From assembly GCF_023101205.1 (NCBI RefSeq), contig NZ_CP078078.1:1674001-1738000 (forward strand): a DNA stretch of 64,000 nt, read 5' to 3'. Under the pieces are notes generated by a model that saw only the letters and a list, made by a program, of their open reading frames with translations, searched no databases and was not told the origin of the DNA. The stretch comes from Microbacterium aurugineum (GTDB lineage Bacteria; Actinomycetota; Actinomycetes; Actinomycetales; Microbacteriaceae). This document shows positions 1 through 64,000 of this stretch, piece after piece (the stretch's first letter is position 1; every line of letters begins with the position of its first letter). The position numbers were made by a program, and so were the translations under genes.

Positions 1-1
1 G

Positions 2-84
2 TGCCGGCGGTGGGACTCGAACCCACACGCCCTTTCGGACAAAGCATTTTGAGTGCTCCGCGTCTGCCATTCCGCCACGCCGGC
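2..84 (-). tRNA. tRNA-Leu (anticodon CAA)
   Basis: Read on the minus strand this folds as a class II tRNA. A 7-bp acceptor stem begins GCCGGCG, the D-arm has the leucine-type GGCAGACGC, the anticodon loop is CTCAAAA giving anticodon CAA, a long variable arm follows, and the T-loop is TTCGAGT. It decodes UUG. The discriminator base is A and the next base is C at the window edge, so whether CCA is encoded cannot be seen. About 100 bp without a gene separate it from the next gene. Confidence 0.95.
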
Positions 85-184
85 TCGTGTGTCGCGTCTA
101 CGACTTTAGCGCAGCACGAGAGCCGGATTCTCCGCGCCGACCGCCTGGGGCCTGCGAACAGGGGCTCTCCACTAGGATGGTTGT

Positions 185-805
185 GTGACAGAGCAAGAAG
201 AGCAGGCTGAGCAGCCCACGTCATCCGCACCCCGACGCGTCGTCGTCGCTGAAGACGAGTCGCTGATCCGTCTCGACATCGTCGAGATCCTTCGCGACAA
301 CGGCTTCGATGTCGTGGGCGAGGCGGGGGATGGAGAGACCGCGGTCGCTCTGGCGACCGAGCTCCGACCGGACCTCGTCATCATGGACGTCAAGATGCCA
401 CAGCTCGACGGCATCAGCGCTGCGGAGAAGCTGCACAAGGGCAACATCGCGCCGGTCGTCCTGCTCACGGCGTTCAGCCAGAAGGAGCTCGTCGAGCGAG
501 CGAGCGAGGCCGGTGCTCTCGCGTACGTCGTGAAGCCGTTCACTCCGAACGACCTTCTGCCCGCGATCGAGATCGCGCTGGCTCGCCACGAGCAGATCAT
601 CACCCTCGAGGCCGAGGTCGCCGACATGGTCGAGCGCTTCGAGACCCGCAAGCTCGTCGACCGGGCCAAGGGTCTGCTCAACGAGAAGATGGGCCTGAGC
701 GAACCTGAGGCGTTCCGCTGGATCCAGAAGGCGTCGATGGACCGCCGTCTGACGATGCAGGACGTCGCCAAGGCGATCATCGAGCAGCTCGCCCCCAAGA
801 AGTAG
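185..805 (+). CDS. pdtaR: ANTAR-domain response regulator (PdtaR/AmiR-NasT type)
   Basis: A 206-residue response regulator. The receiver domain (about residues 18-130) has the acidic pair E23/D24, phosphoacceptor D68 in an IMDVKMP motif, T95 and the conserved K117 of the VKPF motif. The C-terminal ANTAR domain (about 139-200, with KLVDRAKGLL) binds RNA dual hairpins, so output is probably transcription antitermination, not DNA binding. In mycobacteria PdtaR is phosphorylated by the soluble kinase PdtaS, which is not in this window. It starts with GTG at 185; the first 16 residues are acidic and Ser/Pro rich. The GNAT gene begins 2 bp after its stop, so the two are probably cotranscribed. Confidence 0.92.
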   Translation: MTEQEEQAEQPTSSAPRRVVVAEDESLIRLDIVEILRDNGFDVVGEAGDGETAVALATELRPDLVIMDVKMPQLDGISAAEKLHKGNIAPVVLLTAFSQKELVERASEAGALAYVVKPFTPNDLLPAIEIALARHEQIITLEAEVADMVERFETRKLVDRAKGLLNEKMGLSEPEAFRWIQKASMDRRLTMQDVAKAIIEQLAPKK

Positions 806-807
806 CG

Positions 808-1383
808 GTGAGCGCCGGCACGATCCGGCTCGATACCGAGCACATCCTGCGGCCGGTGAGGCGGGGGGATGGGGTTGCGCTCGCCCGCGCGTATGTCGCG
901 AATCGCGAACATCTCGCGCCGTGGGAGCCGACGCGCTCGGAGGCGTTCTTCACCGTCGCCGCGCAGGAGCAGCACGCCCAGCTCTGCGTGGAAGACGCGG
1001 ACGCCGGGCGGAGTCTCCGCTTCGTCATCGAATCCGATGACGGGGAGATCCGCGGTCGGATGAACATCAACAACATCGTCCGGGGGGCGTTCTGGAGCGC
1101 TGACCTCGGCTACTGGGTCGATGCCACGCGGCTGCGCCGCGGCCTCGCGAGCCGCGCGGTCGCTCAGCTCATCGAGTATTCACGGACGCAGCTCCGCCTT
1201 CACCGGCTCCAGGCCGCCACCCTGCTGCACAACCTCGGTTCCCAACGCGTGCTGGTCGGCAACGGCTTCGAGCGTATCGGCATGGCGCCGAAGTACCTCC
1301 GCATCGCGGGGGAGTGGCAGGACCATCTGCTGTTCCAGCGACTGCTCGAGGAACCGCTCAGTTCGCGGCGGGAAGGTCCTTGA
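808..1383 (+). CDS. GNAT family N-acetyltransferase (RimJ/RimL-like)
   Basis: A 191-residue single-domain GNAT protein. The N-terminal half matches the RimJ/RimL layout (LRPVRRGDG, then LAPWEP). The acetyl-CoA-binding segment is the region GYWVDATRLRRGLASRAV with the R-x2-G-x-A core, followed by a LHRLQA strand and the N-x2-S-xRV helix that typically closes the fold. The substrate is likely a protein N-terminus or a small amine but cannot be read from sequence. It starts with GTG 2 bp after pdtaR, which suggests cotranscription. Its last 26 bp overlap the convergent thioesterase gene. Confidence 0.85.
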   Translation: MSAGTIRLDTEHILRPVRRGDGVALARAYVANREHLAPWEPTRSEAFFTVAAQEQHAQLCVEDADAGRSLRFVIESDDGEIRGRMNINNIVRGAFWSADLGYWVDATRLRRGLASRAVAQLIEYSRTQLRLHRLQAATLLHNLGSQRVLVGNGFERIGMAPKYLRIAGEWQDHLLFQRLLEEPLSSRREGP

Positions 1384-1786
1384 TCATGTTGGTGATGCGG
1401 ATCGTGGAGCAGCGGCGTCCCTGATCGTCGGTCACCACGATCTCGTGCACGGTGATGCTCCGTCCCAGGTGCACCGGTGTGCACACACCGGTGACGACGC
1501 CTGACGTGGCCGATCGGGTGTGCGTCGCGTTGATGTCGACGCCGACGGCGAGACGGCCGGTACCGGCGTGCAGGTTCGCCGCCATCGAACCGAGCGATTC
1601 GCCGAGCACCACGTACGCGCCTCCGTGCATGAGGCCGACCGGCTGGGTGTTGCCTTCGACAGGCATCGTCGCGACACAACGGTCGATGCCGAACTCGACG
1701 AACTCCATGCCCATCTTCTCGGCCAGGGCGCCCATTCCGCGGGCCGTGGCCCAGTCGAGTCCCTCGCTCGTCGCGACGTCGCTCAT
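1358..1786 (-). CDS. Hotdog-fold thioesterase (PaaI / DUF4442-like)
   Basis: A 142-residue hotdog-fold protein. The pattern QPVGLMHGGAYVVLGESLGS is the PaaI/YbdB-type motif, in which HGG lies at the start of the long hotdog helix and E/S residues on that helix participate in acyl-CoA hydrolysis. Later strands GVDINATHTRSA and ARVTP-like GVVTGVCTPVHLGRSITV match the rest of the fold. It probably hydrolyses small acyl-CoAs such as phenylacetyl-type or 1,4-dihydroxy-2-naphthoyl-CoA; which one is unknown. It is divergent from polA with only 45 bp between starts, so the promoters must overlap or be very compact, and its 3' end overlaps the GNAT gene by 26 bp. Confidence 0.85.
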   Translation of the reverse strand: MSDVATSEGLDWATARGMGALAEKMGMEFVEFGIDRCVATMPVEGNTQPVGLMHGGAYVVLGESLGSMAANLHAGTGRLAVGVDINATHTRSATSGVVTGVCTPVHLGRSITVHEIVVTDDQGRRCSTIRITNMIKDLPAAN

Positions 1787-1831
1787 GCATCCTCCTCAGC
1801 GGGTGTCTGTCGTCCTCGTTAGGCTGACAGG

Positions 1832-4465
1832 GTGACGGACTCCGCAAAGCCTACCCTCATGGTCGTCGACGGCCACTCGCTCGCCTACCGCGCTTTCTTC
1901 GCGCTCCCGGTCGACAATTTCACGACCAAGGACAATCAGCACACCAACGGCATCTACGGCTTCCTCTCGATGCTGGTGAACCTCATCAAAGCCGAGCAGC
2001 CGACGCACTTGGCGATCGCCTTCGACACCTCGCGTCACTCGTTCCGCACGGAGGAGTACTCCGAGTACAAGGCCACGCGTTCCGAGTCGCCGCAGGAGTT
2101 CAAGGGTCAGATCCCGCTTCTGCAGGACTGCCTCGCCGCCATGTCGATCCCTGTCCTGACGAAGGAGGGGATCGAGGCCGACGACATCCTCGCGACGCTC
2201 GCTTCACAGGGCGCCGAGCAGGGCTTCGACGTGCTCGTCGTCTCCGGAGACCGTGACACCATCCAGCTCGTGAACGACGACGTCACCCTGCTCTACCCGT
2301 CGGTGCAGGGCGTCTCGCAGCTGAAGCGCTATGACCCGACGACGGTGCAGGAGCGCTACGGTGTGCGTCCCGAGCAGTACCCCGACATCGCGGCCCTGGT
2401 CGGCGAGACCAGCGACAACCTGCCCGGTGTTCCGAAGGTCGGGGAGAAGACGGCGGTCAAGTGGCTCACGCAGTTCGGATCGCTCGATGAGCTGATCGCC
2501 CGTGCCGACGAGATCAAGGGAGTGGTCGGCGGCAACCTCCGCGACCACATCGACGATGTCCGACGCAACCGCAAGCTCAACCGTCTCCTCACCGATGTCG
2601 AGCTCCCGGTCGGGCCCTCCGACCTGGCCGTGGCACCGATCGATGCGCAGGCCGTGCGCGACATCTTCGCCCGGCTCGAGTTCCGCACCCTGCTACCGCG
2701 GGTGTTCGAGGCCGTCGGAGCCGGTGAGGTCGCCGATGACCCGGCGTCGGTCGTCGTGGTGCCCGCACCGGTCGAGACGTCACCGGCGGAGCTGGCGGCC
2801 TGGGCTGTCGCGCAGCACGGCGATGTCTCCCTGCGGATCATGACGCAGGGAGGTTCCCCCACACGGATCGGCGCCGCGACTCTCACCGACCTCCGCGAGT
2901 CGGATTGGACGGAGAGCGCCGCAGAGGCTCTGCGCGAATGGATCGAGTCCGACGCGCCGAAGGTGCTGCACGATGCGAAGCCGCAGGTGAAGGCCCTGAT
3001 CCGTCAGGGAATCCGCCTCCGCGGTCTCGCCTACGACACGAGCCTGGCCGGCTGGCTCCTGCGGCCGAGCTTCCCCGACAAGACCCTGTCCGACCTGGTC
3101 GAGCGCTACCTCGGCGAGAAGCTGCCCGAGGCCGACCCGTCCCAGCTGGTGCCCGAGACCGAGGGAGCCACACCGTCGCAGGAGGCATGGTTCGCGTTGC
3201 GCGTCGCCGATGCGCTGCGTGAAGACATCCCCGAGTCGGTCGCCGCTGTCCTGGTCGACATCGAACTGCCGACCCTGCTCACACTCGCCGACATGGAGGT
3301 CGCGGGCGTCGCGGTCTCGCACGAGGTGCTCTCCACGTTCTCCGGCGAGCTCGCCGCTCGCGCCGAGGGACTCGCGCAGGAGGCGTTCTCGGTCGTCGGT
3401 CGTGAATTCAATCTCGGTTCGCCCAAGCAGCTGCAGGAGGTCTTGTTCGAAGACCTGCAGTTGCCGAAGACCCGCAAGACCAAGACCGGCTACTCCACCG
3501 ACGCCGCGGTACTCGCCGACCTGCAGGAGAGCAACCCGCACCCGTTCCTCAGCCTGTTGCTGCAGCACCGTGAGGCCACCAAGCTCCGGCAGATCATCGA
3601 GTCCCTCGACACGGCGATCGGCGACGACCACCGCGTGCACACGACGTATGTGCAGACGGGGAGCCAGACCGGGCGACTGTCCAGTACCGATCCCAATCTG
3701 CAGAACATCCCGGTGCGTACGGAGGAATCGCGCCGCATCCGGAGCGCGTTCGAAGTCGGCGAGGGGTACGACGCTCTCTTGACGGCCGACTATTCGCAGA
3801 TCGAGATGCGCATCATGGCCCATCTGTCCGGCGACGAGGGGCTGATCGAGGCCTTCAACAGTGGCGAGGACCTGCACCGGTTCGTCGGCGCCCGCGTGTT
3901 CGGGGTCGAGCCCAGCGAGGTGTCTCCGGCGATGCGCACGAAGGTGAAGGCGATGTCCTACGGCCTCGTCTACGGACTCTCGGCGTTCGGGCTCTCGAAG
4001 CAGCTGCGCATCGAGCAGTCCGAGGCCAAGCAGCTGATGGTGGAGTACTTCGCGCGATTCGGCGCGGTGCGCGACTATCTGCGCGCCTCGGTCATGAAGG
4101 CGAAAGAGGTCGGCTACACCGAGACGATCTTCGGGCGCCGTCGGCCGTTCCCCGACCTCGCGAGCCCGAACCGGGTGTTGCGCGAGAACGCCGAGCGCGC
4201 TGCCCTCAACGCGCCGATCCAGGGGAGCGCCGCCGACATCATGAAGATCGCGCTGCTCCACATCCACGACGATCTCCGCTCCCAGCAGCTGTCCTCGCGC
4301 GTGCTGCTCCAGATCCATGACGAACTCGTCGTCGAGGTCGCCCCGGGGGAGTGGGACGCGACGGAGCAGATCGTTCGCGCTCGAATGGGGGATGCCGCAC
4401 AGTTGTCGGTGCCGCTCGATGTTCAGGTCGGGCGCGGCCGTGACTGGAACGAAGCCGCGCACTGA
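1832..4465 (+). CDS. polA: DNA polymerase I
   Basis: An 877-residue family A polymerase for gap filling and primer removal. The 5'-nuclease domain is residues 1-300 (VVDGHSLAYRAFFAL, EADDILATLA, VSGDRDTIQLV). The middle domain (about 305-480) keeps the length of a 3'-5' exonuclease but lacks its DxE acidic motif, as usual in actinobacterial PolA, so proofreading is not expected. The polymerase domain carries motif A (DYSQIEMRIMAHLSGD), motif B (RTKVKAMSYGLVYGLS) and motif C (LQIHDELVVEV). It starts with GTG at 1832; length is normal for the family. A DUF885 gene follows 38 bp downstream on the same strand. Confidence 0.98.
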   Translation: MTDSAKPTLMVVDGHSLAYRAFFALPVDNFTTKDNQHTNGIYGFLSMLVNLIKAEQPTHLAIAFDTSRHSFRTEEYSEYKATRSESPQEFKGQIPLLQDCLAAMSIPVLTKEGIEADDILATLASQGAEQGFDVLVVSGDRDTIQLVNDDVTLLYPSVQGVSQLKRYDPTTVQERYGVRPEQYPDIAALVGETSDNLPGVPKVGEKTAVKWLTQFGSLDELIARADEIKGVVGGNLRDHIDDVRRNRKLNRLLTDVELPVGPSDLAVAPIDAQAVRDIFARLEFRTLLPRVFEAVGAGEVADDPASVVVVPAPVETSPAELAAWAVAQHGDVSLRIMTQGGSPTRIGAATLTDLRESDWTESAAEALREWIESDAPKVLHDAKPQVKALIRQGIRLRGLAYDTSLAGWLLRPSFPDKTLSDLVERYLGEKLPEADPSQLVPETEGATPSQEAWFALRVADALREDIPESVAAVLVDIELPTLLTLADMEVAGVAVSHEVLSTFSGELAARAEGLAQEAFSVVGREFNLGSPKQLQEVLFEDLQLPKTRKTKTGYSTDAAVLADLQESNPHPFLSLLLQHREATKLRQIIESLDTAIGDDHRVHTTYVQTGSQTGRLSSTDPNLQNIPVRTEESRRIRSAFEVGEGYDALLTADYSQIEMRIMAHLSGDEGLIEAFNSGEDLHRFVGARVFGVEPSEVSPAMRTKVKAMSYGLVYGLSAFGLSKQLRIEQSEAKQLMVEYFARFGAVRDYLRASVMKAKEVGYTETIFGRRRPFPDLASPNRVLRENAERAALNAPIQGSAADIMKIALLHIHDDLRSQQLSSRVLLQIHDELVVEVAPGEWDATEQIVRARMGDAAQLSVPLDVQVGRGRDWNEAAH

Positions 4466-4503
4466 CCTCCGCCACGGGAGGGGCCGGGGCTAGGCTGGCA
4501 GTT

Positions 4504-6180
4504 ATGACTTCAGCTCCCCGCACCCCTTCCGCCATCGACGCCGTCGCCGATGAATGGGTCGACACGATCGCGGTTCTGGCACCCACTCTCGGCACCTACA
4601 TCGGGCGCGACGAGGTGAACGACCGCTTCGGCGACCTGAGCCCCGCCGGTCATGAGGAGATCGCTGCGGCGACGCGTGCGACGTTGGACAAGCTCTCCGC
4701 GCTCGAGCCCGTGGACGCGATCGACGAGGTGACGAAGACCGACCTCGGTGCCGAGCTCCGGCTCGACCTCGAGCTGCACGACGCGAAGTGGCACCTGCGC
4801 GATCTCAACGTGATCGCTTCTGCTGCACAGGATGTGCGCGCGGCGTTCGACCTGATGCCCACGGCGACGGTGCAGGACTGGGACGTGATCGCGACCCGCC
4901 TCGCCGCGGTGCCCGATGCCCTTCGCGGCTACGTCGAGACCCTCAGGACGGGTATCGCGGAGGGCATCGTGCCGGCGCGCAGGCAGGTGACCGAGGTGGC
5001 GACGCAGATCGATCGCTACACCGCCGATGACGGCTTCTTCGCTGCGTTCGTCGCGAACGCGGACCCCGAGGAGGGGCAGCTGCCCGCGTCTCTCGCCCGC
5101 ACTCTCGCCGACAATTCGGCCTCGGCCCGTGTCGCCTACGACGAGCTGCGCCGTTTCCTCGCGGAGGAGCTCGCTCCTGCCGCAGGCGACGACGACGCAG
5201 TGGGGCGTGACCTCTATGCGCTCAACTCGCGTCGCTTCCTCGGGGCGACCATCGATCTCGACGAGACCTACGAGTGGGGGCGCGTGGAGCTCGCGCGTAT
5301 GGTCGAGGAGCAGACCGCGATCGCGAACGAGATCCTCCCCGGTGCGTCCGTCGAGGAAGCGGTCGCCCACCTGGAAGCCGACCCCGCGCGCAAGCTCGTC
5401 GGCACCGACGCTCTCCAGAAGTGGATGCAGGAGACGAGCGACCGCGCGGTCGCTGAACTCGGCGTCTCGCATTTCGACATCCCCGAAGCCATTCGCACGC
5501 TCGAGTGCATGATCGCCCCCACGCAGGAGGGCGGCATCTACTACACCGGCCCGACCGACGACTTCTCACGCCCCGGTCGCATGTGGTGGTCCGTCCCCGA
5601 GGGCGTCACGGAGTTCGACACGTGGCGGGAGCTCACCACGGTCTTCCATGAGGGCGTCCCGGGTCACCATCTGCAGATCGCTCAGGCGGTGTACAACCGG
5701 GCCGAGCTCAATTCCTGGCGTCGGCTGCTCGCGGGAACCTCGGGTCATGCCGAGGGCTGGGCTCTGTACGCGGAGCGTCTGATGGAGCAGCTCGGCTACC
5801 TGGACGACCCCGCCGACCGGCTCGGCATGCTCGACGGACAGCGGATGCGGGCCGCCCGCGTCGTCCTCGACATCGGTGTGCACCTGGGCAAGCCGCGTCT
5901 CGACGGCACCGGAGTGTGGGACGCGGAGTACGCACTCGACTTCATGCGCCAGAACGTGAACATGTCGGATCAGTTCGTGCAGTTCGAGGTGAACCGCTAC
6001 CTCGGCTGGCCGGGCCAGGCGCCGTCGTACAAGGTTGGTCAGCGCATCTGGGAGCAGGTGCGCGACGGAGTCCGTGCCGCCGAGGGAGATGCCTTCTCGT
6101 TCAAAGACTTCCACAAGAAGGCGCTCGACCTGGGCGGCGTCGGCCTCGACACGCTGCGCAGCGCTCTGCTCCCACGCTGA
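4504..6180 (+). CDS. DUF885 family protein, predicted zinc metallopeptidase-like
   Basis: A 558-residue soluble protein of the DUF885 family, whose members are long alpha-helical proteins with a gluzincin-like motif. The motif HEGVPGHH lies at residues 382-389, with a second conserved segment GTSGHAEGWALYAERL about 35 residues later that should supply the third zinc ligand (Glu). There is no signal peptide or membrane segment, so it acts in the cytoplasm. The family is widespread in Actinobacteria and usually annotated only as DUF885; peptidase activity is inferred from the motif. It starts with ATG at 4504, 38 bp after polA. Confidence 0.88.
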   Translation: MTSAPRTPSAIDAVADEWVDTIAVLAPTLGTYIGRDEVNDRFGDLSPAGHEEIAAATRATLDKLSALEPVDAIDEVTKTDLGAELRLDLELHDAKWHLRDLNVIASAAQDVRAAFDLMPTATVQDWDVIATRLAAVPDALRGYVETLRTGIAEGIVPARRQVTEVATQIDRYTADDGFFAAFVANADPEEGQLPASLARTLADNSASARVAYDELRRFLAEELAPAAGDDDAVGRDLYALNSRRFLGATIDLDETYEWGRVELARMVEEQTAIANEILPGASVEEAVAHLEADPARKLVGTDALQKWMQETSDRAVAELGVSHFDIPEAIRTLECMIAPTQEGGIYYTGPTDDFSRPGRMWWSVPEGVTEFDTWRELTTVFHEGVPGHHLQIAQAVYNRAELNSWRRLLAGTSGHAEGWALYAERLMEQLGYLDDPADRLGMLDGQRMRAARVVLDIGVHLGKPRLDGTGVWDAEYALDFMRQNVNMSDQFVQFEVNRYLGWPGQAPSYKVGQRIWEQVRDGVRAAEGDAFSFKDFHKKALDLGGVGLDTLRSALLPR

Positions 6181-6209
6181 CGGGAATGGGATCCGGTCCA
6201 CGAGTGTTC

Positions 6210-6221
6210 ATTCACCTGAAT
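6210..6221. promoter_or_regulatory. Short palindrome upstream of the LLM oxidoreductase gene
   Basis: The sequence ATTCA-CC-TGAAT is an inverted repeat with a 2-bp spacer, AT-rich within a GC-rich context and 13 bp upstream of the GTG start. Its position next to the ribosome binding site would suit an operator for a dimeric regulator, but it is short enough to arise by chance. Confidence 0.25.
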
Positions 6222-6234
6222 AGAGAGGGATGAC

Positions 6235-7269
6235 GTGGGCATCGAATTCGGACTGGACACCTTCGGCGACATCACGAGGGACGCGGGCGGGAAGCTCCTG
6301 ACCGGGGCGCAGACGATCCGCAACGTCGTGGAGCAGGCTGAGCTCGCAGACACGGTCGGGGTGGACTTCTTCGGGGTGGGGGAGCACCACCGCGAAGAGT
6401 TCGCGGTGTCCGCGCCGGAGATGGTGCTCGCCGCGATCGCTGCGCGCACCGAACACATCCGTCTCGGCACGGCGGTGACCGTGCTGTCGTCGGATGATCC
6501 GGTCCGCGTGTTCGAGCGCTTCTCGACGTTGGACGCACTCTCGAACGGCCGAGCCGAGGTCGTCCTCGGCCGCGGCTCCTTCATCGAGTCCTTTCCGCTC
6601 TTCGGCTACGACCTGCGGGACTACGACGCGCTGTTCGAGCAGAAGCTCGAGCTGTTCGTCGAACTCCTCAAGGAGGAGCCCGTGACATGGTCGGGCACCA
6701 TGCGCGCCTCGCTGGAGAATGCGAACGTGTTCCCCAAGACCGAGAAGGGTCTTCGTACCTGGGTGGGGGTGGGTGGCAGCCCGGAGTCCGTCGTACGGGT
6801 CGCGCGCCATGGCCTGGGGCTGATGCTCGCGATCATCGGCGGGCCGGCGGCGCGGTTCAAGCCCTTCGTCGATCTGTACCACCGCTCTGTCGCGTCTTTC
6901 GGAACCACCTCGCATCCTGTCTCGGTGCATTCGCCCGGCCACATCGCCGAGACGGATGCGGAAGCCTGGGACGCCGCCTACTCCGGGTTCGAAGCGATGA
7001 ACAACACCATCGGCCGGGAGCGCGGATGGCCGGCGTACAGTCGCGCGCGCTTCCAGAACGACGTCGGGCCGGAAGGCGCGATCTACGCGGGTTCACCGGA
7101 CCGCGTCGCCGCGAAGATCGCAGACACGATCACGACCCTCGGGCTCGGGCGGTTCGACCTGAAGTACGCCACCGGCACCCTGTCGCACGAGTCGATGATG
7201 CGCAGCATCGAGCTGTACGGGACCGAAGTGATCCCGCGCGTGAAGCGGATCCTCGACGCGCAGGACTGA
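6235..7269 (+). CDS. LLM class flavin-dependent oxidoreductase
   Basis: A 344-residue luciferase-like monooxygenase. The N-terminus MGIEFGLDTFGD, the FFGVGEHHREEFAVSAPE segment that contacts flavin, and the block AARTEHIRLGTAVTVLSSDDPVRVFE are typical of the group that prefers FMN or F420 and carries a long-chain luciferase TIM-barrel fold. It is full length. GTG at 6235 is chosen as the start because AGAGAGGGA lies just upstream. A 12-bp interrupted palindrome sits at 6210-6221. The substrate is unknown, and the neighbouring MFS gene (38 bp downstream) may share the transcript. Confidence 0.88.
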   Translation: MGIEFGLDTFGDITRDAGGKLLTGAQTIRNVVEQAELADTVGVDFFGVGEHHREEFAVSAPEMVLAAIAARTEHIRLGTAVTVLSSDDPVRVFERFSTLDALSNGRAEVVLGRGSFIESFPLFGYDLRDYDALFEQKLELFVELLKEEPVTWSGTMRASLENANVFPKTEKGLRTWVGVGGSPESVVRVARHGLGLMLAIIGGPAARFKPFVDLYHRSVASFGTTSHPVSVHSPGHIAETDAEAWDAAYSGFEAMNNTIGRERGWPAYSRARFQNDVGPEGAIYAGSPDRVAAKIADTITTLGLGRFDLKYATGTLSHESMMRSIELYGTEVIPRVKRILDAQD

Positions 7270-7307
7270 CGACATCCCGCGCAGGACGTCGGGCGCTCGG
7301 CTCTACG

Positions 7308-8669
7308 ATGAAGAATATGGCCAACTCTGCCCTGCCGGGCCGCTCATCGCTGGCTGAGCGCCTGGACGTCCTGCCGTTCACACGTCGACACCTCCGCCTG
7401 CTGACAGGGTCCGGGGTCGGTTGGGCGCTGGACGCGATGGATGTCGGCCTGATCTCGTTCATCCTCGCGGCGCTCACGCAGCAGTGGGGGCTGACGAAAG
7501 GCGAGGCCGGCTGGATCGCCTCGGTCGGATTCATCGGCATGGCCGTCGGGGCCACACTCGGTGGGCTCCTCGCCGATCGTTTCGGCCGGCGGCAGGTCTT
7601 CGCCCTCACGCTGCTCGTGTACGGCATCGCGACCGGTGCCAGCGCCCTGGTCGGAGGACTGGTGGCGCTCCTGGTCCTGCGGTTCCTGGTGGGACTCGGC
7701 CTCGGCGCAGAGCTCCCGGTGGCGTCGACCTATGTGAGCGAGTTCGCACCCGCGCGGATCCGCGGCCGCCTGATCGTGGTGCTGGAGGCTTTCTGGGCGC
7801 TCGGATGGACCGCCGCCGCGGTGATCGGCTTCCTGGTCATCCCGGCTTCGGACGACGGCTGGCGCTGGGCGTTCGCGCTGGGCGCGATCCCCGCGGCGTA
7901 CGCACTCTTCGTACGTTGGCGCATGCCGGAGTCACCTCGCTGGCTCGCCTCACGAGGACGCATCGCGGAGGCAGACCGCATCGTGTCGGCGTTCGAGACC
8001 GATGCCGGTGTGGAAGTCGCACCCGCGATCCGGAAGGAACCCGCCTCCCGTGCGATCGCGGTCACGGCGAGGGCGCGGCTGGCGACACTCTGGAACCCGG
8101 AGTTCCGGCTGCGCACTCTGTGCCTGTGGGTGGTGTGGCTGGGGGTGAACTTCGCCTACTACGGAGCGTTCATCTGGATCCCGAGCATCCTCGTCGATGC
8201 CGGGTTCGATCTGGTGCGTTCAATCGGTTTCACGTTGATCATCACGTTGGCGCAGCTTCCGGGCTATGCGGTCGCCGCGTGGTTGATCGAGGTGTGGGGG
8301 CGCCGTGTGACGCTGTCGGTGTTCCTTCTCGGCTCGGCGGTCTCCGCCGTGGTCTTCGGCACCGCGACGACAGAGGGTGCGATCATCGCGGCGGGCATGG
8401 CGCTGTCGTTCTTCAACCTCGGTGCGTGGGGTGCGCTCTACGCCGTGACGCCGGAGATCTATCCGACGTCGCTGCGGGGGACAGGAGCGGGCTGGGCTGC
8501 CGGAGTGGGCCGTATCGCGTCGATCGTGGCTCCTCTGTCCGTTCCCGTGCTGCTGGTCGCCGGGGGAGCGCCGCTGCTGTTCGCGGTCTTCGGGGCATGC
8601 TTCCTCGGAGCTGCCGCCGCCGCCTGGGGGCTCGTCGATCGGCGCGGGCGAGCGCTCGACGATCGCTGA
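7308..8669 (+). CDS. MFS transporter (sugar/aromatic acid porter type)
   Basis: A 453-residue, 12-helix major facilitator. The loop 2-3 signature GGLLADRFGRRQVF, a PESPRWLASRGR segment after helix 6, and PEIYPTSLRGTGAGWA near helices 10-11 match the sugar porter / aromatic acid:H+ symporter branch. Uptake of an organic acid or sugar-like substrate is likely, but the substrate is not defined. The frame is open far upstream. The real start is ATG at 7308 or ATG at 7317, because the protein before residue MKNMANSALPG has no transporter character and overlaps the LLM gene in another frame. Confidence 0.9.
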   Translation: MKNMANSALPGRSSLAERLDVLPFTRRHLRLLTGSGVGWALDAMDVGLISFILAALTQQWGLTKGEAGWIASVGFIGMAVGATLGGLLADRFGRRQVFALTLLVYGIATGASALVGGLVALLVLRFLVGLGLGAELPVASTYVSEFAPARIRGRLIVVLEAFWALGWTAAAVIGFLVIPASDDGWRWAFALGAIPAAYALFVRWRMPESPRWLASRGRIAEADRIVSAFETDAGVEVAPAIRKEPASRAIAVTARARLATLWNPEFRLRTLCLWVVWLGVNFAYYGAFIWIPSILVDAGFDLVRSIGFTLIITLAQLPGYAVAAWLIEVWGRRVTLSVFLLGSAVSAVVFGTATTEGAIIAAGMALSFFNLGAWGALYAVTPEIYPTSLRGTGAGWAAGVGRIASIVAPLSVPVLLVAGGAPLLFAVFGACFLGAAAAAWGLVDRRGRALDDR

Positions 8670-8704
8670 TCCCCGTTGTCGCCGACCCGCAATAGGCTGG
8701 GGCG

Positions 8705-9460
8705 ATGGCAGATGTGCGGTTCGTGGCGATCGGCGACTCCTTCACGGAGGGGGTCGGTGACGTCCTTCCGGATGGGCGGGAACGCGGTTGGGCGGACCTC
8801 GCAGCTCAAGGATGGGCCGATGCAGCCGGATACCCGATCCAGTATGCGAACCTCGCGATCCGGGGCAAGCTGGCCTGGCCGATCGTCGAGCAGCAGTTGG
8901 AACCGGCGCTCGCGCTGCGCCCGACCCACCTCTCCTTCAACGGCGGTGGCAACGACATGCTGCGACCGCGTACCGACGTCGAGCACATCGCCGACGCTTT
9001 CAGCCGGGTGCTGCGTCGCTGCGACGAGGAGGGCGTGACCATGATCCTGCTTTCCGGTGCGAACCCGAGCGGGCAGCTGCCGATGGGTTCCCTCGTCCAG
9101 CGCAGGGGAGACCTGCTCTCCGAGGCGGTGCTCCGACGCATCGAAGGACGCCCCGACGTCATCCGGGCGCTCAACTGGCCCGATCGCGAACTCTCTCGCG
9201 GCGCGTACTGGGCCGACGATCGTCTGCACATGAACGCGGCTGGCCATCACCGTGTCGCTGCCAGGGTGCTCCACGCGCTCGGGTTCGAGCCTCCGGAGAC
9301 CTGGTGGGCGCCGAGCGATCGCATGGGCGGAGGACCATCGGGCCTCGCGTACTACCGCGAGTTCGTCGGGCCCTGGGTGCGCCGACGAGTGACGCGTACC
9401 TCGTCGGGCGACGGCCGTGCGGCGAAATACCCGGCCTGGGTCGAACGGGTCCCGTCGTGA
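8705..9460 (+). CDS. SGNH/GDSL hydrolase (paralogue of the one at 38973)
   Basis: A 251-residue SGNH esterase/lipase-type protein. Block I is AIGDSFTEGVGD with the catalytic Ser, block II Gly is in the ANLAIRGK segment, block III is FNGGGNDML with Asn, and block V is WADDRLHMNAAGHH with the Asp/His pair. No signal peptide is seen, so it is cytoplasmic. It is clearly a paralogue of the gene at 38973-39800, sharing the same order of motifs and the phrase RGK...EP.LALRP. A 19-bp gap to the FGE-like gene suggests an operon. Confidence 0.9.
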   Translation: MADVRFVAIGDSFTEGVGDVLPDGRERGWADLAAQGWADAAGYPIQYANLAIRGKLAWPIVEQQLEPALALRPTHLSFNGGGNDMLRPRTDVEHIADAFSRVLRRCDEEGVTMILLSGANPSGQLPMGSLVQRRGDLLSEAVLRRIEGRPDVIRALNWPDRELSRGAYWADDRLHMNAAGHHRVAARVLHALGFEPPETWWAPSDRMGGGPSGLAYYREFVGPWVRRRVTRTSSGDGRAAKYPAWVERVPS

Positions 9461-9479
9461 TGCCGCGGAGTGACGCGAA

Positions 9480-10226
9480 GTGACCGACATCGAGCTCGCG
9501 CGAATCCCCGCCGGGGTCGTGACCCTCCGCGATGCGCGACGCGGTGAGCAGCGTGAGGTGACGCTCGAGCCGTACGAGATCGGCGTGTACCCCGTGACCG
9601 AGGCGCAGCTCACCGAGGTACTGGGCATTCCGATGCGCCACCCGCGTCGCCCCGCAGCCGACCTGAGCTGGTTGCGCGCCGTCCATTTCTGCAACGCCGC
9701 CTCCGAGTGGGAAGGGTTGGACCAGGTCTATCTGTTCGACGGCGAGGAGGTCGCCTGGGACACGACGGCCGACGGCTACCGACTGCCCACCGAGGCGGAA
9801 TGGGAGTTCGCGTGTCGGGCGGGGTCGACCGGGCCGCACTATGCGCCTCTGGCCGATGCGGCGTGGACGAGTGCGGACGGCGTCTCGTCTCCGCAAGATG
9901 TCGGGGGGAAGCTCCCGAACCTCCACGGTCTCTTCGACACCCTCGGCAACGTATGGGAGTGGTGCTGGGACCTCCTGGATCCTGCCCGCTACGACGACTA
10001 CCGGGTGTTCCGCGGGGGCGGATTCGCTGACGATGCGTGGAGTGTCCGCGCCTCGGTCCGCCGAGGGGGAGCGCCGCGGATGCATCACGAAGACGTCGGC
10101 CTCCGGCTTGCTCGAGGGGCGTTCGACACGCTCGAACAAGCGCAGGGGTGGTCGGCTCGAGCCGACCGCGAGCGTGCTGTGCAGGACGGGCCGCTTCCGT
10201 CGGGTTGGACGCCGCGTCGACGGTGA
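9480..10226 (+). CDS. Formylglycine-generating-enzyme (SUMF1) family protein without the catalytic cysteines
   Basis: A 248-residue protein of the FGE-sulfatase fold. Typical segments are YEIGVYPVTEAQ, YRLPTEAEWEFACRAG, HGLFDTLGNVWEWCWD and RVFRGGGFADDAWSVR, ending in VGLRLARG. In true FGE the block after RGGS contains two cysteines that bind copper and oxidise sulfatase Cys. Here that block (GGGFADDAWSVRASVRR) has none. It should therefore not generate formylglycine and may be a substrate-binding or divergent SUMF1 protein. It starts with GTG at 9480, 19 bp after the SGNH gene. Confidence 0.85.
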   Translation: MTDIELARIPAGVVTLRDARRGEQREVTLEPYEIGVYPVTEAQLTEVLGIPMRHPRRPAADLSWLRAVHFCNAASEWEGLDQVYLFDGEEVAWDTTADGYRLPTEAEWEFACRAGSTGPHYAPLADAAWTSADGVSSPQDVGGKLPNLHGLFDTLGNVWEWCWDLLDPARYDDYRVFRGGGFADDAWSVRASVRRGGAPRMHHEDVGLRLARGAFDTLEQAQGWSARADRERAVQDGPLPSGWTPRRR

Positions 10227-10316
10227 CGTCTCTCTCGCAGTCTCCGAAGTCCGCAGAGGGAAGGCTCGCTGTCCGACGGTTTTGGCGGGGAGCAGCACGG
10301 GTGGAAAGCTGGTTCC

Positions 10317-11129
10317 ATGGCATCGGAATATTCGCTCATCGTCTCCCAGGGCCGCGTCGCCGACCGCACCGATGGGGCGCTCGCGGGTGCACGACGCGTC
10401 GGCGAGGCGGTCTCGTCACTTCTCGCTGTCGACCCGCTGATCATCGGCACGCCGACACCGAGCGAGATCGATGATTGGTCCGTCGCACTTCCCGAAGCGG
10501 AGACGACGTTGAGAGGGCTGCGCACCGCGGTGAGCGAAGCCATCGCGGATGGCACGACGCCTCTTCTGATCACCAACACCTGCGCGGCGAGCCTCGGCAC
10601 GTTGCCGACGGCGGCCGCGCATCATCCCGAGGCCGTCGTGCTCTGGATCGACGCGCATGGCGACTTCAACACACCCGATACGACCGATTCCGGGTATCTG
10701 GGAGGTATGGTCCTGGCCGCTGCGTGTGGGCTCTGGAACAGCGGGCACGGGGCGGGCCTCGATCCGAGAAAGGTGGTGGTGGTCGGTGGCCGGGACATCG
10801 ACACCGCTGAGGAGCAGCTGCTCGCCGATGCCGGCGTCACCGTCATCCCCCCGTCGGAGAGCACGCCCGAGCGCGTCCTCGAGTCGGTCGCGGGTCGCCC
10901 GGTGTGGATCCACGTCGATTGGGACGTCCTCGAGCCTGGCTACATCCCTGCCGCGTACCGCGTCGGGGGAGGACTGCTGCCTCACCAGATCGCCGCGATC
11001 TTCGCTGCGCTACCGCCGGACTCCGTGCGGGGGATCGAACTCGCGGAGTTCGAAGCAGGCGATGCGGAGGTGCCGGAGCGCGTCAGCGTCGAGTTGATCG
11101 TGGAGACACTCCAGCACCTGCTCCGCTGA
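10317..11129 (+). CDS. Arginase/agmatinase/formiminoglutamase family protein
   Basis: A 270-residue ureohydrolase-fold protein. Metal-binding motifs are WIDAHGDFN (D112, H114, D116) and HVDWDVLEP (D201, D203). The first metal-ligand motif, normally GGDHS, reads NTCAAS here, with Cys89 at the His position. That feature is seen in a subset of actinobacterial arginase-family proteins and casts doubt on a classical binuclear Mn arginase. The substrate cannot be assigned. It starts with ATG at 10317 and ends 7 bp before the 3' end of the convergent MFS gene. Confidence 0.85.
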   Translation: MASEYSLIVSQGRVADRTDGALAGARRVGEAVSSLLAVDPLIIGTPTPSEIDDWSVALPEAETTLRGLRTAVSEAIADGTTPLLITNTCAASLGTLPTAAAHHPEAVVLWIDAHGDFNTPDTTDSGYLGGMVLAAACGLWNSGHGAGLDPRKVVVVGGRDIDTAEEQLLADAGVTVIPPSESTPERVLESVAGRPVWIHVDWDVLEPGYIPAAYRVGGGLLPHQIAAIFAALPPDSVRGIELAEFEAGDAEVPERVSVELIVETLQHLLR

Positions 11130-11136
11130 GCGTCCC

Positions 11137-12462
11137 TCAGCGCCGACGTTCCGGATCGAGGCCGATGCGGATCCGAGTGCGTTTGCGTTCGATCAGGATG
11201 AAGGTCACCCCGAGGATCCACAGCGGGATGGGCATGAGGAAGGCGATCCTGAAGGCCTCCAGCGAATAGGTCTCTGGGGTCCCCGCGCCCTGCAGGTCGA
11301 GCGCGAGTCCGATCAGGAAGATCGCGATCAATGCGGCGATGAAGCCACCCGCGTTCGTGACACCGGTCGCGGTGCTCAGACGATGACTCGGGTTGTGCGT
11401 CCGAGCGTGGTCGAAGGCGATCATCGAAGCGGGGCCACCGGTGGCGAGAGCGATCGCCAGCACGTAGAGGAGCCAGATCGGCGCCGCTCCGGGGAGAGCG
11501 ATGACAGCGATCCACGCTGCCATCTGCACGCCGACGGCGGGGAGCACGAGCGCGAGTGAGCGGTGATTCGGGTGTCGGCGGGAGAGGTCGCCGATGATCG
11601 GCCCGAGAAACATTCCCGCAACGACATATACAGAGATGATGCCGGCGGCGTGCGCGGTGTCGAGACCCTCACCGGCGGTGAGGAACGGCATTCCCCACAG
11701 CAGCACGAAAGCAGTACCCGCAAAGGGAGTGGTGAAGTGCGACCAGAAGGCGAGCCTGGTGCCGGGGTGAGCCCACGCCGCGCGTATGCCGACACCGGTG
11801 TCTATCGCAGACGTGACGACGCGGACCACACCCGTATCCGTGTTGACGGTGACGTCCGCGCCCTGCTCCGGGGGATGGTTGCGGATCACCAGCGCCACGA
11901 GGATCGCGAACAGCAGACCGAGTCCCGCGATGCTTCCGAACGTGATGCTCCAGGTCGTCGCGTGGAGCAGCGCCGCGAGCGGGACCAGCGCGATCAGCTG
12001 GCCGGCCTGGCCGATGATTCCGGTGAACTGCACCATCAGCGGTCCGCGCTGCGCGGGGAACCAGGTCGCGACGAGTCGAAGCACGGCGGGGAAGATCGCG
12101 GCGTCGCCGGCGCCGAGCAGCACACGCGCGAAGATCGCGATCCCGATGTTCGGAGACAGCGCCATCGTCAGCTGACCAGCCGCCATGAGCAGCATGCCGA
12201 CCGTCATGATCGGTCGTGATCCGAAGCGATCGAGGAGCACCCCGACAGGAATCTGCATTCCGCCGTAGACGGCGAGCTGCACCACGGCGAACAGGGCGAG
12301 CGTCGACGCATCCGCCTGGAACCGGTCCGCCGCTTCGACGCCGACCGCGCCGAGGGACGTGCGATTCGTGATGGCGAGGACGTAGGCCGCGACACCGACC
12401 GACCAGATGATCCATGCGCGCAACCCCGGGGTCGACACGGGAGAGGGGGAGACCGGCGGCAC
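11137..12462 (-). CDS. MFS transporter
   Basis: A 441-residue major facilitator with about 12 predicted membrane helices. The N-terminal domain has VPVGVLLDRFGSRPIM-type loop 2-3 sequence, and the first helix IIWSVGVAAYVLAITNRTSLG resembles the NarK/ACS-like group that includes many actinobacterial exporters and anion porters. The C-terminal half carries GMFLGPIIGDLSRRHPNHR, the second copy of the loop motif. The substrate is unknown. It is divergent from the VOC gene, with 76 bp between starts. Confidence 0.87.
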   Translation of the reverse strand: MPPVSPSPVSTPGLRAWIIWSVGVAAYVLAITNRTSLGAVGVEAADRFQADASTLALFAVVQLAVYGGMQIPVGVLLDRFGSRPIMTVGMLLMAAGQLTMALSPNIGIAIFARVLLGAGDAAIFPAVLRLVATWFPAQRGPLMVQFTGIIGQAGQLIALVPLAALLHATTWSITFGSIAGLGLLFAILVALVIRNHPPEQGADVTVNTDTGVVRVVTSAIDTGVGIRAAWAHPGTRLAFWSHFTTPFAGTAFVLLWGMPFLTAGEGLDTAHAAGIISVYVVAGMFLGPIIGDLSRRHPNHRSLALVLPAVGVQMAAWIAVIALPGAAPIWLLYVLAIALATGGPASMIAFDHARTHNPSHRLSTATGVTNAGGFIAALIAIFLIGLALDLQGAGTPETYSLEAFRIAFLMPIPLWILGVTFILIERKRTRIRIGLDPERRR

Positions 12463-12538
12463 GCCTCAACGCTACTCCTCTGCCACCGGGCTTCAGTGCC
12501 CTCGGAGCGTTGTCGGTGACGGTGGCTACGGTGGCGTC

Positions 12539-12907
12539 ATGACAGGTTCACCTCTGCACCACTCACTGGACTACATCGAGCTCGTCGTCACCGATCTGGA
12601 GAAGTCGAAGGATTTCTTCCGTGAGGCCTTCGGTTGGGGCTTCCACGACTACGGCCCCGGATACGCAGGGATCGTTTCACCGCGCGACGACGGCAATGAA
12701 TCCGGTGGGCTGATGCTCGCGGATGAGCCGCGGCCGGTCGGCGGTCCTCTCGTGCTCCTCTACTCCGAAGACCTCGACGCCACGCAGGCTGCGATCGAGA
12801 AGGCCGGCGGCGCGATCCTCCAGGCGCCGTACGAGTTCCCCGGTGGACGACGCCTCCACTTCGCAGACCCGACGGGCAACGAGCTCGGCGTCTGGTCCAC
12901 ACAGTAG
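12539..12907 (+). CDS. VOC family protein (glyoxalase/dioxygenase fold)
   Basis: A 122-residue vicinal-oxygen-chelate protein. The first beta-alpha-beta unit DYIELVVTDLEKSKDFF and the second unit ending in GRRLHFADPTGNELGVWS are diagnostic. Potential metal ligands are Glu in YIELVV and Glu in NELGVW. The frame stays open upstream to 12407, but ATG at 12539 is chosen because homology begins there and the upstream part overlaps the divergent MFS gene. The role is unknown; single-domain VOC proteins of this kind include isomerases and antibiotic-binding proteins. Confidence 0.85.
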   Translation: MTGSPLHHSLDYIELVVTDLEKSKDFFREAFGWGFHDYGPGYAGIVSPRDDGNESGGLMLADEPRPVGGPLVLLYSEDLDATQAAIEKAGGAILQAPYEFPGGRRLHFADPTGNELGVWSTQ

Positions 12908-12969
12908 GAGTCCCGCCGGGGCTCTCATCTCACCGCGGCCCAGGCGCTACGAAGCGTGACGGAGACGTG

Positions 12970-13392
12970 CTATCCAGGGAGTTCGATCTCCCGCGCCTTT
13001 TGGAGCAACAAGCGGAACTCAGCGAGGTCAAGGTCGTCGACCGACCGGAAGGTGATCGCCGCAGCGCCGACCTTGACCTTCCCGAGCTGATGAGCGCGCG
13101 CACGCACAAGGTACTCGCCGTTCTCGGCCGCGTTCACGTAGACCGACAAGTGGCTCTTCTGCTCCGCGAGCCCCACGAGGAACCAGTCGACGCTTCCGCC
13201 CCGAGGGCGGGGCTGAGCGATCGTGCCGTAGCCCACGATCGCCTGTTCCGTGCCGCCCCACATCTTGCCTCGCCACAGCACACGGTCCACCCCAGGCAGC
13301 GCTTCACGGATGATCTCGTCCAAGCGCACGAGTTCATCGGCGCGTGACGCCGCCACCAGGAACCCATACACGTCATCTTTCACTCTGTCCAC
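12970..13392 (-). CDS. DUF1801/YdhG-like domain protein
   Basis: A 140-residue small cytoplasmic protein resembling the DUF1801 (YdhG/YjbR-like) fold. The segment LDEIIREALPGVDRVLWRGKMWGG is typical of the family's conserved start, followed by a YG strand, a SHLSVYVN strand, and a C-terminal LDLAEFRLLLQKAREI helix. Function is not established for this family. It is separated by 46 bp from the end of the next leftward gene (13439) and may be cotranscribed with it. Confidence 0.75.
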   Translation of the reverse strand: MDRVKDDVYGFLVAASRADELVRLDEIIREALPGVDRVLWRGKMWGGTEQAIVGYGTIAQPRPRGGSVDWFLVGLAEQKSHLSVYVNAAENGEYLVRARAHQLGKVKVGAAAITFRSVDDLDLAEFRLLLQKAREIELPG

Positions 13393-13438
13393 GATCGGAG
13401 CCTATCGCCGAGGTTCATTCGTCGATGCCGACTTCGGA

Positions 13439-13996
13439 CTACGCGCTTTCGCTCGTCGGGTTGTGTAGCCCCGGACGCCCGAGGTTCTGCAGGATCGATG
13501 ACACCAGTTCGTCGGTCGACACCTCGCGGCCCACTCGCGTCTCTTCGAACCAGGGGAGGGGCTGCCATCCGTCGTACCATTCGCGGAGCTCGTCCTCTCC
13601 GAAGGCGGTCGCGAGCGGTCTTCCCGCATGACGCCGAATCGTCTCGTCGAGCCCGACGTCAAACTGGTAGATGAGCGTGGTTCCGAGGTGATCGAGATGC
13701 AAGCGTTCGAAGATGTCGGAATAATCGCGGAGATTGAAGATCCCGTCAAGGATGACGTCATATCCGAGGTCCAACGCCTGTCTGGCTGCACCGATGATCA
13801 GCGTGCTCGCGTCCCGGGATAGCCGGCGCCGATCGGGGTCGTGCAGCACCTCGCGGCGAAAGTGATCCTGAGAGATGAGAGCCACCCGCCGCCCGAGGAG
13901 ATTCTGCCGCAACGCCGTCGCCGTCGTCGTCTTGCCTGACGCGGCGTCGCCGCGCAGGATGACGAGACACGTGGAGTCACTGCCGGTGGGAGTCAT
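13439..13996 (-). CDS. AAA/P-loop kinase-like protein
   Basis: About 185 residues when started at ATG 13996 (MTPTGSDST). A Walker A motif, GDAASGKT, lies close to the N-terminus. It is followed by ISQDHFRREVLHD, a DVILDGIF strand likely to be Walker B, and an R-x-A-GRPLA lid, as in chloramphenicol phosphotransferase-like and zeta-toxin-like small-molecule kinases. The substrate is unknown. The frame extends 25 codons upstream to 14071, but those residues look non-conserved. The 123 bp before the next gene hold no other ORF. Confidence 0.78.
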   Translation of the reverse strand: MTPTGSDSTCLVILRGDAASGKTTTATALRQNLLGRRVALISQDHFRREVLHDPDRRRLSRDASTLIIGAARQALDLGYDVILDGIFNLRDYSDIFERLHLDHLGTTLIYQFDVGLDETIRRHAGRPLATAFGEDELREWYDGWQPLPWFEETRVGREVSTDELVSSILQNLGRPGLHNPTSESA

Positions 13997-14119
13997 CGAA
14001 CCTATCCTCGCAGTTCCTGCCGCAGCGAGAGGAGGAGAGACCTGATCGACACAAACTGACATAATGTGCATTATCGGATATCACTCGAGCGAGAGTGGGG
14101 TGCTCGATAGGCTCGCTGC

Positions 14120-14965
14120 GTGAACGGGAACAACGTCGACATCGACTGGGAATCTGCGCGGCTGGCGAACCAGGCGAACTGGGAAGATCGCGTGCCTGTG
14201 CACGAAGAAGCGTACGGACTCGACACGTTCGACGACCCGGCTCATCTCAGCGACGTCGTGCGCGACGATCTGGTCGCGATGAAGTCGTTCCTTCCGTCCG
14301 GTTCGCTCTCCGGGCTCGACCTGTGCCATCTGCAGTGCCACATCGGCACCGACACGGTCTCGCTGGCTCGAGCGGGCGCCACAGTCACCGGCGTCGACTT
14401 CTCGCCGTCCGCGCTCCGTGCTGCCGCCCAGCTTGCTGCACGCCTGGGTATCGACGCCACCTGGGTGGAGACCGACGTTCTCGATGCGCGTGCCGCAGTC
14501 GACGGCGTCTTCGATGTCGTCTACACGAGCATCGGGACGATCACCTGGCTCAGCGACCTGGACCGGTGGGCCGCCCAGATCGTGGCCCTGCTGCGCCCAG
14601 GCGGCATGTTCTTCATCCGAGACGGCCATCCCGCGCTCTACGCACTCGATGAGAACGCTGCTGAGCTCACCACACGCTATTCCTACTTCGCGACCGGGCA
14701 TGCGCAGCAGTGGGATGACGACAGCACCTACGTCGGCGACGGACGCCTCGCTCACACGCGTACGTACGAGTGGCCGCACCCCCTGTCCGAGATCCTCGGC
14801 GCTCTGTTGCGCGCTGGTCTCCGACTCATCCACTTCGACGAAGGCCGAACGCTGCCGTGGCGCTTCAGCGACCGCATGGTGGAGGTTCCCGGCGGCTATG
14901 CCTGGCCCGATGCAGAGCGCGACAAGCTGCCGTGCACGTACACGATCATCGCCCGCCGGGACTGA
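14120..14965 (+). CDS. Class I SAM-dependent methyltransferase
   Basis: A 281-residue methyltransferase. The SAM-binding region starts with LSGLDLCHLQCHIGTDTVSL (motif I with Gly), followed by ATVTGVDFSPSAL with the acidic ribose-binding Asp, FDVVYTSIGTITWL (motif IV) and LLRPGGMFFIRD (motif VI). The conserved CHLQCHIG version of motif I is characteristic of a large actinobacterial/firmicute family of unknown substrate. It starts with GTG at 14120, after a 123-bp divergent spacer. Convergent with the UvrA-like gene, 51 bp between stops. Confidence 0.88.
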   Translation: MNGNNVDIDWESARLANQANWEDRVPVHEEAYGLDTFDDPAHLSDVVRDDLVAMKSFLPSGSLSGLDLCHLQCHIGTDTVSLARAGATVTGVDFSPSALRAAAQLAARLGIDATWVETDVLDARAAVDGVFDVVYTSIGTITWLSDLDRWAAQIVALLRPGGMFFIRDGHPALYALDENAAELTTRYSYFATGHAQQWDDDSTYVGDGRLAHTRTYEWPHPLSEILGALLRAGLRLIHFDEGRTLPWRFSDRMVEVPGGYAWPDAERDKLPCTYTIIARRD

Positions 14966-15016
14966 GACCGCGACGAAGCGGGGCGCAACGCCGGGCGGAC
15001 TATCCCCCTGCCCGAC

Positions 15017-17371
15017 TCACGCTCCGACGTACTCCGCGAGGTGCTCCCCCGTGAGCGTCGCCTTTTGGGATACCAAATCTCTCGGGGTTCCCTCGAAGAC
15101 GATCTTCCCGCCGTCGTGACCGGCGCCGGGGCCGATGTCGATGATCCAGTCCGCGTGCGCCATGACTGCTTGATGGTGTTCGATGACGATCACGGTCTTC
15201 CCCGCGTCGACGAGTCGATCCAGCAGGCCCAGGATCTTGTCGACATCCGCGAGGTGCAAACCTGTCGTGGGCTCATCGAGCACGTAGACGTCGCCCTTCT
15301 CCCCCATCTGGATCGCGAGCTTGAGACGCTGGCGTTCGCCGCCCGACAGCGTCGACAGCGGTTGCCCGAGCGACAGATATCCGAGTCCCACGTCTTCCAT
15401 GCGACCGAGGATCGCCGCCGCGGCGGGCAGCTTCGCCTCGCCGTCGCCGAAGAAGACCCGGGCCTCGGCGACCGGCAGATCGAGGACCTCGGTGATGTCC
15501 TTGCCCGCGAGCTTGTACTCCAGCACGCCTGCCTGGAAGCGCTTACCTCCGCAGTCCTCGCACGGCGTCTCGATCGTGTCCATGAAACCGAGTTCGGTGA
15601 TGATGACGCCCGCCCCCTTGCATGACGGACACGCGCCTTCCGAGTTCGCGCTGAACAGCGCCGGCTTCACGCCGTTCGCCTTCGCGAACGCCTTCCGGAT
15701 CGGTTCGAGGAGTCCTGTGTAGGTGGCAGGATTGCTGCGGCGGGACCCCTTGATCGCGGCCTGGTCGATCGCGACGACGCCATCCTGATGGGACACCGAT
15801 CCATGGATGAGTGAGCTCTTGCCCGACCCGGCGACGCCGGTCACGACGGTGAGGACTCCGGTGGGGATATCGACATCGACGTCCTGCAGATTGTTCGCCG
15901 ACGCGCCGCGCACTTCGATCTTTCCCGACCCCGTTCGCACCTCGTCCTTCAACGTCGCGCGGTCTTCGAGATGATCTCCGGTCTTCGTTCCGCTCGCTTT
16001 CAGCCCCTCGACCGAGCCCTCGTAGCAGATCTCTCCGCCCGCGCTGCCGGCTCCTGGCCCCAGATCCACGACGTGATCGCCGATCGCGATGGTCTCAGGC
16101 TTGTGCTCGACGACGAGGACGGTGTTGCCCTTGTCGCGCAGTTGCAGCAGCAGGCCGTTCATCCGCTGGATGTCGTGCGGATGCAGGCCGATCGTCGGCT
16201 CGTCGAACACGTAGGTGATGTCCGTGAGCGAGGAGCCGAGGTGCCGCAGCATCTTGATGCGTTGCGCCTCTCCCCCGGACAGCGTGCCCGACGGCCGCTC
16301 GAGGCTGAGGTATCCCAGTCCCAGCGTCACGAATGCGTCCAGGTTGGCGCTGAGCGCCTGCAAGAGCGGTCCGGCGCCGGGAAGATCGAGGCCGCGCACC
16401 CACTCAGCCAGGTCGGTCACCTGCATTCGGCACGCATCCGCGATGCTGACGCCCTCGATCTTCGAAGAGCGCGCACCTTCAGTGAGCCGCGTGCCGTCGC
16501 ACTCCGGGCAGACCGCGAAAGTGGCGACGCGTTCGACGAAGGCTCGGATGTGCGGCTGGAGTGCGTCGAGATCCTTCGAGAGCATCGCCTTCGTGATCTT
16601 GGGGATCAGACCTTCGTAGGTCATGTTGATCCCCGAGATCTTCACCTTCGTGACCTCGCCGTAGAGGAACAGATGCCGCTGCTTGTCCGTGAACTCCGCG
16701 ATCGGTTTGTCGGACGGATAGAACCCCGACTGGGAGAAGCCCTTCACCATCCACCCGTCGGCGGTGTAGCCGGGGACCATGATGGCGCCCTCATCGAGCG
16801 ACTTGGACTCGTCGACGATCTGCGTGAGATCGAGGTCCGACACCGCTCCCCTCCCCTCGCAACGCGGACACATGCCGCCCAGATAGATCGCATCCTTCAC
16901 GATCTTCTTCTCGCCGCCGGGACCGGTCATGACGCCGCTGGCCTTCTGCGTCGGGATGTTGAAAGAGAAGGCCGTCGGTCCGCCGATGTAGGGCTGCCCG
17001 AGCTTGCTGAACAGGATGCGCAGCATCGCGTTGGCATCGGTGACCGTTCCGACGGTCGAGCGCGGATTCGCGCCGAGTCGCTCCTGATCGACGATGATCG
17101 CCGTGGTCAGCCCCTCCAGGACGTCGACGTCGGGACGCGGCACCGACGGCATGAATCCCTGCACGAAAGCGCTGTACGTCTCATCGATCATCCGGCGGGA
17201 TTCCGCGGCGATCGTGTCGAAGACGAGGGAGCTCTTGCCTGAACCCGATACGCCGGTGAACACGGTGAGACGTCGCTTCGGGATCTCTACGCTGACATCC
17301 TTCAGATTGTTCTCGCGCGCGCCCTGAACGCGGATCAGGTCGTGGGTGTCGGCGGGGTGCTCGGTGGTCAT
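15017..17371 (-). CDS. UvrA-like ABC ATPase (short, UvrA2/DrrC type)
   Basis: A 784-residue excinuclease-A-like protein, shorter than canonical UvrA (about 950), probably because the UvrB-binding region and part of the insertion domain are reduced. Two ABC modules are seen: Walker A GVSGSGKSS near residue 40 and GVAGSGKSS in the second half, with signatures LSGGEAQRIKM and LSGGERQRLKL. Zinc-type Cys pairs are at CPRCEGRG, CPECDGTR and CPSCKGAG/CEDCGGKR. Short UvrA paralogues are linked to tolerance of DNA-binding drugs; that role is inferred. A VOC gene lies 29 bp upstream and an AraC gene overlaps that by 4 bp, so all three probably form one operon. Confidence 0.9.
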   Translation of the reverse strand: MTTEHPADTHDLIRVQGARENNLKDVSVEIPKRRLTVFTGVSGSGKSSLVFDTIAAESRRMIDETYSAFVQGFMPSVPRPDVDVLEGLTTAIIVDQERLGANPRSTVGTVTDANAMLRILFSKLGQPYIGGPTAFSFNIPTQKASGVMTGPGGEKKIVKDAIYLGGMCPRCEGRGAVSDLDLTQIVDESKSLDEGAIMVPGYTADGWMVKGFSQSGFYPSDKPIAEFTDKQRHLFLYGEVTKVKISGINMTYEGLIPKITKAMLSKDLDALQPHIRAFVERVATFAVCPECDGTRLTEGARSSKIEGVSIADACRMQVTDLAEWVRGLDLPGAGPLLQALSANLDAFVTLGLGYLSLERPSGTLSGGEAQRIKMLRHLGSSLTDITYVFDEPTIGLHPHDIQRMNGLLLQLRDKGNTVLVVEHKPETIAIGDHVVDLGPGAGSAGGEICYEGSVEGLKASGTKTGDHLEDRATLKDEVRTGSGKIEVRGASANNLQDVDVDIPTGVLTVVTGVAGSGKSSLIHGSVSHQDGVVAIDQAAIKGSRRSNPATYTGLLEPIRKAFAKANGVKPALFSANSEGACPSCKGAGVIITELGFMDTIETPCEDCGGKRFQAGVLEYKLAGKDITEVLDLPVAEARVFFGDGEAKLPAAAAILGRMEDVGLGYLSLGQPLSTLSGGERQRLKLAIQMGEKGDVYVLDEPTTGLHLADVDKILGLLDRLVDAGKTVIVIEHHQAVMAHADWIIDIGPGAGHDGGKIVFEGTPRDLVSQKATLTGEHLAEYVGA

Positions 17372-17400
17372 CAGCGTCCTTCGTCGATTCGGTGGAGGGT

Positions 17401-17820
17401 TCAGGCGGCCTGGTTGATACGGAGCAGGTTGCCTGCCGGATCCCGGAAAGCACAGTCGCGGACGCCGTAAGGCTGGTCCATGGGTTCCTGCACGACGTCT
17501 GCCCCGCCTTCGACGAGCCGTTCGAAGAGCCCGTCGAGGTCGTCGCTCGCGAGGGTGAGCGCGGCATAGCTGCCCTTGGCGATCAGCTCGAGGATCGTCT
17601 GCCGCTCGGCGTCGGTGATGCCGGGGTCGGTTGCCGGTGGGTGAAGCACGATCGATGTCTCGGGCTGTCCCTCCGGTCCGACCGTGAGCCAGCGGAGACC
17701 GTCGTACCCGACGTCGTTGCGCACCTCGAAGCCGAGCGCATCTCGGTAGAACCCGAGCGCAGCTTCGGCGTCGGTGTGAGGCAGGAAGGCGTAGTGGATG
17801 CTGATGTTCATGGTTTTCAC
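17401..17820 (-). CDS. VOC family protein
   Basis: A 139-residue PhnB/glyoxalase-like protein. The start MNISIHYAFLPHTDAEAALGFYRDALGFEV and the final unit GVRDCAFRDPAGNLLRI are diagnostic of the VOC fold. The conserved His and the C-terminal NLLRI in place of a Glu suggest that metal binding is partial. It overlaps the upstream AraC gene by 4 bp (ATGA) and is followed after 29 bp by the UvrA-like gene. The position between a regulator and a possible drug-tolerance ATPase makes a role in resistance or detoxification plausible but unproven. Confidence 0.85.
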   Translation of the reverse strand: MKTMNISIHYAFLPHTDAEAALGFYRDALGFEVRNDVGYDGLRWLTVGPEGQPETSIVLHPPATDPGITDAERQTILELIAKGSYAALTLASDDLDGLFERLVEGGADVVQEPMDQPYGVRDCAFRDPAGNLLRINQAA

Positions 17821-18257
17821 GTTAGATGGGCATCGATGCGGGGTGCTTCTTGATTCCTGATCGGTCGTGTGACCTGCTTGGCCTGGAACGAGGGAATCCC
17901 TTCGACGTGCGCTGCTCGTTCACGGTACACGCGGGGTGAGACACCGACCAGCTCGGTGAACCGGGTGCTGAACGTGCCGAGCGATGAGCAGCCGACTTCG
18001 AAGCAGACCTCGGTGACCGTGAGGTCGCCACGGCGCAGGAGCGCCATGGCCCGCTCGATCCGTCTCGTCATCAGGTACGAGTACGGCGATTCGCCGTATG
18101 CGTCCCGGAAGCACCGACTCAGGTGCCCCGCCGACATGTGCACACCCCGGGCCAGCGCCTCGACATCGAGCGGCCGGGCATACTCGCGATCGATGCGATC
18201 CCGCACTCTTCGCATCACTGTGAGCTCGCGCAAGCGCGCATCATCCGGACCCGTCAC
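17817..18257 (-). CDS. AraC family transcriptional regulator (HTH only)
   Basis: A short AraC-type regulator of about 146 residues if started at GTG 18257 (residues TGPDDARLRELTV); the frame is open to 18329. The two helix-turn-helix units are clear: RPLDVEALARGVHMSAGHLSRCFRDAYGESP and LTVTEVCFEVGCSSLGTFSTRFTELVGVSP, with the YL-x-RRIERAMALL linker helix. There is no N-terminal ligand-binding domain. It overlaps the VOC gene by 4 bp and probably controls its own operon with the VOC and UvrA-like genes. Confidence 0.85.
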   Translation of the reverse strand: MTGPDDARLRELTVMRRVRDRIDREYARPLDVEALARGVHMSAGHLSRCFRDAYGESPYSYLMTRRIERAMALLRRGDLTVTEVCFEVGCSSLGTFSTRFTELVGVSPRVYRERAAHVEGIPSFQAKQVTRPIRNQEAPRIDAHLT

Positions 18258-18398
18258 GAAGTCGATAGTGCCATGACGCCGGGTGTCCTGGTGTGACGGA
18301 ATGAAACGCGAACGGCGACTCCTCCCCATCTGGGGCGGTGAGGGCGCTACCCTGAGGAAGCATCCTCACAGGATCTTCTCAGAAAGGGGTCCCCCACC

Positions 18399-18995
18399 AT
18401 GTCTGAACCACTCACCGAGGCGAAGTCACTGTTCAAATCGATTCGCATCTCGCTCGCCGTCGCCGGTGTTCTCGCGCTCGTCGCCGGAATCGTCCTCCTC
18501 GTCTGGCCGGTGAAGTCCGCGGTCATCGTGACGGCGATCTTCGCCTCCTACCTGGTCGTCGCCGGACTCGTCTACATCGGGCTGGGCATCTTCTCGAGCG
18601 CCAAGGGCGGATGGGCCCGCGTGGGGCACATCGTCCTCGGACTGCTCTACGTCGCGGCGGGCATCATCGCGTTCTTCAACTTGAATGCAGCCGCGGCCAC
18701 GCTCGCGTTCGTGGTCGTGATCTTCATCGGCATCAGCTGGATCGTCGATGGCGTCGTGGCCTTGACGCTTCTGGGCAGCGATGGCTCGCGCGTCTGGACC
18801 GTTCTCTACGCGCTCCTGAGCATCGTCGCCGGAATCATCGTCCTGTTCTCGCCGCTGATCGCCGGCTTCGCATTCTGGCTGCTGCTCGGCATCTCGCTGA
18901 TCGTTCTCGGCATCATCCAGATCGTGCGCGCTTTCACGCTCGGCAAGGACGAGAAGGAGTATGTGGCCGCCGTTCAGGGAGACACGGCCAGCTGA
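18399..18995 (+). CDS. HdeD-like DUF308 membrane protein
   Basis: A 198-residue integral membrane protein with six predicted helices in three repeated pairs, the DUF308 pattern of HdeD. Helices follow in the order ISLAVAGVLALVAGIVLLVW, VIVTAIFASYLVVAGLVYIG, a loop with SSAKGGW, then four more. HdeD-type proteins are associated with acid or envelope stress, but the actinobacterial members are not characterised. The ATG start follows an AGAAAGGGG ribosome binding site. A small inverted repeat (TGAGGA-AGCA-TCCTCA, 18353-18368) lies about 30 bp upstream. A strong terminator follows. Confidence 0.85.
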   Translation: MSEPLTEAKSLFKSIRISLAVAGVLALVAGIVLLVWPVKSAVIVTAIFASYLVVAGLVYIGLGIFSSAKGGWARVGHIVLGLLYVAAGIIAFFNLNAAAATLAFVVVIFIGISWIVDGVVALTLLGSDGSRVWTVLYALLSIVAGIIVLFSPLIAGFAFWLLLGISLIVLGIIQIVRAFTLGKDEKEYVAAVQGDTAS

Positions 18996-19010
18996 TCTCC
19001 CCCGCGAACA

Positions 19011-19049
19011 GAACGGCCCCGTCCTGCATCCAGCAGGACGGGGCCGTTC
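19011..19049. terminator. Bidirectional terminator hairpin between DUF308 gene and SDR gene
   Basis: A perfect 17-bp inverted repeat (arms beginning GAACGGCCCCGTCC and ending GGACGGGGCCGTTC) with a 5-base loop ATCCA. It lies between two convergent genes, 15 bp after the DUF308 stop and 13 bp before the SDR stop codon. There is no clear T-run, as common in high-GC actinobacteria. Confidence 0.85.
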
Positions 19050-19062
19050 CGTAGGTCGGAGG

Positions 19063-19827
19063 TCACTCCGCGGCGAACGCGCTCACATCGCCGACCAGGC
19101 GTGTGTTGTCAGCCGGAACAGGATCGACCGTGGCCTTGGCCACCTCGGCAGCGAACTCGGAGACGTTGTAGAGCTTGCCTGCCGACTCCCGCCGCTCGGC
19201 GATCGCGCCGGGGTTCGCCCGCTCCAACAGGGTCGCAGTGATCGTTCCCTCGATCATGTCTCCGGAGACGACCGTGAAGCCGATCCCCTTCTCGGCAAGG
19301 CTCGGGATGAGCTCACGAAGCGCGTCTTCCCCGGCTCGCTTCGACAGCGCGACCGGCTCGTACTCCGGCATCGTGGGCGTGGTGCGGATGAAGTGGGCCT
19401 GGTGGCTGGTGACGAAGACCACCCGTGCACCGTCTCCGAGCAGCGGCGTCGCAGCCTCGAGCACGTTCAGCTGCGCGTCACGGTTCAACGTGAGCGCGTA
19501 GTCCTCCGCCATCCCCGACTCCATGCCACCGGACGCGTTGAGCACCAGCACGTCGAGGCGTCCGTACTCAGCGCGGACCGCCTCGAACATCTCGGCGACC
19601 GAGGCCGGATCGGTGAGATCCGCGCCGACGACGAGCGCGCGGCGACCGAGCTCGCGCAGCTGCGTGGCGAGCTTCTCCGCACGCGGCGCCTTGTTGCGGT
19701 AGTTGATGACCACATCGGCGCCGGCCTCGGCGAGGTAGCGCACGGTGTCGGCGCCGATCCCGCGTGATGAACCGGTGACAAGCGCGACCTTGCCTTCGAG
19801 GGATCCTGCGGGAAGAACGTCGGTCAC
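19063..19827 (-). CDS. SDR family oxidoreductase
   Basis: A 254-residue short-chain dehydrogenase/reductase. The cofactor motif VALVTGSSRGIGADT and the following VVINYRNKA (Arg/Lys after strand 2 suggests NADP preference) are clear, as is LDVLVLNASGG in place of the NNAG motif. The catalytic Ser is in VFVTSHQAHF. The usual YxxxK reads VALSK, so Lys is kept but the Tyr is not in its normal position (a Tyr lies seven residues before the Lys). Activity may therefore be atypical. The substrate is unknown. Divergent from the NfeD gene. Confidence 0.85.
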   Translation of the reverse strand: MTDVLPAGSLEGKVALVTGSSRGIGADTVRYLAEAGADVVINYRNKAPRAEKLATQLRELGRRALVVGADLTDPASVAEMFEAVRAEYGRLDVLVLNASGGMESGMAEDYALTLNRDAQLNVLEAATPLLGDGARVVFVTSHQAHFIRTTPTMPEYEPVALSKRAGEDALRELIPSLAEKGIGFTVVSGDMIEGTITATLLERANPGAIAERRESAGKLYNVSEFAAEVAKATVDPVPADNTRLVGDVSAFAAE

Positions 19828-19949
19828 GGTGACTCCTCATGATGCGTGAAAAAGCCGTGATCGCACGGCCCTCTCACACTATCAAGCGCGCGCCGGGGCA
19901 CCCCGATGGGCGGGCCTCCGCGTGGTACGTTGACCAGAAAGGAGGCCGC

Positions 19950-20423
19950 ATGGACAACTTCACGACATTCGTCACGTTCATCGACCAATGGGCCTGGATC
20001 GGCTGGCTGGTCCTGATCGCCGTCTTCCTCGTCATCGAGATGCTCTCGCTGGACTTCACGTTCCTCATGCTCGCCTTCGGCAGCGTCGTCGGTCTCGTGA
20101 CCGATCTGCTGGGTGTGCCGGTGTGGGTGCAGGTGATCATCGCAGCGGCCGCTGCGGCGGTCTTCATCCTCTTCCTCCGGCCCCCGTTGCTCAAGCGTCT
20201 GCACCGCGGGGAGGATCCGACGAAATCGAACGTCGACGCCCTTCTCGACCTGCGCGGTGTGGCCCTGAGTGAGATCACCCAGATCTCCGGGCAAGTGAAG
20301 CTCGCGAACGGCGACACCTGGACCGCGCGGACTTCGACCCCCGTTCCGATTCCCTCGGGGGCGCCGATCGCCGTGAGCGTGATCAACGGCGCCACCGCCA
20401 TCGTCCGACCCGTCAACGACTAG
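19950..20423 (+). CDS. NfeD family membrane protein
   Basis: A 157-residue NfeD short-form protein. Two to three membrane helices occupy residues 14-75 (WIGWLVLIAVFLVIEMLSL, then a Gly-rich segment and VWVQVIIAAAAAAVFILF), followed by an OB-fold domain of about 70 residues (VDALLDLRGVALSEIT ... GDTWTARTS). NfeD partners with SPFH/stomatin proteins at the membrane, and the next gene encodes exactly that. ATG 19950 is chosen because AGAAAGGAGG precedes it; the frame is open further upstream. The SPFH gene starts 8 bp after its stop. Confidence 0.9.
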   Translation: MDNFTTFVTFIDQWAWIGWLVLIAVFLVIEMLSLDFTFLMLAFGSVVGLVTDLLGVPVWVQVIIAAAAAAVFILFLRPPLLKRLHRGEDPTKSNVDALLDLRGVALSEITQISGQVKLANGDTWTARTSTPVPIPSGAPIAVSVINGATAIVRPVND

Positions 20424-20431
20424 GAGTTCCC

Positions 20432-21361
20432 GTGGACGACGCATCGTTCATCCCCGCAGCGATCGGATGGATCCTCGCCATCGCCGTGATCATCTTCGTG
20501 GTGGTCACCGTCGCACGGGCCATCCGCATCATTCCGCAGGCGACTGCCGGCGTCGTCGAGCGCCTCGGGCGCTACCACAAGACGCTCACGCCAGGTCTGA
20601 ACATCCTGGTCCCCTTCATCGACCGTCTTCGTCCGCTCATCGACATGCGCGAGCAGGTCGTCTCGTTCCCGCCGCAACCGGTGATCACCGAGGACAACCT
20701 CGTCGTCTCGATCGACACCGTCGTGTACTTCCAGGTCACCGATGCCCGCGCCGCCACCTACGAGATCGCGAACTACCTCGGTGCCGTCGAGCAGCTGACC
20801 ACCACCACCCTGCGTAACGTCGTGGGTGGGCTCAACCTCGAAGAGGCGCTCACCAGTCGCGACAACATCAACGGCCAGCTGCGCGTCGTGCTGGACGAGG
20901 CGACGGGCAAGTGGGGCATCCGTGTCGGACGCGTCGAGCTGAAAGCGATCGACCCGCCCATCTCGATCCAGGACTCCATGGAGAAGCAGATGCGCGCCGA
21001 GCGTGACCGTCGCGCGGCGATCCTCACCGCCGAGGGCACCAAGCAGTCGGCGATCCTCGAAGCGGAGGGCTCCCGTCAAGCCGAGATCCTCCGGGCAGAG
21101 GGCGACAAGCAGGCTGCGGTGCTCCGTGCCCAAGGTGAAGCCGAAGCGATCCAGAACGTCTTCAGCGCCATTCATCAGGGTGCGCCGGACGACAAGCTGC
21201 TCGCCTACCAGTACCTGCAGATGCTCCCGAAGATCAGCGAAGGCCAGTCCAACAAGCTGTGGATCATCCCGAGCGAACTCACCGAGGCGCTCAAGGGCAT
21301 CGGCAGCGCGTTCACGCCGAAGCCGGGCCAGGGCCCGACCAACACACTGCCGGGCGCGTGA
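20432..21361 (+). CDS. SPFH domain (stomatin/paraslipin, QmcA-like) protein
   Basis: A 309-residue slipin. One N-terminal membrane helix (WILAIAVIIFVVVTVARAI) is followed by the SPFH/band 7 domain (VVERLGRYHKTLTPGLNILVPF, IDMREQVVSFPPQPVIT) and then an Ala/Glu-rich coiled coil (residues about 190-250, repeated RAE/EGSRQAEILRAEG). These proteins assemble into large membrane microdomain cages and are commonly paired with NfeD, as here. It starts with GTG and its stop overlaps the GDPD start by 4 bp (GTGA), so the three genes form one operon. Confidence 0.93.
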   Translation: MDDASFIPAAIGWILAIAVIIFVVVTVARAIRIIPQATAGVVERLGRYHKTLTPGLNILVPFIDRLRPLIDMREQVVSFPPQPVITEDNLVVSIDTVVYFQVTDARAATYEIANYLGAVEQLTTTTLRNVVGGLNLEEALTSRDNINGQLRVVLDEATGKWGIRVGRVELKAIDPPISIQDSMEKQMRAERDRRAAILTAEGTKQSAILEAEGSRQAEILRAEGDKQAAVLRAQGEAEAIQNVFSAIHQGAPDDKLLAYQYLQMLPKISEGQSNKLWIIPSELTEALKGIGSAFTPKPGQGPTNTLPGA

Positions 21362-22134
21362 CGCACCCGTACTTCTCGAAGGCACGGCATCCCCGAGTCC
21401 TCGCCCACCGCGGTCTGATCACCGCGGCCGGCGAGGACTCGGGCGTCTGGGAGAACTCGGCCGCAGCCATCGCCGCCGCCCATGCCGCCGGCGCCGAGTA
21501 CGTCGAGACCGACTGCCAGGTGACCGCTGACGGTGACGTCGTGCTGTTCCACGATTCGACACTCGATCGCCTCCTGGGCGACAAGCGAGCCGTCCGCGAC
21601 GTGCGCACGCGCGAACTGCGCGAGATGTTCGCCGACCATGGCGGGTTGCTCACCGTCTCGGAGGCGTTCGATTCGTTTCCCGAGGTCCGTTTCAATGTCG
21701 ACGTGAAGACGTCCGCCGCTGTCGAGCCACTCGGGCCGATCCTCGCCGACCACACTCACCGCGTGCTGGTGACGAGCTTCTCTGACTCCAATCGCCGTGG
21801 AACGGTCGCGTCCGTGCTGAAGGCGGGCGCCGCGCTCCGACCGGCCACCTCCGGGGGGAGCCGCACCATCGCCGCTCTCCGAGCACTCTCCGCACTGCAC
21901 CTCTCCCCCGGTCGTGTGCTCGAAGACATCGATGCGCTTCAGATCCCGGAGCGCCACGGGAAGCTGACCGTACTCACCCCGGCCCTGCTCCGCGCCGCAC
22001 GCCGCCGCGGCGTCGAGATCCACGTCTGGACCGTGAACGACCCCATCGACATGCTCCGACTCGTTGCGGCCGGAGTGGACGGCATCGTGTCCGACCGTGC
22101 CGACGTCGCACTGGCCACGCTCTCTGCGAAGTAG
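21358..22134 (+). CDS. Glycerophosphodiester phosphodiesterase
   Basis: A 258-residue GDPD-family TIM barrel that hydrolyses glycerophosphodiesters to glycerol-3-phosphate and an alcohol. Motifs are VLAHRG (catalytic His), AEYVETDCQVTADGDVVLFHD (metal ligands Glu/Asp and the second catalytic His) and VWTVNDPIDM near the C-terminus. No signal peptide is seen, so a cytoplasmic enzyme of the UgpQ type is likely. The start is GTG 21358, overlapping the SPFH stop by 4 bp; the frame is open upstream but that part is a shadow of the SPFH gene. Confidence 0.9.
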   Translation: MTHPYFSKARHPRVLAHRGLITAAGEDSGVWENSAAAIAAAHAAGAEYVETDCQVTADGDVVLFHDSTLDRLLGDKRAVRDVRTRELREMFADHGGLLTVSEAFDSFPEVRFNVDVKTSAAVEPLGPILADHTHRVLVTSFSDSNRRGTVASVLKAGAALRPATSGGSRTIAALRALSALHLSPGRVLEDIDALQIPERHGKLTVLTPALLRAARRRGVEIHVWTVNDPIDMLRLVAAGVDGIVSDRADVALATLSAK

Positions 22135-22227
22135 ACGCCGACGCGCCCCATAACCTCCGGCGCTGGGATTCGGCTGTGAATTCCGCCGCGAAGTCGCCCG
22201 CGTGGATGAAGCGCACAGGCTGGAGCG

Positions 22228-22233
22228 TTATAC
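22228..22233 (+). promoter_or_regulatory. Candidate -10 element upstream of rbpA
   Basis: TTATAC stands 26 bp before the rbpA ATG in an otherwise GC-rich 124-bp spacer. No convincing -35 hexamer lies at the usual distance. The spacer holds no other gene. Confidence 0.3.
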
Positions 22234-22258
22234 CTGACAGCGACGAGAGGACCACAAA

Positions 22259-22642
22259 ATGGCAGATCGCAGCCTGCGCGGCATCCGGCTCGGCGCCCAG
22301 AGCCTACAGAGCGAAGAGGGCGTCGTTTTCATGGAGCGCCGCGAAACGACCTATACCTGTGACACGTGCGGACACGTCACGAACCTGATGTTCGCAGCGG
22401 ACGCCGAGCCGCCCCAGACGTGGGAGTGCCGTGCGTGCGGCGCGGAAGCCCGTCTGAACGTCGACGGCGAGGCCGTGACGCTCGAAGCAAGCGATGAGAA
22501 GGCCGCACGCACCCACTGGGACATGCTGATGGAGCGCCGCACGCGTGCGGAGCTCGAGGAGCTCCTGGAAGAGCGCCTCGCCTTCATCCGCGCCCGTCGC
22601 GGTGCAGGAGAAGACCCGACGCGGGAGAAGATCGGGGCTTAA
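22259..22642 (+). CDS. rbpA: RNA polymerase-binding protein RbpA
   Basis: A 127-residue actinobacterial transcription activator. The N-terminal tail MADRSLRGIRLGAQSL is followed by a zinc-ribbon with C34, C37, C57 and C60, a basic linker, and the sigma-interacting helix ARTHWDMLMERRTRAELEELL. RbpA binds the core RNA polymerase and group 1/2 sigma factors, stabilising open complexes. Length and motifs are normal. It is a single gene with its own upstream region and overlaps the convergent lnt stop by 4 bp. Confidence 0.97.
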   Translation: MADRSLRGIRLGAQSLQSEEGVVFMERRETTYTCDTCGHVTNLMFAADAEPPQTWECRACGAEARLNVDGEAVTLEASDEKAARTHWDMLMERRTRAELEELLEERLAFIRARRGAGEDPTREKIGA

Positions 22643-24177
22643 CGCCCCCTGGCGCGCCACCACCCGAAGAGGAGCGCGCCGACACCGCCCCAGAGCAGCA
22701 GCTGCTGGATGACGGGGCCCAGGAGCACACCCGCTGTGAGGCCGGTACGAAGTTCGACATCGTCGAGCATCGCACCGGCCTCTCCTGCATCGAGGCTCGT
22801 GACGGTCGAACCGTCCGCGCGGATGACCTGGCTGGTGCCGACCGTCGACACGTTCACGACACTGCGACCGGTCTCGATCGCCCGCATCCGTGCGAACGCG
22901 AGCTGCTGGAGGTTCTCGTCGGTGCCGCGGAAGTCCGCGTTGTTGGTCTGGAACACCAGGACCTCTGCGCCGTCGTTCAGGCCTTCCCAGATGACGTCGT
23001 CATAGATGACGTCGAAGCAGATGGCCAGGCCGATCGTGACGCCGTCCACGTCGACGACCGGCGGGTTGGATCCGGGCGTGTACTCCCGTTGGATCAGACC
23101 GATCAGATCGGGCGCCAGCGCGTTGAAGAAGGGACGATCCGGAACGTACTCGCCGAACGGGACCGGATGTCTCTTGTCGTGCAGCTGCGTAGCCGTGCCG
23201 TCGGCCGTCCAGAGCATCGACGTGTTGAAGTAGACGTCATCGCGCCCCGTCGCCGCGTTGGCGAGCAGAGGCGCATCGATGCGGTTCGAGACGAGCGTCA
23301 TCCGCCGGGCGATCGCGTCGTTCTGGAACGGATCGGCGTCCAAGGACCCTTCCGGCCACACGAGCAGGTCGACGTCTTCTCCGTACAGAGGTGCGGTGGC
23401 GTCCGTCTGCGCCTGGATCACGGCGAACGCTTCGCGCTCATCGAAGTATCCCGTCGGGCCGTTCCCCTGCACCGCCGCGATCCGCATCGAGCCCGAGGGC
23501 GAGGTCGGGAAGAGCGGGGTGAACAGCAGCACGAGGATGACGACGGCCGGCGCCGACAGTCGGAGCGGCCACCGCCACAGGCGCAGCCGCACCACCTCGA
23601 CCAGCATCGCGACCAGCAGCACCATCAGGAAGCTGAGTCCGCTGACCCCGAGCCAGGAGGACACGGGGGCGAGCGGGCTCTCGGCCTGGCTCATGCCGAG
23701 CCGGGCCCATGGGAAGCCGCCGTAGGGCCAGGAGCCGACGAAGAGCTCCCTGCCGACCCAGAGAGCGGCCACGACAGCCGGAAGCCCCAGGAGGCGCCCT
23801 GCGGTACCGGGGAAGGCACGAGGCAGCCACCGGTAGGCCAGAGCGATCGGAATGAGGGCGAACGCGGTGAGTCCGCCTTCGACGACACTGAGCGCGCCCC
23901 AGGGGATGGGACCGAGATAGCGCGACGTCCACGACACCAAGAGCGCGAAGAAGAGAACCCCGTACACGAGTCCGACGAGCAGGGCGCCACCGAAGCGACG
24001 GCCGATCAGCGCGACGAGCAGAAGCCCCACGGCGGGGAAAGCGAGAACCCAGACGGCCCCCTCCGGATACGCCAGGTCCATGAGGACGGCGGCGACCCCC
24101 GCGGTGAGGACGGCCGCCCAGAGCGGGAGAAGGGCGCGCTGCGGAGCGGGGCGTTCGGGCATCGTGTCCACCCTCAC
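22639..24177 (-). CDS. lnt: Apolipoprotein N-acyltransferase
   Basis: A 512-residue membrane enzyme that transfers the third acyl chain to diacylglyceryl lipoproteins. The N-terminal half holds about six membrane helices. The C-terminal half is a nitrilase-like domain with catalytic Glu in VPFGEYVPDR, a Lys in the downstream region and Cys in GLAICFDVIYDD. A final helix lies near residue 490. The GTG start at 24177 overlaps the helY stop by 4 bp (GTGA); ATG at 24162 (MPERPAPQ) is an alternative. It ends the leftward run that begins at 32344. Confidence 0.93.
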   Translation of the reverse strand: MRVDTMPERPAPQRALLPLWAAVLTAGVAAVLMDLAYPEGAVWVLAFPAVGLLLVALIGRRFGGALLVGLVYGVLFFALLVSWTSRYLGPIPWGALSVVEGGLTAFALIPIALAYRWLPRAFPGTAGRLLGLPAVVAALWVGRELFVGSWPYGGFPWARLGMSQAESPLAPVSSWLGVSGLSFLMVLLVAMLVEVVRLRLWRWPLRLSAPAVVILVLLFTPLFPTSPSGSMRIAAVQGNGPTGYFDEREAFAVIQAQTDATAPLYGEDVDLLVWPEGSLDADPFQNDAIARRMTLVSNRIDAPLLANAATGRDDVYFNTSMLWTADGTATQLHDKRHPVPFGEYVPDRPFFNALAPDLIGLIQREYTPGSNPPVVDVDGVTIGLAICFDVIYDDVIWEGLNDGAEVLVFQTNNADFRGTDENLQQLAFARMRAIETGRSVVNVSTVGTSQVIRADGSTVTSLDAGEAGAMLDDVELRTGLTAGVLLGPVIQQLLLWGGVGALLFGWWRARGR

Positions 24178-26648
24178 ATCGACGAGTAGGCCACGATGCC
24201 GCGGCGGACTCCGTCGAGAGCGCTCCGCGCGGTACGCGCCAGCGCGGCATCCTCCGCGACGATCGAGAGTTGATCCAGCAGATCGATGGTCTGCTTGGCC
24301 CAGCGCACGAAGTCTCCCGCTGCCATGTCGGCGTCGATCAGGACCCGGTCCAGCGCTCCCCCGCGCGCCCAGGCGTGCATGGCGCCCGCCAGACCGGCGG
24401 CGAGCGGCTCGCTGCCGGGAAGATGGTGGTCCTGTTCCAGGTCATCCAACTCAGCCCAGAGCGTGGTGGTCTTCTCGTAGGCGGTGCGGAATGCGCCACG
24501 CGGCAGGCCGCGCTCCCCCGAATTGGCTTCATCGCGTCGCGGTTCGTACACGAGGCAGCAGGCCATGGCTGCCAGCGAAGGAGCATCCAAGCCCGCCCAG
24601 AGACCCTGTCTCAGGGACTCGGCCACCAGCAGATCCCGCTCGCCGTAGATACGGCGCATCGTGCGTCCGGCATCCGTCAGCGTCGTGTCCGCGCCATCAT
24701 GCGTCACGTATTCGAGTGTCTCCAAGACCTCGACGACGCGGTCGAACACCCGCGCGACCGTTCCGGTGCGTGTCTCGATCTGGCGCCGGATCCGGTCTGT
24801 CTGGCGCTTGAGCTTCCAATAGCGCTCCGCCCAGCGGGCATGAGCCTCGCGGTCGGGACAACGGTGGCACGGGTGGCGCTGCATCTGCGTACGCAGGGTC
24901 TGGATGCGCTTCATCCGCTTGTCCCGTGACGCTCGCGGCGCCTGGGAGTCCTGGCGGTTCTTCTTCTCGAGATCGCTCAGTTCGCGGCGGATCGCGGCGT
25001 ACTCTGGGAAGCTCCCGTGTTCACAAGCCATCGCGCTCTGATAACCGGCGAGCGACTCCTCGGCTTCGCGCACCTGCCGAGCGAGGCCGACGACGGCACG
25101 ATCCGCCTGGAACTGCGCGAAGGACGACTCGAGGATCTGCCGCGCTCGGGGTTTGCCGAACATGTCGATCAGATTCACGGCCATGTTGTATGTCGGACGG
25201 AAGCTCGAGTTCAGGGGGTATGTGCGTCGGGACGCGAGGGCAGCGACGGCCTGGGGATCCATCCCCTCGGTCCACTGCACGACGGCGTGGCCCTCGACGT
25301 CGATGCCACGGCGTCCGGCGCGACCGGTGAGCTGTGTGTACTCCCCCGACGTGATCGCGACGCGTGCCTCGCCGTTGAATTTCTCCATCTTCTCGAGCAC
25401 GACCGTACGCGCCGGCATGTTGATGCCGAGAGCCAGGGTCTCGGTCGCGAACACCACCTTGACGAGCTTGCGCTGATACAGCTCTTCCACGACCTCCTTG
25501 AAGGCGGGTAGAAGACCGGCGTGATGAGAGGCGACACCGCGTTCGAGGTTGTCCAGCCACTCCCAGTAGCCCAGGACGTCGAGGTCTTCGTCCTGGAGGG
25601 TGCGGGTGCGGTCCTCGACGATGGCCCGGATCTCGGCTCTCTCCTCCGTCGACGTCAGACGGACGCCGGAGCGACGCACCTGCTGCACGGCCGCGTCGCA
25701 CCCCACGCGACTGAAGATGAAGAAGATCGCCGGGAGGAGGTTCGAGCGCTCCAGAAGGCGCACGACACCCGGACGATCCATCCGTTCGATCCGGCGCGCA
25801 TTCGCGGCACGGACGGGACGGCGGCCTCCTCGGGAAGGGCGCTGCGCCTGTCGGCCCGCATGCCGGTTGCTCCGATACGCCTGCGCCTGTCGGTTGTTGT
25901 CATACGTCGACGTGGTCGATGAGCGGATGCGCATCAACTCCTGGTTGACCTGGGCCGTGGCGAGGCCGGCGCGGTCATCGAACAGGGGAAGCAGGTCGTC
26001 CCGCACGAGCACGTGCTGCTCCAACGGCACCGGCCTGATCTCGGAGACGATCACTTCGGTGTCGCCGCGCACCGTGTCGAGCCAGTCCCCGAACTCCTCG
26101 GCGTTCGAGACCGTGGCGCTCAGGGAGACCAGCCGCACCTGCGCAGGCAGGTGGATGATGACCTCTTCCCAGACAGCGCCGCGGAAACGGTCAGCGAGGT
26201 AGTGGACCTCGTCCATGATCACGTAACGGAGATCCCGGAGCGCCGTGGAGTCGGCGTAGATCATGTTGCGCAGGACTTCGGTCGTCATCACCACGATGCG
26301 CGCATTGCCGTTGATGTTGGTGTCGCCGGTGAGCAGTCCCACCTGATCGGCGCCGTAGACGTCGACCAGCTCCCGGAACTTCTGATTCGACAAGGCCTTC
26401 ATGGGTGTCGTGTAGAACGCCTTGTCGGTCGGCGTCTGCATCGCGAGGTGAATCGCGAACTCGCCGACGATCGTCTTTCCTGCTCCGGTCGGTGCGGCGA
26501 CGAGCACGCTGCGTCCGTTCTCGAGCGCGTGGCACCCCGCCACCTGGAAGGGATCCAGCTGGAACTTCTGCAACGCCGCGAACGCGGACGACTCCGGGTG
26601 CTCGGCCGCCTGGCGCGCCCGGGCGTACTTCTCGGAAGGTGAACTCAT
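24174..26648 (-). CDS. helY: DEAD/DEAH-box RNA helicase, Ski2/Mtr4-like (HelY)
   Basis: About 824 residues from ATG 26648 (MSSPSEKYARARQ); the frame stays open into tatC but that part is a shadow. Superfamily 2 motifs are AAPTGAGKTIVGEF (Walker A), TTEVLRNM, VIMDEVHYL (DEVH), VSLSATVSN, the LPAIFFIFSRVGCD segment and QLTGRAGRRGID (motif VI). A Cys-containing CHRCPDREAH segment and the DSHCT-type C-terminus complete the Mtr4-like layout. In mycobacteria HelY sits next to tatC exactly as here. It overlaps tatC by 4 bp (ATGA). Confidence 0.93.
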   Translation of the reverse strand: MSSPSEKYARARQAAEHPESSAFAALQKFQLDPFQVAGCHALENGRSVLVAAPTGAGKTIVGEFAIHLAMQTPTDKAFYTTPMKALSNQKFRELVDVYGADQVGLLTGDTNINGNARIVVMTTEVLRNMIYADSTALRDLRYVIMDEVHYLADRFRGAVWEEVIIHLPAQVRLVSLSATVSNAEEFGDWLDTVRGDTEVIVSEIRPVPLEQHVLVRDDLLPLFDDRAGLATAQVNQELMRIRSSTTSTYDNNRQAQAYRSNRHAGRQAQRPSRGGRRPVRAANARRIERMDRPGVVRLLERSNLLPAIFFIFSRVGCDAAVQQVRRSGVRLTSTEERAEIRAIVEDRTRTLQDEDLDVLGYWEWLDNLERGVASHHAGLLPAFKEVVEELYQRKLVKVVFATETLALGINMPARTVVLEKMEKFNGEARVAITSGEYTQLTGRAGRRGIDVEGHAVVQWTEGMDPQAVAALASRRTYPLNSSFRPTYNMAVNLIDMFGKPRARQILESSFAQFQADRAVVGLARQVREAEESLAGYQSAMACEHGSFPEYAAIRRELSDLEKKNRQDSQAPRASRDKRMKRIQTLRTQMQRHPCHRCPDREAHARWAERYWKLKRQTDRIRRQIETRTGTVARVFDRVVEVLETLEYVTHDGADTTLTDAGRTMRRIYGERDLLVAESLRQGLWAGLDAPSLAAMACCLVYEPRRDEANSGERGLPRGAFRTAYEKTTTLWAELDDLEQDHHLPGSEPLAAGLAGAMHAWARGGALDRVLIDADMAAGDFVRWAKQTIDLLDQLSIVAEDAALARTARSALDGVRRGIVAYSSM

Positions 26649-27454
26649 ACCGCGTCCGGCAGGAGCCCTGACGCATCGTCGCGCTTCCGCTTTCGCCGAT
26701 CGAAGATGAGGGACAGTCCGGCGGCGGCGAAGAACAGGACGATCAGGATTCCGGCGAGCATCAGCATGCTGACCACGTCGGCTGCCGGCGTCGCCAGGGC
26801 CGCGAACACGGTCGCGATGAGGATGGCCACACGCCATCCCTTCAGGATCGCCCGGCCCGACATGACCCCGGACAGATTCAGCGCCACCAGGAACACGGGG
26901 AGCACGAAGGAGACGCCGATCACGATCATCAGCTTGAAGACGAAGTCGTAGTACTCCTGCGCGTAGTAGAAGTTGGTTGCGCCGTCCGGGGTGAAGCTCC
27001 ACATGAGCTCGATCACGTGCGGCATGATCATCACGCCGAGATAGCAGCCGGCGAAGAACAGCGGAACCGCCGCGACGACGAACCCGACGGTGTACTTGAT
27101 CTCCTTGCGGGTCAGTCCGGGCATGATGAACGCCCAGATCTGCCAGAGCCACACAGGCGCCGAGATGAACAGACCGATGGAGAAGGCGATACGCATGCGC
27201 ATGTCGAACGCCGACGTGACCGTACCGAAGTTCAACGCGCTGAAATTATCGCCGCGCTTCTCCGTGATGATACGGATCGGTTCCGTGATGAAGTGGATCA
27301 CGGGGTCCGCCACGATGAACGCGATGACCATCCCGACCACGAGTGCCAGCGCCGCGTACATCAGACGCTTGCGCAGTTCGACGAGATGCGCGCCGAGCGA
27401 CATCCGTCGATCCCGATCCGCCTTCGGCATCACGGACGGTTCGATGGCTGCCAC
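26645..27454 (-). CDS. tatC: Sec-independent protein translocase TatC
   Basis: A 269-residue protein with six membrane helices. The N-terminal cytoplasmic segment MSLGAHLVELRKRLMYAAL carries the conserved Glu that helps bind twin-arginine signal peptides. FIMPGLTRKEIKY and the Pro-rich FVLPVFLVALN segment are also diagnostic. The C-terminal tail is basic. TatC forms the receptor complex with TatA, encoded 6 bp upstream. The gap to tatA and the overlap with helY show one operon. Confidence 0.97.
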   Translation of the reverse strand: MAAIEPSVMPKADRDRRMSLGAHLVELRKRLMYAALALVVGMVIAFIVADPVIHFITEPIRIITEKRGDNFSALNFGTVTSAFDMRMRIAFSIGLFISAPVWLWQIWAFIMPGLTRKEIKYTVGFVVAAVPLFFAGCYLGVMIMPHVIELMWSFTPDGATNFYYAQEYYDFVFKLMIVIGVSFVLPVFLVALNLSGVMSGRAILKGWRVAILIATVFAALATPAADVVSMLMLAGILIVLFFAAAGLSLIFDRRKRKRDDASGLLPDAV

Positions 27455-27460
27455 GGCCGG

Positions 27461-27697
27461 TCAGGCGCGAGGCGGAGTCTCAGGGTCAGCGCCCGAGTCC
27501 TTGGCCGAGGTGGGGTCGGCGACGGTCGAATCTGCGCGGGTCGCGTCTTCTTCCTTCATCGCCTTCATCTCGCCCTTGAACACGCGAGCGGACTGGCCCA
27601 TGCTCTTCGCGAGCGCCGGCAGCTTGGCGGCACCGAACAGAAGGAGGATCACGGCGAGCACGATAAGCAGGTGCCAGCCTTGCATTCCAGCGAACAT
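27461..27697 (-). CDS. tatA: Twin-arginine translocase subunit TatA
   Basis: A 78-residue protein. One N-terminal membrane helix (WHLLIVLAVILLLFGAAKLP) is followed by the FGxxKLP hinge, an amphipathic helix (ALAKSMGQSARVFKGEMKAM) and an acidic Ala/Asp/Pro-rich tail. It forms the translocation pore of the Tat system with TatC. ATG 27697 (MFAGMQGW) is the start; the longer open frame has no TatA character. It lies between pafC (44 bp) and tatC (6 bp). Confidence 0.95.
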   Translation of the reverse strand: MFAGMQGWHLLIVLAVILLLFGAAKLPALAKSMGQSARVFKGEMKAMKEEDATRADSTVADPTSAKDSGADPETPPRA

Positions 27698-27741
27698 GTC
27701 AGGATTCCCGTCGTCGGTGAGCGTTCGATTCAGTCTACAGA

Positions 27742-28725
27742 TCAATTCTTCGCATCGGGCTGGTGATACAGCGCGAGTCCCGAGGCGGCCCACTCCCTGG
27801 TGGCCGTGCGTGCGACACCGGGATCGATGACCTCCATCGCCCCGCCGAAGCGCGCCGCGAGCCGCTTGATCCCGCGCGGGTCGGCGAGGTGCAGTTGCGT
27901 GGCCACGAAACCGTCTACCACCTCGAGCTCCCCCGTGGGGACGAATCCGGCCAGCAGCGGGGCGAGGCGTTCCGGCACGCGCACCGTGACCTCGCGCTCG
28001 TCGTCGAGACCGGCGAACGCCTCAGGTACGTGATCCCCGCCGTGGGTGATCGGGATCTGCGTCAGCTGGGGCGCGCTCACACGATCGAGATGGAACGTGC
28101 GCATCGCCTGACGCAGGTGGCACCACCCCTGCAGGTACCACTGCCCGTTGGTGATCAGGATCTGCATCGGGTCGACCGTGCGTGTGGTCGGGGCGGCGTC
28201 AGGGGCCTGGTAGGTGAAGGAGATCGCGACACCGTCGTGAAGACCACGCGCGACCGCTTCGCGGACCTCGTCGACCGCGCTCGGCGCGACGACGACATCT
28301 GCGGGCGCATCGGCGGCGCCACGGGACAACTTCGAGATGAGACCCGCGACGAGTCCGGAATCCGACACCGCGGGCACGGCCGCGACCATCTGGAGGCCTG
28401 CGAGCAGGGCCGCGGCTTCACGAGCGGTGAACCGAGGCACTCGCCGCAGCGCGACGTCGTTCGTGATCTCGATGACGTCCTCGAGATCGAGCAGGTCCCA
28501 GTTGATGTCGAACATCTCCTGCGGCTGCTGCCAGTACCCGGACTCCCCGGGAAGCCCGATGACGGTGAGCTTCTCTACCATCCCGCGCATCTCCTGCGGC
28601 GTGACGCCGAACTCCTCCGCCGCTTCCGCGAGCGAGACCTGGCCGTGTTCGAGGAGATAGGGGACGAGCGTCAGATAGAGCCGGACCCGTTCGGCGGCGA
28701 GAAGCGGCTTGGGCTTCGGATTCAT
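27742..28725 (-). CDS. pafC: WYL-domain regulator PafC
   Basis: A 327-residue transcription factor. An N-terminal winged helix (residues about 10-90, LAEAAEEFGVTPQEMRGMVEKL) is followed by a WYL domain (about 150-225, with ITNGQWYLQGWCHLRQAMRTFHLDRV) and the WCX C-terminal extension. PafB and PafC form a heterodimer that activates the LexA-independent DNA-damage response in mycobacteria; the WYL domain senses ssDNA. It overlaps pafB by 4 bp. Confidence 0.93.
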   Translation of the reverse strand: MNPKPKPLLAAERVRLYLTLVPYLLEHGQVSLAEAAEEFGVTPQEMRGMVEKLTVIGLPGESGYWQQPQEMFDINWDLLDLEDVIEITNDVALRRVPRFTAREAAALLAGLQMVAAVPAVSDSGLVAGLISKLSRGAADAPADVVVAPSAVDEVREAVARGLHDGVAISFTYQAPDAAPTTRTVDPMQILITNGQWYLQGWCHLRQAMRTFHLDRVSAPQLTQIPITHGGDHVPEAFAGLDDEREVTVRVPERLAPLLAGFVPTGELEVVDGFVATQLHLADPRGIKRLAARFGGAMEVIDPGVARTATREWAASGLALYHQPDAKN

Positions 28726-29714
28726 CCTGCGTCCTCCGCATCAGCATGCGCATCGACGACTGCTTGGAGCCGGGAGATCACCGCATCGCGGAGCGGGGCG
28801 GGCTCGACCACGCGGACCTCTGGGCCGTAGGACGCCAGCTCATCCGCGAGGATGTGCAGATCGACGAAGGGAACATGGATCCCCTGCGTCGCCGGAACCG
28901 CGCGTCGTCCGAGGCGGAGCGCGGCTTCGGTGCCGGGCGTGACCTCGAGCAATGCCGAGTTCTCCGACGCGACGCGTTCGAGCCCGGCGAGAGCCCTCTC
29001 CCCCGCACCGTCGCGCAGGGACGCATCGAAGCCCGTCGAACTCACCTTGACGTCTCCGACGATCCGGCCCAGCAGGAACGTCCGGTCCTCATCGACATCG
29101 ACATCGATCCCGAACACATGCCACCGAGCCTCGTAGTCGACGAGGGCGAGGGGACGAATGCGTCGTCGCCGCGGCGCCTCCTCGCCGGGCTTCAGGTAGT
29201 CGAATGTGACGACACGACAGCGCTCGATCGCATCCTGGAGAGGAGCGAACGCCGCGTCACGCGCCGTGATGCGTGGGGCGAAGCCGATGATCGGCTCGTC
29301 ACCGTCGATCCCGAGAGCGCGGATCTTGCGCACGCCGGACTGTGCATCCCCGGAAACGGACTCCGCGCTCCAGACGCTGCCGGCGAGACGCAGCACTGCC
29401 AGTTCCGCCGGAGAGAACACGATGTCACTCGGAAGGTCGTATTCTGCCTGCGGAATACGGTAGCGGGCCTCGCGGAGATCGTTCGGATCAGCGGCGTCAC
29501 CGATCGTCTCGATCGGTACGCCGAGCGTCCGCAACTCGTCCTTGTCGCGTTCGAACATCTTCTCGAGCGCATCGGAACGCGTGCCCGCTTCCGCTCGTTG
29601 GCGGTAGCCGGAGACGTTGTCGAGGATCTGCTGCTTCGTCAGCCCGATCTCCGTGGCCATCAGCGCCACGACGAGATTCGTCAGGCGCTCCTCCGCGGGG
29701 ATACGGGCGGCCAT
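28722..29714 (-). CDS. pafB: WYL-domain regulator PafB
   Basis: About 330 residues when started at ATG 29714 (MAARIPAEERLTNLVV). It has the winged-helix N-terminus (LMATEIGLTKQQILDNVSGY, then DALEKMFERDKDELRTLG), the WYL domain (LVDYEARWHVFGIDVDVDEDRTFLLGRI) and a WCX extension. It partners PafC in the mitomycin-type DNA-damage response. Its start shares one base with the upstream FKBP stop (TGATG), a translational-coupling arrangement, and its stop overlaps the pafC start. Confidence 0.93.
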   Translation of the reverse strand: MAARIPAEERLTNLVVALMATEIGLTKQQILDNVSGYRQRAEAGTRSDALEKMFERDKDELRTLGVPIETIGDAADPNDLREARYRIPQAEYDLPSDIVFSPAELAVLRLAGSVWSAESVSGDAQSGVRKIRALGIDGDEPIIGFAPRITARDAAFAPLQDAIERCRVVTFDYLKPGEEAPRRRRIRPLALVDYEARWHVFGIDVDVDEDRTFLLGRIVGDVKVSSTGFDASLRDGAGERALAGLERVASENSALLEVTPGTEAALRLGRRAVPATQGIHVPFVDLHILADELASYGPEVRVVEPAPLRDAVISRLQAVVDAHADAEDAG

Positions 29715-30625
29715 CACTGCGTCGGCGCCGCCACTGCGCCCAGGATGTCGACGACGATCGCGGTGGCGGGAGCGCTCTCTGTTGCGGGGAACACGACGAG
29801 GAGCTGCGAACCGACGGTGGCACCCACCATCTGCTCGGCGGCGACGCTCACGCTCGCGTCCTTGCCCCACGAGGACGTGGTCACGGTCTTCTCATCCCAG
29901 TCGACGCCCATGACATTGGAGACCACGATGTCGCCCTCCTCGACCTTCGGACCATCGCCCTTGATCAGCGTCTGCGTGACGATCTCGGTCGGCGCCGGAA
30001 CGTCGGGGACGATGATGCCGGGTGTGCCGTCGGGAGCCCGCACGACGCTGGGAAGGCCGCGCGCGTCATTGAACTGCAACGCACCGGACGCCTTCGACGG
30101 CATGACATCGAGCACATCGATGACCGCGACGATGTTCTCCCCCTCGTCGAGTCCGAACGCCTGGACGTTCTGGGCCCCGAAGTCCTCCGGAGTCAGGACG
30201 GCGAGGACACGGCTGCCACCGGTGGCGCACTCCAGCACGTCTGCAAGACCCGCGGAACGCTGAGCCCAGTAGTCGATGCTGTGCACGCGGCTCGGGTCGC
30301 CGTTGAACTCGGACTTGTAAAGAGCCTTGCCGCTGTCTCCGCCGAAGAAGGCGATATCGAGCACCACGGGCTGGAAGTCCGATCCGAGTGCCAGACCGTC
30401 CCCGACGGTGACGTCGGCGAACGAGGTCTCGTCCGTCTTGACCGGGCCGAAGACGTCGACGTCGGGAACCGAGCCGAGGTCACCGCTCACGTCGGCGATG
30501 TTCAAGACCTTGTCGTCGGTGCCACGATCACAGGCGGCAGCACTGTCGGGCGACGCGACGGTGCAGCCGGTCAGGGCGAGGACGGCAAGGCTGAGGGAGG
30601 CCAGAACGGCGGACGTTTTACGCAC
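29714..30625 (-). CDS. Lipoprotein with FKBP-type peptidyl-prolyl isomerase-like domains
   Basis: About 303 residues from GTG 30625. The N-terminus VRKTSAVLASLSLAVLALTGC is a lipoprotein signal with lipobox LTGC, so the mature protein is anchored outside the membrane. Two FKBP-related repeats follow, each with an entry like GDGPKVEEGDIVVSN...GVDWD and GSQLLVVFP. The N-terminal copy is more divergent. A gene of this type often precedes pafB in Actinobacteria. Only 10 bp separate it from trmI, the place where pup-proteasome genes would usually sit. The longer open frame to 31225 is a shadow of trmI. Confidence 0.88.
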   Translation of the reverse strand: MRKTSAVLASLSLAVLALTGCTVASPDSAAACDRGTDDKVLNIADVSGDLGSVPDVDVFGPVKTDETSFADVTVGDGLALGSDFQPVVLDIAFFGGDSGKALYKSEFNGDPSRVHSIDYWAQRSAGLADVLECATGGSRVLAVLTPEDFGAQNVQAFGLDEGENIVAVIDVLDVMPSKASGALQFNDARGLPSVVRAPDGTPGIIVPDVPAPTEIVTQTLIKGDGPKVEEGDIVVSNVMGVDWDEKTVTTSSWGKDASVSVAAEQMVGATVGSQLLVVFPATESAPATAIVVDILGAVAAPTQ

Positions 30626-30635
30626 GCGCTCCAGT

Positions 30636-31655
30636 CTATTCCGTCGGGTGCGAGGAATCGCGCGAAGCGGCCGCCAGGCGCGCCCCCTCTGCCGCCTTCT
30701 TGGCCTCCCGCGCGCGCTTGCGCAGATTCTTGTCGCTGATCTCGCGGTCGCCGACGGCTCCCGGCGTCCAGGCCTCCACGTCCTCGTCGCCGTAGCTGCT
30801 CTTGGACGCACGGCGCTTGACCGAAGGAGCGATCGCTCCCGGGGCGAGTCGGCGCGCGGTGAGGAGGAAGCCGGTGTGGGCGACCATCCGGTGGTCGGGG
30901 CGCACCGCGAGTCCCTCGACGTGCCATCCGCGGACCATCGTCTCCGACGCGTCCGGGTCGGTGAAGAGCCCGGTGCCCCTGATGTACTCCGCGACTCGCG
31001 AGAGCTGCGTCGCCGTCGCCACGTAGCAGAGGACCACTCCACCCGGGGTGAGCGCGTCGGCGACGGCGTCCATGCACTCCCACGGCGCGAGCATGTCGAG
31101 CACGACGCGGTCGACGGATGCCGCCGGCACCTCGGTCGGCAGGGCTTCGACGAGGTCTCCCACGACGACACGCCAGGTGTCCGGGTTCTCACCGAAGAAG
31201 GTCTCGACGTTCGCGCGCGCGACATCGGCGAAGTCCTCGCGGCGCTCGAACGAGATCAGTTTCCCTGCCGGACCCACCGCGCGCAGCAGCGACAACGACA
31301 GCGCACCGGAACCGACACCTGCTTCGACCACGGTCGCCCCAGGGAAGATGTCCGCTTGCATGACGATCTGGGCGGCGTCCTTCGGGTACACGATCGCCGC
31401 GCCGCGCGGCATCGACATCGCGAAGTCACGCAGCAGAGGCCGGAGCGCCAGATAGTCGTGCCCGGAGCTGTTCGCCACGACGGAACCGTCCGGAAGCCCG
31501 ATCAGGTCACGGTGGCGCAGAACACCCTGATGCGTGTGGAGCTCTCCGTCCTCGCGGAGCGTCACGGTGTGCAGGCGTCCCTTGGGTCCCGTGAGCTGGA
31601 CACGATCGCCCGCGCGGAACGGGCCGCTCGGCCGCGGCGCGGCGGTATCGGTCAT
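30636..31655 (-). CDS. trmI: tRNA (adenine(58)-N1)-methyltransferase TrmI
   Basis: A 339-residue methyltransferase starting at ATG 31655. An N-terminal beta-barrel (GPFRAGDRVQLTGPKGRLHTVTL) is followed by the conserved YPKDAAQIVMQADIFPG segment and the SAM motif VVEAGVGSGALSLSLL, then DLVEALP and RVVLDMLAPWE. It modifies A58 in the tRNA T-loop. The C-terminal 40 residues form a lysine/arginine-rich tail longer than in M. tuberculosis TrmI. It overlaps the upstream HAD gene by 4 bp. Confidence 0.95.
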   Translation of the reverse strand: MTDTAAPRPSGPFRAGDRVQLTGPKGRLHTVTLREDGELHTHQGVLRHRDLIGLPDGSVVANSSGHDYLALRPLLRDFAMSMPRGAAIVYPKDAAQIVMQADIFPGATVVEAGVGSGALSLSLLRAVGPAGKLISFERREDFADVARANVETFFGENPDTWRVVVGDLVEALPTEVPAASVDRVVLDMLAPWECMDAVADALTPGGVVLCYVATATQLSRVAEYIRGTGLFTDPDASETMVRGWHVEGLAVRPDHRMVAHTGFLLTARRLAPGAIAPSVKRRASKSSYGDEDVEAWTPGAVGDREISDKNLRKRAREAKKAAEGARLAAASRDSSHPTE

Positions 31656-32344
31656 CGGATCGCTCCCGTCGCGGCGCTGTGGCTGTCGAACAGGTCGGTG
31701 AGATCGTCGGCGCCACGTCCGGCGAGTGTCGCCCACAGATCGTGCGCACCGAGTCCGTCCAGCGGCACGATGTGCGGCACCGCCAGCGTCACTGCGCCCG
31801 AGGCAAGCCCCGCTCGCACCCCGGTGGGCGAGTCTTCGATGACGATGGCCTCGGCGATGTCGACGTCCAGGAGTGCCGCCCCCTGCAGATACGGCTCCGG
31901 ATGCGGTTTCGGGTTCTCCACGTCATCACCGGCGACGACGATGTCGAACGCCTCGAAGTCGATCAGTTCCACGACGTCCAGTGCCATTCGGCGCAGAGAC
32001 ATGGTCACCAGACCGGTGGGGATTCCCGCGTCCCGGAGATCACGGAGCAGTTCGCGCGCGCCAGGCCGGAACGGGACACCCTGAGTGCGAAGCGACTGCT
32101 GCACGACGTCGGTCAGGTGCGAGACGATCGCCTCGGCTTCCATCGCCACACCCGCGTTCTGCAGGATCACGGCGCTGTCGATCAGACCGCTGCCGACGAG
32201 TCGCAATGCGTCTTCGTGGCTCCATGATCCGCCGAAGGACTCGACCAGCGCCGTCTCGGCGGCCATCCAATACGGTTCGGTGTCGACGAGTGTTCCGTCC
32301 ATGTCCCACAGGACTGCGCTGGGCTTTCTGCTCACCGAACCCAT
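31652..32344 (-). CDS. HAD family hydrolase (beta-phosphoglucomutase/phosphatase-like)
   Basis: A 230-residue HAD protein. Motif I is VLWDMDGTLVDTE with nucleophile Asp and acid/base Asp, motif II is GLVTMS, and motifs III/IV are in KPHPEPYLQGAALLDV and AIVIEDSPTGVRAGLASG. The helical cap after motif I is the subclass typical of phosphoglycolate phosphatases and beta-phosphoglucomutases. The substrate is unknown. It is the first gene of the long leftward run and overlaps trmI by 4 bp; a divergent PAC2 gene starts 81 bp away. Confidence 0.9.
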   Translation of the reverse strand: MGSVSRKPSAVLWDMDGTLVDTEPYWMAAETALVESFGGSWSHEDALRLVGSGLIDSAVILQNAGVAMEAEAIVSHLTDVVQQSLRTQGVPFRPGARELLRDLRDAGIPTGLVTMSLRRMALDVVELIDFEAFDIVVAGDDVENPKPHPEPYLQGAALLDVDIAEAIVIEDSPTGVRAGLASGAVTLAVPHIVPLDGLGAHDLWATLAGRGADDLTDLFDSHSAATGAIR

Positions 32345-32425
32345 GCTAGCCGGGGTGCCACCCGCATCCCGCCGTCGCGGACTAGCCTGGAAGGATCACA
32401 TCTGCGAACTCGAAGGGAGCCCTCG

Positions 32426-33274
32426 ATGGATGTTCTCGGTCCGCGCATCGTCATCGCCGCCTTCGACGGCTGGAACGATGCGGGTGAAGCCGCAAGCGCT
32501 GCGATAGAGGCACTGCGCACATCGACGGAGTACGACCTCGTGCACTCGGTCGACCCCGAGCTCTACTTCGACTACCAGTACACGCGACCGTCGACTCGCA
32601 TGGATGCCGAGGGCCGCCGCCAGCTCACCTGGCCGGAAGCCGGGCTCTGGCGCCCACGGAACCCCGCGCCCGGCCCGGAGTTCTGGCTGCTCACGGGAGC
32701 CGAACCGGCACGTACCTGGCAGGCGTTCGCCTCGGAGTTCATCGACGTCGCTCTGCGCGACGACATCACGGGATTCGTCACCCTCGGTGCGATGCTCTCG
32801 GATGTTCCGCATACCCGGCCGATCTCGATCTTCGCGTCCAGTCAGAACGAGCAGCTCCGTGAGGCGCATGGACTCGAACGCTCGCTCTATGAGGGACCGG
32901 TCGGGATCCTCACCGTGTTCGAGCACTTCGCCGAGAACGCGGGAATCCCCACGGCGAGCCTCTGGGCCAGCGTCCCCCACTACGTTGCCTCGGCGACGCC
33001 TTCACCGAAGGTGACGCTCGCTCTCCTGGATCGGCTGGAGGAGCTCACGGGCGTCGACGTCGACCGCCAGGCGCTCCGCACCGAGGCCGCCGCCTGGGAA
33101 GCCTCGATCGATGCGGCAGCGGCCGATGACGAGGACATGGCCGAGTACATCCGCCAGCTCGAGCGCACCCGAGACACCTGGGACTCCCCCGAAGCCTCCG
33201 GCGACGCGATCGCGCAGGCTTTCGAGCGCTACCTCCGTCGCCGCGACGACGGACCGGGCGACCGCAAGCGCTGA
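32426..33274 (+). CDS. PAC2 family protein
   Basis: A 282-residue protein of the PAC2 (proteasome assembly chaperone 2-like) family. The start DVLGPRIVIAAFDGWNDAGEAAS, then VTLGAMLSDVPHTRP and the C-terminal helical region fit the actinobacterial group. In M. tuberculosis the homologous gene is also near trmI and the proteasome cluster. Whether it chaperones anything here is uncertain since no proteasome genes are seen in the window. An AAGGGAG ribosome binding site precedes the ATG. Confidence 0.87.
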   Translation: MDVLGPRIVIAAFDGWNDAGEAASAAIEALRTSTEYDLVHSVDPELYFDYQYTRPSTRMDAEGRRQLTWPEAGLWRPRNPAPGPEFWLLTGAEPARTWQAFASEFIDVALRDDITGFVTLGAMLSDVPHTRPISIFASSQNEQLREAHGLERSLYEGPVGILTVFEHFAENAGIPTASLWASVPHYVASATPSPKVTLALLDRLEELTGVDVDRQALRTEAAAWEASIDAAAADDEDMAEYIRQLERTRDTWDSPEASGDAIAQAFERYLRRRDDGPGDRKR

Positions 33275-33281
33275 CGCCGGA

Positions 33282-34106
33282 TCAGGCCGCGATCACGCCG
33301 GTCCCGAGCAGCACGAGCAGTACCGTGCCCAGCAGGATCCGGTAGATCACGAACGGCAGGAAGCTGCGCTTAGAGATCCAGCTCATGAAGAACGCAATCA
33401 CCCCGAGTGCGACCACGAAAGCGATGCCGGTGGCCGCGAGAGTGTCCCCGAACGAGAAGAACGACGGCTCGTCCCAGCTCTTGAAGACCTGGTAGAAACC
33501 GCTGCCGAAGACCGCGGGAATCGCCAGAAGGAAGGCATAGCGAGCGGCGGCAGCGCGCTCGTAGCCCAGGAACAGCCCCATGGTGATGGTGCCACCCGAG
33601 CGGGACACCCCGGGGATCAGCGCCAATGCCTGAGCGAATCCGAAGGCGACGCCGTGGGGGTAGGTCAGGTCGTTGAGCTTACGACGCTTCGCACCGACGT
33701 GGTCGGCGACGCCGAGCAGGATTCCGAAAACGATGAGCATGATCGCGACGATCCACATCGACCGCAGGACGGTTTCGATCTGGTCCTGGAAGAGCAGACC
33801 CAGGACGACGATCGGGATGCTGCCGATGATGATCATCCACCCCATGCGGGCATCCGGATCGTTGCGCGGGGCCTTGCCGACGAGGGATCGGAACCACTGC
33901 GTGATGATGCGGACGATATCGCGCCAGAAGAACACGACGACAGCCGCCTCGGTGCCGATCTGGGTGATGGCGGTGAAGGCCGCGCCCGGGTCTTCCCCTG
34001 ACGGAAGGAAGGTTCCGAGGATACGGAGGTGGGCGCTGGAGGAGATCGGGAGGAACTCGGTGAGTCCCTGGACGATGCCCAGGATCAGTGCTTCGAACAG
34101 GTGCAT
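33282..34106 (-). CDS. uppP: Undecaprenyl-diphosphatase
   Basis: A 274-residue membrane phosphatase that converts undecaprenyl diphosphate to the monophosphate carrier for peptidoglycan synthesis. The two signature motifs are [18 protein letters not shown] (residues about 11-28) and [19 protein letters not shown]. About eight membrane helices are predicted. Members also confer bacitracin tolerance. It lies 42 bp after the M20 peptidase gene on the same strand and 7 bp from the end of the PAC2 gene (convergent). Confidence 0.95.
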
Positions 34107-34148
34107 GGAGGGGCTTTCGGTGTTATCGCGGCACGGAGCGGCCGGCGC

Positions 34149-35444
34149 TCAGTACGTGCGCAGCAGATCGGCCAGCACACGCTGGCCGAAGACAAGCGAT
34201 TCTACGGGCACTCGTTCATCGACTCCGTGGAACATCCCTGTGAAGTCGAGATCGGCGGGGAGCTTCAGCGGTGCGAATCCATACCCCGTGATCCCGAGGT
34301 AGGCCAGCGCCTTGTTGTCGGTGCCCGCACCGAGGAGGTAAGGGATCACCGGGATGCCCGGGTCGTGACGCCCGATGCTCGCGACCATCGCCTCGACCAG
34401 CTCGCCTTCGAATGGCGTCTCCATGCCGATATCTTGCACGACCGTCTCGATCTCGATGTCGTCCCCCACGATGCTCTGGAGCTCGGCGAGCACGTCGTCC
34501 TCGGTCCCGGGGATCACGCGGACATCGATGAGCGCCTCCGCGCGCTCGGGAATCACGTTGTGCTTGTATCCCGCGCTGAGGACCGTGGGGTTCGTGGTGG
34601 TCCGGAACGAGGAACGCAGGAACGCCTCGGCAGGTCCCGCGGCTTCCGCGAGGGCGTCGGGGTCGTCCACGCTGCGTCCGCTCAGCGCGCTGAGCCCTTC
34701 GAGCAGCGCCGTCGTGGTCGGCGTCAGGCGGATCGGCCACCGGGTGCGACCGATCGCCGCCACCGCTTCGGCGAGCTTCGTGACCGCGTTGTCGTCGTGC
34801 AGGCGACTCCCGTGTCCCGCGCGACCCTTCGCGACCAGACGGATCCAGATCAGGGCCTTCTCGCCGACTTGCAGCAGGTACGCCCGACGGTCGTCCACCG
34901 TGATCGAGTAGCCACCGACTTCGCTGATCGCCGCCGTCGCCCCGGCGAACCACTCGGGTCGGTTCTGCACGACGAGCGTCGACCCTTCGACACCGCCGTT
35001 CTCTTCGTCAGCGAAGAAGGCCAGCACCAGATCGCGCTCCGGGCGCTCTCCGGCGCGGAGGATGTCGGCGACTGCGGTGAGGATCATCGCGTTCATGTTC
35101 TTCATGTCGACGGCGCCGCGCCCCCACAGCATGCCGTCCTGCACGATGCCGGCGAAGGGGTCAACACTCCAGTCCTCGGCCATGGCCGGCACGACGTCGA
35201 GGTGCCCATGAACGACCAGTGCAGGCTTGTCGCGGTCGCGCCCGGGCACCCGCGCCATCACGTTGGTGCGCCGCGCAACGGGTTCGTAGTACTCGACCTC
35301 GAGCCCCAACGCTTCCAGGTAGGCCCCGACGTACTCCGCGGCCTCGCGTTCGCCCTTCGCGTTCCCTCCGCCGAAGTTGGATGTGTCGAAGCGGATCAGG
35401 TCGCTCGCGACGCGCGCGACCTCCGGGAGAGACGGATCGGTCAT
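34149..35444 (-). CDS. M20/M25/M40 family metallo-dipeptidase
   Basis: A 431-residue dizinc amidohydrolase. Metal-binding motifs are VVHGHLDVVPA (His/Asp), LWGRGAVDMKNMNAM (bridging Asp) and FFADEENGGVEGS (catalytic and ligand Glu). The dimerisation lid domain occupies about residues 190-320, and a final GAGTDNKALAYLG precedes the last His region. It probably cleaves dipeptides or N-acyl amino acids in the cytoplasm. It starts with ATG at 35444 and is followed by uppP. Confidence 0.92.
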   Translation of the reverse strand: MTDPSLPEVARVASDLIRFDTSNFGGGNAKGEREAAEYVGAYLEALGLEVEYYEPVARRTNVMARVPGRDRDKPALVVHGHLDVVPAMAEDWSVDPFAGIVQDGMLWGRGAVDMKNMNAMILTAVADILRAGERPERDLVLAFFADEENGGVEGSTLVVQNRPEWFAGATAAISEVGGYSITVDDRRAYLLQVGEKALIWIRLVAKGRAGHGSRLHDDNAVTKLAEAVAAIGRTRWPIRLTPTTTALLEGLSALSGRSVDDPDALAEAAGPAEAFLRSSFRTTTNPTVLSAGYKHNVIPERAEALIDVRVIPGTEDDVLAELQSIVGDDIEIETVVQDIGMETPFEGELVEAMVASIGRHDPGIPVIPYLLGAGTDNKALAYLGITGYGFAPLKLPADLDFTGMFHGVDERVPVESLVFGQRVLADLLRTY

Positions 35445-35555
35445 GGCTCCAGGCTATCGAAACCACGCGCCACGCCCGGGCGTATGGTTCGGTTCGAGTG
35501 CCCGCTGAGGACGTGGTAATGTCATTCTTCGGTCGGCAACGATCATCCAACACCT

Positions 35556-35638
35556 GCGCGGGTGGCGGAATGGTAGACGCGCTACGTTGAGGTCGTAGTG
35601 CCCGTAAGGGCGTGGGGGTTCAAGTCCCCCTCCGCGCA
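35556..35638 (+). tRNA. tRNA-Leu (anticodon GAG)
   Basis: A class II tRNA: acceptor stem GCGCGGG pairing with TCCGCGC (one G-U), a leucine-type D-arm GGCGGAATGGTAGACGC, an anticodon loop TTGAGGT giving GAG, a long variable arm, and TTCAAGT in the T-loop. The discriminator is A and CCA is not fully encoded (ACA follows). It decodes CUC and CUU. A hairpin terminator begins 6 bp downstream. Confidence 0.95.
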
Positions 35639-35643
35639 CAGAC

Positions 35644-35685
35644 AGCCCCGGAGCATGACTGGTTCGCCAGGAATGCTCCGGGGCT
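35644..35685 (+). terminator. Terminator of tRNA-Leu(GAG)
   Basis: A 13-bp inverted repeat (AGCCCCGGAGCAT and ATGCTCCGGGGCT) encloses a second hairpin, CTGG-TTCG-CCAG, separated by symmetric GA bulges. It is followed by TCTTCGTT. The position directly after the tRNA supports an intrinsic terminator. Confidence 0.8.
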
Positions 35686-35691
35686 TCTTCG

Positions 35692-35835
35692 TTCCTGTTC
35701 CGGTTCGATCGTGGTCGCTACCTGGTCGGCCATCCGATCGCGGGATACTCCATCGGAGACCGCACCCCGGGCATCATCCATGACGAGGACGGCGCTCTGA
35801 CGATCACGATCTCCTCGCCTGGATCGGTCAGACTG
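35692..35835 (+). pseudogene. Remnant of a DUF1214-type protein C-terminus
   Basis: An open frame without a start codon reads RYLVGHPIAGYSIGDRTPGI and then IHDEDGALTITISS. The GDRTPGI...DEDGALTI pattern matches the C-terminal beta strands of DUF1214 (often joined to DUF1254). The frame then runs into the antisense of the VIT transporter gene and stops near 35871. No N-terminal part is present, so this is a decayed 3' fragment lying directly after a tRNA gene. This identification is from pattern memory and needs a profile search. Confidence 0.5.
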
Positions 35836-36925
35836 CCCCGACGCCGAAGAGCACGCCGAGCACATAGGTGATCGCTGCCGCTCCGAAGCCGATCGCGAGC
35901 TGACGGAGTGCGCGCCGCAAGGGCGGTCCGCCCGAGAGCACCCCGACCATGGCGCCGGTGCTCAGCAGCGCGATGCCGACCAGCACCAGTGCGACGACGA
36001 TCGCGTTGGTTCCTTCCAGCCCGAAGATCCACGGCAGCACGGGGATGATCGCGCCGGAGGCGAACAGCAGGAAGCTCGAGACCGCCGCAGTCCAATCGCT
36101 GCCGACGATCTCATGGTCGTCCGCGCGCTGGGCGTTGATCGGACCGGTCGCGGCTCCGCGTACCCCGGCCTGCGCGGCGGTGACGATACGCCGAGCGCGA
36201 GCCAGCGACTCCTCCTGTTCCATGCCGCGCGCGCGATAGACGAGCGCCAGTTCGTTCTCGTCGATGTCGAGGTCTCCCGCGGACGCCGTGGCATCGTCGT
36301 TGGCGGCGGTGGCTGCGAGCAACTCGCGCTGCGACCGCACGGACACGAACTCTCCCGCGCCCATCGACAGGGCGCCGGCGAGGAGGCCGGCGATGCCGCT
36401 GAACAGGACGAACCCCGAGCTGACCCCGGTCGCACCGATGCCGAGCACGAGAGCGAGATTGCTCACGAGGCCGTCGTTGGCACCGAATACGGCAGCGCGA
36501 AACGAGCCGGAGAGGCGCCGTCGGCCTCGAGCCGCGAGCCCACGGACGACCTCATAGTGGACCTTCTCGTCGGCACGCATCGCCGGGGTCGCATACTGCT
36601 CGGAGTCATACGGCGAACGCGCTTCGGCGTTCTGCGCGAGGGCCAGCACGAAGATCGATCCGAACCGACCGGCCATCCAGCCGAGCATCCTCGACCGGAC
36701 ACCCGCCCGGGGGAGCTTCTCGGGCTCCGCTCCGAGCAGATCGAGCCAGTGCTGCTCGTGTCGACGTTCCGCATCAGCGAGGCTGAGCAGGATCTCCCGC
36801 TCCTCCCCCGTGCGTCGGGCTGCGAGCTTCTGGTAGACGGAGCCCTCAGCGCGCTCCTCGACGAGATAGCGGGCCCAGCGCCGACGGTCGGCGGGGGTCG
36901 GGGTGTCGGCAGCGGGCGCTGTCAT
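35828..36925 (-). CDS. VIT1/CCC1 family transporter with N-terminal rubrerythrin-like domain
   Basis: A 365-residue two-domain protein. The N-terminal domain (about 10-140) is ferritin/rubrerythrin-like, with EERAEGSVYQKLAARRTG and ADAERRHEQHW supplying Glu/His iron ligands. The C-terminal domain holds about five membrane helices with GANDGLVSNLALVLGIGATG, the characteristic VIT1 helix-1 sequence, and MGAGEFVSVRSQREL. Such fusions export or sequester iron or manganese. It starts with ATG at 36925 after a 155-bp spacer in which only weak GC-rich inverted repeats are seen. Confidence 0.9.
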   Translation of the reverse strand: MTAPAADTPTPADRRRWARYLVEERAEGSVYQKLAARRTGEEREILLSLADAERRHEQHWLDLLGAEPEKLPRAGVRSRMLGWMAGRFGSIFVLALAQNAEARSPYDSEQYATPAMRADEKVHYEVVRGLAARGRRRLSGSFRAAVFGANDGLVSNLALVLGIGATGVSSGFVLFSGIAGLLAGALSMGAGEFVSVRSQRELLAATAANDDATASAGDLDIDENELALVYRARGMEQEESLARARRIVTAAQAGVRGAATGPINAQRADDHEIVGSDWTAAVSSFLLFASGAIIPVLPWIFGLEGTNAIVVALVLVGIALLSTGAMVGVLSGGPPLRRALRQLAIGFGAAAITYVLGVLFGVGAV

Positions 36926-37080
36926 GGATCCTCCAGAACGGGCAATGCCCGGGCGCGGGCAACCGTTCCACGCTATCCGGACCGCCCCGCCGACACCTCG
37001 CTCAGACGCGGATTGACAGCATTTCGGGGATCCGAATCGGGCGGCACGAGGTCGCGTCCGACACGCACCGATCGCTCAGC

Positions 37081-38853
37081 TCAGGAGCGCACGCGCTTGC
37101 GCAGGACCTCGATGCGCGACTGCAGTTGCGTCACCGTGGCTTGTGCGACCGCGGGGCCGCCGCAGATCCGCCGAAGTTCGGCATGGACCGCGCCGTGCGG
37201 TTCGCCCTTCTGCCGGGCGTACAGGCCGACGAGGCTGTTCAACAGCTGTCGCTGCTCCTTCAGCGTGCGGTGAAGCGGCGGGGGCAGCGTCGTCGTCTCG
37301 GCGGGGCCCGCGGAGGCCTCCCGAGCCTCCCGCAACCGGGATTGCCGCGATTGTCGCTGCATGAGCAGCTCATGCACGTGCTCGGGTTCGAGGAGCCCGG
37401 GGAATCCGATGAACTCCTCTTCCTCCGGCGTACCCGGCTCGGCCAGCTGACCGAACTCCTGGCCCTCGAACACGACCCGATCGAAGTGGGCGACCGAGGA
37501 GAGCGCCTGATAGCTGAACTCCTGTGTCAGCGCGTCAGACGTCTCCTCTTCCCGGTTCGCACTCTCGAGCAACGAATCATCGAGACCGTCTTCCTCTTTC
37601 GACTGACGGTCGAGCGCGTGATCGCGCTGTTTGTCCATCTCGTTCGCCAGGCCCATGAGCACAGGCACCTGCGGCAGGAACACACTGGCGGCCTCACCGC
37701 GACGGCGGGCTCGCACGAACCGACCGATGGCCTGCGCGAAGAACAGAGGCGTCGAGGAGGAGGTGGCGTACACGCCGACAGCGAGCCGCGGCACATCGAC
37801 GCCTTCCGAGACCATGCGCACGGCGACCATCCACCGGTCCGTGCTCGCGCTGAACTTCTCGATGCGTTCGGAGGCCGTGGCGTCGTCGGAGAGCACGATC
37901 GTCGGCTGTTGACGTGTGATGCTGTGGAGGATCTTCGCGTAGGCGCGCGCGACCGTCTGATCCGTGGCGAGGACGAGCCCGCCGGCATCGGGAACGTGGT
38001 GGCGGATCTCGGTGAGGCGTCGGTCCGCTGCGGACAGCACCGCGGGCATCCAGTCGCCCTCGGGATCGAGTGCCGTGCGCCAGGCCTGCGACGTCACGTC
38101 CTTCGTGTTGTCCTGACCGAGATGCGTCTCGAGCTCGTCGCCCGTGGTCGTGCGCCAGCGCATCTTTCCGGCATACATGTGGAACAGCACCGGCCGCACG
38201 ACGCCGTCCGCCAACGCCCGCCCGTAGCCGTAGTTGTAGTCGGTGCGTGAGACGCGCGCACCGGACTCGTCGGGGTGGTACTCGACGAACGGGATCGGTG
38301 CCGTATCGCTTCGGAACGGGGTCCCCGACAACAGCAGACGCCGCTTCGCGGGGCCGTACGCATCGCGGATGGCGTCTCCCCAGCTCAACGCATCCCCGCC
38401 GTGATGCACCTCGTCGAGGATCACGAGGGTCTTCGCGTCTTCCGTCAGATGCCGATGCACGGAGGACTTCGCCGCGACCTGCGCGTAGGTCACGACGGCA
38501 CCGTGATAGTGCCGCGCCGGTGCCCAGTCGCTGTTGCGGAACCGAGGATCGAGGCGGATGTGCACCCGCGACGCGGCATCCGCCCACTGCGTCTTGAGGT
38601 GTTCCGTCGGCGCGACGACGATGATCCGATTGACCTCGCCCGTGCGCATCAGCTCGACCGCGAGAGTCAAGGCGAAGGTGGTCTTGCCGGCACCGGGTGT
38701 GGCCGCGACGAGGAAGTCCCGTTGGTCGTCGCGGAAGTACTGGTCCAGCGCTTCCTGCTGCCAGGCACGCAGCTTGCTCGCGGTTCCCCATGGGGCACGC
38801 TGAGGAAAGGACGGAGAGAGCATCGACTCCACGATAATCGTTGCCGACGACAC
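37081..38853 (-). CDS. DEAD/DEAH-box (SF2) helicase
   Basis: A 590-residue superfamily 2 helicase of the XPB/UvsW-like type. Walker A is AATPGAGKTTFALTLAVEL, motif Ia is IVVAPTEHLKTQW, motif II is LVILDEVHHGGD, motif III is LLSGTPFRSD, motif V is RMVSEGVDVPRLAVGV and motif VI is QAIGRFVRARRRGE. A C-terminal helical region of about 150 residues (SRQSRLREAREA ...) is specific to this actinobacterial group. The role is probably DNA repair or strand displacement. ATG 38823 (MLSPSFPQR) is an alternative start. Divergent from the SGNH gene, with 119 bp between starts. Confidence 0.9.
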   Translation of the reverse strand: MSSATIIVESMLSPSFPQRAPWGTASKLRAWQQEALDQYFRDDQRDFLVAATPGAGKTTFALTLAVELMRTGEVNRIIVVAPTEHLKTQWADAASRVHIRLDPRFRNSDWAPARHYHGAVVTYAQVAAKSSVHRHLTEDAKTLVILDEVHHGGDALSWGDAIRDAYGPAKRRLLLSGTPFRSDTAPIPFVEYHPDESGARVSRTDYNYGYGRALADGVVRPVLFHMYAGKMRWRTTTGDELETHLGQDNTKDVTSQAWRTALDPEGDWMPAVLSAADRRLTEIRHHVPDAGGLVLATDQTVARAYAKILHSITRQQPTIVLSDDATASERIEKFSASTDRWMVAVRMVSEGVDVPRLAVGVYATSSSTPLFFAQAIGRFVRARRRGEAASVFLPQVPVLMGLANEMDKQRDHALDRQSKEEDGLDDSLLESANREEETSDALTQEFSYQALSSVAHFDRVVFEGQEFGQLAEPGTPEEEEFIGFPGLLEPEHVHELLMQRQSRQSRLREAREASAGPAETTTLPPPLHRTLKEQRQLLNSLVGLYARQKGEPHGAVHAELRRICGGPAVAQATVTQLQSRIEVLRKRVRS

Positions 38854-38972
38854 TGCGTCACTCGCCGCACTCCCCCGCGCGCGCCCCGCCCATCAGTGGG
38901 TCCCTCGGGGTAGGATCTGTCACGGCGCTGCGGCCACCGCCGCTCCGCGGAACGTTCGCGAAGGAGAGCTGG

Positions 38973-39800
38973 ATGACCGACCAGGATTCGACTCGGACCC
39001 CCTATGTACCCAACGAGACGGCGCATCCGTGGCGCCGGTTCGTGGCACTCGGCGACTCGTTCACCGAGGGGATCGGCGACCCCGATCCGGCACATCCGGG
39101 AAGCCACCGCGGCTGGGCTGACCGCGTCGCCGAAGTCCTCGCCGCGCAGGTGGACGACTTCGCCTATGCGAACCTCGCGGTGCGCGGCAAGCTGATCGCG
39201 CAGATCGTCGCCGACCAAGTCGAGCCCGCGGTGGCGCTGCGCCCGGACCTCGTGTCCATCTGCGCCGGCGGCAACGACGTGATCCGCCCGGGCACCGATC
39301 CGGATGCGATCGCCAGCCAACTCGACGACGCCGTCGCCCGCCTCGCTTCGACGGGGGCGGCAGTGCTGCTCTTCACCGGTATCGACACCGGCTTCACGCC
39401 GGTGTTCCGCGCCTTCCGAGGGAAGGTCGCGATCTACAACGAGAACGTCCGTGCGATCGCCGAGCGCCACGACTGCATCGTCGCCGACCAGTGGGCGCTC
39501 AAGGTCGTGCAGGACATGCGCTTCTTCGACGACGACCGCCTCCACTACAACGCACTCGGCCACCACGAAGTCGCCCGGATGGTGCTGCGCGCCCTCAACG
39601 TCCCGAACGATCTCGAGTCCATGCAGCCCGAGCCCTTCCCGCTGCGGACCTGGCGGGAGGCGCGGTCGGAAGACCTCGGCTGGGCACGGGAGCATCTGGT
39701 CCCGTGGGTGCTCCGTCGGCTGCGGCACCAGTCATCCGGCGACAACATCGCCGCCAAGCGGCCCGAGCCCTCGCCGGTCGTGCTGCCCGAAAGGGACTGA
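38973..39800 (+). CDS. SGNH/GDSL hydrolase (paralogue of the one at 8705)
   Basis: A 275-residue SGNH hydrolase starting at ATG 38973 after a good AAGGAGAG site. Block I is ALGDSFTEGIGDPDP, block II is in YANLAVRGK, block III is CAGGNDVIRPGTD and block V is FDDDRLHYNALGHHEVA. No signal peptide is present. It shares motif order and wording with the 8705 gene and likely arose by an old duplication. The substrate is unknown; related proteins are esterases or acyl-CoA thioesterases. Convergent with the SpoU gene, 3 bp between stops. Confidence 0.9.
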   Translation: MTDQDSTRTPYVPNETAHPWRRFVALGDSFTEGIGDPDPAHPGSHRGWADRVAEVLAAQVDDFAYANLAVRGKLIAQIVADQVEPAVALRPDLVSICAGGNDVIRPGTDPDAIASQLDDAVARLASTGAAVLLFTGIDTGFTPVFRAFRGKVAIYNENVRAIAERHDCIVADQWALKVVQDMRFFDDDRLHYNALGHHEVARMVLRALNVPNDLESMQPEPFPLRTWREARSEDLGWAREHLVPWVLRRLRHQSSGDNIAAKRPEPSPVVLPERD

Positions 39801-39803
39801 GCT

Positions 39804-40613
39804 TCAGCGCTGCATCGCCCAGAGCGCGACCGCGGCCGCCGATGCCACGTTCAGCGAGTCCACTCCCCCGCTCATCGGGATCGTGACGATGTGATCGGCC
39901 GCGTCGAGCGCCGTCCGGGAGAGACCGTCCCCCTCGGAGCCCATCACGAGTGCGACGCGCTCCGGCCGTGCGGCTGCGTACGCATCGAGCGACACGGCAT
40001 CATCGCGCAAGGCGAGCGCGGCGATGTCGAACCCGGCGGCGTGGAGGTCCTCGACCGCGGAGCCCCAGTCGACGATGCGTGTCCACGGCACCTGGAACAC
40101 CGTTCCCATGCTGACTCGGACGCTCCGCCGGTACAGCGGATCCGCGCCACCCGGCGACACCAGGACGGCATCGGCGCCCAGTCCGGCCGCCGCCCGGAAG
40201 GCCGCCCCCACGTTCGTGTGATCGCCGATGTTCTCCAGGATGAGGACGAGCGTCGCCCCTTCCAGCACCGTGCGAACGGACGGCAGCTCCGGGCGGTGCA
40301 TCGACGCGATCGTCCCGCGATGCACGGCGAAGCCGGTGACGGCCTCGGCGACCTCGTCGGGGACGACGTACACCGGCACGTCGAAGGCACCGACGATCGC
40401 ACGGATGTCCTCCACCCGGCGCTCCTGCACCAGGACGGAGCGCGGAAGGTGTCCGGCGGCGATCGCCCGGGCGATGACCTTCGTCGATTCCGCGATGTAC
40501 AGCCCGCCCGCCGGTTCATTCAGTGCTCTGAGAGCCGTGTCCGTGAGCCCGCGGTAGTCGTCGAGGCGTGGATCGTGGACGTCGGTCACCGGGAACAGTT
40601 GCACGACTCCCAC
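39804..40613 (-). CDS. SpoU (TrmH) family RNA 2'-O-methyltransferase
   Basis: A 269-residue SPOUT methyltransferase. The N-terminal substrate-binding part (about 1-100, with AESTKVIARAIAAGHLPRSV) is followed by the knotted catalytic domain: LVLILENIGDHTNVGAAFR (motif 1), VALVMGSEGDGL (motif 2) and IPMSGGVDSLNVASAAAV (motif 3). It methylates a ribose in tRNA or rRNA; the target is unknown. A piece of this gene (40206-40266 and 40329-40386) is copied at the right edge of the island, at 46696-46814. Confidence 0.92.
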   Translation of the reverse strand: MGVVQLFPVTDVHDPRLDDYRGLTDTALRALNEPAGGLYIAESTKVIARAIAAGHLPRSVLVQERRVEDIRAIVGAFDVPVYVVPDEVAEAVTGFAVHRGTIASMHRPELPSVRTVLEGATLVLILENIGDHTNVGAAFRAAAGLGADAVLVSPGGADPLYRRSVRVSMGTVFQVPWTRIVDWGSAVEDLHAAGFDIAALALRDDAVSLDAYAAARPERVALVMGSEGDGLSRTALDAADHIVTIPMSGGVDSLNVASAAAVALWAMQR

Positions 40614-40617
40614 TCTG

Positions 40618-41015
40618 CCACCGCCGCGCTCGACGCGCGCAAGGGGCGTCTCGCGCGATCCCCCGTCGACGCCACACCGTAGACTCGCTCGAGGAGGTCC
40701 CCGTGAGCGTGTCGAACACCGCCGAGCTGTCGGCCACCGTCGCCTACGCCGCAGAGCTGCTGCACGGCAAGCGCATCGCCCTCTTGACCGGAGCAGGCAT
40801 CTCCACGGACTCGGGCATCCCCGCCTACCGCGGCGAGGGAGCCCGAACGCGCAGCGACCCGATGACGATCCAGACCTATCTCGGCGACGAAGCGGCGCGG
40901 CGACGCTACTGGGTGGGCGGGCATCTGGGCTGGCGTGCCTTCGCCAGTGCCGCCCCCAACCCCGGGCACACAGCTCTTGCTCGACTCGAAGCCGCCGGCA
41001 AAGTGTCCGGGGTCA
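40618..41015. repeat. 398-bp direct repeat, left copy (flanks the island)
   Basis: This segment covers the spoU-sir2 intergenic region and the first 104 codons of sir2. It matches 46815-47212 over exactly 398 bp with about six single-base differences, counted by eye. To its left the homology continues in pieces through spoU (40206-40266 and 40329-40386 match 46696-46756 and 46757-46814). It ends at 41015, where the sir2 reading frame is interrupted. Confidence 0.95.
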
Positions 41016-41128
41016 CCTGCTCGCGGATACGCCGGCGAAGTCGAGATGGAAGACGTTCGTCGAAAAGTACCTGCCTGAGCGGGCGATCTGGACGTCCTTG
41101 TCGATCGCGCCGTTCTACATCGCGCTGA
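40703..41128 (+). pseudogene. Truncated sir2 (NAD-dependent deacylase) copy
   Basis: From GTG 40703 the first 104 residues match the intact Sir2 at 46900, including GAGISTDSGIPAYRG of the NAD site. At 41015 the homology stops and 37 unrelated residues follow before a stop at 41128. It lacks the NVDG motif, catalytic His and zinc ribbon, so it cannot be active. It still has the same upstream region and GAGGAGG site as the intact copy and may be transcribed and translated. Confidence 0.92.
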
Positions 41129-41169
41129 TGCTCCTCGGTATCGGCGTGCTCGCCGTGTCGATCTGTTGA
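41016..41169 (+). pseudogene. 3' remnant of a membrane protein gene
   Basis: Directly after the repeat junction a different frame reads LLADTPAKSRWKTFVEKYLP and then a hydrophobic stretch, IAPFYIALMLLGIGVLAVS, ending IC-stop at 41169. It looks like the C-terminal cytoplasmic loop and last helix of a membrane protein whose 5' part is missing. No family is recognised. Confidence 0.5.
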
Positions 41170-41580
41170 GCTCGCATCACCGATCCTGTCGAGGACGCCT
41201 CAGGGATTCGGGCTCATGGAACCAGCGGGCAGGTTCGGCGCCTAGGCAACACTCTTGACGCGCCCGGGTAATTCCGCGGTGTTGATGCCGGCGCGCCCTT
41301 GGCCGTCTCACGTGGGAGGACCGCGAAGTACGTTCTTGCCAACACGGCGTCGCCGACCTCGACAGGGATGTCACTGCAGATGTCGTCACTTGAGTTCGCG
41401 TAGAACAATTCGAGCGCCTTCAACGACGGGCTGCGGAGATTCGCGTCGTCGTGCGTGTGGTGCCATGCTCGGGACGGCGCGCACGAAGAAGTATCGAGGA
41501 GGATATTGCTCAGGCCTTGCCGACCTAGCGAAGCTTGTCGTCGCCCGACGCTCTTGTCGCGGTGCGCCACCCGGATCTGC
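41170..41580. other. Region without an intact gene, left part of the island
   Basis: No convincing complete gene is present. The minus frame 41214-41582 is open for 122 codons and contains a protein-like stretch (SPSLKALELFYANSSDD, then IPVEVGDAVLARTYFAVLP), but the rest is Arg/Pro/Ser-rich and no family is recognised, so it may be a fragment. Plus-strand frames here look random. The region is best described as gene debris. Confidence 0.6.
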
Positions 41581-41784
41581 ATGGAGCCTGAAATGCCGTT
41601 GAACCTGCCCGAATTTCTCGCCGAGCATCCAGTGGATCGAACGCGAGTTGACGCGCACCATCAACGTCTACTCACTGAGGTTGCGAGGCTCGCCGCGGAT
41701 AGCGCACGAAAAGATGACCAGCCAAATAACTGCTCACCCGCGCCTCAGCCCTCATCGCCAACGAGGCGCAGCACTGGGCGCTGA
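41581..41784 (+). pseudogene. Truncated XRE-type antitoxin gene (N-terminal part only)
   Basis: From ATG 41581 or 41593 the frame reads MPLNLPEFLAEHPVDRTRVD and then AHHQRLLTEVARLAAD. This pattern (hydrophobic helix, HPVDR-x-RVDAH, LLTEV) matches the N-terminal extension of actinobacterial HigA/XRE antitoxins. The expected helix-turn-helix is missing: the sequence becomes unrelated near 41725 and its end overlaps the convergent ImmA/IrrE gene by 40 bp. No intact toxin gene is seen upstream. Confidence 0.5.
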
Positions 41785-42869
41785 TCGGGCTCGCCGAGCA
41801 GGTCACGGACCTGGGCAGGCGCCAGCCGCAAGATCTCAGCGAGCGCGGGCACCGTCGCCCCCTGCTCAGCGGCGAACTCCGCCGCCTTGCGCAGCAGTGT
41901 CGGCATCTCCCCCGGGTATGCGCTCGTCGGGTCCGCGGACGGATCGTCGACCTTGGCGAGGCGCTGATAGGCGCGTCGTGCCGAGGAGTCGGTGGTCCGG
42001 CCACGCTCCACCATCCGCCGAACGAGCGAGTGCGGCGAGACCCCCCAGGTCCGCCCGAGTCGATCGAGGGCCGCGAGGTCGAGACGCTGCGGAAGGGCAG
42101 CGTCCATCGATGCCGCCGGTGTGAGGAACGCCGCCGCGAACTCATCGGCCTCCCGCTCGATGGCGGTGCTCTGCTCCCCCGACTCGGCGTGGAGCAGCAG
42201 GTGGCCGATCTCGTGGGCGATCGAGAACCTGTGCCGGAAAACATTCTCGCTGCGGCGCGGCGTCGTGACCACGATCGGTCGGTCCAGGATCACAGACGAG
42301 AACGCGTCCACCGCATCGACCTCCCCCAGCGGGCGCACGACCACGACGATCCCCCGCGACTCCGCGGTGGCGACCAAATGCCGCACCGGCCCATCCGGCA
42401 GACCCCAGTGCCGACGCAGCGACGCAGCCGCTTCACCCGGGCTCGTCCCAGACAGCAACTTCGGAAGATCCGCCTCCGGGAGCTTGACGTACCGCTCTAG
42501 CGCGAAAGTCAACTCCCACACCAGCGTTGCGGTCGAGAGCGCTCGCTGGCGGTCGCTGACCCGCGCCGAGCGCAGGCTCCGGAAATGCGCGTGCACGGTG
42601 TCGATGCGCGCGAGCGGCCTGCCCACGGTGAAGAACCCGGGACGCACCTTCAACGTCGTCGCGATCCGCTCGACCACATCGGCACGAGGAGAGTTCACCC
42701 CCGCCTCGTACTGACCGATCGCTGCAGCCGAGACCCCGACCGCTGCCGCGAGCTCCGTCTTGCTCAGGCTCTGGCGCACGCGAGCCTGCGTCAGCCGCGC
42801 AGGCTCGAACCTCCCCTGGCCATCCGAGGAGCCTGGGAGATCGAACAGCCCAGGGTACTTGTCACGCAT
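41745..42869 (-). CDS. XRE-ImmA/IrrE family metallo-endopeptidase
   Basis: A 374-residue protein in two parts. Residues about 25-75 form a Cro/C1-type HTH (LSKTELAAAVGVSAAAIGQYEAGVNSP). The second half is an ImmA/IrrE zinc peptidase with SIAHEIGHLLLH (H219, E220, H223) and E240 in EREADEFAAAFLTP, followed by a winged-helix-like segment. Such proteins bind or cleave repressors and control mobile elements, stress genes or toxin-antitoxin loci. The start ATG 42869 lies 8 bp inside the upstream gene, so the two are cotranscribed. The frame is open upstream to 43163 but that is a shadow. Confidence 0.9.
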   Translation of the reverse strand: MRDKYPGLFDLPGSSDGQGRFEPARLTQARVRQSLSKTELAAAVGVSAAAIGQYEAGVNSPRADVVERIATTLKVRPGFFTVGRPLARIDTVHAHFRSLRSARVSDRQRALSTATLVWELTFALERYVKLPEADLPKLLSGTSPGEAAASLRRHWGLPDGPVRHLVATAESRGIVVVVRPLGEVDAVDAFSSVILDRPIVVTTPRRSENVFRHRFSIAHEIGHLLLHAESGEQSTAIEREADEFAAAFLTPAASMDAALPQRLDLAALDRLGRTWGVSPHSLVRRMVERGRTTDSSARRAYQRLAKVDDPSADPTSAYPGEMPTLLRKAAEFAAEQGATVPALAEILRLAPAQVRDLLGEPDQRPVLRLVGDEG

Positions 42870-43545
42870 CCAACGACCGTCCCTGCTTCTGCAACTCGAG
42901 CGAAGGCACGATCGGAGTGCCGCTGTCGAACGACTCGACGTCGGCGGTCGCGTCGCCGCTCTCGGCCGGGTGCTCCCAGATGGTCTCCATGCCGAGAGGG
43001 CGCACCGTGCCGTCGACGTACTCGGCGACGGCCCACTCAATCGAGGTGAGCTGACGCGGAGTGGAGTGGACCATGACGAGCACCACGGACATGACCTCGC
43101 CCGCCGCGCGCACAGCACGTTCGAATTCCGCCTGCTCGCTCGCATTGCGGACATCGTCGCCACCCTCGACGAAGCTGGTGCCGAACAGCCCCACCGGCTC
43201 CTGCGCGAAGAACCCGTTCATGCGCGTCTTGCTCGACGCGAACCCGCCCACAGCGTCCGGCGTCGCCGGTACCCGCCAGACGAACAGCAAGCACCCGTTG
43301 ACGATCGGCAGCCGGTAACCCGCGGGCTTGAGCTTGTACGGCAGATAGCCACGCTCCTTGAACGCGTCGACCGTGTCCTCCTGGAGATCCCGCCACTGCC
43401 CACCGAAGCCGATCGCGTACCGCGTCGCCGCCGCCTGGTGCGCATCCGCCGCCAGCGCATGACGCGCCTGCACGACCTCGACAACCAGATCACGCGCGCC
43501 TTCAGAATGAGCACCAAACGCTTCGAAGGGAGAACTCGGGACCAT
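42862..43545 (-). CDS. Uncharacterised protein cotranscribed with XRE-ImmA/IrrE
   Basis: A 227-residue protein that I do not recognise. No signal peptide, membrane helix or zinc motif is seen. It has a mixed alpha/beta pattern: YRLPIVNGCLLFVWRVP, VMSVVLVMVHSTPRQL and SIEWAVAEYVDGTVRP look like core strands, which suggests a globular enzyme or ligand-binding domain. It starts with GTG or ATG-like codon at 43545 (MVPSSPFEAF) and overlaps the ImmA/IrrE gene by 8 bp. With the palindrome upstream, it may be the effector or antitoxin partner of the metallopeptidase. This role is inference. Confidence 0.7.
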   Translation of the reverse strand: MVPSSPFEAFGAHSEGARDLVVEVVQARHALAADAHQAAATRYAIGFGGQWRDLQEDTVDAFKERGYLPYKLKPAGYRLPIVNGCLLFVWRVPATPDAVGGFASSKTRMNGFFAQEPVGLFGTSFVEGGDDVRNASEQAEFERAVRAAGEVMSVVLVMVHSTPRQLTSIEWAVAEYVDGTVRPLGMETIWEHPAESGDATADVESFDSGTPIVPSLELQKQGRSLDA

Positions 43546-43594
43546 CGCGACCTCCAGAAAGTCAAACTCCGGTGCGCGCAGTTACCCGCCGGAT

Positions 43595-43606
43595 ATACTT
43601 TAGTAT
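43595..43606. promoter_or_regulatory. AT-rich palindrome upstream of the XRE-ImmA/IrrE operon
   Basis: ATACT-TT-AGTAT lies 50 bp upstream of the first gene of the operon, in an AT-rich patch (GGATATACTTTAGTATCG). On the minus strand it overlaps a possible -10 element. Palindromes of this kind are typical operators for Cro/C1-type regulators, so autoregulation by the XRE-ImmA/IrrE protein is plausible. Confidence 0.5.
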
Positions 43607-43685
43607 CGCACACGGAACGCGCGTAATTGCTTTACTGGAGTTCCGGCGTGTCCCATTCGTCGGCGCGGGTCAGCATGAAGCGCGT

Positions 43686-44504
43686 CTAGAGGTATCTGAA
43701 TCCGCCGGAGCAGAAGTCGGGCGATGCTGCGGCCGCGGCGAGGATCGTGGGTCGCCAGTGGTTCACGCCTACACGCCGCGCCGCGCTTCTTGCATCGCGG
43801 TCCAAGTACTTCATCACGTCGGCCGCCCCACCATCGCCGAAGTACTCTTCAAGAGCTTCGCGGCGCTCAAGAAGGAGCTCAACCGACGCCCCCGAGTAGG
43901 CGGCGTCCAGTTCGAACAGCTCGAACTGTTGCGCAATGACGGTGAACTGCGATGCCGACATTCCTGCGGGTTGGACCACGTGAAACGACGGGGTCACCGT
44001 TGGCGCATCACTGAGTGAAGCTCGGAGGAAGGGAAGCGAGTCCGGGAGGTCATCGAGATAGGCATGAATGAAGGTCTGCTCGCCCCTCTCGTTGCGAAAG
44101 TCCCGTCGTTTCTTGTTGTTGCACACTGAGCAGGCAGGGACGAGGTTCAAGCTGAGGGCCGCAAACTCGGGGAAGTCCTCCTGCGGCAAGTAGTGATCGA
44201 GTTCACTCGAATCCCGTAGGGCGCAAAGACAGCAAAGACTGCTGCGCGCCAGGAGTTCCGCCCCTATCTCCTTGAGCGCGCCAGACCGCAGGACCCCGTA
44301 ATTGGACCGAAGCACGTCCGCGACCGGCTTGTCCCCGAACGACGAATCAAGTTTCCACACCTCGCCGTCGACGTAGATGTCGTACGCCTCCATCACATCT
44401 CGTCGCGCTGCCTCGAGCATGGCCTTTCCAGCGCGATTGCGGCGTTGCGACAGAAGATCGTAGAGCTCAGGTTCGTCCGTCGAGGGCCAATCTACTGTGC
44501 GCAT
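43686..44504 (-). CDS. HNH endonuclease, Septu PtuB-like
   Basis: A 272-residue protein. A zinc-knuckle HNH nuclease lies at residues 91-132: C91/C94, D103-H104 in ELDHYLPQ, N120, C125/C128 and N129 in VPACSVCNNKK. About 85 residues precede the nuclease and 130 helical residues follow. It starts 2 bp after the stop of the AAA ATPase gene on the same strand, the order known for Septu (ptuA then ptuB), where ATPase and HNH protein form a nuclease complex against phage. The family assignment to PtuB is by architecture, not by alignment. The gene itself looks intact. Confidence 0.8.
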   Translation of the reverse strand: MRTVDWPSTDEPELYDLLSQRRNRAGKAMLEAARRDVMEAYDIYVDGEVWKLDSSFGDKPVADVLRSNYGVLRSGALKEIGAELLARSSLCCLCALRDSSELDHYLPQEDFPEFAALSLNLVPACSVCNNKKRRDFRNERGEQTFIHAYLDDLPDSLPFLRASLSDAPTVTPSFHVVQPAGMSASQFTVIAQQFELFELDAAYSGASVELLLERREALEEYFGDGGAADVMKYLDRDARSAARRVGVNHWRPTILAAAAASPDFCSGGFRYL

Positions 44505-44506
44505 TC

Positions 44507-46002
44507 CTAGTCGGACTCTCGGCTCATTCTCAACGCGAGGGCTCGGGCCTGGCTGCTTGCCCCGTCGGCGAAGAGTCGCTCGAATTCTTCAACGTCCATG
44601 CGGGAGATCAAGTCGCGAATGACACCCCTGTGGCCCGAGATCGAGTTGTCCAGTCCGAAGGCTTCGGTCGTGAGTTCGCCCAAGCCTGCTGCGAACGTCT
44701 CGAGCTTGGGCGGCGCGGCTCGCACGATATCACCGAATCGCTCGACCACCAACACATCCTTGGCAGCCACCTCCTGAAGCACCACGGGCTGTGGGTGGCG
44801 ACAACGGCGAACGAATCGAAGGCATCGAGCAAGTGATGGACGCCGCGAAGAAGCGCCGCGAGCAGTGGCGGGTGAAGATGCGTCTCGGGTTCATCGAGCA
44901 GCACGAGCGAACGCTTCCGCAAGTGCGCTGCGAGTTGGACGAGAATGTTCATCACAATTTTCTGACCCGAACTCAGGCGGGAAGGATACTCGGCAGGGAT
45001 CTCCGCGGACGCCACCCACGTCGCCAAGCTAATTCCAGATCGACCAAAGGATGGATCGGACTCGATCGTCTCCATAACCTGCGTAAGCAGTGCCGAATCT
45101 CTCGCGCATGCTGTGGCGAAAGCGGTGACCAACTCATCGTCGAGCTCTCGAATCGACTTGAGACGCGTGGTTTGGGGATCCGCCTGTACCTGGCGAAGGC
45201 CGCAATAGGTGTAGCCGAAGCGAGTCGTTGACGAAGCTTCCTCTAGCTTGAGGTCATCCTCGCTCGCGTTAAGGATCGGCGGCAGTTGAAAGTGGTCGAA
45301 GGCACTGTAGGAGACGGCCACCACGGAGCTGAAGGATCGGCTGGCTCCAGATTTCGGATCTGCAGCGGCCAGTCCCACCCGGCTGACATCGCGCGCCAGC
45401 TCTGCGAGCAATCTAGTCTTGCCGACGCCGTTGTAGCCGATCAGGACCTTGCACCTCCCGGGAAGCGTACGGGTGTCGTCGAAGTGGAATTCAAGGTTGA
45501 GCCCGAGCTCGCGGCTCTGGTGGGAAAGCGTCGCAATTCCACCCGCGTTTGTCGCGGGCTCGAAGAGCGCGCTTGCCATGGCGAGCGTGTGCTCAGCCTG
45601 TCCGAACCTTGTGACTGAGGACGTCCACCCCTCCTCGTGCTCGAACTCGCGGGCGATGGTGCTGTCTACTGCAGCATCTCGCATGGCCACGAGAAAGGCA
45701 TCTCTGACTTTTGTCGGAAGCTCTGCCAGCTTCTCGTAGTACTCGATGTCCTGCCCTAGCGAGCAGTAGCGCTCGTCGAGCGAGCGGAAGACAGGCTTGT
45801 CGAACTGAGTTCGACCTCCGGTCTGTCCAGCCTTCAGGATTTTCACCAATCCGACGTCGATGGTCTCTCCACGCGCAGGAGTGAACTCGGCGTGGAAGAG
45901 GGTTTTGAACCCGAAATCGTCCCACCCGTCGCGACGCAACACCACCAGGTCCTCGCTACTCTTCTTGTGCGAAGCAAACCGGTCGACGACTCGAATCTTC
46001 AC
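44507..46002 (-). pseudogene. Septu PtuA-like AAA/ABC-type ATPase, split by a one-base frameshift
   Basis: Starts with GTG 46002 after TTAGGAGAG. Residues 1-165 form an unrecognised N-terminal domain. The ATPase follows: Walker A GYNGVGKT (189-196), signature RLSSGQK (342-348), Walker B LVLLDEPETHLHP (D370, E371) and H-loop VVATHSP (400-406). After residue 406 the frame is lost: codons CCG TGG TGC replace the expected CCG GTG GTG CTT. Reading one base back at 44785 restores VVLQEVAAKDVLVVERFGD and 93 codons to a stop at 44507, for about 498 residues in all. So one G is missing at 44784/44785. It is a mutation, a sequencing error or, less likely, recoding. Confidence 0.82.
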
Positions 46003-46107
46003 TTGCTCGCTCTCCTAACGAAGGACCTCGCGGCCACCCATGATGCATAGAGTGCGGACTACACGGAGACAGCCCTGCAACTAAGCGCAGTTTGCCACGC
46101 CCAGGGA

Positions 46108-46136
46108 TACTTACCGAAACTCTCGATTTGATTCAA
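46108..46136 (-). promoter_or_regulatory. Candidate promoter of the ATPase-HNH operon
   Basis: On the minus strand TTGAAT (46136-46131) and TAAGTA (46113-46108) are separated by 17 bp, close to sigma-70 consensus. They lie about 105 bp upstream of the GTG start in an AT-richer spacer (46003-46203) that holds no gene. Confidence 0.4.
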
Positions 46137-46203
46137 CGCGGCGGTGCACGCCGAACTTGATGAGGCGACGAACTGCTGGATCGTAGTGGTCGCGTCATGG
46201 GTC

Positions 46204-46814
46204 TCAACTTGGTGGGGATCGCCTCGTTGCGTAGAACGTGACGGCGGACGCTCCTGCGACGTTCAACGAGTCGACGCCGCTCATCATCGAAATCGTCACA
46301 CGGCGATCGAGCAGCGCGTCGGTGTGAGCCGAGATGCCGAAGCCCTCGGAACCGAAAACAAGAGCGAGCCTCTCGTGGTCCTCGGCAACGAGCTCATCCA
46401 GTGTCACCGCTCCCTCTCCCCACGTCATCCCGGCGACCACGTAGCCGGCGTCCTTGAGATCCTTAATGCGTGAGGGCCATTCAGGGATGCGCGTCCATGC
46501 CATCTGGAAGACGGCGCCCATCGACACCCGGACGGAGCGGAGATAGAGCGGGTCGGCACAGTCGGGCGTGACCAGAACGGCATCCACGCCCAGCGCGGCG
46601 GCCGACCTGAACAGTGCACCGACACTCGTATGGTCGGTCACGCCGTCCAGAATCGCGACGCGAGATCGATTCTTGACCTTCGGTGTTCTTGAACACCCCA
46701 CGTTCGTGTGGTCGCCGATGTTCTCCAGGATGAGGACGAGCGTCGCTCCTTCCAGCGAACCCGGTGACGGCGTCGGCGACCTCGTCGGAGATGACGTACA
46801 CCGGCACGTCGAAG
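46204..46814 (-). pseudogene. Mosaic of SpoU methyltransferase fragments
   Basis: Reading leftward from 46814, two pieces match the intact SpoU gene at 39804 (46757-46814 equals 40329-40386; 46696-46756 equals 40206-40266), with 231 and 62 bp missing at the joints. From about 46677 to the stop at 46204 the frame encodes the 157-residue C-terminus of a different SpoU protein (VAILDGVTDHTSVGALFRS ... LVFGSEGFGIS ... SMMSGVDSLNVAGASAV), roughly half identical to the first. The start and substrate-binding domain are missing, so no working enzyme is expected. Confidence 0.82.
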
Positions 46815-47212
46815 CCACCGCCGCGCTCGACCCGCGCACAGGGCGTCTCGCGCGATCCCCTGTCGACGCCACACCGTAGACTCGCTCGAGGAGGTCCCCG
46901 TGAGCGTGTCGAACACCGCCGAGCTGTCGGCCACCGTCGCCTACGCCGCAGAGCTGCTGCACGGCAAGCGCATCGCCCTCTTGACCGGAGCAGGCATCTC
47001 CACCGACTCGGGCATCCCCGCCTACCGCGGCGAGGGAGCCCGAACGCGTAGCGACCCGATGACGATCCAGACCTATCTCGGCGACGAAGCGGCGCGGCGA
47101 CGCTACTGGGTGGGCGGGCATCTGGGCTGGCGTGCCTTCGCCAGTGCCGCCCCCAACCCCGGGCACACAGCTCTTGCTCGACTCGAAGCCGCCGGCAAAG
47201 TGTCCGGGGTCA
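46815..47212. repeat. 398-bp direct repeat, right copy
   Basis: Matches 40618-41015 over 398 bp with about six substitutions and no length change. It contains the upstream region and first 104 codons of the intact sir2. Homology continues leftward in two shorter collinear blocks to 46696. After 47212 the sir2 frame continues normally, so this copy is joined to the complete gene. Confidence 0.95.
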
Positions 47213-47739
47213 TCACCCAGAACGTCGACGGACTGCATCTGCGTGCCGGAAGCTCCCACGTGATCGAGGTGCACGGCACGATGCGCCGGGTGCTCTGCCT
47301 GCACTGCGGCCAGGTCTTCGATCGCCGCGACATCGCCGTGCAGATCGAGGAACGCAATCCCCGGATCACCGTCCCCGAGAACATCGCTCTCGCGCCCGAC
47401 GGCGACGTCCTCCCCGAGAGCACGGACGGCTTCATCGTCCCGGTGTGCACGGTGTGCGACGGGATGCTGAAGCCGGATGTGGTCTTCTTCGGCGAGTACG
47501 TGCCGCAGGACCGCTTCCGCGCGGCCGAGTCGCTGCTCCGCTCCAGCTCCGCCCTGATCGTCGCCGGCTCGTCGCTCGTGGTCAACTCAGGGGTGCGCCT
47601 CGTCGAGCGCGCCCGCCGCCGCAGCATCCCCCTCATCATCGTCAACCGGGAGCCGACGCGTGCGGACACCTGGGCCGATCTCACCATCGCCGCAGGTACC
47701 AGCGACGTGCTCCCCGCACTCCAGGAGCTCCTCACGTGA
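46900..47739 (+). CDS. Sir2 family NAD-dependent protein deacylase
   Basis: A 279-residue class-U/III-like sirtuin. NAD-binding motifs are GAGISTDSGIPAYRG and TQNVDGLH, and the catalytic His is in IEVHGTM. The zinc ribbon uses CLHCG and CTVC, and FFGEYVP and GSSLVVNSG complete the Rossmann site. It removes acetyl or other acyl groups from lysines, releasing nicotinamide. It starts with GTG 46900 with GAGGAGG upstream. The stop overlaps the phosphatase start by 4 bp. The first 104 codons are duplicated at 40703. Confidence 0.95.
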   Translation: MSVSNTAELSATVAYAAELLHGKRIALLTGAGISTDSGIPAYRGEGARTRSDPMTIQTYLGDEAARRRYWVGGHLGWRAFASAAPNPGHTALARLEAAGKVSGVITQNVDGLHLRAGSSHVIEVHGTMRRVLCLHCGQVFDRRDIAVQIEERNPRITVPENIALAPDGDVLPESTDGFIVPVCTVCDGMLKPDVVFFGEYVPQDRFRAAESLLRSSSALIVAGSSLVVNSGVRLVERARRRSIPLIIVNREPTRADTWADLTIAAGTSDVLPALQELLT

Positions 47740-48323
47740 CCTACCTCACGCTCGTCCGCCATGGCCAGACCGACTGGAACCTCGCACGGCGCATCCAGGG
47801 ATCGACCGACATCCCGCTGAACGAGACCGGTCGGGAAGACGCACGTTGGGCCGCGGAGAAGCTCGCGGGGACGACCCATCACGCCGTGTACTCGAGTCCG
47901 CTGCTTCGGGCCAGGGAGACGGCGGAGATCATCGCGGACAGGCTCGGACTGGAGCTCGCCGCCGTCGTCCCGGACATCCGTGAGCGTGAATTCGGCGACG
48001 GCGAAGGGCTGCTCGTCGAGGACTACATCCGCACCTACGGAGACTGGCACGCCGAGGTGCCGGGTGCGGAGACGCTGCACGAGGTGGGTGTGCGCGCCAT
48101 CGCCGCGCTCCACGCGATCGACCGCGAAGCGCGGCGCCGTTCAGCTCCGCAGGCGGAGTCCGTTCTGGTCGTCGCGCACGGCGGCGTGATCCGCGCGGTG
48201 ATCGACCACGTCTCCGGTGGCACGCTCCCCCGTGAGGGCGATGTCCTGCGCAACGGCTCCGTACACCGCTTCGTCGCGGCCCCCGGGTACCTGCGCCTGC
48301 TGGAGGAGTCACCGGTCCTCTGA
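47736..48323 (+). CDS. Histidine phosphatase family protein (phosphoglycerate mutase-like)
   Basis: A 195-residue branch 1 histidine phosphatase. The nucleophile motif LVRHGQTDWN is at the N-terminus, with SSPLLRARETAE, the acid Glu in REREFGDGEG and the second His in VVAHGGVIR. It probably removes phosphate from a small metabolite; the substrate is unknown. The start is GTG 47736, overlapping the sir2 stop by 4 bp, so the two form an operon. The frame is open further upstream but that part is a shadow of sir2. Confidence 0.92.
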   Translation: MTYLTLVRHGQTDWNLARRIQGSTDIPLNETGREDARWAAEKLAGTTHHAVYSSPLLRARETAEIIADRLGLELAAVVPDIREREFGDGEGLLVEDYIRTYGDWHAEVPGAETLHEVGVRAIAALHAIDREARRRSAPQAESVLVVAHGGVIRAVIDHVSGGTLPREGDVLRNGSVHRFVAAPGYLRLLEESPVL

Positions 48324-48332
48324 GCTGATCCT

Positions 48333-48355
48333 CGCGCGCGCTGTCAGCGTGCGCG
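48333..48355. terminator. Candidate bidirectional terminator between phosphatase and citE
   Basis: A 10-bp stem (CGCGCGCGCT with AGCGTGCGCG, one G-U pair) and a GTC loop lie between the stops of two convergent genes and overlap the end of the citE-like gene. No T-run follows. Confidence 0.4.
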
Positions 48356-49150
48356 GTAGACGACGGAGCGCGCGTGGCGAAGCACGGGTTCGTCGATCAT
48401 GCGTCCTTCGAATCGGAACACACCGCGTTCGCTCTCGGCGGCTGCGAGCACCGCACGCGCCCAGTCGATGCTCGTGTCATCGGGCCGGTAGGCGGCACGG
48501 ATGAGCTCGACCTGACTCGGGTGGATGCAGGCGGTCGCGCGGAAACCGGAGGCGGCGGCATCCCGCGCCTCCCGCTGAAGGCCGTCCGAATCGTCGAGAT
48601 CGATGTGCACGGCGTCGATGGCCGCCTTGCCGTGTGCGCCCGCCTCGAGGAGAACACGCGCGCGAGCGTACCGGGCGATGTCGCGATAGCCTCCGTCGGC
48701 GTTCCGTGACGAGGTCCCTCCGAGCGAGGCGACGAGGTCCTCGGCGCCCCACATCATCGCGGACACCGTCGGGTGCGCGGCGATGCGGTCCGCCGCGTGG
48801 ACGCCACGGGCGGTCTCGCAGAGGGCGATCAGCGAGTAGCGCTCATCGAATGCCGCCAGGCTCTCCGCGCTCTCCGTCTTCGCGACCATCACGGTGCGGA
48901 AGTCGGTCTGCGCCAGCGCCGAGAGGTCGGCCATGAAGGCATCAGTGTCCGGGGCGTTGACCCGCACGATCACGCGGTGAGGATCGATGTCGGCGGCGAT
49001 CACGTTCCGGCGCGCGGCATCCTTCGCATCCGGGAGCACGGCATCCTCGAGGTCGAGGATGACGGCATCGGCTCGCTCAGAGGCCTTCTGGAAGCGCTCA
49101 GGGCGATCGGCGGGGCAGAACAGCAAAGCGGGCCCGAGGTCGAAATTCAC
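48344..49150 (-). CDS. citE: CitE-like beta-hydroxyacyl-CoA lyase (HpcH/HpaI family)
   Basis: A 268-residue TIM-barrel lyase of the HpcH/HpaI-CitE family. FCPADRPERFQKA, the DAVILDLEDAVLPDAK metal/CoA segment, RVNAPDTDAF, MVAKTESAESL and ALCETARGV are diagnostic. The same gene set in M. tuberculosis includes Rv2498c, described as a lyase for (R)-3-hydroxy-3-methylglutaryl-CoA. This gene lies last in accD1-accA1-acyl-CoA dehydrogenase-maoC-citE, so it probably cleaves HMG-CoA to acetyl-CoA and acetoacetate, replacing a classical HMG-CoA lyase. It overlaps the MaoC gene by 4 bp if that gene starts as annotated. Confidence 0.9.
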   Translation of the reverse strand: MNFDLGPALLFCPADRPERFQKASERADAVILDLEDAVLPDAKDAARRNVIAADIDPHRVIVRVNAPDTDAFMADLSALAQTDFRTVMVAKTESAESLAAFDERYSLIALCETARGVHAADRIAAHPTVSAMMWGAEDLVASLGGTSSRNADGGYRDIARYARARVLLEAGAHGKAAIDAVHIDLDDSDGLQREARDAAASGFRATACIHPSQVELIRAAYRPDDTSIDWARAVLAAAESERGVFRFEGRMIDEPVLRHARSVVYRAR

Positions 49151-49635
49151 GCCGTGGCTCCTTCCGGAAGGCAGTGCACGAGCACAGAGCGCACGGCGGT
49201 GGCGACGACCGTCCCATCCTGGTTGCGTCCGGTGTGCGCGATCTTCACGATGCCCTGCCCCAGTCGCGATGAGGACAGCCGCTTCTCCACGATGACGCTC
49301 TCGGTATAGAGCGTGTCGCCGGCGAACAGCGGATGCGGGAATGCCACGTCACCGAAGCCGAGTTGTGCCACGAGGGTCCCCTGCGTCAACTGGGCGACCG
49401 ACGAGCCCACCATCGTCGACAGGGTCCACATCGAGTTCATCAGCCGCGCGTGGAACGGATCCTGCGCATCGGCGAACGCCGCGTCGAGATGGAGCGCCTG
49501 CGTGTTCATGGTCAGTGTCGTGAAGAGAACGTTGTCGACCTCGGTCGCCGTGCGCCCCGGACGGTGCAGGTAACGGGCGTCGATCTCGAACTCCTCGTAG
49601 TACAGCCCCCGCTGGAGGATGTCGTGCGTGGTCAT
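49147..49635 (-). CDS. MaoC-like dehydratase
   Basis: A protein of about 162 residues from ATG 49635 (MTTHDILQRG), or 165 from GTG 49644. It has the hotdog fold of (R)-specific enoyl-CoA hydratases: FATLTMNTQALHLDAAFA carries the Asp/His hydratase motif region (N-x-LHLD), and FPHPLFAGDTLYTESVIVEKR is the typical G-D-T-L-y strand. In the leucine operon it is the best candidate for hydration of 3-methylglutaconyl-CoA to HMG-CoA, by order and by the M. tuberculosis counterpart Rv2499c. Its stop overlaps citE by 4 bp. Confidence 0.85.
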   Translation of the reverse strand: MTTHDILQRGLYYEEFEIDARYLHRPGRTATEVDNVLFTTLTMNTQALHLDAAFADAQDPFHARLMNSMWTLSTMVGSSVAQLTQGTLVAQLGFGDVAFPHPLFAGDTLYTESVIVEKRLSSSRLGQGIVKIAHTGRNQDGTVVATAVRSVLVHCLPEGATA

Positions 49636-49645
49636 ACCGGCCACG

Positions 49646-50794
49646 CTACCCGGCGAGCCCGAGACCCCGTGCGATCACGAGGAGCTGTACTTCGGTGGTG
49701 CCCTCACCGATCTCGAGGATCTTCGAGTCGCGGTAGTGACGCGCCACGGGGAACTCGTTCATGAACCCGTTCCCTCCGAAGATCTGGGTCGCATCCCTGG
49801 CATTGTCCATCGCGGCTTCGCCGCCGACGAGCTTGGCGATCGCCGCCGCTTCGGCAAAGGGTTTGCCCGCATCCCGCAGCCTGGCGGCGTGGTGCCAGGC
49901 GAGTCGGGCGGTATGCACCCGCGCACGCATCCGTGCCAGTGTGAACTGCGCGTTCTGCCGAGTACTCAGCGCGGCGCCGAAGATGGTGCGGCTCTTGGCG
50001 TACTCGACAGCGGCCTCCAGACACCCCTCGGCTGCACCGGTCGACAGCGCAGCGATCGCGATGCGCCCTTCGTCGAGGATGCTGAGGAAGCTGCGGAAGC
50101 CCGTTCCCCGCTCACCCAGCAGGTTCGATGCGGGCACCCGGACACCGTCGAAGGTCAGTGGATGCGTGTCGGACGCGTTCCAGCCCACCTTGTCGTACGG
50201 TGCCTCGACCGTGAACCCCGGCGTGCCGTTGGGGACGATGATCGTGGAGATCTCCTTGCGACCGCTCTCGTTCCCCGTGACGGCGGTGACGGTCACGAAG
50301 CGCGTGATGGGCGTGCCCGAGTTGGTGATGAACTGCTTCGAGCCGTCGATGACCCATTCGTCACCGTCGAGTCGGGCCGTGGTCCTGGTGGCACCGGCAT
50401 CGCTTCCCGCTTCCGGCTCGGTGAGACCGAAACCCGCCAACGCTCGTCCTGCGAGAAGATCCGGCAGCAGCTCGCGGCGCTGCTCCTCGGTGCCGAAGCG
50501 GAAGATCGGCATCGCGCCCAGGCTGACACCTGCCTCGAGCGTGATCGCGATCGACTGATCCACGCGACCGAGTGCCTCGATCGCGATGCCGAGCGCCATG
50601 TAGTCGCCGCCCTGGCCGCCGTACTCCTCCGGGAACGGCAGTCCGAACAATCCGAGATCGCCCATCTGCGCCACGACATCCATCGACAGCGTGTGCGAGC
50701 GGTCGGCCTCGTAGGCCTGCGGCGCGACGACGGTGTCGGCGAACTCCCGCACCATGGCAGCGAGCTCGCGCTCCTCCTCGGACAGATCTTCCAT
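49646..50794 (-). CDS. Acyl-CoA dehydrogenase, probably isovaleryl-CoA-type
   Basis: A 382-residue FAD flavoprotein. FGLTEPEAGSDAGATRTTA and WVIDGSKQFITNSG are the two family signatures; the C-terminal helical domain includes RDATQIFGGNGFMNEFPVARHYRD and ILEIGEGTTEVQ, near the catalytic-base position of short-branched enzymes. It oxidises an acyl-CoA with electrons passing to ETF. Context with methylcrotonyl-CoA carboxylase-like genes points to isovaleryl-CoA to 3-methylcrotonyl-CoA (FadE19 position). It starts 2 bp after the accA1 stop, in one operon. Confidence 0.92.
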   Translation of the reverse strand: MEDLSEEERELAAMVREFADTVVAPQAYEADRSHTLSMDVVAQMGDLGLFGLPFPEEYGGQGGDYMALGIAIEALGRVDQSIAITLEAGVSLGAMPIFRFGTEEQRRELLPDLLAGRALAGFGLTEPEAGSDAGATRTTARLDGDEWVIDGSKQFITNSGTPITRFVTVTAVTGNESGRKEISTIIVPNGTPGFTVEAPYDKVGWNASDTHPLTFDGVRVPASNLLGERGTGFRSFLSILDEGRIAIAALSTGAAEGCLEAAVEYAKSRTIFGAALSTRQNAQFTLARMRARVHTARLAWHHAARLRDAGKPFAEAAAIAKLVGGEAAMDNARDATQIFGGNGFMNEFPVARHYRDSKILEIGEGTTEVQLLVIARGLGLAG

Positions 50795-50796
50795 GT

Positions 50797-52728
50797 TCAG
50801 CTCTCCTCCGTCGTCACACGGGCGACCGGTTGGTCGCGCCGTACCTGGTCGCCGACCGCGACCAGCAGATGCACCACCCCGTCGTGGGGTGCGAGCACAG
50901 AATGTTCCATCTTCATCGCCTCGATCGAGACGAGTGCATCACCGGCGGACACCGGATCCCCGTCCGCGACGTGCACCGCGACGACGCTGCCCGGCATCGG
51001 GGCGCGTCCTTCCGGTTCCGTCGCCGCAACCCCCGCGTCACGCGCGGACAGTCGTCGCAGCATCCGCTGTTTCCGGTCGAGGGGCCGGAGGCGCACGGTG
51101 CGGCCGCCCTCGGCGACCCACACGGCTCCATCGCCATCCACGGCGGCACGGATCGCTTCGCGCGACCCGGTGGGAGACGTCTCCGTGAGCGCGATCTCGT
51201 CGTCGGCGTCCGTGAGTGCGACGAACGGTGCGACTGCCACCTCTGCGGCCCCCAAGCGCCACCCCGGAAGCTCACGCCACAGGGGGCTCGTCCGCACCGG
51301 CTCGGAGTGCCCGGCTACCGCCTCCTGCGCCGCGGCGAGCTGCGCCGACGAAGGCCTCTCCGCGTCGAACGGAAGCAGGGTGTCGATGAGACCCGTGTCG
51401 AGGTCGCCGGCGAGGACACGCTCGTCCTGACAGAGGGCCCGGAGGAACGCGATGTTCGTCTCGACGCCCAGCACGACCGTGCGTGCGAGCGCCTCGTCGA
51501 GACGAGCAAGTGCAGTGGCACGGTCATCTGCGAACGCGATCACCTTCGCGATCATCGGGTCGTAGAAGCCCGTCACCGCGCTTCCTGACTCGATCGCCGC
51601 GTCGACGCGGACGCCGATGGGGGGCTCGAAGAGCAGAACAGTCCCGGTCGAGGGGAGGAATCCGCGCTCCGGCGACTCCGCGTACACGCGGGCCTCCACA
51701 GCGTGACCGCGTAGACGTGGTGCGATCGCGAGCGGAAGCCCATCCGCGGCACGGAGTTGAAGAGCGACGAGATCGAGCCCGGTGACCTCCTCGGTCACCG
51801 GGTGCTCCACCTGCAGCCGGGTGTTCATCTCGATGAAGAACACCTCATCGGGAGCATCGGCGTCGATGAGGAACTCGACGGTGCCCGCGCCGACGTACTC
51901 GACACTCTCAGCCGCGAGGACGGCCGCCGCGAGCAGCTGTTCCCGGGTATGTGCGGGGATCCCGGCGGACGGTGCCTCCTCGATGACCTTCTGGTGCCGT
52001 CGCTGCAGCGTGCATTCCCGTTCGCCGAGCGCGACGACCGTCCCGTGCGCATCTCCGAAGACCTGAACCTCGATGTGCCGAGGGCGCCTGATCAGGCGTT
52101 CGAGGATCAGAGCATCGTCCCCGAACGCCGCGGCCGCCACACGTCGTGCGGAGGCGAGCGCGCCTGGAAGCCCCTTCGCGTCGGCGACGACCTCCATACC
52201 TTTGCCGCCGCCGCCGGCGCTGGGCTTCACCAGCAGCGGGTACCCGACGCGCTCCGCCTCCTCGGCGATCTCGAGATCGGACAGGCCCTTGGCATCGAAG
52301 CCGGGGACCACGGGAACGCCGTGGCGCAGGACATGGTCACGAGCGCGCGCTTTGTCCCCCATGATCTGCAGAGCCTTCACCGAGGGGCCGATGAAGACGA
52401 TGCCGCTCTCCGCGCAGGCCTCCGCGAGTCCGACGCTCTCGGAGAGGAACCCGTAGCCGGGGTGGATGGCCTGGGCGCCGGTGCTGCGGGCGGCTGCGAT
52501 CACGGCATCGATGTCGAGGTACGACTCCGCCGCCGGTGCAGGACCGATCCGCACGGCAACGTCCGCCTCGCGCACGTGCGGTGCCGAGGCATCGGCGTCG
52601 CTGTACACCGCGACGCTGCGGATGCCGAGGGCGCGGAGGGTGCGGATCACGCGCCTGGCGATCTCGCCGCGGTTGGCGACGAGGACGGTGTGGAAGGAGA
52701 TCTCGGGTGACGACGACATGGCACTCAC
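50797..52728 (-). CDS. accA1: Acyl-CoA carboxylase alpha subunit (biotin carboxylase + BCCP), methylcrotonyl-CoA type
   Basis: A 643-residue alpha chain. The biotin carboxylase domain (1-450) has [17 protein letters not shown], the ATP-grasp loop [13 protein letters not shown] and [20 protein letters not shown] middle linker precedes the biotinyl domain (about 570-643), where the biotinylated Lys is in IEAMKMEH. With the beta chain it carboxylates 3-methylcrotonyl-CoA in leucine degradation. The GTG start at 52728 overlaps the accD1 stop (GTGA); ATG 52719 is an alternative. Confidence 0.94.
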
Positions 52729-54278
52729 ATCCGGAAGACGCCGAAGCGCGGTTCGGGCAGCGGACTACGGGCGACGACATCGAGGGCGAGGCCCAGGAGG
52801 TCGCGGGTCTGAGCGGGATCGACGATGCCGTCGTCCCACAGTCGAGCAGTCGCGTAGTACGGCTCTCCCTGATGCTCATACTGTTCGCGGATCGGCGACT
52901 CGAAGGCGGCGCGCTCGGCACTGCTCCAGCTCTCGCCGCGCGCGGAGAGCTGGTCTTCCTTGACGGTCGCGAGAACCGAAGCCGCTTGCGTCCCGCCCAT
53001 CACGGAGATGCGGCTGGCCGGCCAGGTCCAGAGGAAGCGGGGTGAGTAGGCCCGTCCACACATCGAGTAGTTGCCCGCCCCGAAGGATCCGCCGATGATG
53101 ACCGTGAGCTTCGGCACCCTCGTGCTCGCGACAGCTGTCACCATCTTTGCGCCGTCCTTGGCGATACCACCGGCCTCGGCATCGGAACCGACCATGAATC
53201 CCGTGATGTTCTGCAGGAAGAGCAGAGGGATGCCGCGCTGGTCGCACAGCTCGATGAAGTGCGCTCCCTTGAGCGCGGACTCGCTGAACAGCACCCCGTT
53301 GTTCGCGACGACACCGACGGGATGCCCGTGGAGTCGGGCGAAGCCGGTGATCAGAGTCGTGCCGTACTCGGGCTTGAACTCGAGGAAGGTGTCGCCGTCG
53401 ACCAGCCGCGCGATGACCTCGTGCACGTCGTAGGCGGCGTTGACGTCGACCGGAACCGCGTCGTAGAGACTGGATGGATCCGACGGCGGGCGGCTGGTGG
53501 AAACTTCCCACGCGGGTGCTGCGGGCGGGGGAAGCGTGGCGACGATGTCACGAAGGATCTCGAGTGCGTGCTCATCGTCTTCGGCGAGATGGTCGACCAC
53601 GCCGCTGCGTCGTGCGTGCAACTCTCCGCCGCCGAGCTCCTCCGCGGTCACGACCTCGCCGATCGCGGCCTTCACGAGCGGTGGCCCGCCGAGGAAGATG
53701 GTGCCCTGCCCCTTCACGATCACCGTCTCGTCACTCATCGCGGGCACGTAGGCGCCACCCGCCGTGCAGGAGCCGAGCACGGCGGCGAGCTGCGGGATGC
53801 CTTCCGCGGACATGCGCGCCTGATTGAAGAAGATCCGGCCGAAATGCTCCCGGTCCGGGAACACCTCGTCCTGTTTCGGCAGGAATGCCCCTCCCGAGTC
53901 GACCAGGTAGAGGCACGGCAGACGGTTCTCGAGCGCGATCTCCTGCGCCCGCAGGTGCTTCTTGACCGTGAGGGGGAAGTAGGTGCCGCCCTTCACCGTC
54001 GCGTCGTTGCAGACGACCATCACGTGACGGCCGTGGACGAGACCGATGCCGGCGATCACGCCTGCTCCCGGGGCCTCTCCCCCGTACAGACCGTCGGCCG
54101 CGAGCGGGGCCACCTCCAGGAACGGGCTGCCTTCGTCGAGGACCCGTGCGACACGGTCGCGCGGGAGGAGCTTCCCCCGGGAGACATGGCGTTCTCGGGA
54201 CGCCTCCGGTCCCCCGAGCGCGGCCGTCGCGAGGCGTTCTCGCAACTCCCGCGCGAGTGACTCCTGAGTTGCGGGCAT
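52725..54278 (-). CDS. accD1: Acyl-CoA carboxylase beta subunit (carboxyltransferase), methylcrotonyl-CoA type
   Basis: A 517-residue carboxyltransferase with two crotonase-like halves. The N-terminal half has [19 protein letters not shown] and [16 protein letters not shown]; the C-terminal half has [19 protein letters not shown] and [20 protein letters not shown]. The KQDEVFPD segment favours the methylcrotonyl-CoA group over the propionyl-CoA group. It is the first gene of a five-gene operon and faces the TetR gene across a 112-bp region with a palindromic operator. Confidence 0.94.
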
Positions 54279-54341
54279 CGTGATGTCCTCCTCGACCCAC
54301 GTCCGCGCAGGCGACAGCCCTGGCGCGGTGCATGCACTTTC

Positions 54342-54359
54342 GGTTAGTGTTCACTAACC
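54342..54359. promoter_or_regulatory. Palindromic operator between accD1 operon and tetR
   Basis: GGTTAGTG-TT-CACTAACC is a perfect 8-bp inverted repeat with a 2-bp spacer, in the divergent spacer of the carboxylase operon and the TetR gene, 64 bp from accD1 and 32 bp from tetR starts. The shape fits a TetR dimer site, so the adjacent TetR protein probably represses both directions. Confidence 0.8.
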
Positions 54360-54369
54360 CGTTGCTTCA

Positions 54370-54386
54370 GGTTAGCGAGGATTAAC
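54370..54386. promoter_or_regulatory. Second, degenerate operator next to the tetR start
   Basis: GGTTAGCGAGGATTAAC repeats the GTTA half-site of the first palindrome and keeps TAAC on the other side. It covers the ribosome binding region of tetR, which suits autoregulation. Confidence 0.45.
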
Positions 54387-54390
54387 TGAG

Positions 54391-54999
54391 ATGACAAGCC
54401 CGGTCACCGCCCGAGACCGCGCCAAGGCCGAACGGTCCGATGCGATCCTGCACGCCGCCGCACGACTCTTCGCCGCGCGCGGGTACAGCGGCGTGAGCCT
54501 GGAAGACATCGGCGCAGCCGTCGGTGTCTCCGGTCCCGCCGTCTACCGCCACTTCGCGGGGAAGCAAGCCCTGCTGGGCGCAGTTCTCGTCAAGGTCAGC
54601 GAGGACCTCATCCGAGGGGGTCAGCGCGTCGCCGAGGAAGCTCCGACCGCCGACGAGCGGATGCGCGCGTTGATCCGATTCCACGTCGACTTCGCTCTGG
54701 GCAACGCCGAGGTCATCCAGGTGCAGGATCGTGACTTGGCTTATCTGAGCGACTCCGACCGCGCCGATGTCCGCCGATTGCAGCGCTCCTACATCGAGCT
54801 CTGGATGTCGGCACTGTCGCCGTTGCACGCGGCTGCCGAGGGCGGCGTCGACCAAGATGAACTGCGCCTTCGTGTCCAGGCGTGTTTCGGACTCATCAAC
54901 TCCACCCCTCACAGCACGCGCGCCGCTGCCAGGCAGCGCTCCGCCACCGCGACCGTGCTGGTCGCGATGGCGGAGGCCGCTCTGCGCGCGACTACCTGA
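54391..54999 (+). CDS. TetR family transcriptional regulator
   Basis: A 202-residue TetR repressor. The HTH is at residues about 28-60 (YSGVSLEDIGAAVGVSGPAVYRHFAGKQALL); the remaining helices form the ligand-binding and dimer domain. Divergent from the accD1 leucine operon with two operator-like sites between, so it likely controls that operon in response to an acyl-CoA intermediate. The last 8 bp overlap the convergent bkdC gene. In M. tuberculosis the corresponding accD1 and bkd genes are contiguous; here this regulator lies between them. Confidence 0.9.
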   Translation: MTSPVTARDRAKAERSDAILHAAARLFAARGYSGVSLEDIGAAVGVSGPAVYRHFAGKQALLGAVLVKVSEDLIRGGQRVAEEAPTADERMRALIRFHVDFALGNAEVIQVQDRDLAYLSDSDRADVRRLQRSYIELWMSALSPLHAAAEGGVDQDELRLRVQACFGLINSTPHSTRAAARQRSATATVLVAMAEAALRATT

Positions 55000-56350
55000 G
55001 GAGCATCGCTCTTCCCGGTTCCTCGAGGATGTCGGCGACGTCCTTGAGGAACCGCGCTCCTTCCGCGCCGTCCACCAAGCGGTGGTCGAACGAGAGGCTG
55101 AGCGTCATGAGGTCACGAAGCGCGATCTCGCCGCGGTGCTCCCATGGCTGTCGCCGAACAGCACCGATCGCCAGGATCCCGGACTGCCCCGGCGGGAGGA
55201 TGGGCGTGCCTGCATCGACTCCGAAGACGCCGATGTTCGAGATCGAGAACGTGCCGCCCGCGAGCTCGGCGGGCGATGTCTTTCCCGCGCGCGCGACCTC
55301 GGCCAGCGACTTCACCGCATCCGCCAGGCCGAGCAGCGTGAGCTGTTCCGCGTCCCGGATCATCGGAACGATGAGGCCTCGATCCGTCGCGGCGGCGATC
55401 CCGAGGTCCACGTAGTTGTGCTGGACGATCTCGCCGGCAGCCTCATCCCACCGGGAGTTCAGACCAGGAGTGCGCCCCAGCGCGAGGCAGACCGCCTTCG
55501 CCACGACGGTCAGCGGGCCGATGCGGTGCTCGGCGAGCGAACGGTCTTCGCGGAGACGGGCGAGGAGTTCCATCGTCCCGGTCACGTCGACCGTGTGGAA
55601 GACGGTGACGTGCGGCGCAGTGAACGCGCTCTGCACCATCGCCGCAGCCGTGTGTCTGCGCACACCGCGGATCGGGATGCGCGTCTCGCGCTGTTCGTCG
55701 CCGAGAGCTGCGGCACTGGACGGCACGGTCGATCCGCTCACCGCGTCTTCCTCGCCCCCTGTCCCCACGGCGCCGACCCGCTCCGCATAGGCGTCGACGT
55801 CCGCGCGGGTGACGACGCGGTCGCCCACCTCGGCGGCGACGAGCACCAGATCGATCCCGAGACGTTTCGCATGGGCGCGCACCGGTGGTGTCGATCGCGG
55901 CCGCTCGATCGGGGCCTCGACGGCGGCGGACGAGGTGGCATCATGCGGCGCCGCCTCGAGGACCGCCGTGTCGACCGCAGTCGCGGTGACGCCGACTCGC
56001 CGGGCACGTCGCGCTGGACGTCCCGCAGACGTGGGTGCCGCTCCATAACCGACGAGGTTGGGCTGGGCCTTCTCCCCCGATGCGGCGGCCGGAGTCGGCC
56101 CGCTCTCGTCGCCGACCACGTCGAAGTCGATCAGGGGTGCTCCGACGGCGACGGTCTCGCCGGCCTCGGCGTGGAGCGTCGCCACCGTTCCGGCATAGGG
56201 AGAGGGAAGTTCCACGATCGCTTTCGCGGTCTCGACCTCGGCGAGCGTCTGGTTGAGCGTGACCGTGTCGCCGGGAGAGACCAGCCAGGACACCACTTCG
56301 GCCTCGGTGAGCCCTTCCCCGAGATCGGGAAGGCGGAACTCGGCGTTCAT
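54992..56350 (-). CDS. bkdC: Dihydrolipoamide acyltransferase E2 of branched-chain 2-oxoacid dehydrogenase
   Basis: A 452-residue E2. One N-terminal lipoyl domain (residues 1-80; lipoyl Lys in VETAKAIVELPSPYAG) is followed by an Ala/Pro-rich linker, an E1/E3-binding domain (about 155-195, VRAHAKRLGIDLVLVAAEVGDRVVTRADV) and the catalytic domain ending in SFDHRLVDGAEGARFL with the HxxxDG active site. It transfers isobutyryl, isovaleryl or 2-methylbutyryl groups to CoA. It overlaps the bkdB stop by 4 bp. E3 is not encoded nearby. Confidence 0.93.
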   Translation of the reverse strand: MNAEFRLPDLGEGLTEAEVVSWLVSPGDTVTLNQTLAEVETAKAIVELPSPYAGTVATLHAEAGETVAVGAPLIDFDVVGDESGPTPAAASGEKAQPNLVGYGAAPTSAGRPARRARRVGVTATAVDTAVLEAAPHDATSSAAVEAPIERPRSTPPVRAHAKRLGIDLVLVAAEVGDRVVTRADVDAYAERVGAVGTGGEEDAVSGSTVPSSAAALGDEQRETRIPIRGVRRHTAAAMVQSAFTAPHVTVFHTVDVTGTMELLARLREDRSLAEHRIGPLTVVAKAVCLALGRTPGLNSRWDEAAGEIVQHNYVDLGIAAATDRGLIVPMIRDAEQLTLLGLADAVKSLAEVARAGKTSPAELAGGTFSISNIGVFGVDAGTPILPPGQSGILAIGAVRRQPWEHRGEIALRDLMTLSLSFDHRLVDGAEGARFLKDVADILEEPGRAMLLR

Positions 56351-57357
56351 GCGTCTGCTCCCGTCAAGCTGTTCGGCCGATCCAGCACGCGATCGACCGC
56401 GTCGAGCAGGCGATCGAGGTCGGGCAGGTGGTACTTCTCGAGCTTCGCCGGCGGATACGGGATGTCGTGTCCGGTGACGCGCAGCGGCGCCGACTCGAGG
56501 TATTCGAAGCAGCGCTCGGTGATGCTGGCGATCACCTCGGCCGCGACGCCGGCCTCACGGGAGGCCTCGTGGGCGACGACGACTCGTCCGGTCTTCCGCA
56601 CGGAGGCGGCGACCGAGTCATAGTCGACCGGCGAGAGCGAGCGCAGGTCGATGACCTCCAGGGAGACGCCCTCGTCCTGTGCAGCCTCGGCGGCCTGGAG
56701 CGCGGTGGACACCATGGCTCCATAGGTGATGAGCGTCGCGTCCGTGCCGGCGCGGACGACACGCGCCAATCCCATCGGAGGTGCGTCGGCGAGGGGTGCG
56801 TCGAGGTCGACCTCTCCCTTGTGGTGGTAGAGCCGCTTCGGCTCGAAGAAGATCACGGGATCATCCGAGGCGATCGCCTGCCGCAAGCTGCGGTACGCGT
56901 CCTCGGGATTCGAGACCGCGATCACGCGCAATCCGGCGGTGTGGACGAAGTACGCTTCCGGAGACTCGGAGTGATGCTCCGCCGCACCGATGCCTCCAGC
57001 CCACGGGATCCGGATGGTGATGGGCATCTTGACGCGCCCTTGCGTGCGGTAGTGCAGCTTCGCGACCTGCGCCACGATCTGATCGAAGGCCGGATAGACG
57101 AAGCCGTCGAACTGGATCTCGACCACCGGTCGGTAGCCGCGGAATGCGAGCCCGACCGCTGTACCGACGATGCCGGACTCCGCCAGCGGGGTGTCGATCA
57201 CGCGCGCGGCGCCGAACTCGTCCAGGAGCCCATCGGTGATGCGGAACACCCCACCGAGCTTGCCGATGTCCTCGCCGAGGAGAACGACCTTGTCGTCGTC
57301 GCGCATCGCCTGGCGGAGTCCTGCGCCGAGGGCCTTTCCGAGCGTGAGTTCGGTCAT
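56347..57357 (-). CDS. bkdB: Branched-chain 2-oxoacid dehydrogenase E1 beta
   Basis: A 336-residue E1 beta from ATG 57357 (MTELTLGKALGAGL). VVLLGEDIGKLGGVFRIT, DTPLAESGIVGTAVG and EIQFDGFVYPAFDQI are typical of the BCKDH/PDH E1 beta, including the Glu that activates thiamine diphosphate. The C-terminal part has LEVIDLRSLSPVDYDSV and VAHEASREAGVAAE. The frame is open upstream to 57615 but that part is a shadow of bkdA. It lies 2 bp after bkdA and overlaps bkdC by 4 bp. Confidence 0.93.
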   Translation of the reverse strand: MTELTLGKALGAGLRQAMRDDDKVVLLGEDIGKLGGVFRITDGLLDEFGAARVIDTPLAESGIVGTAVGLAFRGYRPVVEIQFDGFVYPAFDQIVAQVAKLHYRTQGRVKMPITIRIPWAGGIGAAEHHSESPEAYFVHTAGLRVIAVSNPEDAYRSLRQAIASDDPVIFFEPKRLYHHKGEVDLDAPLADAPPMGLARVVRAGTDATLITYGAMVSTALQAAEAAQDEGVSLEVIDLRSLSPVDYDSVAASVRKTGRVVVAHEASREAGVAAEVIASITERCFEYLESAPLRVTGHDIPYPPAKLEKYHLPDLDRLLDAVDRVLDRPNSLTGADA

Positions 57358-57359
57358 GC

Positions 57360-58475
57360 TCAGACCTCGCCTTCGAAGGTCGCGAGGTACGCCGCGTACT
57401 CGTCGCGCTGGCGCTCGAGCCCGGTGTGCGGATCGGCGTAGACCCCATCGAACACGGCCAGCGGCGGGCGCGTCACCATGTTCAGGCACGCCGCCCGCAT
57501 CTCCGACGCGATGACGTCGGCGGCCGCCTGAGTCTCGGCGAGATCCTCGTCCGTCAGGTCTCCGGTGGCGCGCAGGTGTGCCTCCAGCCGCGCGATCGGA
57601 TCGCGGCGGCGCCACGACTCGAGTTCGTCCTGGTCGCGGTAACGCGTCGGATCGTCGGCCGTCGTGTGCGGACCCATGCGGTACGTGACCGCCTCGATGT
57701 AGGCCGGCCCCTTGCCGGAGCGCGCGTGATCGAGCGCCCAGCGCATGGCCGCCATGCAGGCGAGGACATCGTTTCCGTCGACGCGGACGCTGGGGATGCC
57801 GAACCCCGGCGCCCGCCCGGCGATCGGATATTGGGACTGCACCGCGACCGGCTCCGAGATGGCCCAGTGGTTGTTCTGGCAGACGAAGACGACCGGTGCC
57901 TGGTAGGACGCGGCGAAGATCATCGCCTCGTTCACATCGCCCTGGCTGGTCGCGCCGTCTCCGAAGTACGTCACCGCGACTTCGTCGGCACCGTCGTGCT
58001 GAATGCCCAGGGCGTAACCGACCGCGTGAAGCGTCTGCGCGCCGATGATGATCTGCAACGGAGCAACGCCGAGTGCAGCGGGGTCGTAGGCTGCCCCCTC
58101 TTCACCGCGCCACATGCGCACGTAGTCGCCGGGCTCTGCGCCGCGCGCGTAGATGACGCCGGTCTCCCGGTAGCTGGGGAACACGAAGTCGTCCTTCGCG
58201 ATCGCCCGGGCAGTACCGATCTGCGTGGCCTCCTGGCCTTGGCAGGGAGCCCAGAGACCGAGCTGCCCCTGCCGCTGGAGCGCCACGCCTTCGGCATCGA
58301 TCCGGCGGAGGATGACCATGTCGCGGAGCAGGGAGCGCAGCTGTTCGGCATCGACGTCCGAGACGAACGGGTCCAACCGAGGGTTCGAGACACGGCTTCC
58401 GTCCGGGGCCAAGATGCGCTCGGAGAGCTCCAGGTCCTGGGCGGTGTCTGCGATGGGGGTGATCTGCGGTGACAT
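57360..58475 (-). CDS. bkdA: Branched-chain 2-oxoacid dehydrogenase E1 alpha
   Basis: About 371 residues from ATG 58475 (MSPQITPIADTAQ), which has GAGGAGG at the best spacing of the two tandem ATG codons (58478 is the other). The thiamine diphosphate motif is FGDGATSQGDVNEAMIFAAS ending QNNHW. RRIDAEGVALQRQGQLGL and VFPSYRETGVIYARG are typical of BCKDH E1 alpha. It catalyses decarboxylation of branched 2-oxoacids. It is the first gene of the bkdABC operon and faces an AsnC/Lrp gene, as with bkdR in pseudomonads. Confidence 0.93.
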   Translation of the reverse strand: MSPQITPIADTAQDLELSERILAPDGSRVSNPRLDPFVSDVDAEQLRSLLRDMVILRRIDAEGVALQRQGQLGLWAPCQGQEATQIGTARAIAKDDFVFPSYRETGVIYARGAEPGDYVRMWRGEEGAAYDPAALGVAPLQIIIGAQTLHAVGYALGIQHDGADEVAVTYFGDGATSQGDVNEAMIFAASYQAPVVFVCQNNHWAISEPVAVQSQYPIAGRAPGFGIPSVRVDGNDVLACMAAMRWALDHARSGKGPAYIEAVTYRMGPHTTADDPTRYRDQDELESWRRRDPIARLEAHLRATGDLTDEDLAETQAAADVIASEMRAACLNMVTRPPLAVFDGVYADPHTGLERQRDEYAAYLATFEGEV

Positions 58476-58573
58476 CATCGTCCTCCTCGTCCTCGGCGGC
58501 CCTCGTGAGGCTCCGCGCGGTGATGCCGGCGTCATCACCGGCATGGTCCGAGAGTACGTCTGCTGAACACCTC

Positions 58574-58611
58574 GCTCAAGCATTCGAACCCCGCTTGAGC
58601 ATGTTGCTCAA
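58574..58611. promoter_or_regulatory. Overlapping inverted repeats between bkdA and asnC-type gene
   Basis: Two inverted repeats overlap: GCTCAAGC (58574-58581) with GCTTGAGC (58593-58600), and TTGAGC-ATGTT-GCTCAA (58595-58611). The shared half-site TTGAGC/GCTCAA appears three times at about helical spacing. Repeated sites on one face suit an octameric Lrp/AsnC protein, so the divergent regulator probably acts here on bkdABC. Confidence 0.75.
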
Positions 58612-58646
58612 TTTGCGTCGGGGCTGTGCTGCTAAGGTTTGGCACT

Positions 58647-59120
58647 ATGCCCGGACTGGACCGTATCGATCTCGAACTCCTCGCTGCTCTCGCCGACGAC
58701 CCGAGGACGACGATCGTGGCGTTGGCGGAGAATCTGGGGCTGTCACGCAACACGATCCAGGCGCGGATGGCACGGTTGGAGCAGAGCGGGATCTTCCTCT
58801 CCTACGAGCGGTCCTTCTCCCCCGACGTCCTGGGCTTCCCGCTTCAGGCGTTCGTCAGCATCGGCGTGCGACAAACGGAACTCCCCCGCATCATCAACGA
58901 ACTGGCCCGGATCCCCGAGGTCGTCCAGGCGCACGGACTGAGCGGGTCGATCGATCTGCTCGCGCGGGTCGCATGCCGCGATGCACGCCATCTCTTCGAC
59001 ACCGACGCCCGTATCCTGTCGATCGAGGGGGTGGAACGCACCGAGACGTCGCTCGCGATGGGCGAGGTCATCCCGTTCCGCGTCGCGGGCCTCATCGGCC
59101 TCGCACGACGGGAATCCTGA
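58647..59120 (+). CDS. AsnC/Lrp family transcriptional regulator, probable bkd regulator
   Basis: A 157-residue Lrp-type protein from ATG 58647 (MPGLDRIDLELL). The N-terminal HTH is at about 5-55 (TIVALAENLGLSRNTIQARMARLEQSGIF) and the RAM ligand domain covers the rest (AFVSIGVRQTELPRI, VVQAHGLSGSIDLLARV). It is divergent from bkdABC, a context known from BkdR in Pseudomonas, where branched-chain amino acids are effectors. Its last 29 bp overlap the convergent hydrolase. Confidence 0.9.
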   Translation: MPGLDRIDLELLAALADDPRTTIVALAENLGLSRNTIQARMARLEQSGIFLSYERSFSPDVLGFPLQAFVSIGVRQTELPRIINELARIPEVVQAHGLSGSIDLLARVACRDARHLFDTDARILSIEGVERTETSLAMGEVIPFRVAGLIGLARRES

Positions 59121-59991
59121 GGAAGCGACGCACCGCACCCGCCGCTTCGGCAGGCGTCTCATAGTGGATGAGATGACCGACGTGAGCGATCTCGACCAGT
59201 TCGGCATCCGGGAAGGTCTTCGCCAGCTTCCGCTCGGCCTCGATCGGGGTGATGTCGTCGCGCTCCGCAGCCACGAGCAGGGTCGGGACATCGATCTCGG
59301 GCGCGAACTCCCGGACGTCGTGCGAGACGCTCGCGACGAAGGCGTCGCGCAGCACGTCGCGGTCTGAGAAGCGCGAGAAGTAGGTGTCGTGCTGGTCGTG
59401 GATGAACCGGCGCAGCGCGGGATCCTTCGTCTTCGCCATCGTGATGCTCATCACCCGGACGATGACGCGGTTGCGCAGCAGCGCGGTTCCGAGCCGCTCC
59501 GGAAGACGGGCACCGAGCGCGTAATAGAGCACGGCAAGGCGCGTCATCAGACCTTTGGGGCCCTCCAGCGCCGGAGCACCGATCGGGTTCAGCAGGATCA
59601 GCCGGGGAGTGCGCAGACCTCGCGCGACGGCCGCTGCCGTCACGATAGAACCGAACGAGTGCCCGAGGATCACGGCACCCGGCGCCACCGTGGCCGCGAA
59701 GTCCATGAGCCAACCGGCGTACTCGTCCAGGTCGTGCCGCCGCCCGGGCAACGGTGCCGACTCGCCGAAACCGGGGAGGTCAGGGGCGATCACACGCACT
59801 TCGGGAAGGTAGGCCAACACCGGTTCGAGGCCGTGGTGCTCGCCGCGGAAGCCGTGCACGGCGATGACGGTGGTCTCGGCATCCTCGGGCCCGTACACCC
59901 AGTACGCGGTCATCGCACCCCGCACCTCGACCTCGTGTCGCTGCACGGGGAGGCGACGCAGGCGGTCTGCATACGGGGAAGGCACGGTCAT
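59092..59991 (-). CDS. Alpha/beta hydrolase
   Basis: A 299-residue alpha/beta hydrolase fold protein. The oxyanion-hole segment VIAVHGFRGEHHGLEP, the nucleophile elbow GHSFGS, an acidic residue in LLVAAERDDITP and the catalytic His in AHVGHLIHYETPAEAA make up a complete triad. No signal peptide is found, so it is cytoplasmic. The substrate is unknown. It starts at 59991 with a 121-bp divergent spacer to the AraC gene and overlaps the AsnC gene end by 29 bp. Confidence 0.9.
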   Translation of the reverse strand: MTVPSPYADRLRRLPVQRHEVEVRGAMTAYWVYGPEDAETTVIAVHGFRGEHHGLEPVLAYLPEVRVIAPDLPGFGESAPLPGRRHDLDEYAGWLMDFAATVAPGAVILGHSFGSIVTAAAVARGLRTPRLILLNPIGAPALEGPKGLMTRLAVLYYALGARLPERLGTALLRNRVIVRVMSITMAKTKDPALRRFIHDQHDTYFSRFSDRDVLRDAFVASVSHDVREFAPEIDVPTLLVAAERDDITPIEAERKLAKTFPDAELVEIAHVGHLIHYETPAEAAGAVRRFLRIPVVRGR

Positions 59992-60112
59992 GATCCGAGT
60001 CTACGAGCCGACATGCGTCTGCCCGACCCGGAAACGATCAGACACGGTGCTATACGCTCCTGGTGATGTGCTGCCGAGTGGGATCGCAGCGCGAGGAACA
60101 AGGAGCACGGCC

Positions 60113-61027
60113 ATGCAGTTCACATCCACCGACATCGCACAGGTGGAGTCCACGTGGCACCAGTTCGTCCCCTCGTCGTCGCTGCAGAACGCCGACCCTC
60201 GCCACTTCCGCTTCGACTGGCATTCCGAAACCCTCGACAGCGTCGCCGTCGTGAACTACCGACTCGCCGCACAGATCCACTCCCTCGCCGAACCGCAGGA
60301 CCAGTTGCTGGTGTGCCGTGTCGACGCACCCGACGCCAGAGTCTGGTCCGCTCGCCACTCGCTCGACCCGGGGCGACCGTGGATCTCGGACGGCACCCGC
60401 GTCGAGGCGAGATGGGATCGCGCTGCACGAGTCCGCGCGTTCGTCGTCGATCGCGCCGCCGCGGAGACCCGCGCTGCACAGATCACGGGGGCCGACGGAC
60501 GAAAGCTGCGCACCACGGGATTCGCTCCGCCCTCCGCCGTCGCCGCGCAGCGCTGGGAGAGGGCTTTCTCCTATGTCGAGGGAGTCCTCGACGACGACGC
60601 CGCAGAGCCGCTCCTGATCGCCGAGCTCGAACGACACGTCCTGATGATGACCCTCGCCACCTTCCCGACGACGTTCTCCGAGTATCTCGATCGCCCGGCC
60701 CAGCGCGCCGCGGCACCGGCAGCCGTCCGGAGGGCGCTCGCGTACATCGACGAGAACGCGCATCGTGCGATCACCATCGACGATGTCGCCGCGGCGTCGT
60801 TCATCTCGACGAGGGGCCTGCAGTACGCATTCCGTCGGGCTCTCGACATCACTCCTGCGGAAGCGCTGCGTCGCGCACGCCTCGACGGCGCCCGGCGTGA
60901 TCTCCACGCGGGCAACGGTCGCTCCGTCACGGAGATCTCCCGTCGCTGGGGCTTCAGCAACTCCTCGCGGTTCAGTGCCGCCTACCGAGAGGTGTACGGC
61001 AACACACCGTCGCTCACGGGACCGTGA
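60113..61027 (+). CDS. AraC family transcriptional regulator
   Basis: A 304-residue regulator starting at ATG 60113 with AAGGAGCACGG upstream; the open frame before it lacks family character. The N-terminal half (about 1-200) is a non-canonical sensing domain with no recognised ligand motif. The C-terminal AraC domain has ITIDDVAAASFISTRGLQYAFRRALDITP and SVTEISRRWGFSNSSRFSAAYREVYGNTP. The target is unknown. It may regulate the divergent alpha/beta hydrolase gene. Confidence 0.9.
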   Translation: MQFTSTDIAQVESTWHQFVPSSSLQNADPRHFRFDWHSETLDSVAVVNYRLAAQIHSLAEPQDQLLVCRVDAPDARVWSARHSLDPGRPWISDGTRVEARWDRAARVRAFVVDRAAAETRAAQITGADGRKLRTTGFAPPSAVAAQRWERAFSYVEGVLDDDAAEPLLIAELERHVLMMTLATFPTTFSEYLDRPAQRAAAPAAVRRALAYIDENAHRAITIDDVAAASFISTRGLQYAFRRALDITPAEALRRARLDGARRDLHAGNGRSVTEISRRWGFSNSSRFSAAYREVYGNTPSLTGP

Positions 61028-61160
61028 CACGGGGCGAACAATCTTTTCGTATCCGACGGCGAGTCGATCTCCCGCCCCCGTCGCTTCGCCGCCGTGTGGT
61101 TAGAGTTCAAGTACCCGGAGCACCCTCCCGGTCTGTCGCGCACACCGTCGAGGAGTCCCC

Positions 61161-61202
61161 ATGATCCAGATCCGCTCTGACGTCGAAGCCTCCGCCCGCT
61201 GA
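61161..61202 (+). CDS. 13-codon leader ORF coupled to the DUF7882-like gene
   Basis: ATG 61161 lies 5 bp after AGGAG and encodes MIQIRSDVEASAR, with its stop in the sequence TGATG whose ATG (61202) starts the next gene. The downstream gene has no Shine-Dalgarno sequence of its own, so its translation probably depends on ribosomes ending this small ORF. Confidence 0.5.
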   Translation: MIQIRSDVEASAR

Positions 61203-61519
61203 TGGGCAGTCTCTACTACGGCGACGCCCAGACTCCGATCCAGATCGACGACCGCGCGCTCGCGCACCTGAAGGTCGTCATCGCGACCAAACTCCGCCGC
61301 AACGAGAGCTTCACCCTCTCGTGGCGACACCCGGAAGGGGATGCACCCGGACGCTCGACCCTGTGGCTGCACCCCTCGATCCCGCTCCGGTTCGTGTTCC
61401 AGGAACCCGAGTCTCCGGAGCTGAGCCGGAAGTGGATCGAAGACCTCGCTCACTCCGCCAGCTCCAGTGGAGGGATCCTCCTCGTGGAGGAGCACCTCGA
61501 GAGCGGCGCTGCAGACTGA
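61202..61519 (+). CDS. DUF7882-like small protein (Microbacteriaceae)
   Basis: A 105-residue protein beginning MGSLYYGDAQTPIQIDDRAL, with ALAHLKVVIATKLRRNESFTL, then SWRHPEG, LWLHPSIPLRFVF and a C-terminal helix LSRKWIEDLAHSAS. This pattern is common in Microbacteriaceae, where members are sometimes named ATP-dependent DNA ligase without evidence of ligase motifs; none are seen here. The function is unknown. Start by TGATG coupling to the leader ORF. A hairpin terminator overlaps the stop. Confidence 0.8.
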   Translation: MGSLYYGDAQTPIQIDDRALAHLKVVIATKLRRNESFTLSWRHPEGDAPGRSTLWLHPSIPLRFVFQEPESPELSRKWIEDLAHSASSSGGILLVEEHLESGAAD

Positions 61520-61554
61520 CGGTCCCGGATGGCTCGACCACCCGGAACCGTCAG
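61516..61554. terminator. Terminator hairpin after the DUF7882-like gene
   Basis: CTGACGGTCCCGGATGG and CCACCCGGAACCGTCAG form a 17-bp stem with two imperfect pairs around a CTCGA loop, starting at the stop codon. The convergent DUF6458-like gene ends 8 bp later, so it could work in both directions. Confidence 0.75.
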
Positions 61555-61561
61555 TCCACCC

Positions 61562-61822
61562 TCAGACCGCCTCGTCGCCGCTCGAACTGACGGAGCGGCG
61601 AGTGGTCGGTTCCCCGGTCGCGGGGTCGACGAAGGTGCGTGAGACGGTCTCGGTCCGACGACGACGGGCGAGGAGGATGATTCCGATCAGGAATATGACG
61701 ACTCCGGCGCCCATGAGGATGTATCCGACCATGTCGAGGTCGACCCATTCGATGTCGACGTTCACCGCGAAGACGAGGATTGCTCCGATCACGAAGAGCG
61801 CGATTCCGCTGCCGATGCTCAT
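61562..61822 (-). CDS. DUF6458-like small membrane protein
   Basis: An 86-residue protein with two membrane helices (IGSGIALFVIGAILVFAVNV and MVGYILMGAGVVIFLIGIIL) joined by a short acidic loop, followed by RRRR and a polar tail (RTFVDPATGEPTTRRS). The family is frequent in actinobacteria and uncharacterised; a PspC-like or envelope-stress role is only a guess. It starts with ATG 61822, 148 bp from the tRNA-Met gene. Confidence 0.8.
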   Translation of the reverse strand: MSIGSGIALFVIGAILVFAVNVDIEWVDLDMVGYILMGAGVVIFLIGIILLARRRRTETVSRTFVDPATGEPTTRRSVSSSGDEAV

Positions 61823-61970
61823 GGTTTCTCCCGTTCTGCGACGCGATGCCGCTCCGTCGAAGAATGGCGTGGCAGAGTCACGCGCGGGAGGGGCTTGACA
61901 GCGGCGGATCGGCCCGGGCGCGCCCGTGTTCGTCTCACGAACGCAGGTAGCTCGCCTCGGGAGCGAAGAG

Positions 61971-62044
61971 TAGGGCGGGCGGGACTTGAACCCGCGATCG
62001 TTGGGTTATGAGCCCACTGCCTTAACCAGCTTGGCCACCGCCCC
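61971..62044 (-). tRNA. tRNA-Met (anticodon CAT)
   Basis: On the minus strand the acceptor stem is GGGGCGG with CCGCCCT (G-U at the end), the D-arm holds AGCTGGTTAAGGC, the anticodon loop is CTCATAA giving CAT, and the T-loop is TTCAAGT. The initiator hallmark (C1-A72 mismatch and three G-C pairs in the anticodon stem) is absent at position 1, so an elongator tRNA-Met or a lysidine-modified tRNA-Ile is more likely. Confidence 0.88.
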
Positions 62045-62085
62045 TTACGCACCTCAGCCTATCGTTCGGCGAGGTCACGCAGCGG

Positions 62086-62622
62086 TCACACAGAGGTCGC
62101 TGCGGAGTGCGTCTGCGAGTGCCCCAGATAGACGTCGGCATTGCTGATCAGGCCTGCACGCTCCTCCTCGCTGAGCGCACGGCGGACCTTCGCAGGCACA
62201 CCGGCCACCAGTGAGCCCCCGGGGACTTCCGTCCCACCAAGGACGACCGCGCCGCCGGCGATCAAGCACCCCTCGCCGATCACCGCACCACTGAGGATCA
62301 CCGCCCCCATGCCGACGAGCGATCCATCGCCGATCGTGCAGCCGTGCACCACGGCATTGTGTCCGATCGACACCTTCGTACCGACGATGACCGGGTGTCC
62401 TCCGTCCACATGGACGGAGACGTTGTCCTGCACGTTCGACCCCGGGCCGATGACGATCTCCGCCGAATCGCCACGGAGCACGGCGTTGTACCAGACGCTG
62501 GATCCTGCAGCGAGCGAGACGTCTCCGATGATGCGCGCCCCCGCGGCGACGAATGCCGTGGAATCGACCGACGGCGCGCTGTTCGGCAGGGCGAGGAGGG
62601 AGGCTTCCACGGCGATGGTCAT
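62086..62622 (-). CDS. Gamma carbonic anhydrase family protein
   Basis: A 178-residue left-handed beta-helix protein with hexapeptide repeats. The three metal-binding His are in VSVHVD, and in the paired IGHNAVVHG. VLRGDSAEIVIGPGSNVQDN is the family signature. Gamma-CA-like proteins form trimers; activity as carbonic anhydrase is not guaranteed, as many act as acyltransferase-like proteins of unknown role. It starts at ATG 62622 and ends 41 bp from the tRNA-Met gene. Confidence 0.9.
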   Translation of the reverse strand: MTIAVEASLLALPNSAPSVDSTAFVAAGARIIGDVSLAAGSSVWYNAVLRGDSAEIVIGPGSNVQDNVSVHVDGGHPVIVGTKVSIGHNAVVHGCTIGDGSLVGMGAVILSGAVIGEGCLIAGGAVVLGGTEVPGGSLVAGVPAKVRRALSEEERAGLISNADVYLGHSQTHSAATSV

Positions 62623-62682
62623 GAGGCGAGACTACCCTCAGATCCGCGGAATGACAGGGAAGTGAGCCGAGCCTCAGCTTGC

Positions 62683-62710
62683 TTGCGGAATGTCTGAGCC
62701 TGAGTAGCGT
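62683..62710 (+). promoter_or_regulatory. Candidate promoter of dps
   Basis: TTGCGG and TAGCGT are separated by 16 bp, 43 bp upstream of the dps ATG in the divergent spacer. The match to sigma-70 consensus is fair. A GGAGGAG site precedes the start codon. Confidence 0.35.
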
Positions 62711-62752
62711 TGTCTTCATCAGGTAAGAGAACCGTTCCAGGAGGAGCACAGG

Positions 62753-63238
62753 ATGAGCAAGGCACAGACCGTTTCCACCACCGCCATCGACCCGACCGTG
62801 GCTGCGGGGGCGGCCCAGTTCCTCTCCCCCGTCGTCCTCGGCCTCCAGGCCCTGACCGTCAACGGCAAGCAGGCCCACTGGCACGTCCGCGGCGCGAACT
62901 TCGTCGGCGTCCACGAGCTGCTGGACACCATCGTCGCCCACGCCGGTGACTTCGCCGACACCGCCGCCGAGCGGATCGTGGCCCTGGGTCTTCCGATCGA
63001 CGCCCGTGTGAGCGCCGTCGCCGACAAGGCGGGAGCCACCTCGGTTCCGGCGGGCTTCACGCAGTCCGACGAGCTGATCCGTGCGGTCATCTCCGACATC
63101 GATGCGATCCTCGTCGATGTCAAGGCCGCCGTCGAAGGCCTCGACGAGGTCGACCTCACGAGCCAGGACGTCGCGATCGAGATCCAGCGCGGCCTCGAGA
63201 AGGACCGCTGGTTCCTTCTCTCGCACATCGCCGCCTGA
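62753..63238 (+). CDS. dps: Dps family DNA-binding ferritin
   Basis: A 161-residue Dps protein. The ferroxidase site is made by residues in KQAHWHVRGANFVGVHELLD and DFADTAAERI; the rest gives the four-helix bundle ending in IQRGLEKDRWFLLSHI. It stores iron, uses hydrogen peroxide as oxidant and protects DNA; twelve subunits assemble. The N-terminal tail (MSKAQTVSTTAID) is short with one Lys, so DNA binding may be weak. A strong terminator follows. Confidence 0.94.
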   Translation: MSKAQTVSTTAIDPTVAAGAAQFLSPVVLGLQALTVNGKQAHWHVRGANFVGVHELLDTIVAHAGDFADTAAERIVALGLPIDARVSAVADKAGATSVPAGFTQSDELIRAVISDIDAILVDVKAAVEGLDEVDLTSQDVAIEIQRGLEKDRWFLLSHIAA

Positions 63239-63247
63239 CCCGTCATC

Positions 63248-63290
63248 CCGAAGGGCCGGTCCTCCGTCATCGGAGGGCCGGCCCTTTCGG
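63248..63290. terminator. Terminator hairpin after dps
   Basis: CCGAAGGGCCGGTCCTCCG and CGGAGGGCCGGCCCTTTCGG form a nearly perfect long stem with a TCAT loop, 10 bp after the dps stop and 15 bp before the end of the convergent amidohydrolase gene. Confidence 0.85.
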
Positions 63291-63304
63291 CGTTCGACTT
63301 CGGA

Positions 63305-64000
63305 CTATCCGAAATGGGTGACGTTTCCCGCCAGCAGGGTCGCGCTGATCGGCATCCGCCGCAGCGTGTCGCCGCTCGCCGTGAGCGGATCCGCACCGCA
63401 CACGACGATGTCCGCCGGCTCGCCGGGGCGCAGCGCGGTCCGAACACTCGCATCGATGGCCTGCTCGACACCGAGCCGCTCCTCGGGGTGCCAGGGCGCG
63501 CGGTCATCGTCCGTGCGGGAGACGGCCGCGGAGATCGCATGCCAGGGATCGAGAGCCGCTACCGGCGCGTCCGAGCCGAACCGCAGCTCCGCCCCGGCCG
63601 CGTGCAGCGAGGCGAGCGGATATCCGATCGCCGTCTGCTCAGCCCAATGCCGCTCCACCAGATCCCGGTCATCGACCGCATGCTGCGGCTGGAGGCTGGC
63701 GACCACTCCGAGGCGCGCGAACCGCGCCAGGTCCGCGTGACGGACCAACTGCACGTGTTCGATGGAACCGACAGCCCCGGTCGTGGTGAAGGCATCCAGG
63801 GCGTTGGTGATGGCACGATCGCCGATGGCGTGCACGGCGACAGCCAACCCCGCCCCCGTCGCACGTGTCAGTAGGGAGACCAGCTGCTCGGCCGGCACGG
63901 TCAGCATCCCGAAGTTGTCGGGATCACCGGGATAGGGGTGCGAGCACGCAGCTGTGCGCGTACCCAGCGAGCCGTCGGTGATCATCTTCAAAGATCCGAC
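63305..64000 (-). CDS. Amidohydrolase family protein (YtcJ-like), C-terminal part
   Basis: The 3' part of a gene cut by the window edge; the reading frame continues past 64000, giving at least 232 residues here. KMITDGSLGTRTAA, AVHAIGDRAI, IEHVQLV, LQPQHAVDD, RFGSDAPVAALDPW and the terminal beta strand domain with GEPADIVVC are typical of the YtcJ/N-substituted formamide deformylase-like amidohydrolases. The metal His residues and the catalytic Asp in GSDAPV are present. The full gene and start lie beyond the window. Confidence 0.9.
   Translation of the reverse strand, partial: VGSLKMITDGSLGTRTAACSHPYPGDPDNFGMLTVPAEQLVSLLTRATGAGLAVAVHAIGDRAITNALDAFTTTGAVGSIEHVQLVRHADLARFARLGVVASLQPQHAVDDRDLVERHWAEQTAIGYPLASLHAAGAELRFGSDAPVAALDPWHAISAAVSRTDDDRAPWHPEERLGVEQAIDASVRTALRPGEPADIVVCGADPLTASGDTLRRMPISATLLAGNVTHFG

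Follow-up and report, generated by a model that had tools for sequence, protein, structure and literature searches.

Is the pair of adjacent ATPase and HNH nuclease genes found in Microbacterium aurugineum a Septu system, a variant of one, or a member of another family, and what is the domain that precedes the nucleotide-binding part of its ATPase? The 3.63-Mb source genome is a single contig (NCBI RefSeq assembly GCF_023101205.1, contig NZ_CP078078.1) with a completeness rating of 100%, and the stretch analyzed here, called the window, comprises its bases 1,674,001–1,738,000 (64,000 nucleotides; positions below are counted from its first base). A preliminary description had likened the pair to Septu (PtuA/PtuB) and had considered the ∼165 residues ahead of the nucleotide-binding domain unusual, perhaps indicating a variant subtype. 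Judged by its sequence, the pair does look like a phage-defense module, of a kind already catalogued as a candidate.

Results

The gene pair

Both genes lie on the minus strand, the ABC-type ATPase gene (46002..44507) first and the HNH gene (43686..44504) directly behind it, so the Septu-like gene order noted earlier stands. The last stop of the ATPase is at 44507 and the HNH gene starts at 44504, leaving the 2-nt gap previously reported. The HNH gene is intact and encodes 272 residues with both of the described CxxC pairs, its motifs being CxxC (C91, C94), DH (103–104), N120, and CxxCN (C125–N129).

The ATPase motifs of the preliminary description are likewise all present (Walker A GYNGVGKT, signature LSSGQ, LLDEPETHLHP, and H-loop ATHSP), but the ATPase gene is broken across two reading frames. 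The larger first piece (44608..46002, minus strand; 464 aa) carries the N-terminal domain, Walker A, signature, Walker B, and H-loop, then leaves frame right behind ATHSP, its remaining stretch being out of frame. The C-terminal piece (44507..44785, minus strand; 92 aa) lies in another frame and matches PDC-M01A with 52.0 bits (profile positions 415–504 of 510). The two pieces are in register on the same PADLOC families (PDC-M01A 1–425 and 415–504 of 510), and GC content by codon position indicates a single frame switch within the ATPase, at ∼44,700–44,800. Scanning the genome contigs with the ATPase returned one locus. An intact homologue, P0028 (498 residues), shares 374 of 410 residues (91%) with the first piece and 91 of 92 with the C-terminal piece; because both pieces agree with it so closely, the break is either recent or a sequencing error. 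Unless it is the latter, the module is probably silent in this isolate.

The island and its neighboring genes

As first described, the pair lies in an island bounded by direct repeats. The two copies (399 nt, 98.5% identical) are at 40617..41015, covering the methylase/Sir2 intergenic region and the 5′ part of Sir2, and at 46814..47212, running into an intact Sir2 gene. The SpoU-type methylase and Sir2 genes spanned by the repeat were contiguous and island-free in nine of nine loci of relatives (L034–L042), drawn from 12 genomes of the same genus, of which G401, G402, and G404 gave no locus; in G401 and G402 the flanking methylase and Sir2 genes lie apart. Of the two flanking genes, the methylase is intact and Sir2 truncated on the left of the island; on the right Sir2 is intact and the methylase is a divergent fragment (65.5% to its counterpart on the left).

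These remnants beside the island, together with the frame break, favor an explanation that is compatible with the family assignment below, namely that the pair is a degenerate leftover without function in the source genome. We regard this as a serious contender, if somewhat short of an even proposition, since the HNH gene is intact and the near-identity of both ATPase pieces to P0028 speaks for a recent break or a sequencing error.

Between the HNH gene and the left repeat is an XRE helix-turn-helix plus ImmA/IrrE (peptidase M78) gene (41745..42861, minus strand; its start is inferred, the ORF as listed reaching 43163), which matches RmrA with 268.4 bits and capP with 58.8 bits. rmrT and rmrA are reported as the gene names of RosmerTA (PMC11883136). 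The RmrA match is a likeness to that system, but the adjacent upstream ORF of 227 aa (42862..43545, minus strand) has no RmrT match; it gave no match in PADLOC (E≤1) or NCBIfam, and none in Pfam above the cut-off. Given its weaker capP and capH matches, the RmrA-like gene is possibly a general regulator. Three ORFs tried in 41016–41744 had no Pfam match.

Family assignment

The PADLOC search that the preliminary description had suggested placed both proteins in PDC-M01. The first ATPase piece matched PDC-M01A with 316.9 bits (residues 2–407, profile 2–390 of 482), P0028 matched it with 364.9 bits over residues 1–496, and the HNH protein matched PDC-M01B with 153.9 bits (residues 1–270, profile 1–279 of 282). 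The PDC-M01 models were also matched by every aligned ATPase (54 of 54, hand-thinned from the 120 listed matches, which are the best 120 of 3,805) and every aligned HNH protein (28 of 28, being all 27 HNH matches plus the window protein). The window locus thus resembles PDC-M01 in the nearly full-length match of both proteins, in their adjacency, and in having the ATPase first; no structural difference was found, but the window ATPase gene is broken.

A reading as Septu itself was not supported; as far as tested, it failed on the nuclease. The HNH protein scored 17.4 bits on PtuB profile PDLC00315 and 13.5 bits on PDLC00325, over the HNH core only, and did not match the NCBIfam PtuB profile (NF041761), these being the three PtuB profiles tried; another HNH-like place in the source genome scored higher on the first two (28.5 and 18.5 bits, respectively). 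A search of 198 genomes of the order with a PtuB profile (E≤1e-15) gave no match, and since its controls were also blank it is uninformative. On the ATPase side, the NCBIfam PtuA profile, whose cut-off is 500, gave 21.2 bits, and the window locus had no match to PtuA profile PDLC00311 at E≤1. The PADLOC families considered were the best 25 of 51.

A subtler version of the same idea is that the pair is a true Septu subtype, in which PtuA has gained an N-terminal domain and PtuB has diverged rapidly while mechanism and targets stayed the same. PADLOC files under PtuA1 a profile, PDLC00282, that carries the N-terminal domain and that scores 215.8 bits with the window piece, 261.4 with P0028, and 610.8 with lambda Ea59; gene order is as in Septu; and the spacing from H104 to N120 of the window HNH protein equals that from H75 to N91 reported for PtuB of E. 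coli B88 (PMC13096335). Moreover, 41 PDC-M01 calls in a survey of the B. cereus group are reported to duplicate Septu calls (PMC11811056), so the border between PDC-M01 and Septu is blurred in current tools. Against this, the window ATPase scores lower on PDLC00282 than on PDC-M01A, and the PtuB, NCBIfam, and PDLC00311 results above all weigh on the other side. We therefore consider a Septu subtype unlikely.

Two further origins can be set aside, namely retron type I-A, as no reverse transcriptase match was found in the source genome (RVT_1, PF00078, whole genome, E≤0.001; 3 of 14 control genomes matched), and a restriction or replication ATPase, as the best NCBIfam match of the first ATPase piece was restrict_AAA_1 with 25.5 bits, where the cut-off is 300. 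In a profile search of solved structures, the best matches of the ATPase domain were the PtuA-type ATPases of retrons and Septu. Septu and the PtuAB of retron type I-A share with the window pair an ABC ATPase upstream of an HNH protein and offer its nearest solved structures. They differ in that the window Walker A lies near residue 190, as compared to K43 reported in PtuA of E. coli B88 (PMC13096335), and in that the window HNH protein is not PtuB-like outside the HNH core, so its target may differ from that of PtuAB.

The N-terminal domain of the ATPase

The N-terminal domain (45508..46002, minus strand; ∼165 aa ahead of the nucleotide-binding domain) is a hallmark of the family, and no relative of it was found in Pfam or the PDB. 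It falls inside the PDC-M01A profiles and is present in all of the 54 homologues in the alignment, which fill no fewer than 145 of 150 columns apiece; the set was taken from the best full-length matches, a choice that favors domain-bearing proteins. It also occurs in lambda Ea59. An extension private to the source genome is thereby rejected, and what had been described as unusual or variant is common to the PDC-M01 family and lambda Ea59.

Nine of its residues are invariant (W27, D29, G51, K54, L75, S81, Y89, D109, and R132, in P0028 numbering) in a table of 20 ATPases from actinobacteria, one planctomycete, proteobacteria, and viruses, with L057 omitted. An alignment of twelve sequences of the domain alone retained the same nine and added L22 and F72. 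Comparison with solved structures gave no relative (best E-values 1.4 and 0.39), and comparison with Pfam gave no family, apart from one stray HD match (E = 0.038) from one of the 12 members. The libraries of domains that we searched thus hold nothing like it.

Used alone as a query, the domain also retrieved 49 short proteins, of which 14 reach Walker A and 35 end before it. We rejected a free-standing family of the domain in view of those 14 and of the other 35, which read as fragments or broken copies, a classification made by length and tails only, some of them sitting on long contigs. Broken copies or database fragments hence seem common, which adds to the case for a degenerate leftover in the window.

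Pairing, conservation, and spread

Co-occurrence of the two genes elsewhere, on which the preliminary description had made its reading depend, was consistent. In all 16 strong loci outside the window (seven cellular, L002 and L046–L051; eight viral; and lambda), the ATPase gene is immediately followed by an HNH gene. The spacing varies between an overlap of 50 nt and a gap of 3 nt, with gene starts set at the earliest start codon in the ORF, so that overlaps may be overstated. None of 23 loci with weak ATPase matches (L010–L032) had such an HNH gene within flanks of ∼1.5 kb. Pairwise distances of the ATPases and of the HNH proteins were correlated (r = 0.94, 19 loci), a value reached by none of 9,999 permutations, though shared descent alone could explain it.

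The catalytic residues are conserved. In the 20 ATPases, G189, N191, G194, and K195 of the Walker A core, the signature residues S344 and G346, DEPE.HLHP, and ATHSP are invariant, and 19 HNH proteins share C91, C94, D103, H104, L106, N120, C125, C128, N129, and W250 (numbering of the window protein). Between L053 and L054, the one usable pair of seven, the ATPase gene had a dN/dS ratio of 0.05 and the HNH gene one of 0.12, synonymous distances in the other six being saturated or nearly so in one or both genes. These values suggest purifying selection on both genes.

Strong ATPase matches (E≤1.6e-34) were found in seven of 396 genomes of the order, source genome included; 118 of the genomes had any match, and beyond the strong seven the matches listed cover parts of the ATPase domain only. 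On viral contigs the pair was present at eight of eight ATPase matches. Its neighbors on such contigs include genes for an S24 peptidase-type repressor and a VapE-like protein as well as for integrases, the last in L053 and L057. Among 72,556 plasmid records, 69 had ATPase matches; of three plasmid loci examined among these 69, two have no more than 4 nt before the start of the following gene, and the third, L064, has a shorter HNH-like gene 209 nt further on. A distant copy of the pair (L051) has genes for a DNA methylase and for recombinases in its vicinity. A conserved third gene was considered and rejected, as the large upstream genes are related between L053 and L054, that of L064 is unrelated to them, and lambda has none there. 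The setting of the family in viral contigs, plasmids, and islands fits defense and also competition between mobile elements.

Kinship with lambda ea59–ea31

A tblastn search of 50,697 phage records with P0028 identified 24 records, mostly lambda and its kin. Lambda ea59 was 27.7% identical to P0028 over 93% of the query (E = 1e-24), N-terminal domain included, and the window piece is 26% identical to Ea59 in the N-terminal domain and 32% in the ATPase part that follows. The end of ea59 is overlapped by 4 nt by ea31, which is annotated as an HNH endonuclease. In lambda, ea59 and ea31 are called b-region and early genes.

In profile comparisons, the ATPase family matched Ea59 with E = 4.2e-65 over 482 columns and the HNH family matched Ea31 with E = 5.2e-25 over 266 columns. 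The window HNH protein taken singly gave a weak match to Ea31 (E = 3e-3, 39% of the query), and the link between the two rests on the profiles and gene order. In PADLOC, Ea59 scored 667.4 bits on PDC-M01A, ahead of the PDLC00282 score given above, and Ea31 scored 375.2 bits on PDC-M01B; with such high scores from the models of PADLOC itself, the lambda link is already implicit in that resource. The two pairs are thus alike in the homology of both genes over their length, including the N-terminal domain, and in gene order, whereas they differ in that the lambda pair is distant, is weakly matched at the HNH gene by single sequence, and is carried by a phage.

PHROGs lists the Ea59 family under unknown function. 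DNA with an identity of 99% or more occurs in 91 of 5,426 E. coli genomes, and 80% or more of the ea59–ea31 pair is present in 68. In a CRISPRi screen of lambda, ea59 and ea31 are reported as non-essential, and Ea59 is labelled an ATP-dependent endonuclease (PMC10695390). Elsewhere the genes are treated as space that can be removed or as a landmark for PCR, and Ea59 is listed with a single interaction (PMC12318184, PMC3224144, PMC3945230). We found no role and no proposal of defense for ea59–ea31 in the available parts of the literature searched, with subscription papers and preprint servers outside the search, and a search for lambda prophage with Septu and anti-phage found nothing.

The presence of the pair in lambda and on eight viral contigs, the position of ea59 between ea31 and the lambda attachment/integrase region, and the repressor, VapE-like, and integrase genes near the viral copies could mean instead that these are phage-encoded nucleases for host takeover or DNA metabolism and that bacterial copies are prophage remnants. 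We consider this unlikely, as the ATPase occurs in so few phage records and in 69 plasmid records besides, the L051 copy sits near methylase and recombinase genes, an RmrA-like gene adjoins the window copy, and both lambda genes scored as non-essential. Non-essentiality is itself compatible with defense and gives it no support.

Discussion

Our comparison files the M. aurugineum pair under PDC-M01 rather than under canonical Septu. We consider the following reading probable as a whole: the pair belongs to PDC-M01, which is related to Septu without being Septu itself, is homologous along its length to lambda Ea59–Ea31, and works by the mechanism outlined below. Membership of the family, the conserved pairing in a fixed gene order, the conserved catalytic motifs, the shared N-terminal domain, the frequent location in mobile elements, and the broken window ATPase frame are observed directly, and the mechanism is proposed by analogy. 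The window copy itself is probably an inactive member of this known candidate kind inside an island. PDC systems are described as unpublished candidates (PMC11811056), and in the available parts of the literature searched the name PDC-M01 occurs in annotation only, with no activity attached, though tested pairs named Septu might include some members.

In view of its conserved catalytic residues and tight pairing, PDC-M01 is best read as an HNH nuclease under the control of an ATPase, and the better-known relatives offer a guide to how it may act. In an E. coli Septu, Walker and H-N-H mutations are reported to abolish immunity, and tRNA-Tyr is cut at its variable loop during infection (PMC13096335). 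The PtuAB of retron-Eco7 is reported to deplete tRNA-Tyr, tRNA is probably not the target of retron-Eco4, and a different Septu is reported to act on DNA (PMC11555353). By analogy with Septu and the retron PtuAB, the most likely mechanism would be a nuclease licensed by the ATPase and freed by a phage cue. The ATPase would multimerize through its ABC domains and, in its ATP state, would keep the HNH subunit bound and inactive. The N-terminal domain may serve as a family-specific sensor or docking surface, and a phage-borne cue would relieve the inhibition. The HNH active site would then cut host tRNA, or phage or host DNA, and the infected cell would stop making phage.

A bolder version of this reading is that PDC-M01 and lambda Ea59–Ea31 are one immune system, distinct from Septu, in which the N-terminal domain senses infection and releases the HNH nuclease, and that the lambda pair is a prophage-encoded defense against rival phages. 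We advance this tentatively, as a conjecture falling just shy of an even chance.

The window locus itself is ordinary, being one more, probably broken, member of a catalogued candidate system. The main interest lies in its kinship with lambda ea59–ea31, which makes the function of these two lambda genes directly testable. If the family does act in defense, lambda lysogens and some laboratory strains would carry an unrecognized ATPase–HNH immunity module, and the family would offer a second way to learn how HNH nucleases are controlled by ABC ATPases, through a protein whose extra domain is absent from the tested PtuA.

Genes beside the pair in the island

Within the island that carries the ATPase-HNH pair, the neighbouring genes at 41745-43545 of the window are RosmerTA-like, in that the XRE plus ImmA/IrrE gene among them matches RmrA. 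This gene is preceded by a 227-aa ORF, which gave no family match and could be a diverged partner of the RmrA-like gene. The right edge of the island (46204-46698) holds a divergent SpoU-type methylase fragment; because its DNA is 65.5% identical to that of the intact methylase on the left side, we regard it as coming from another lineage or from a paralogue.

Homologues of the pair

The database record of the closest intact ATPase, P0028, places it on a 3.56-Mb contig and assigns it to Aneurinibacillus sp. BA2021; this is the name of a firmicute, and the record may be mislabelled. A shorter protein, P0170 (241 aa), matches the N-terminal domain of the ATPase, and its end, as judged by eye, resembles the C-terminal end of the HNH protein; it looks like a pair that has lost its middle by deletion. 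In a genome of the same genus (L051, region 3987-12709), a distant copy of the pair is flanked by two serine recombinase-type genes, one on each side, with a C5-cytosine DNA methylase gene nearby. Of the lambda ea59-ea31 stretch, E. coli BL21(DE3) (NC_012892.2, 789695-790564) matches only ∼35%, all of it in the 5' portion of ea59.

Directly upstream of the pair, two viral contigs each carry a large gene with SMC/AAA-type matches (L053, 2976-5954, 992 aa; L054, 2897-5560, 887 aa). The two genes are related to each other, and this large upstream gene is possibly a third component in a sub-branch of the pair family.
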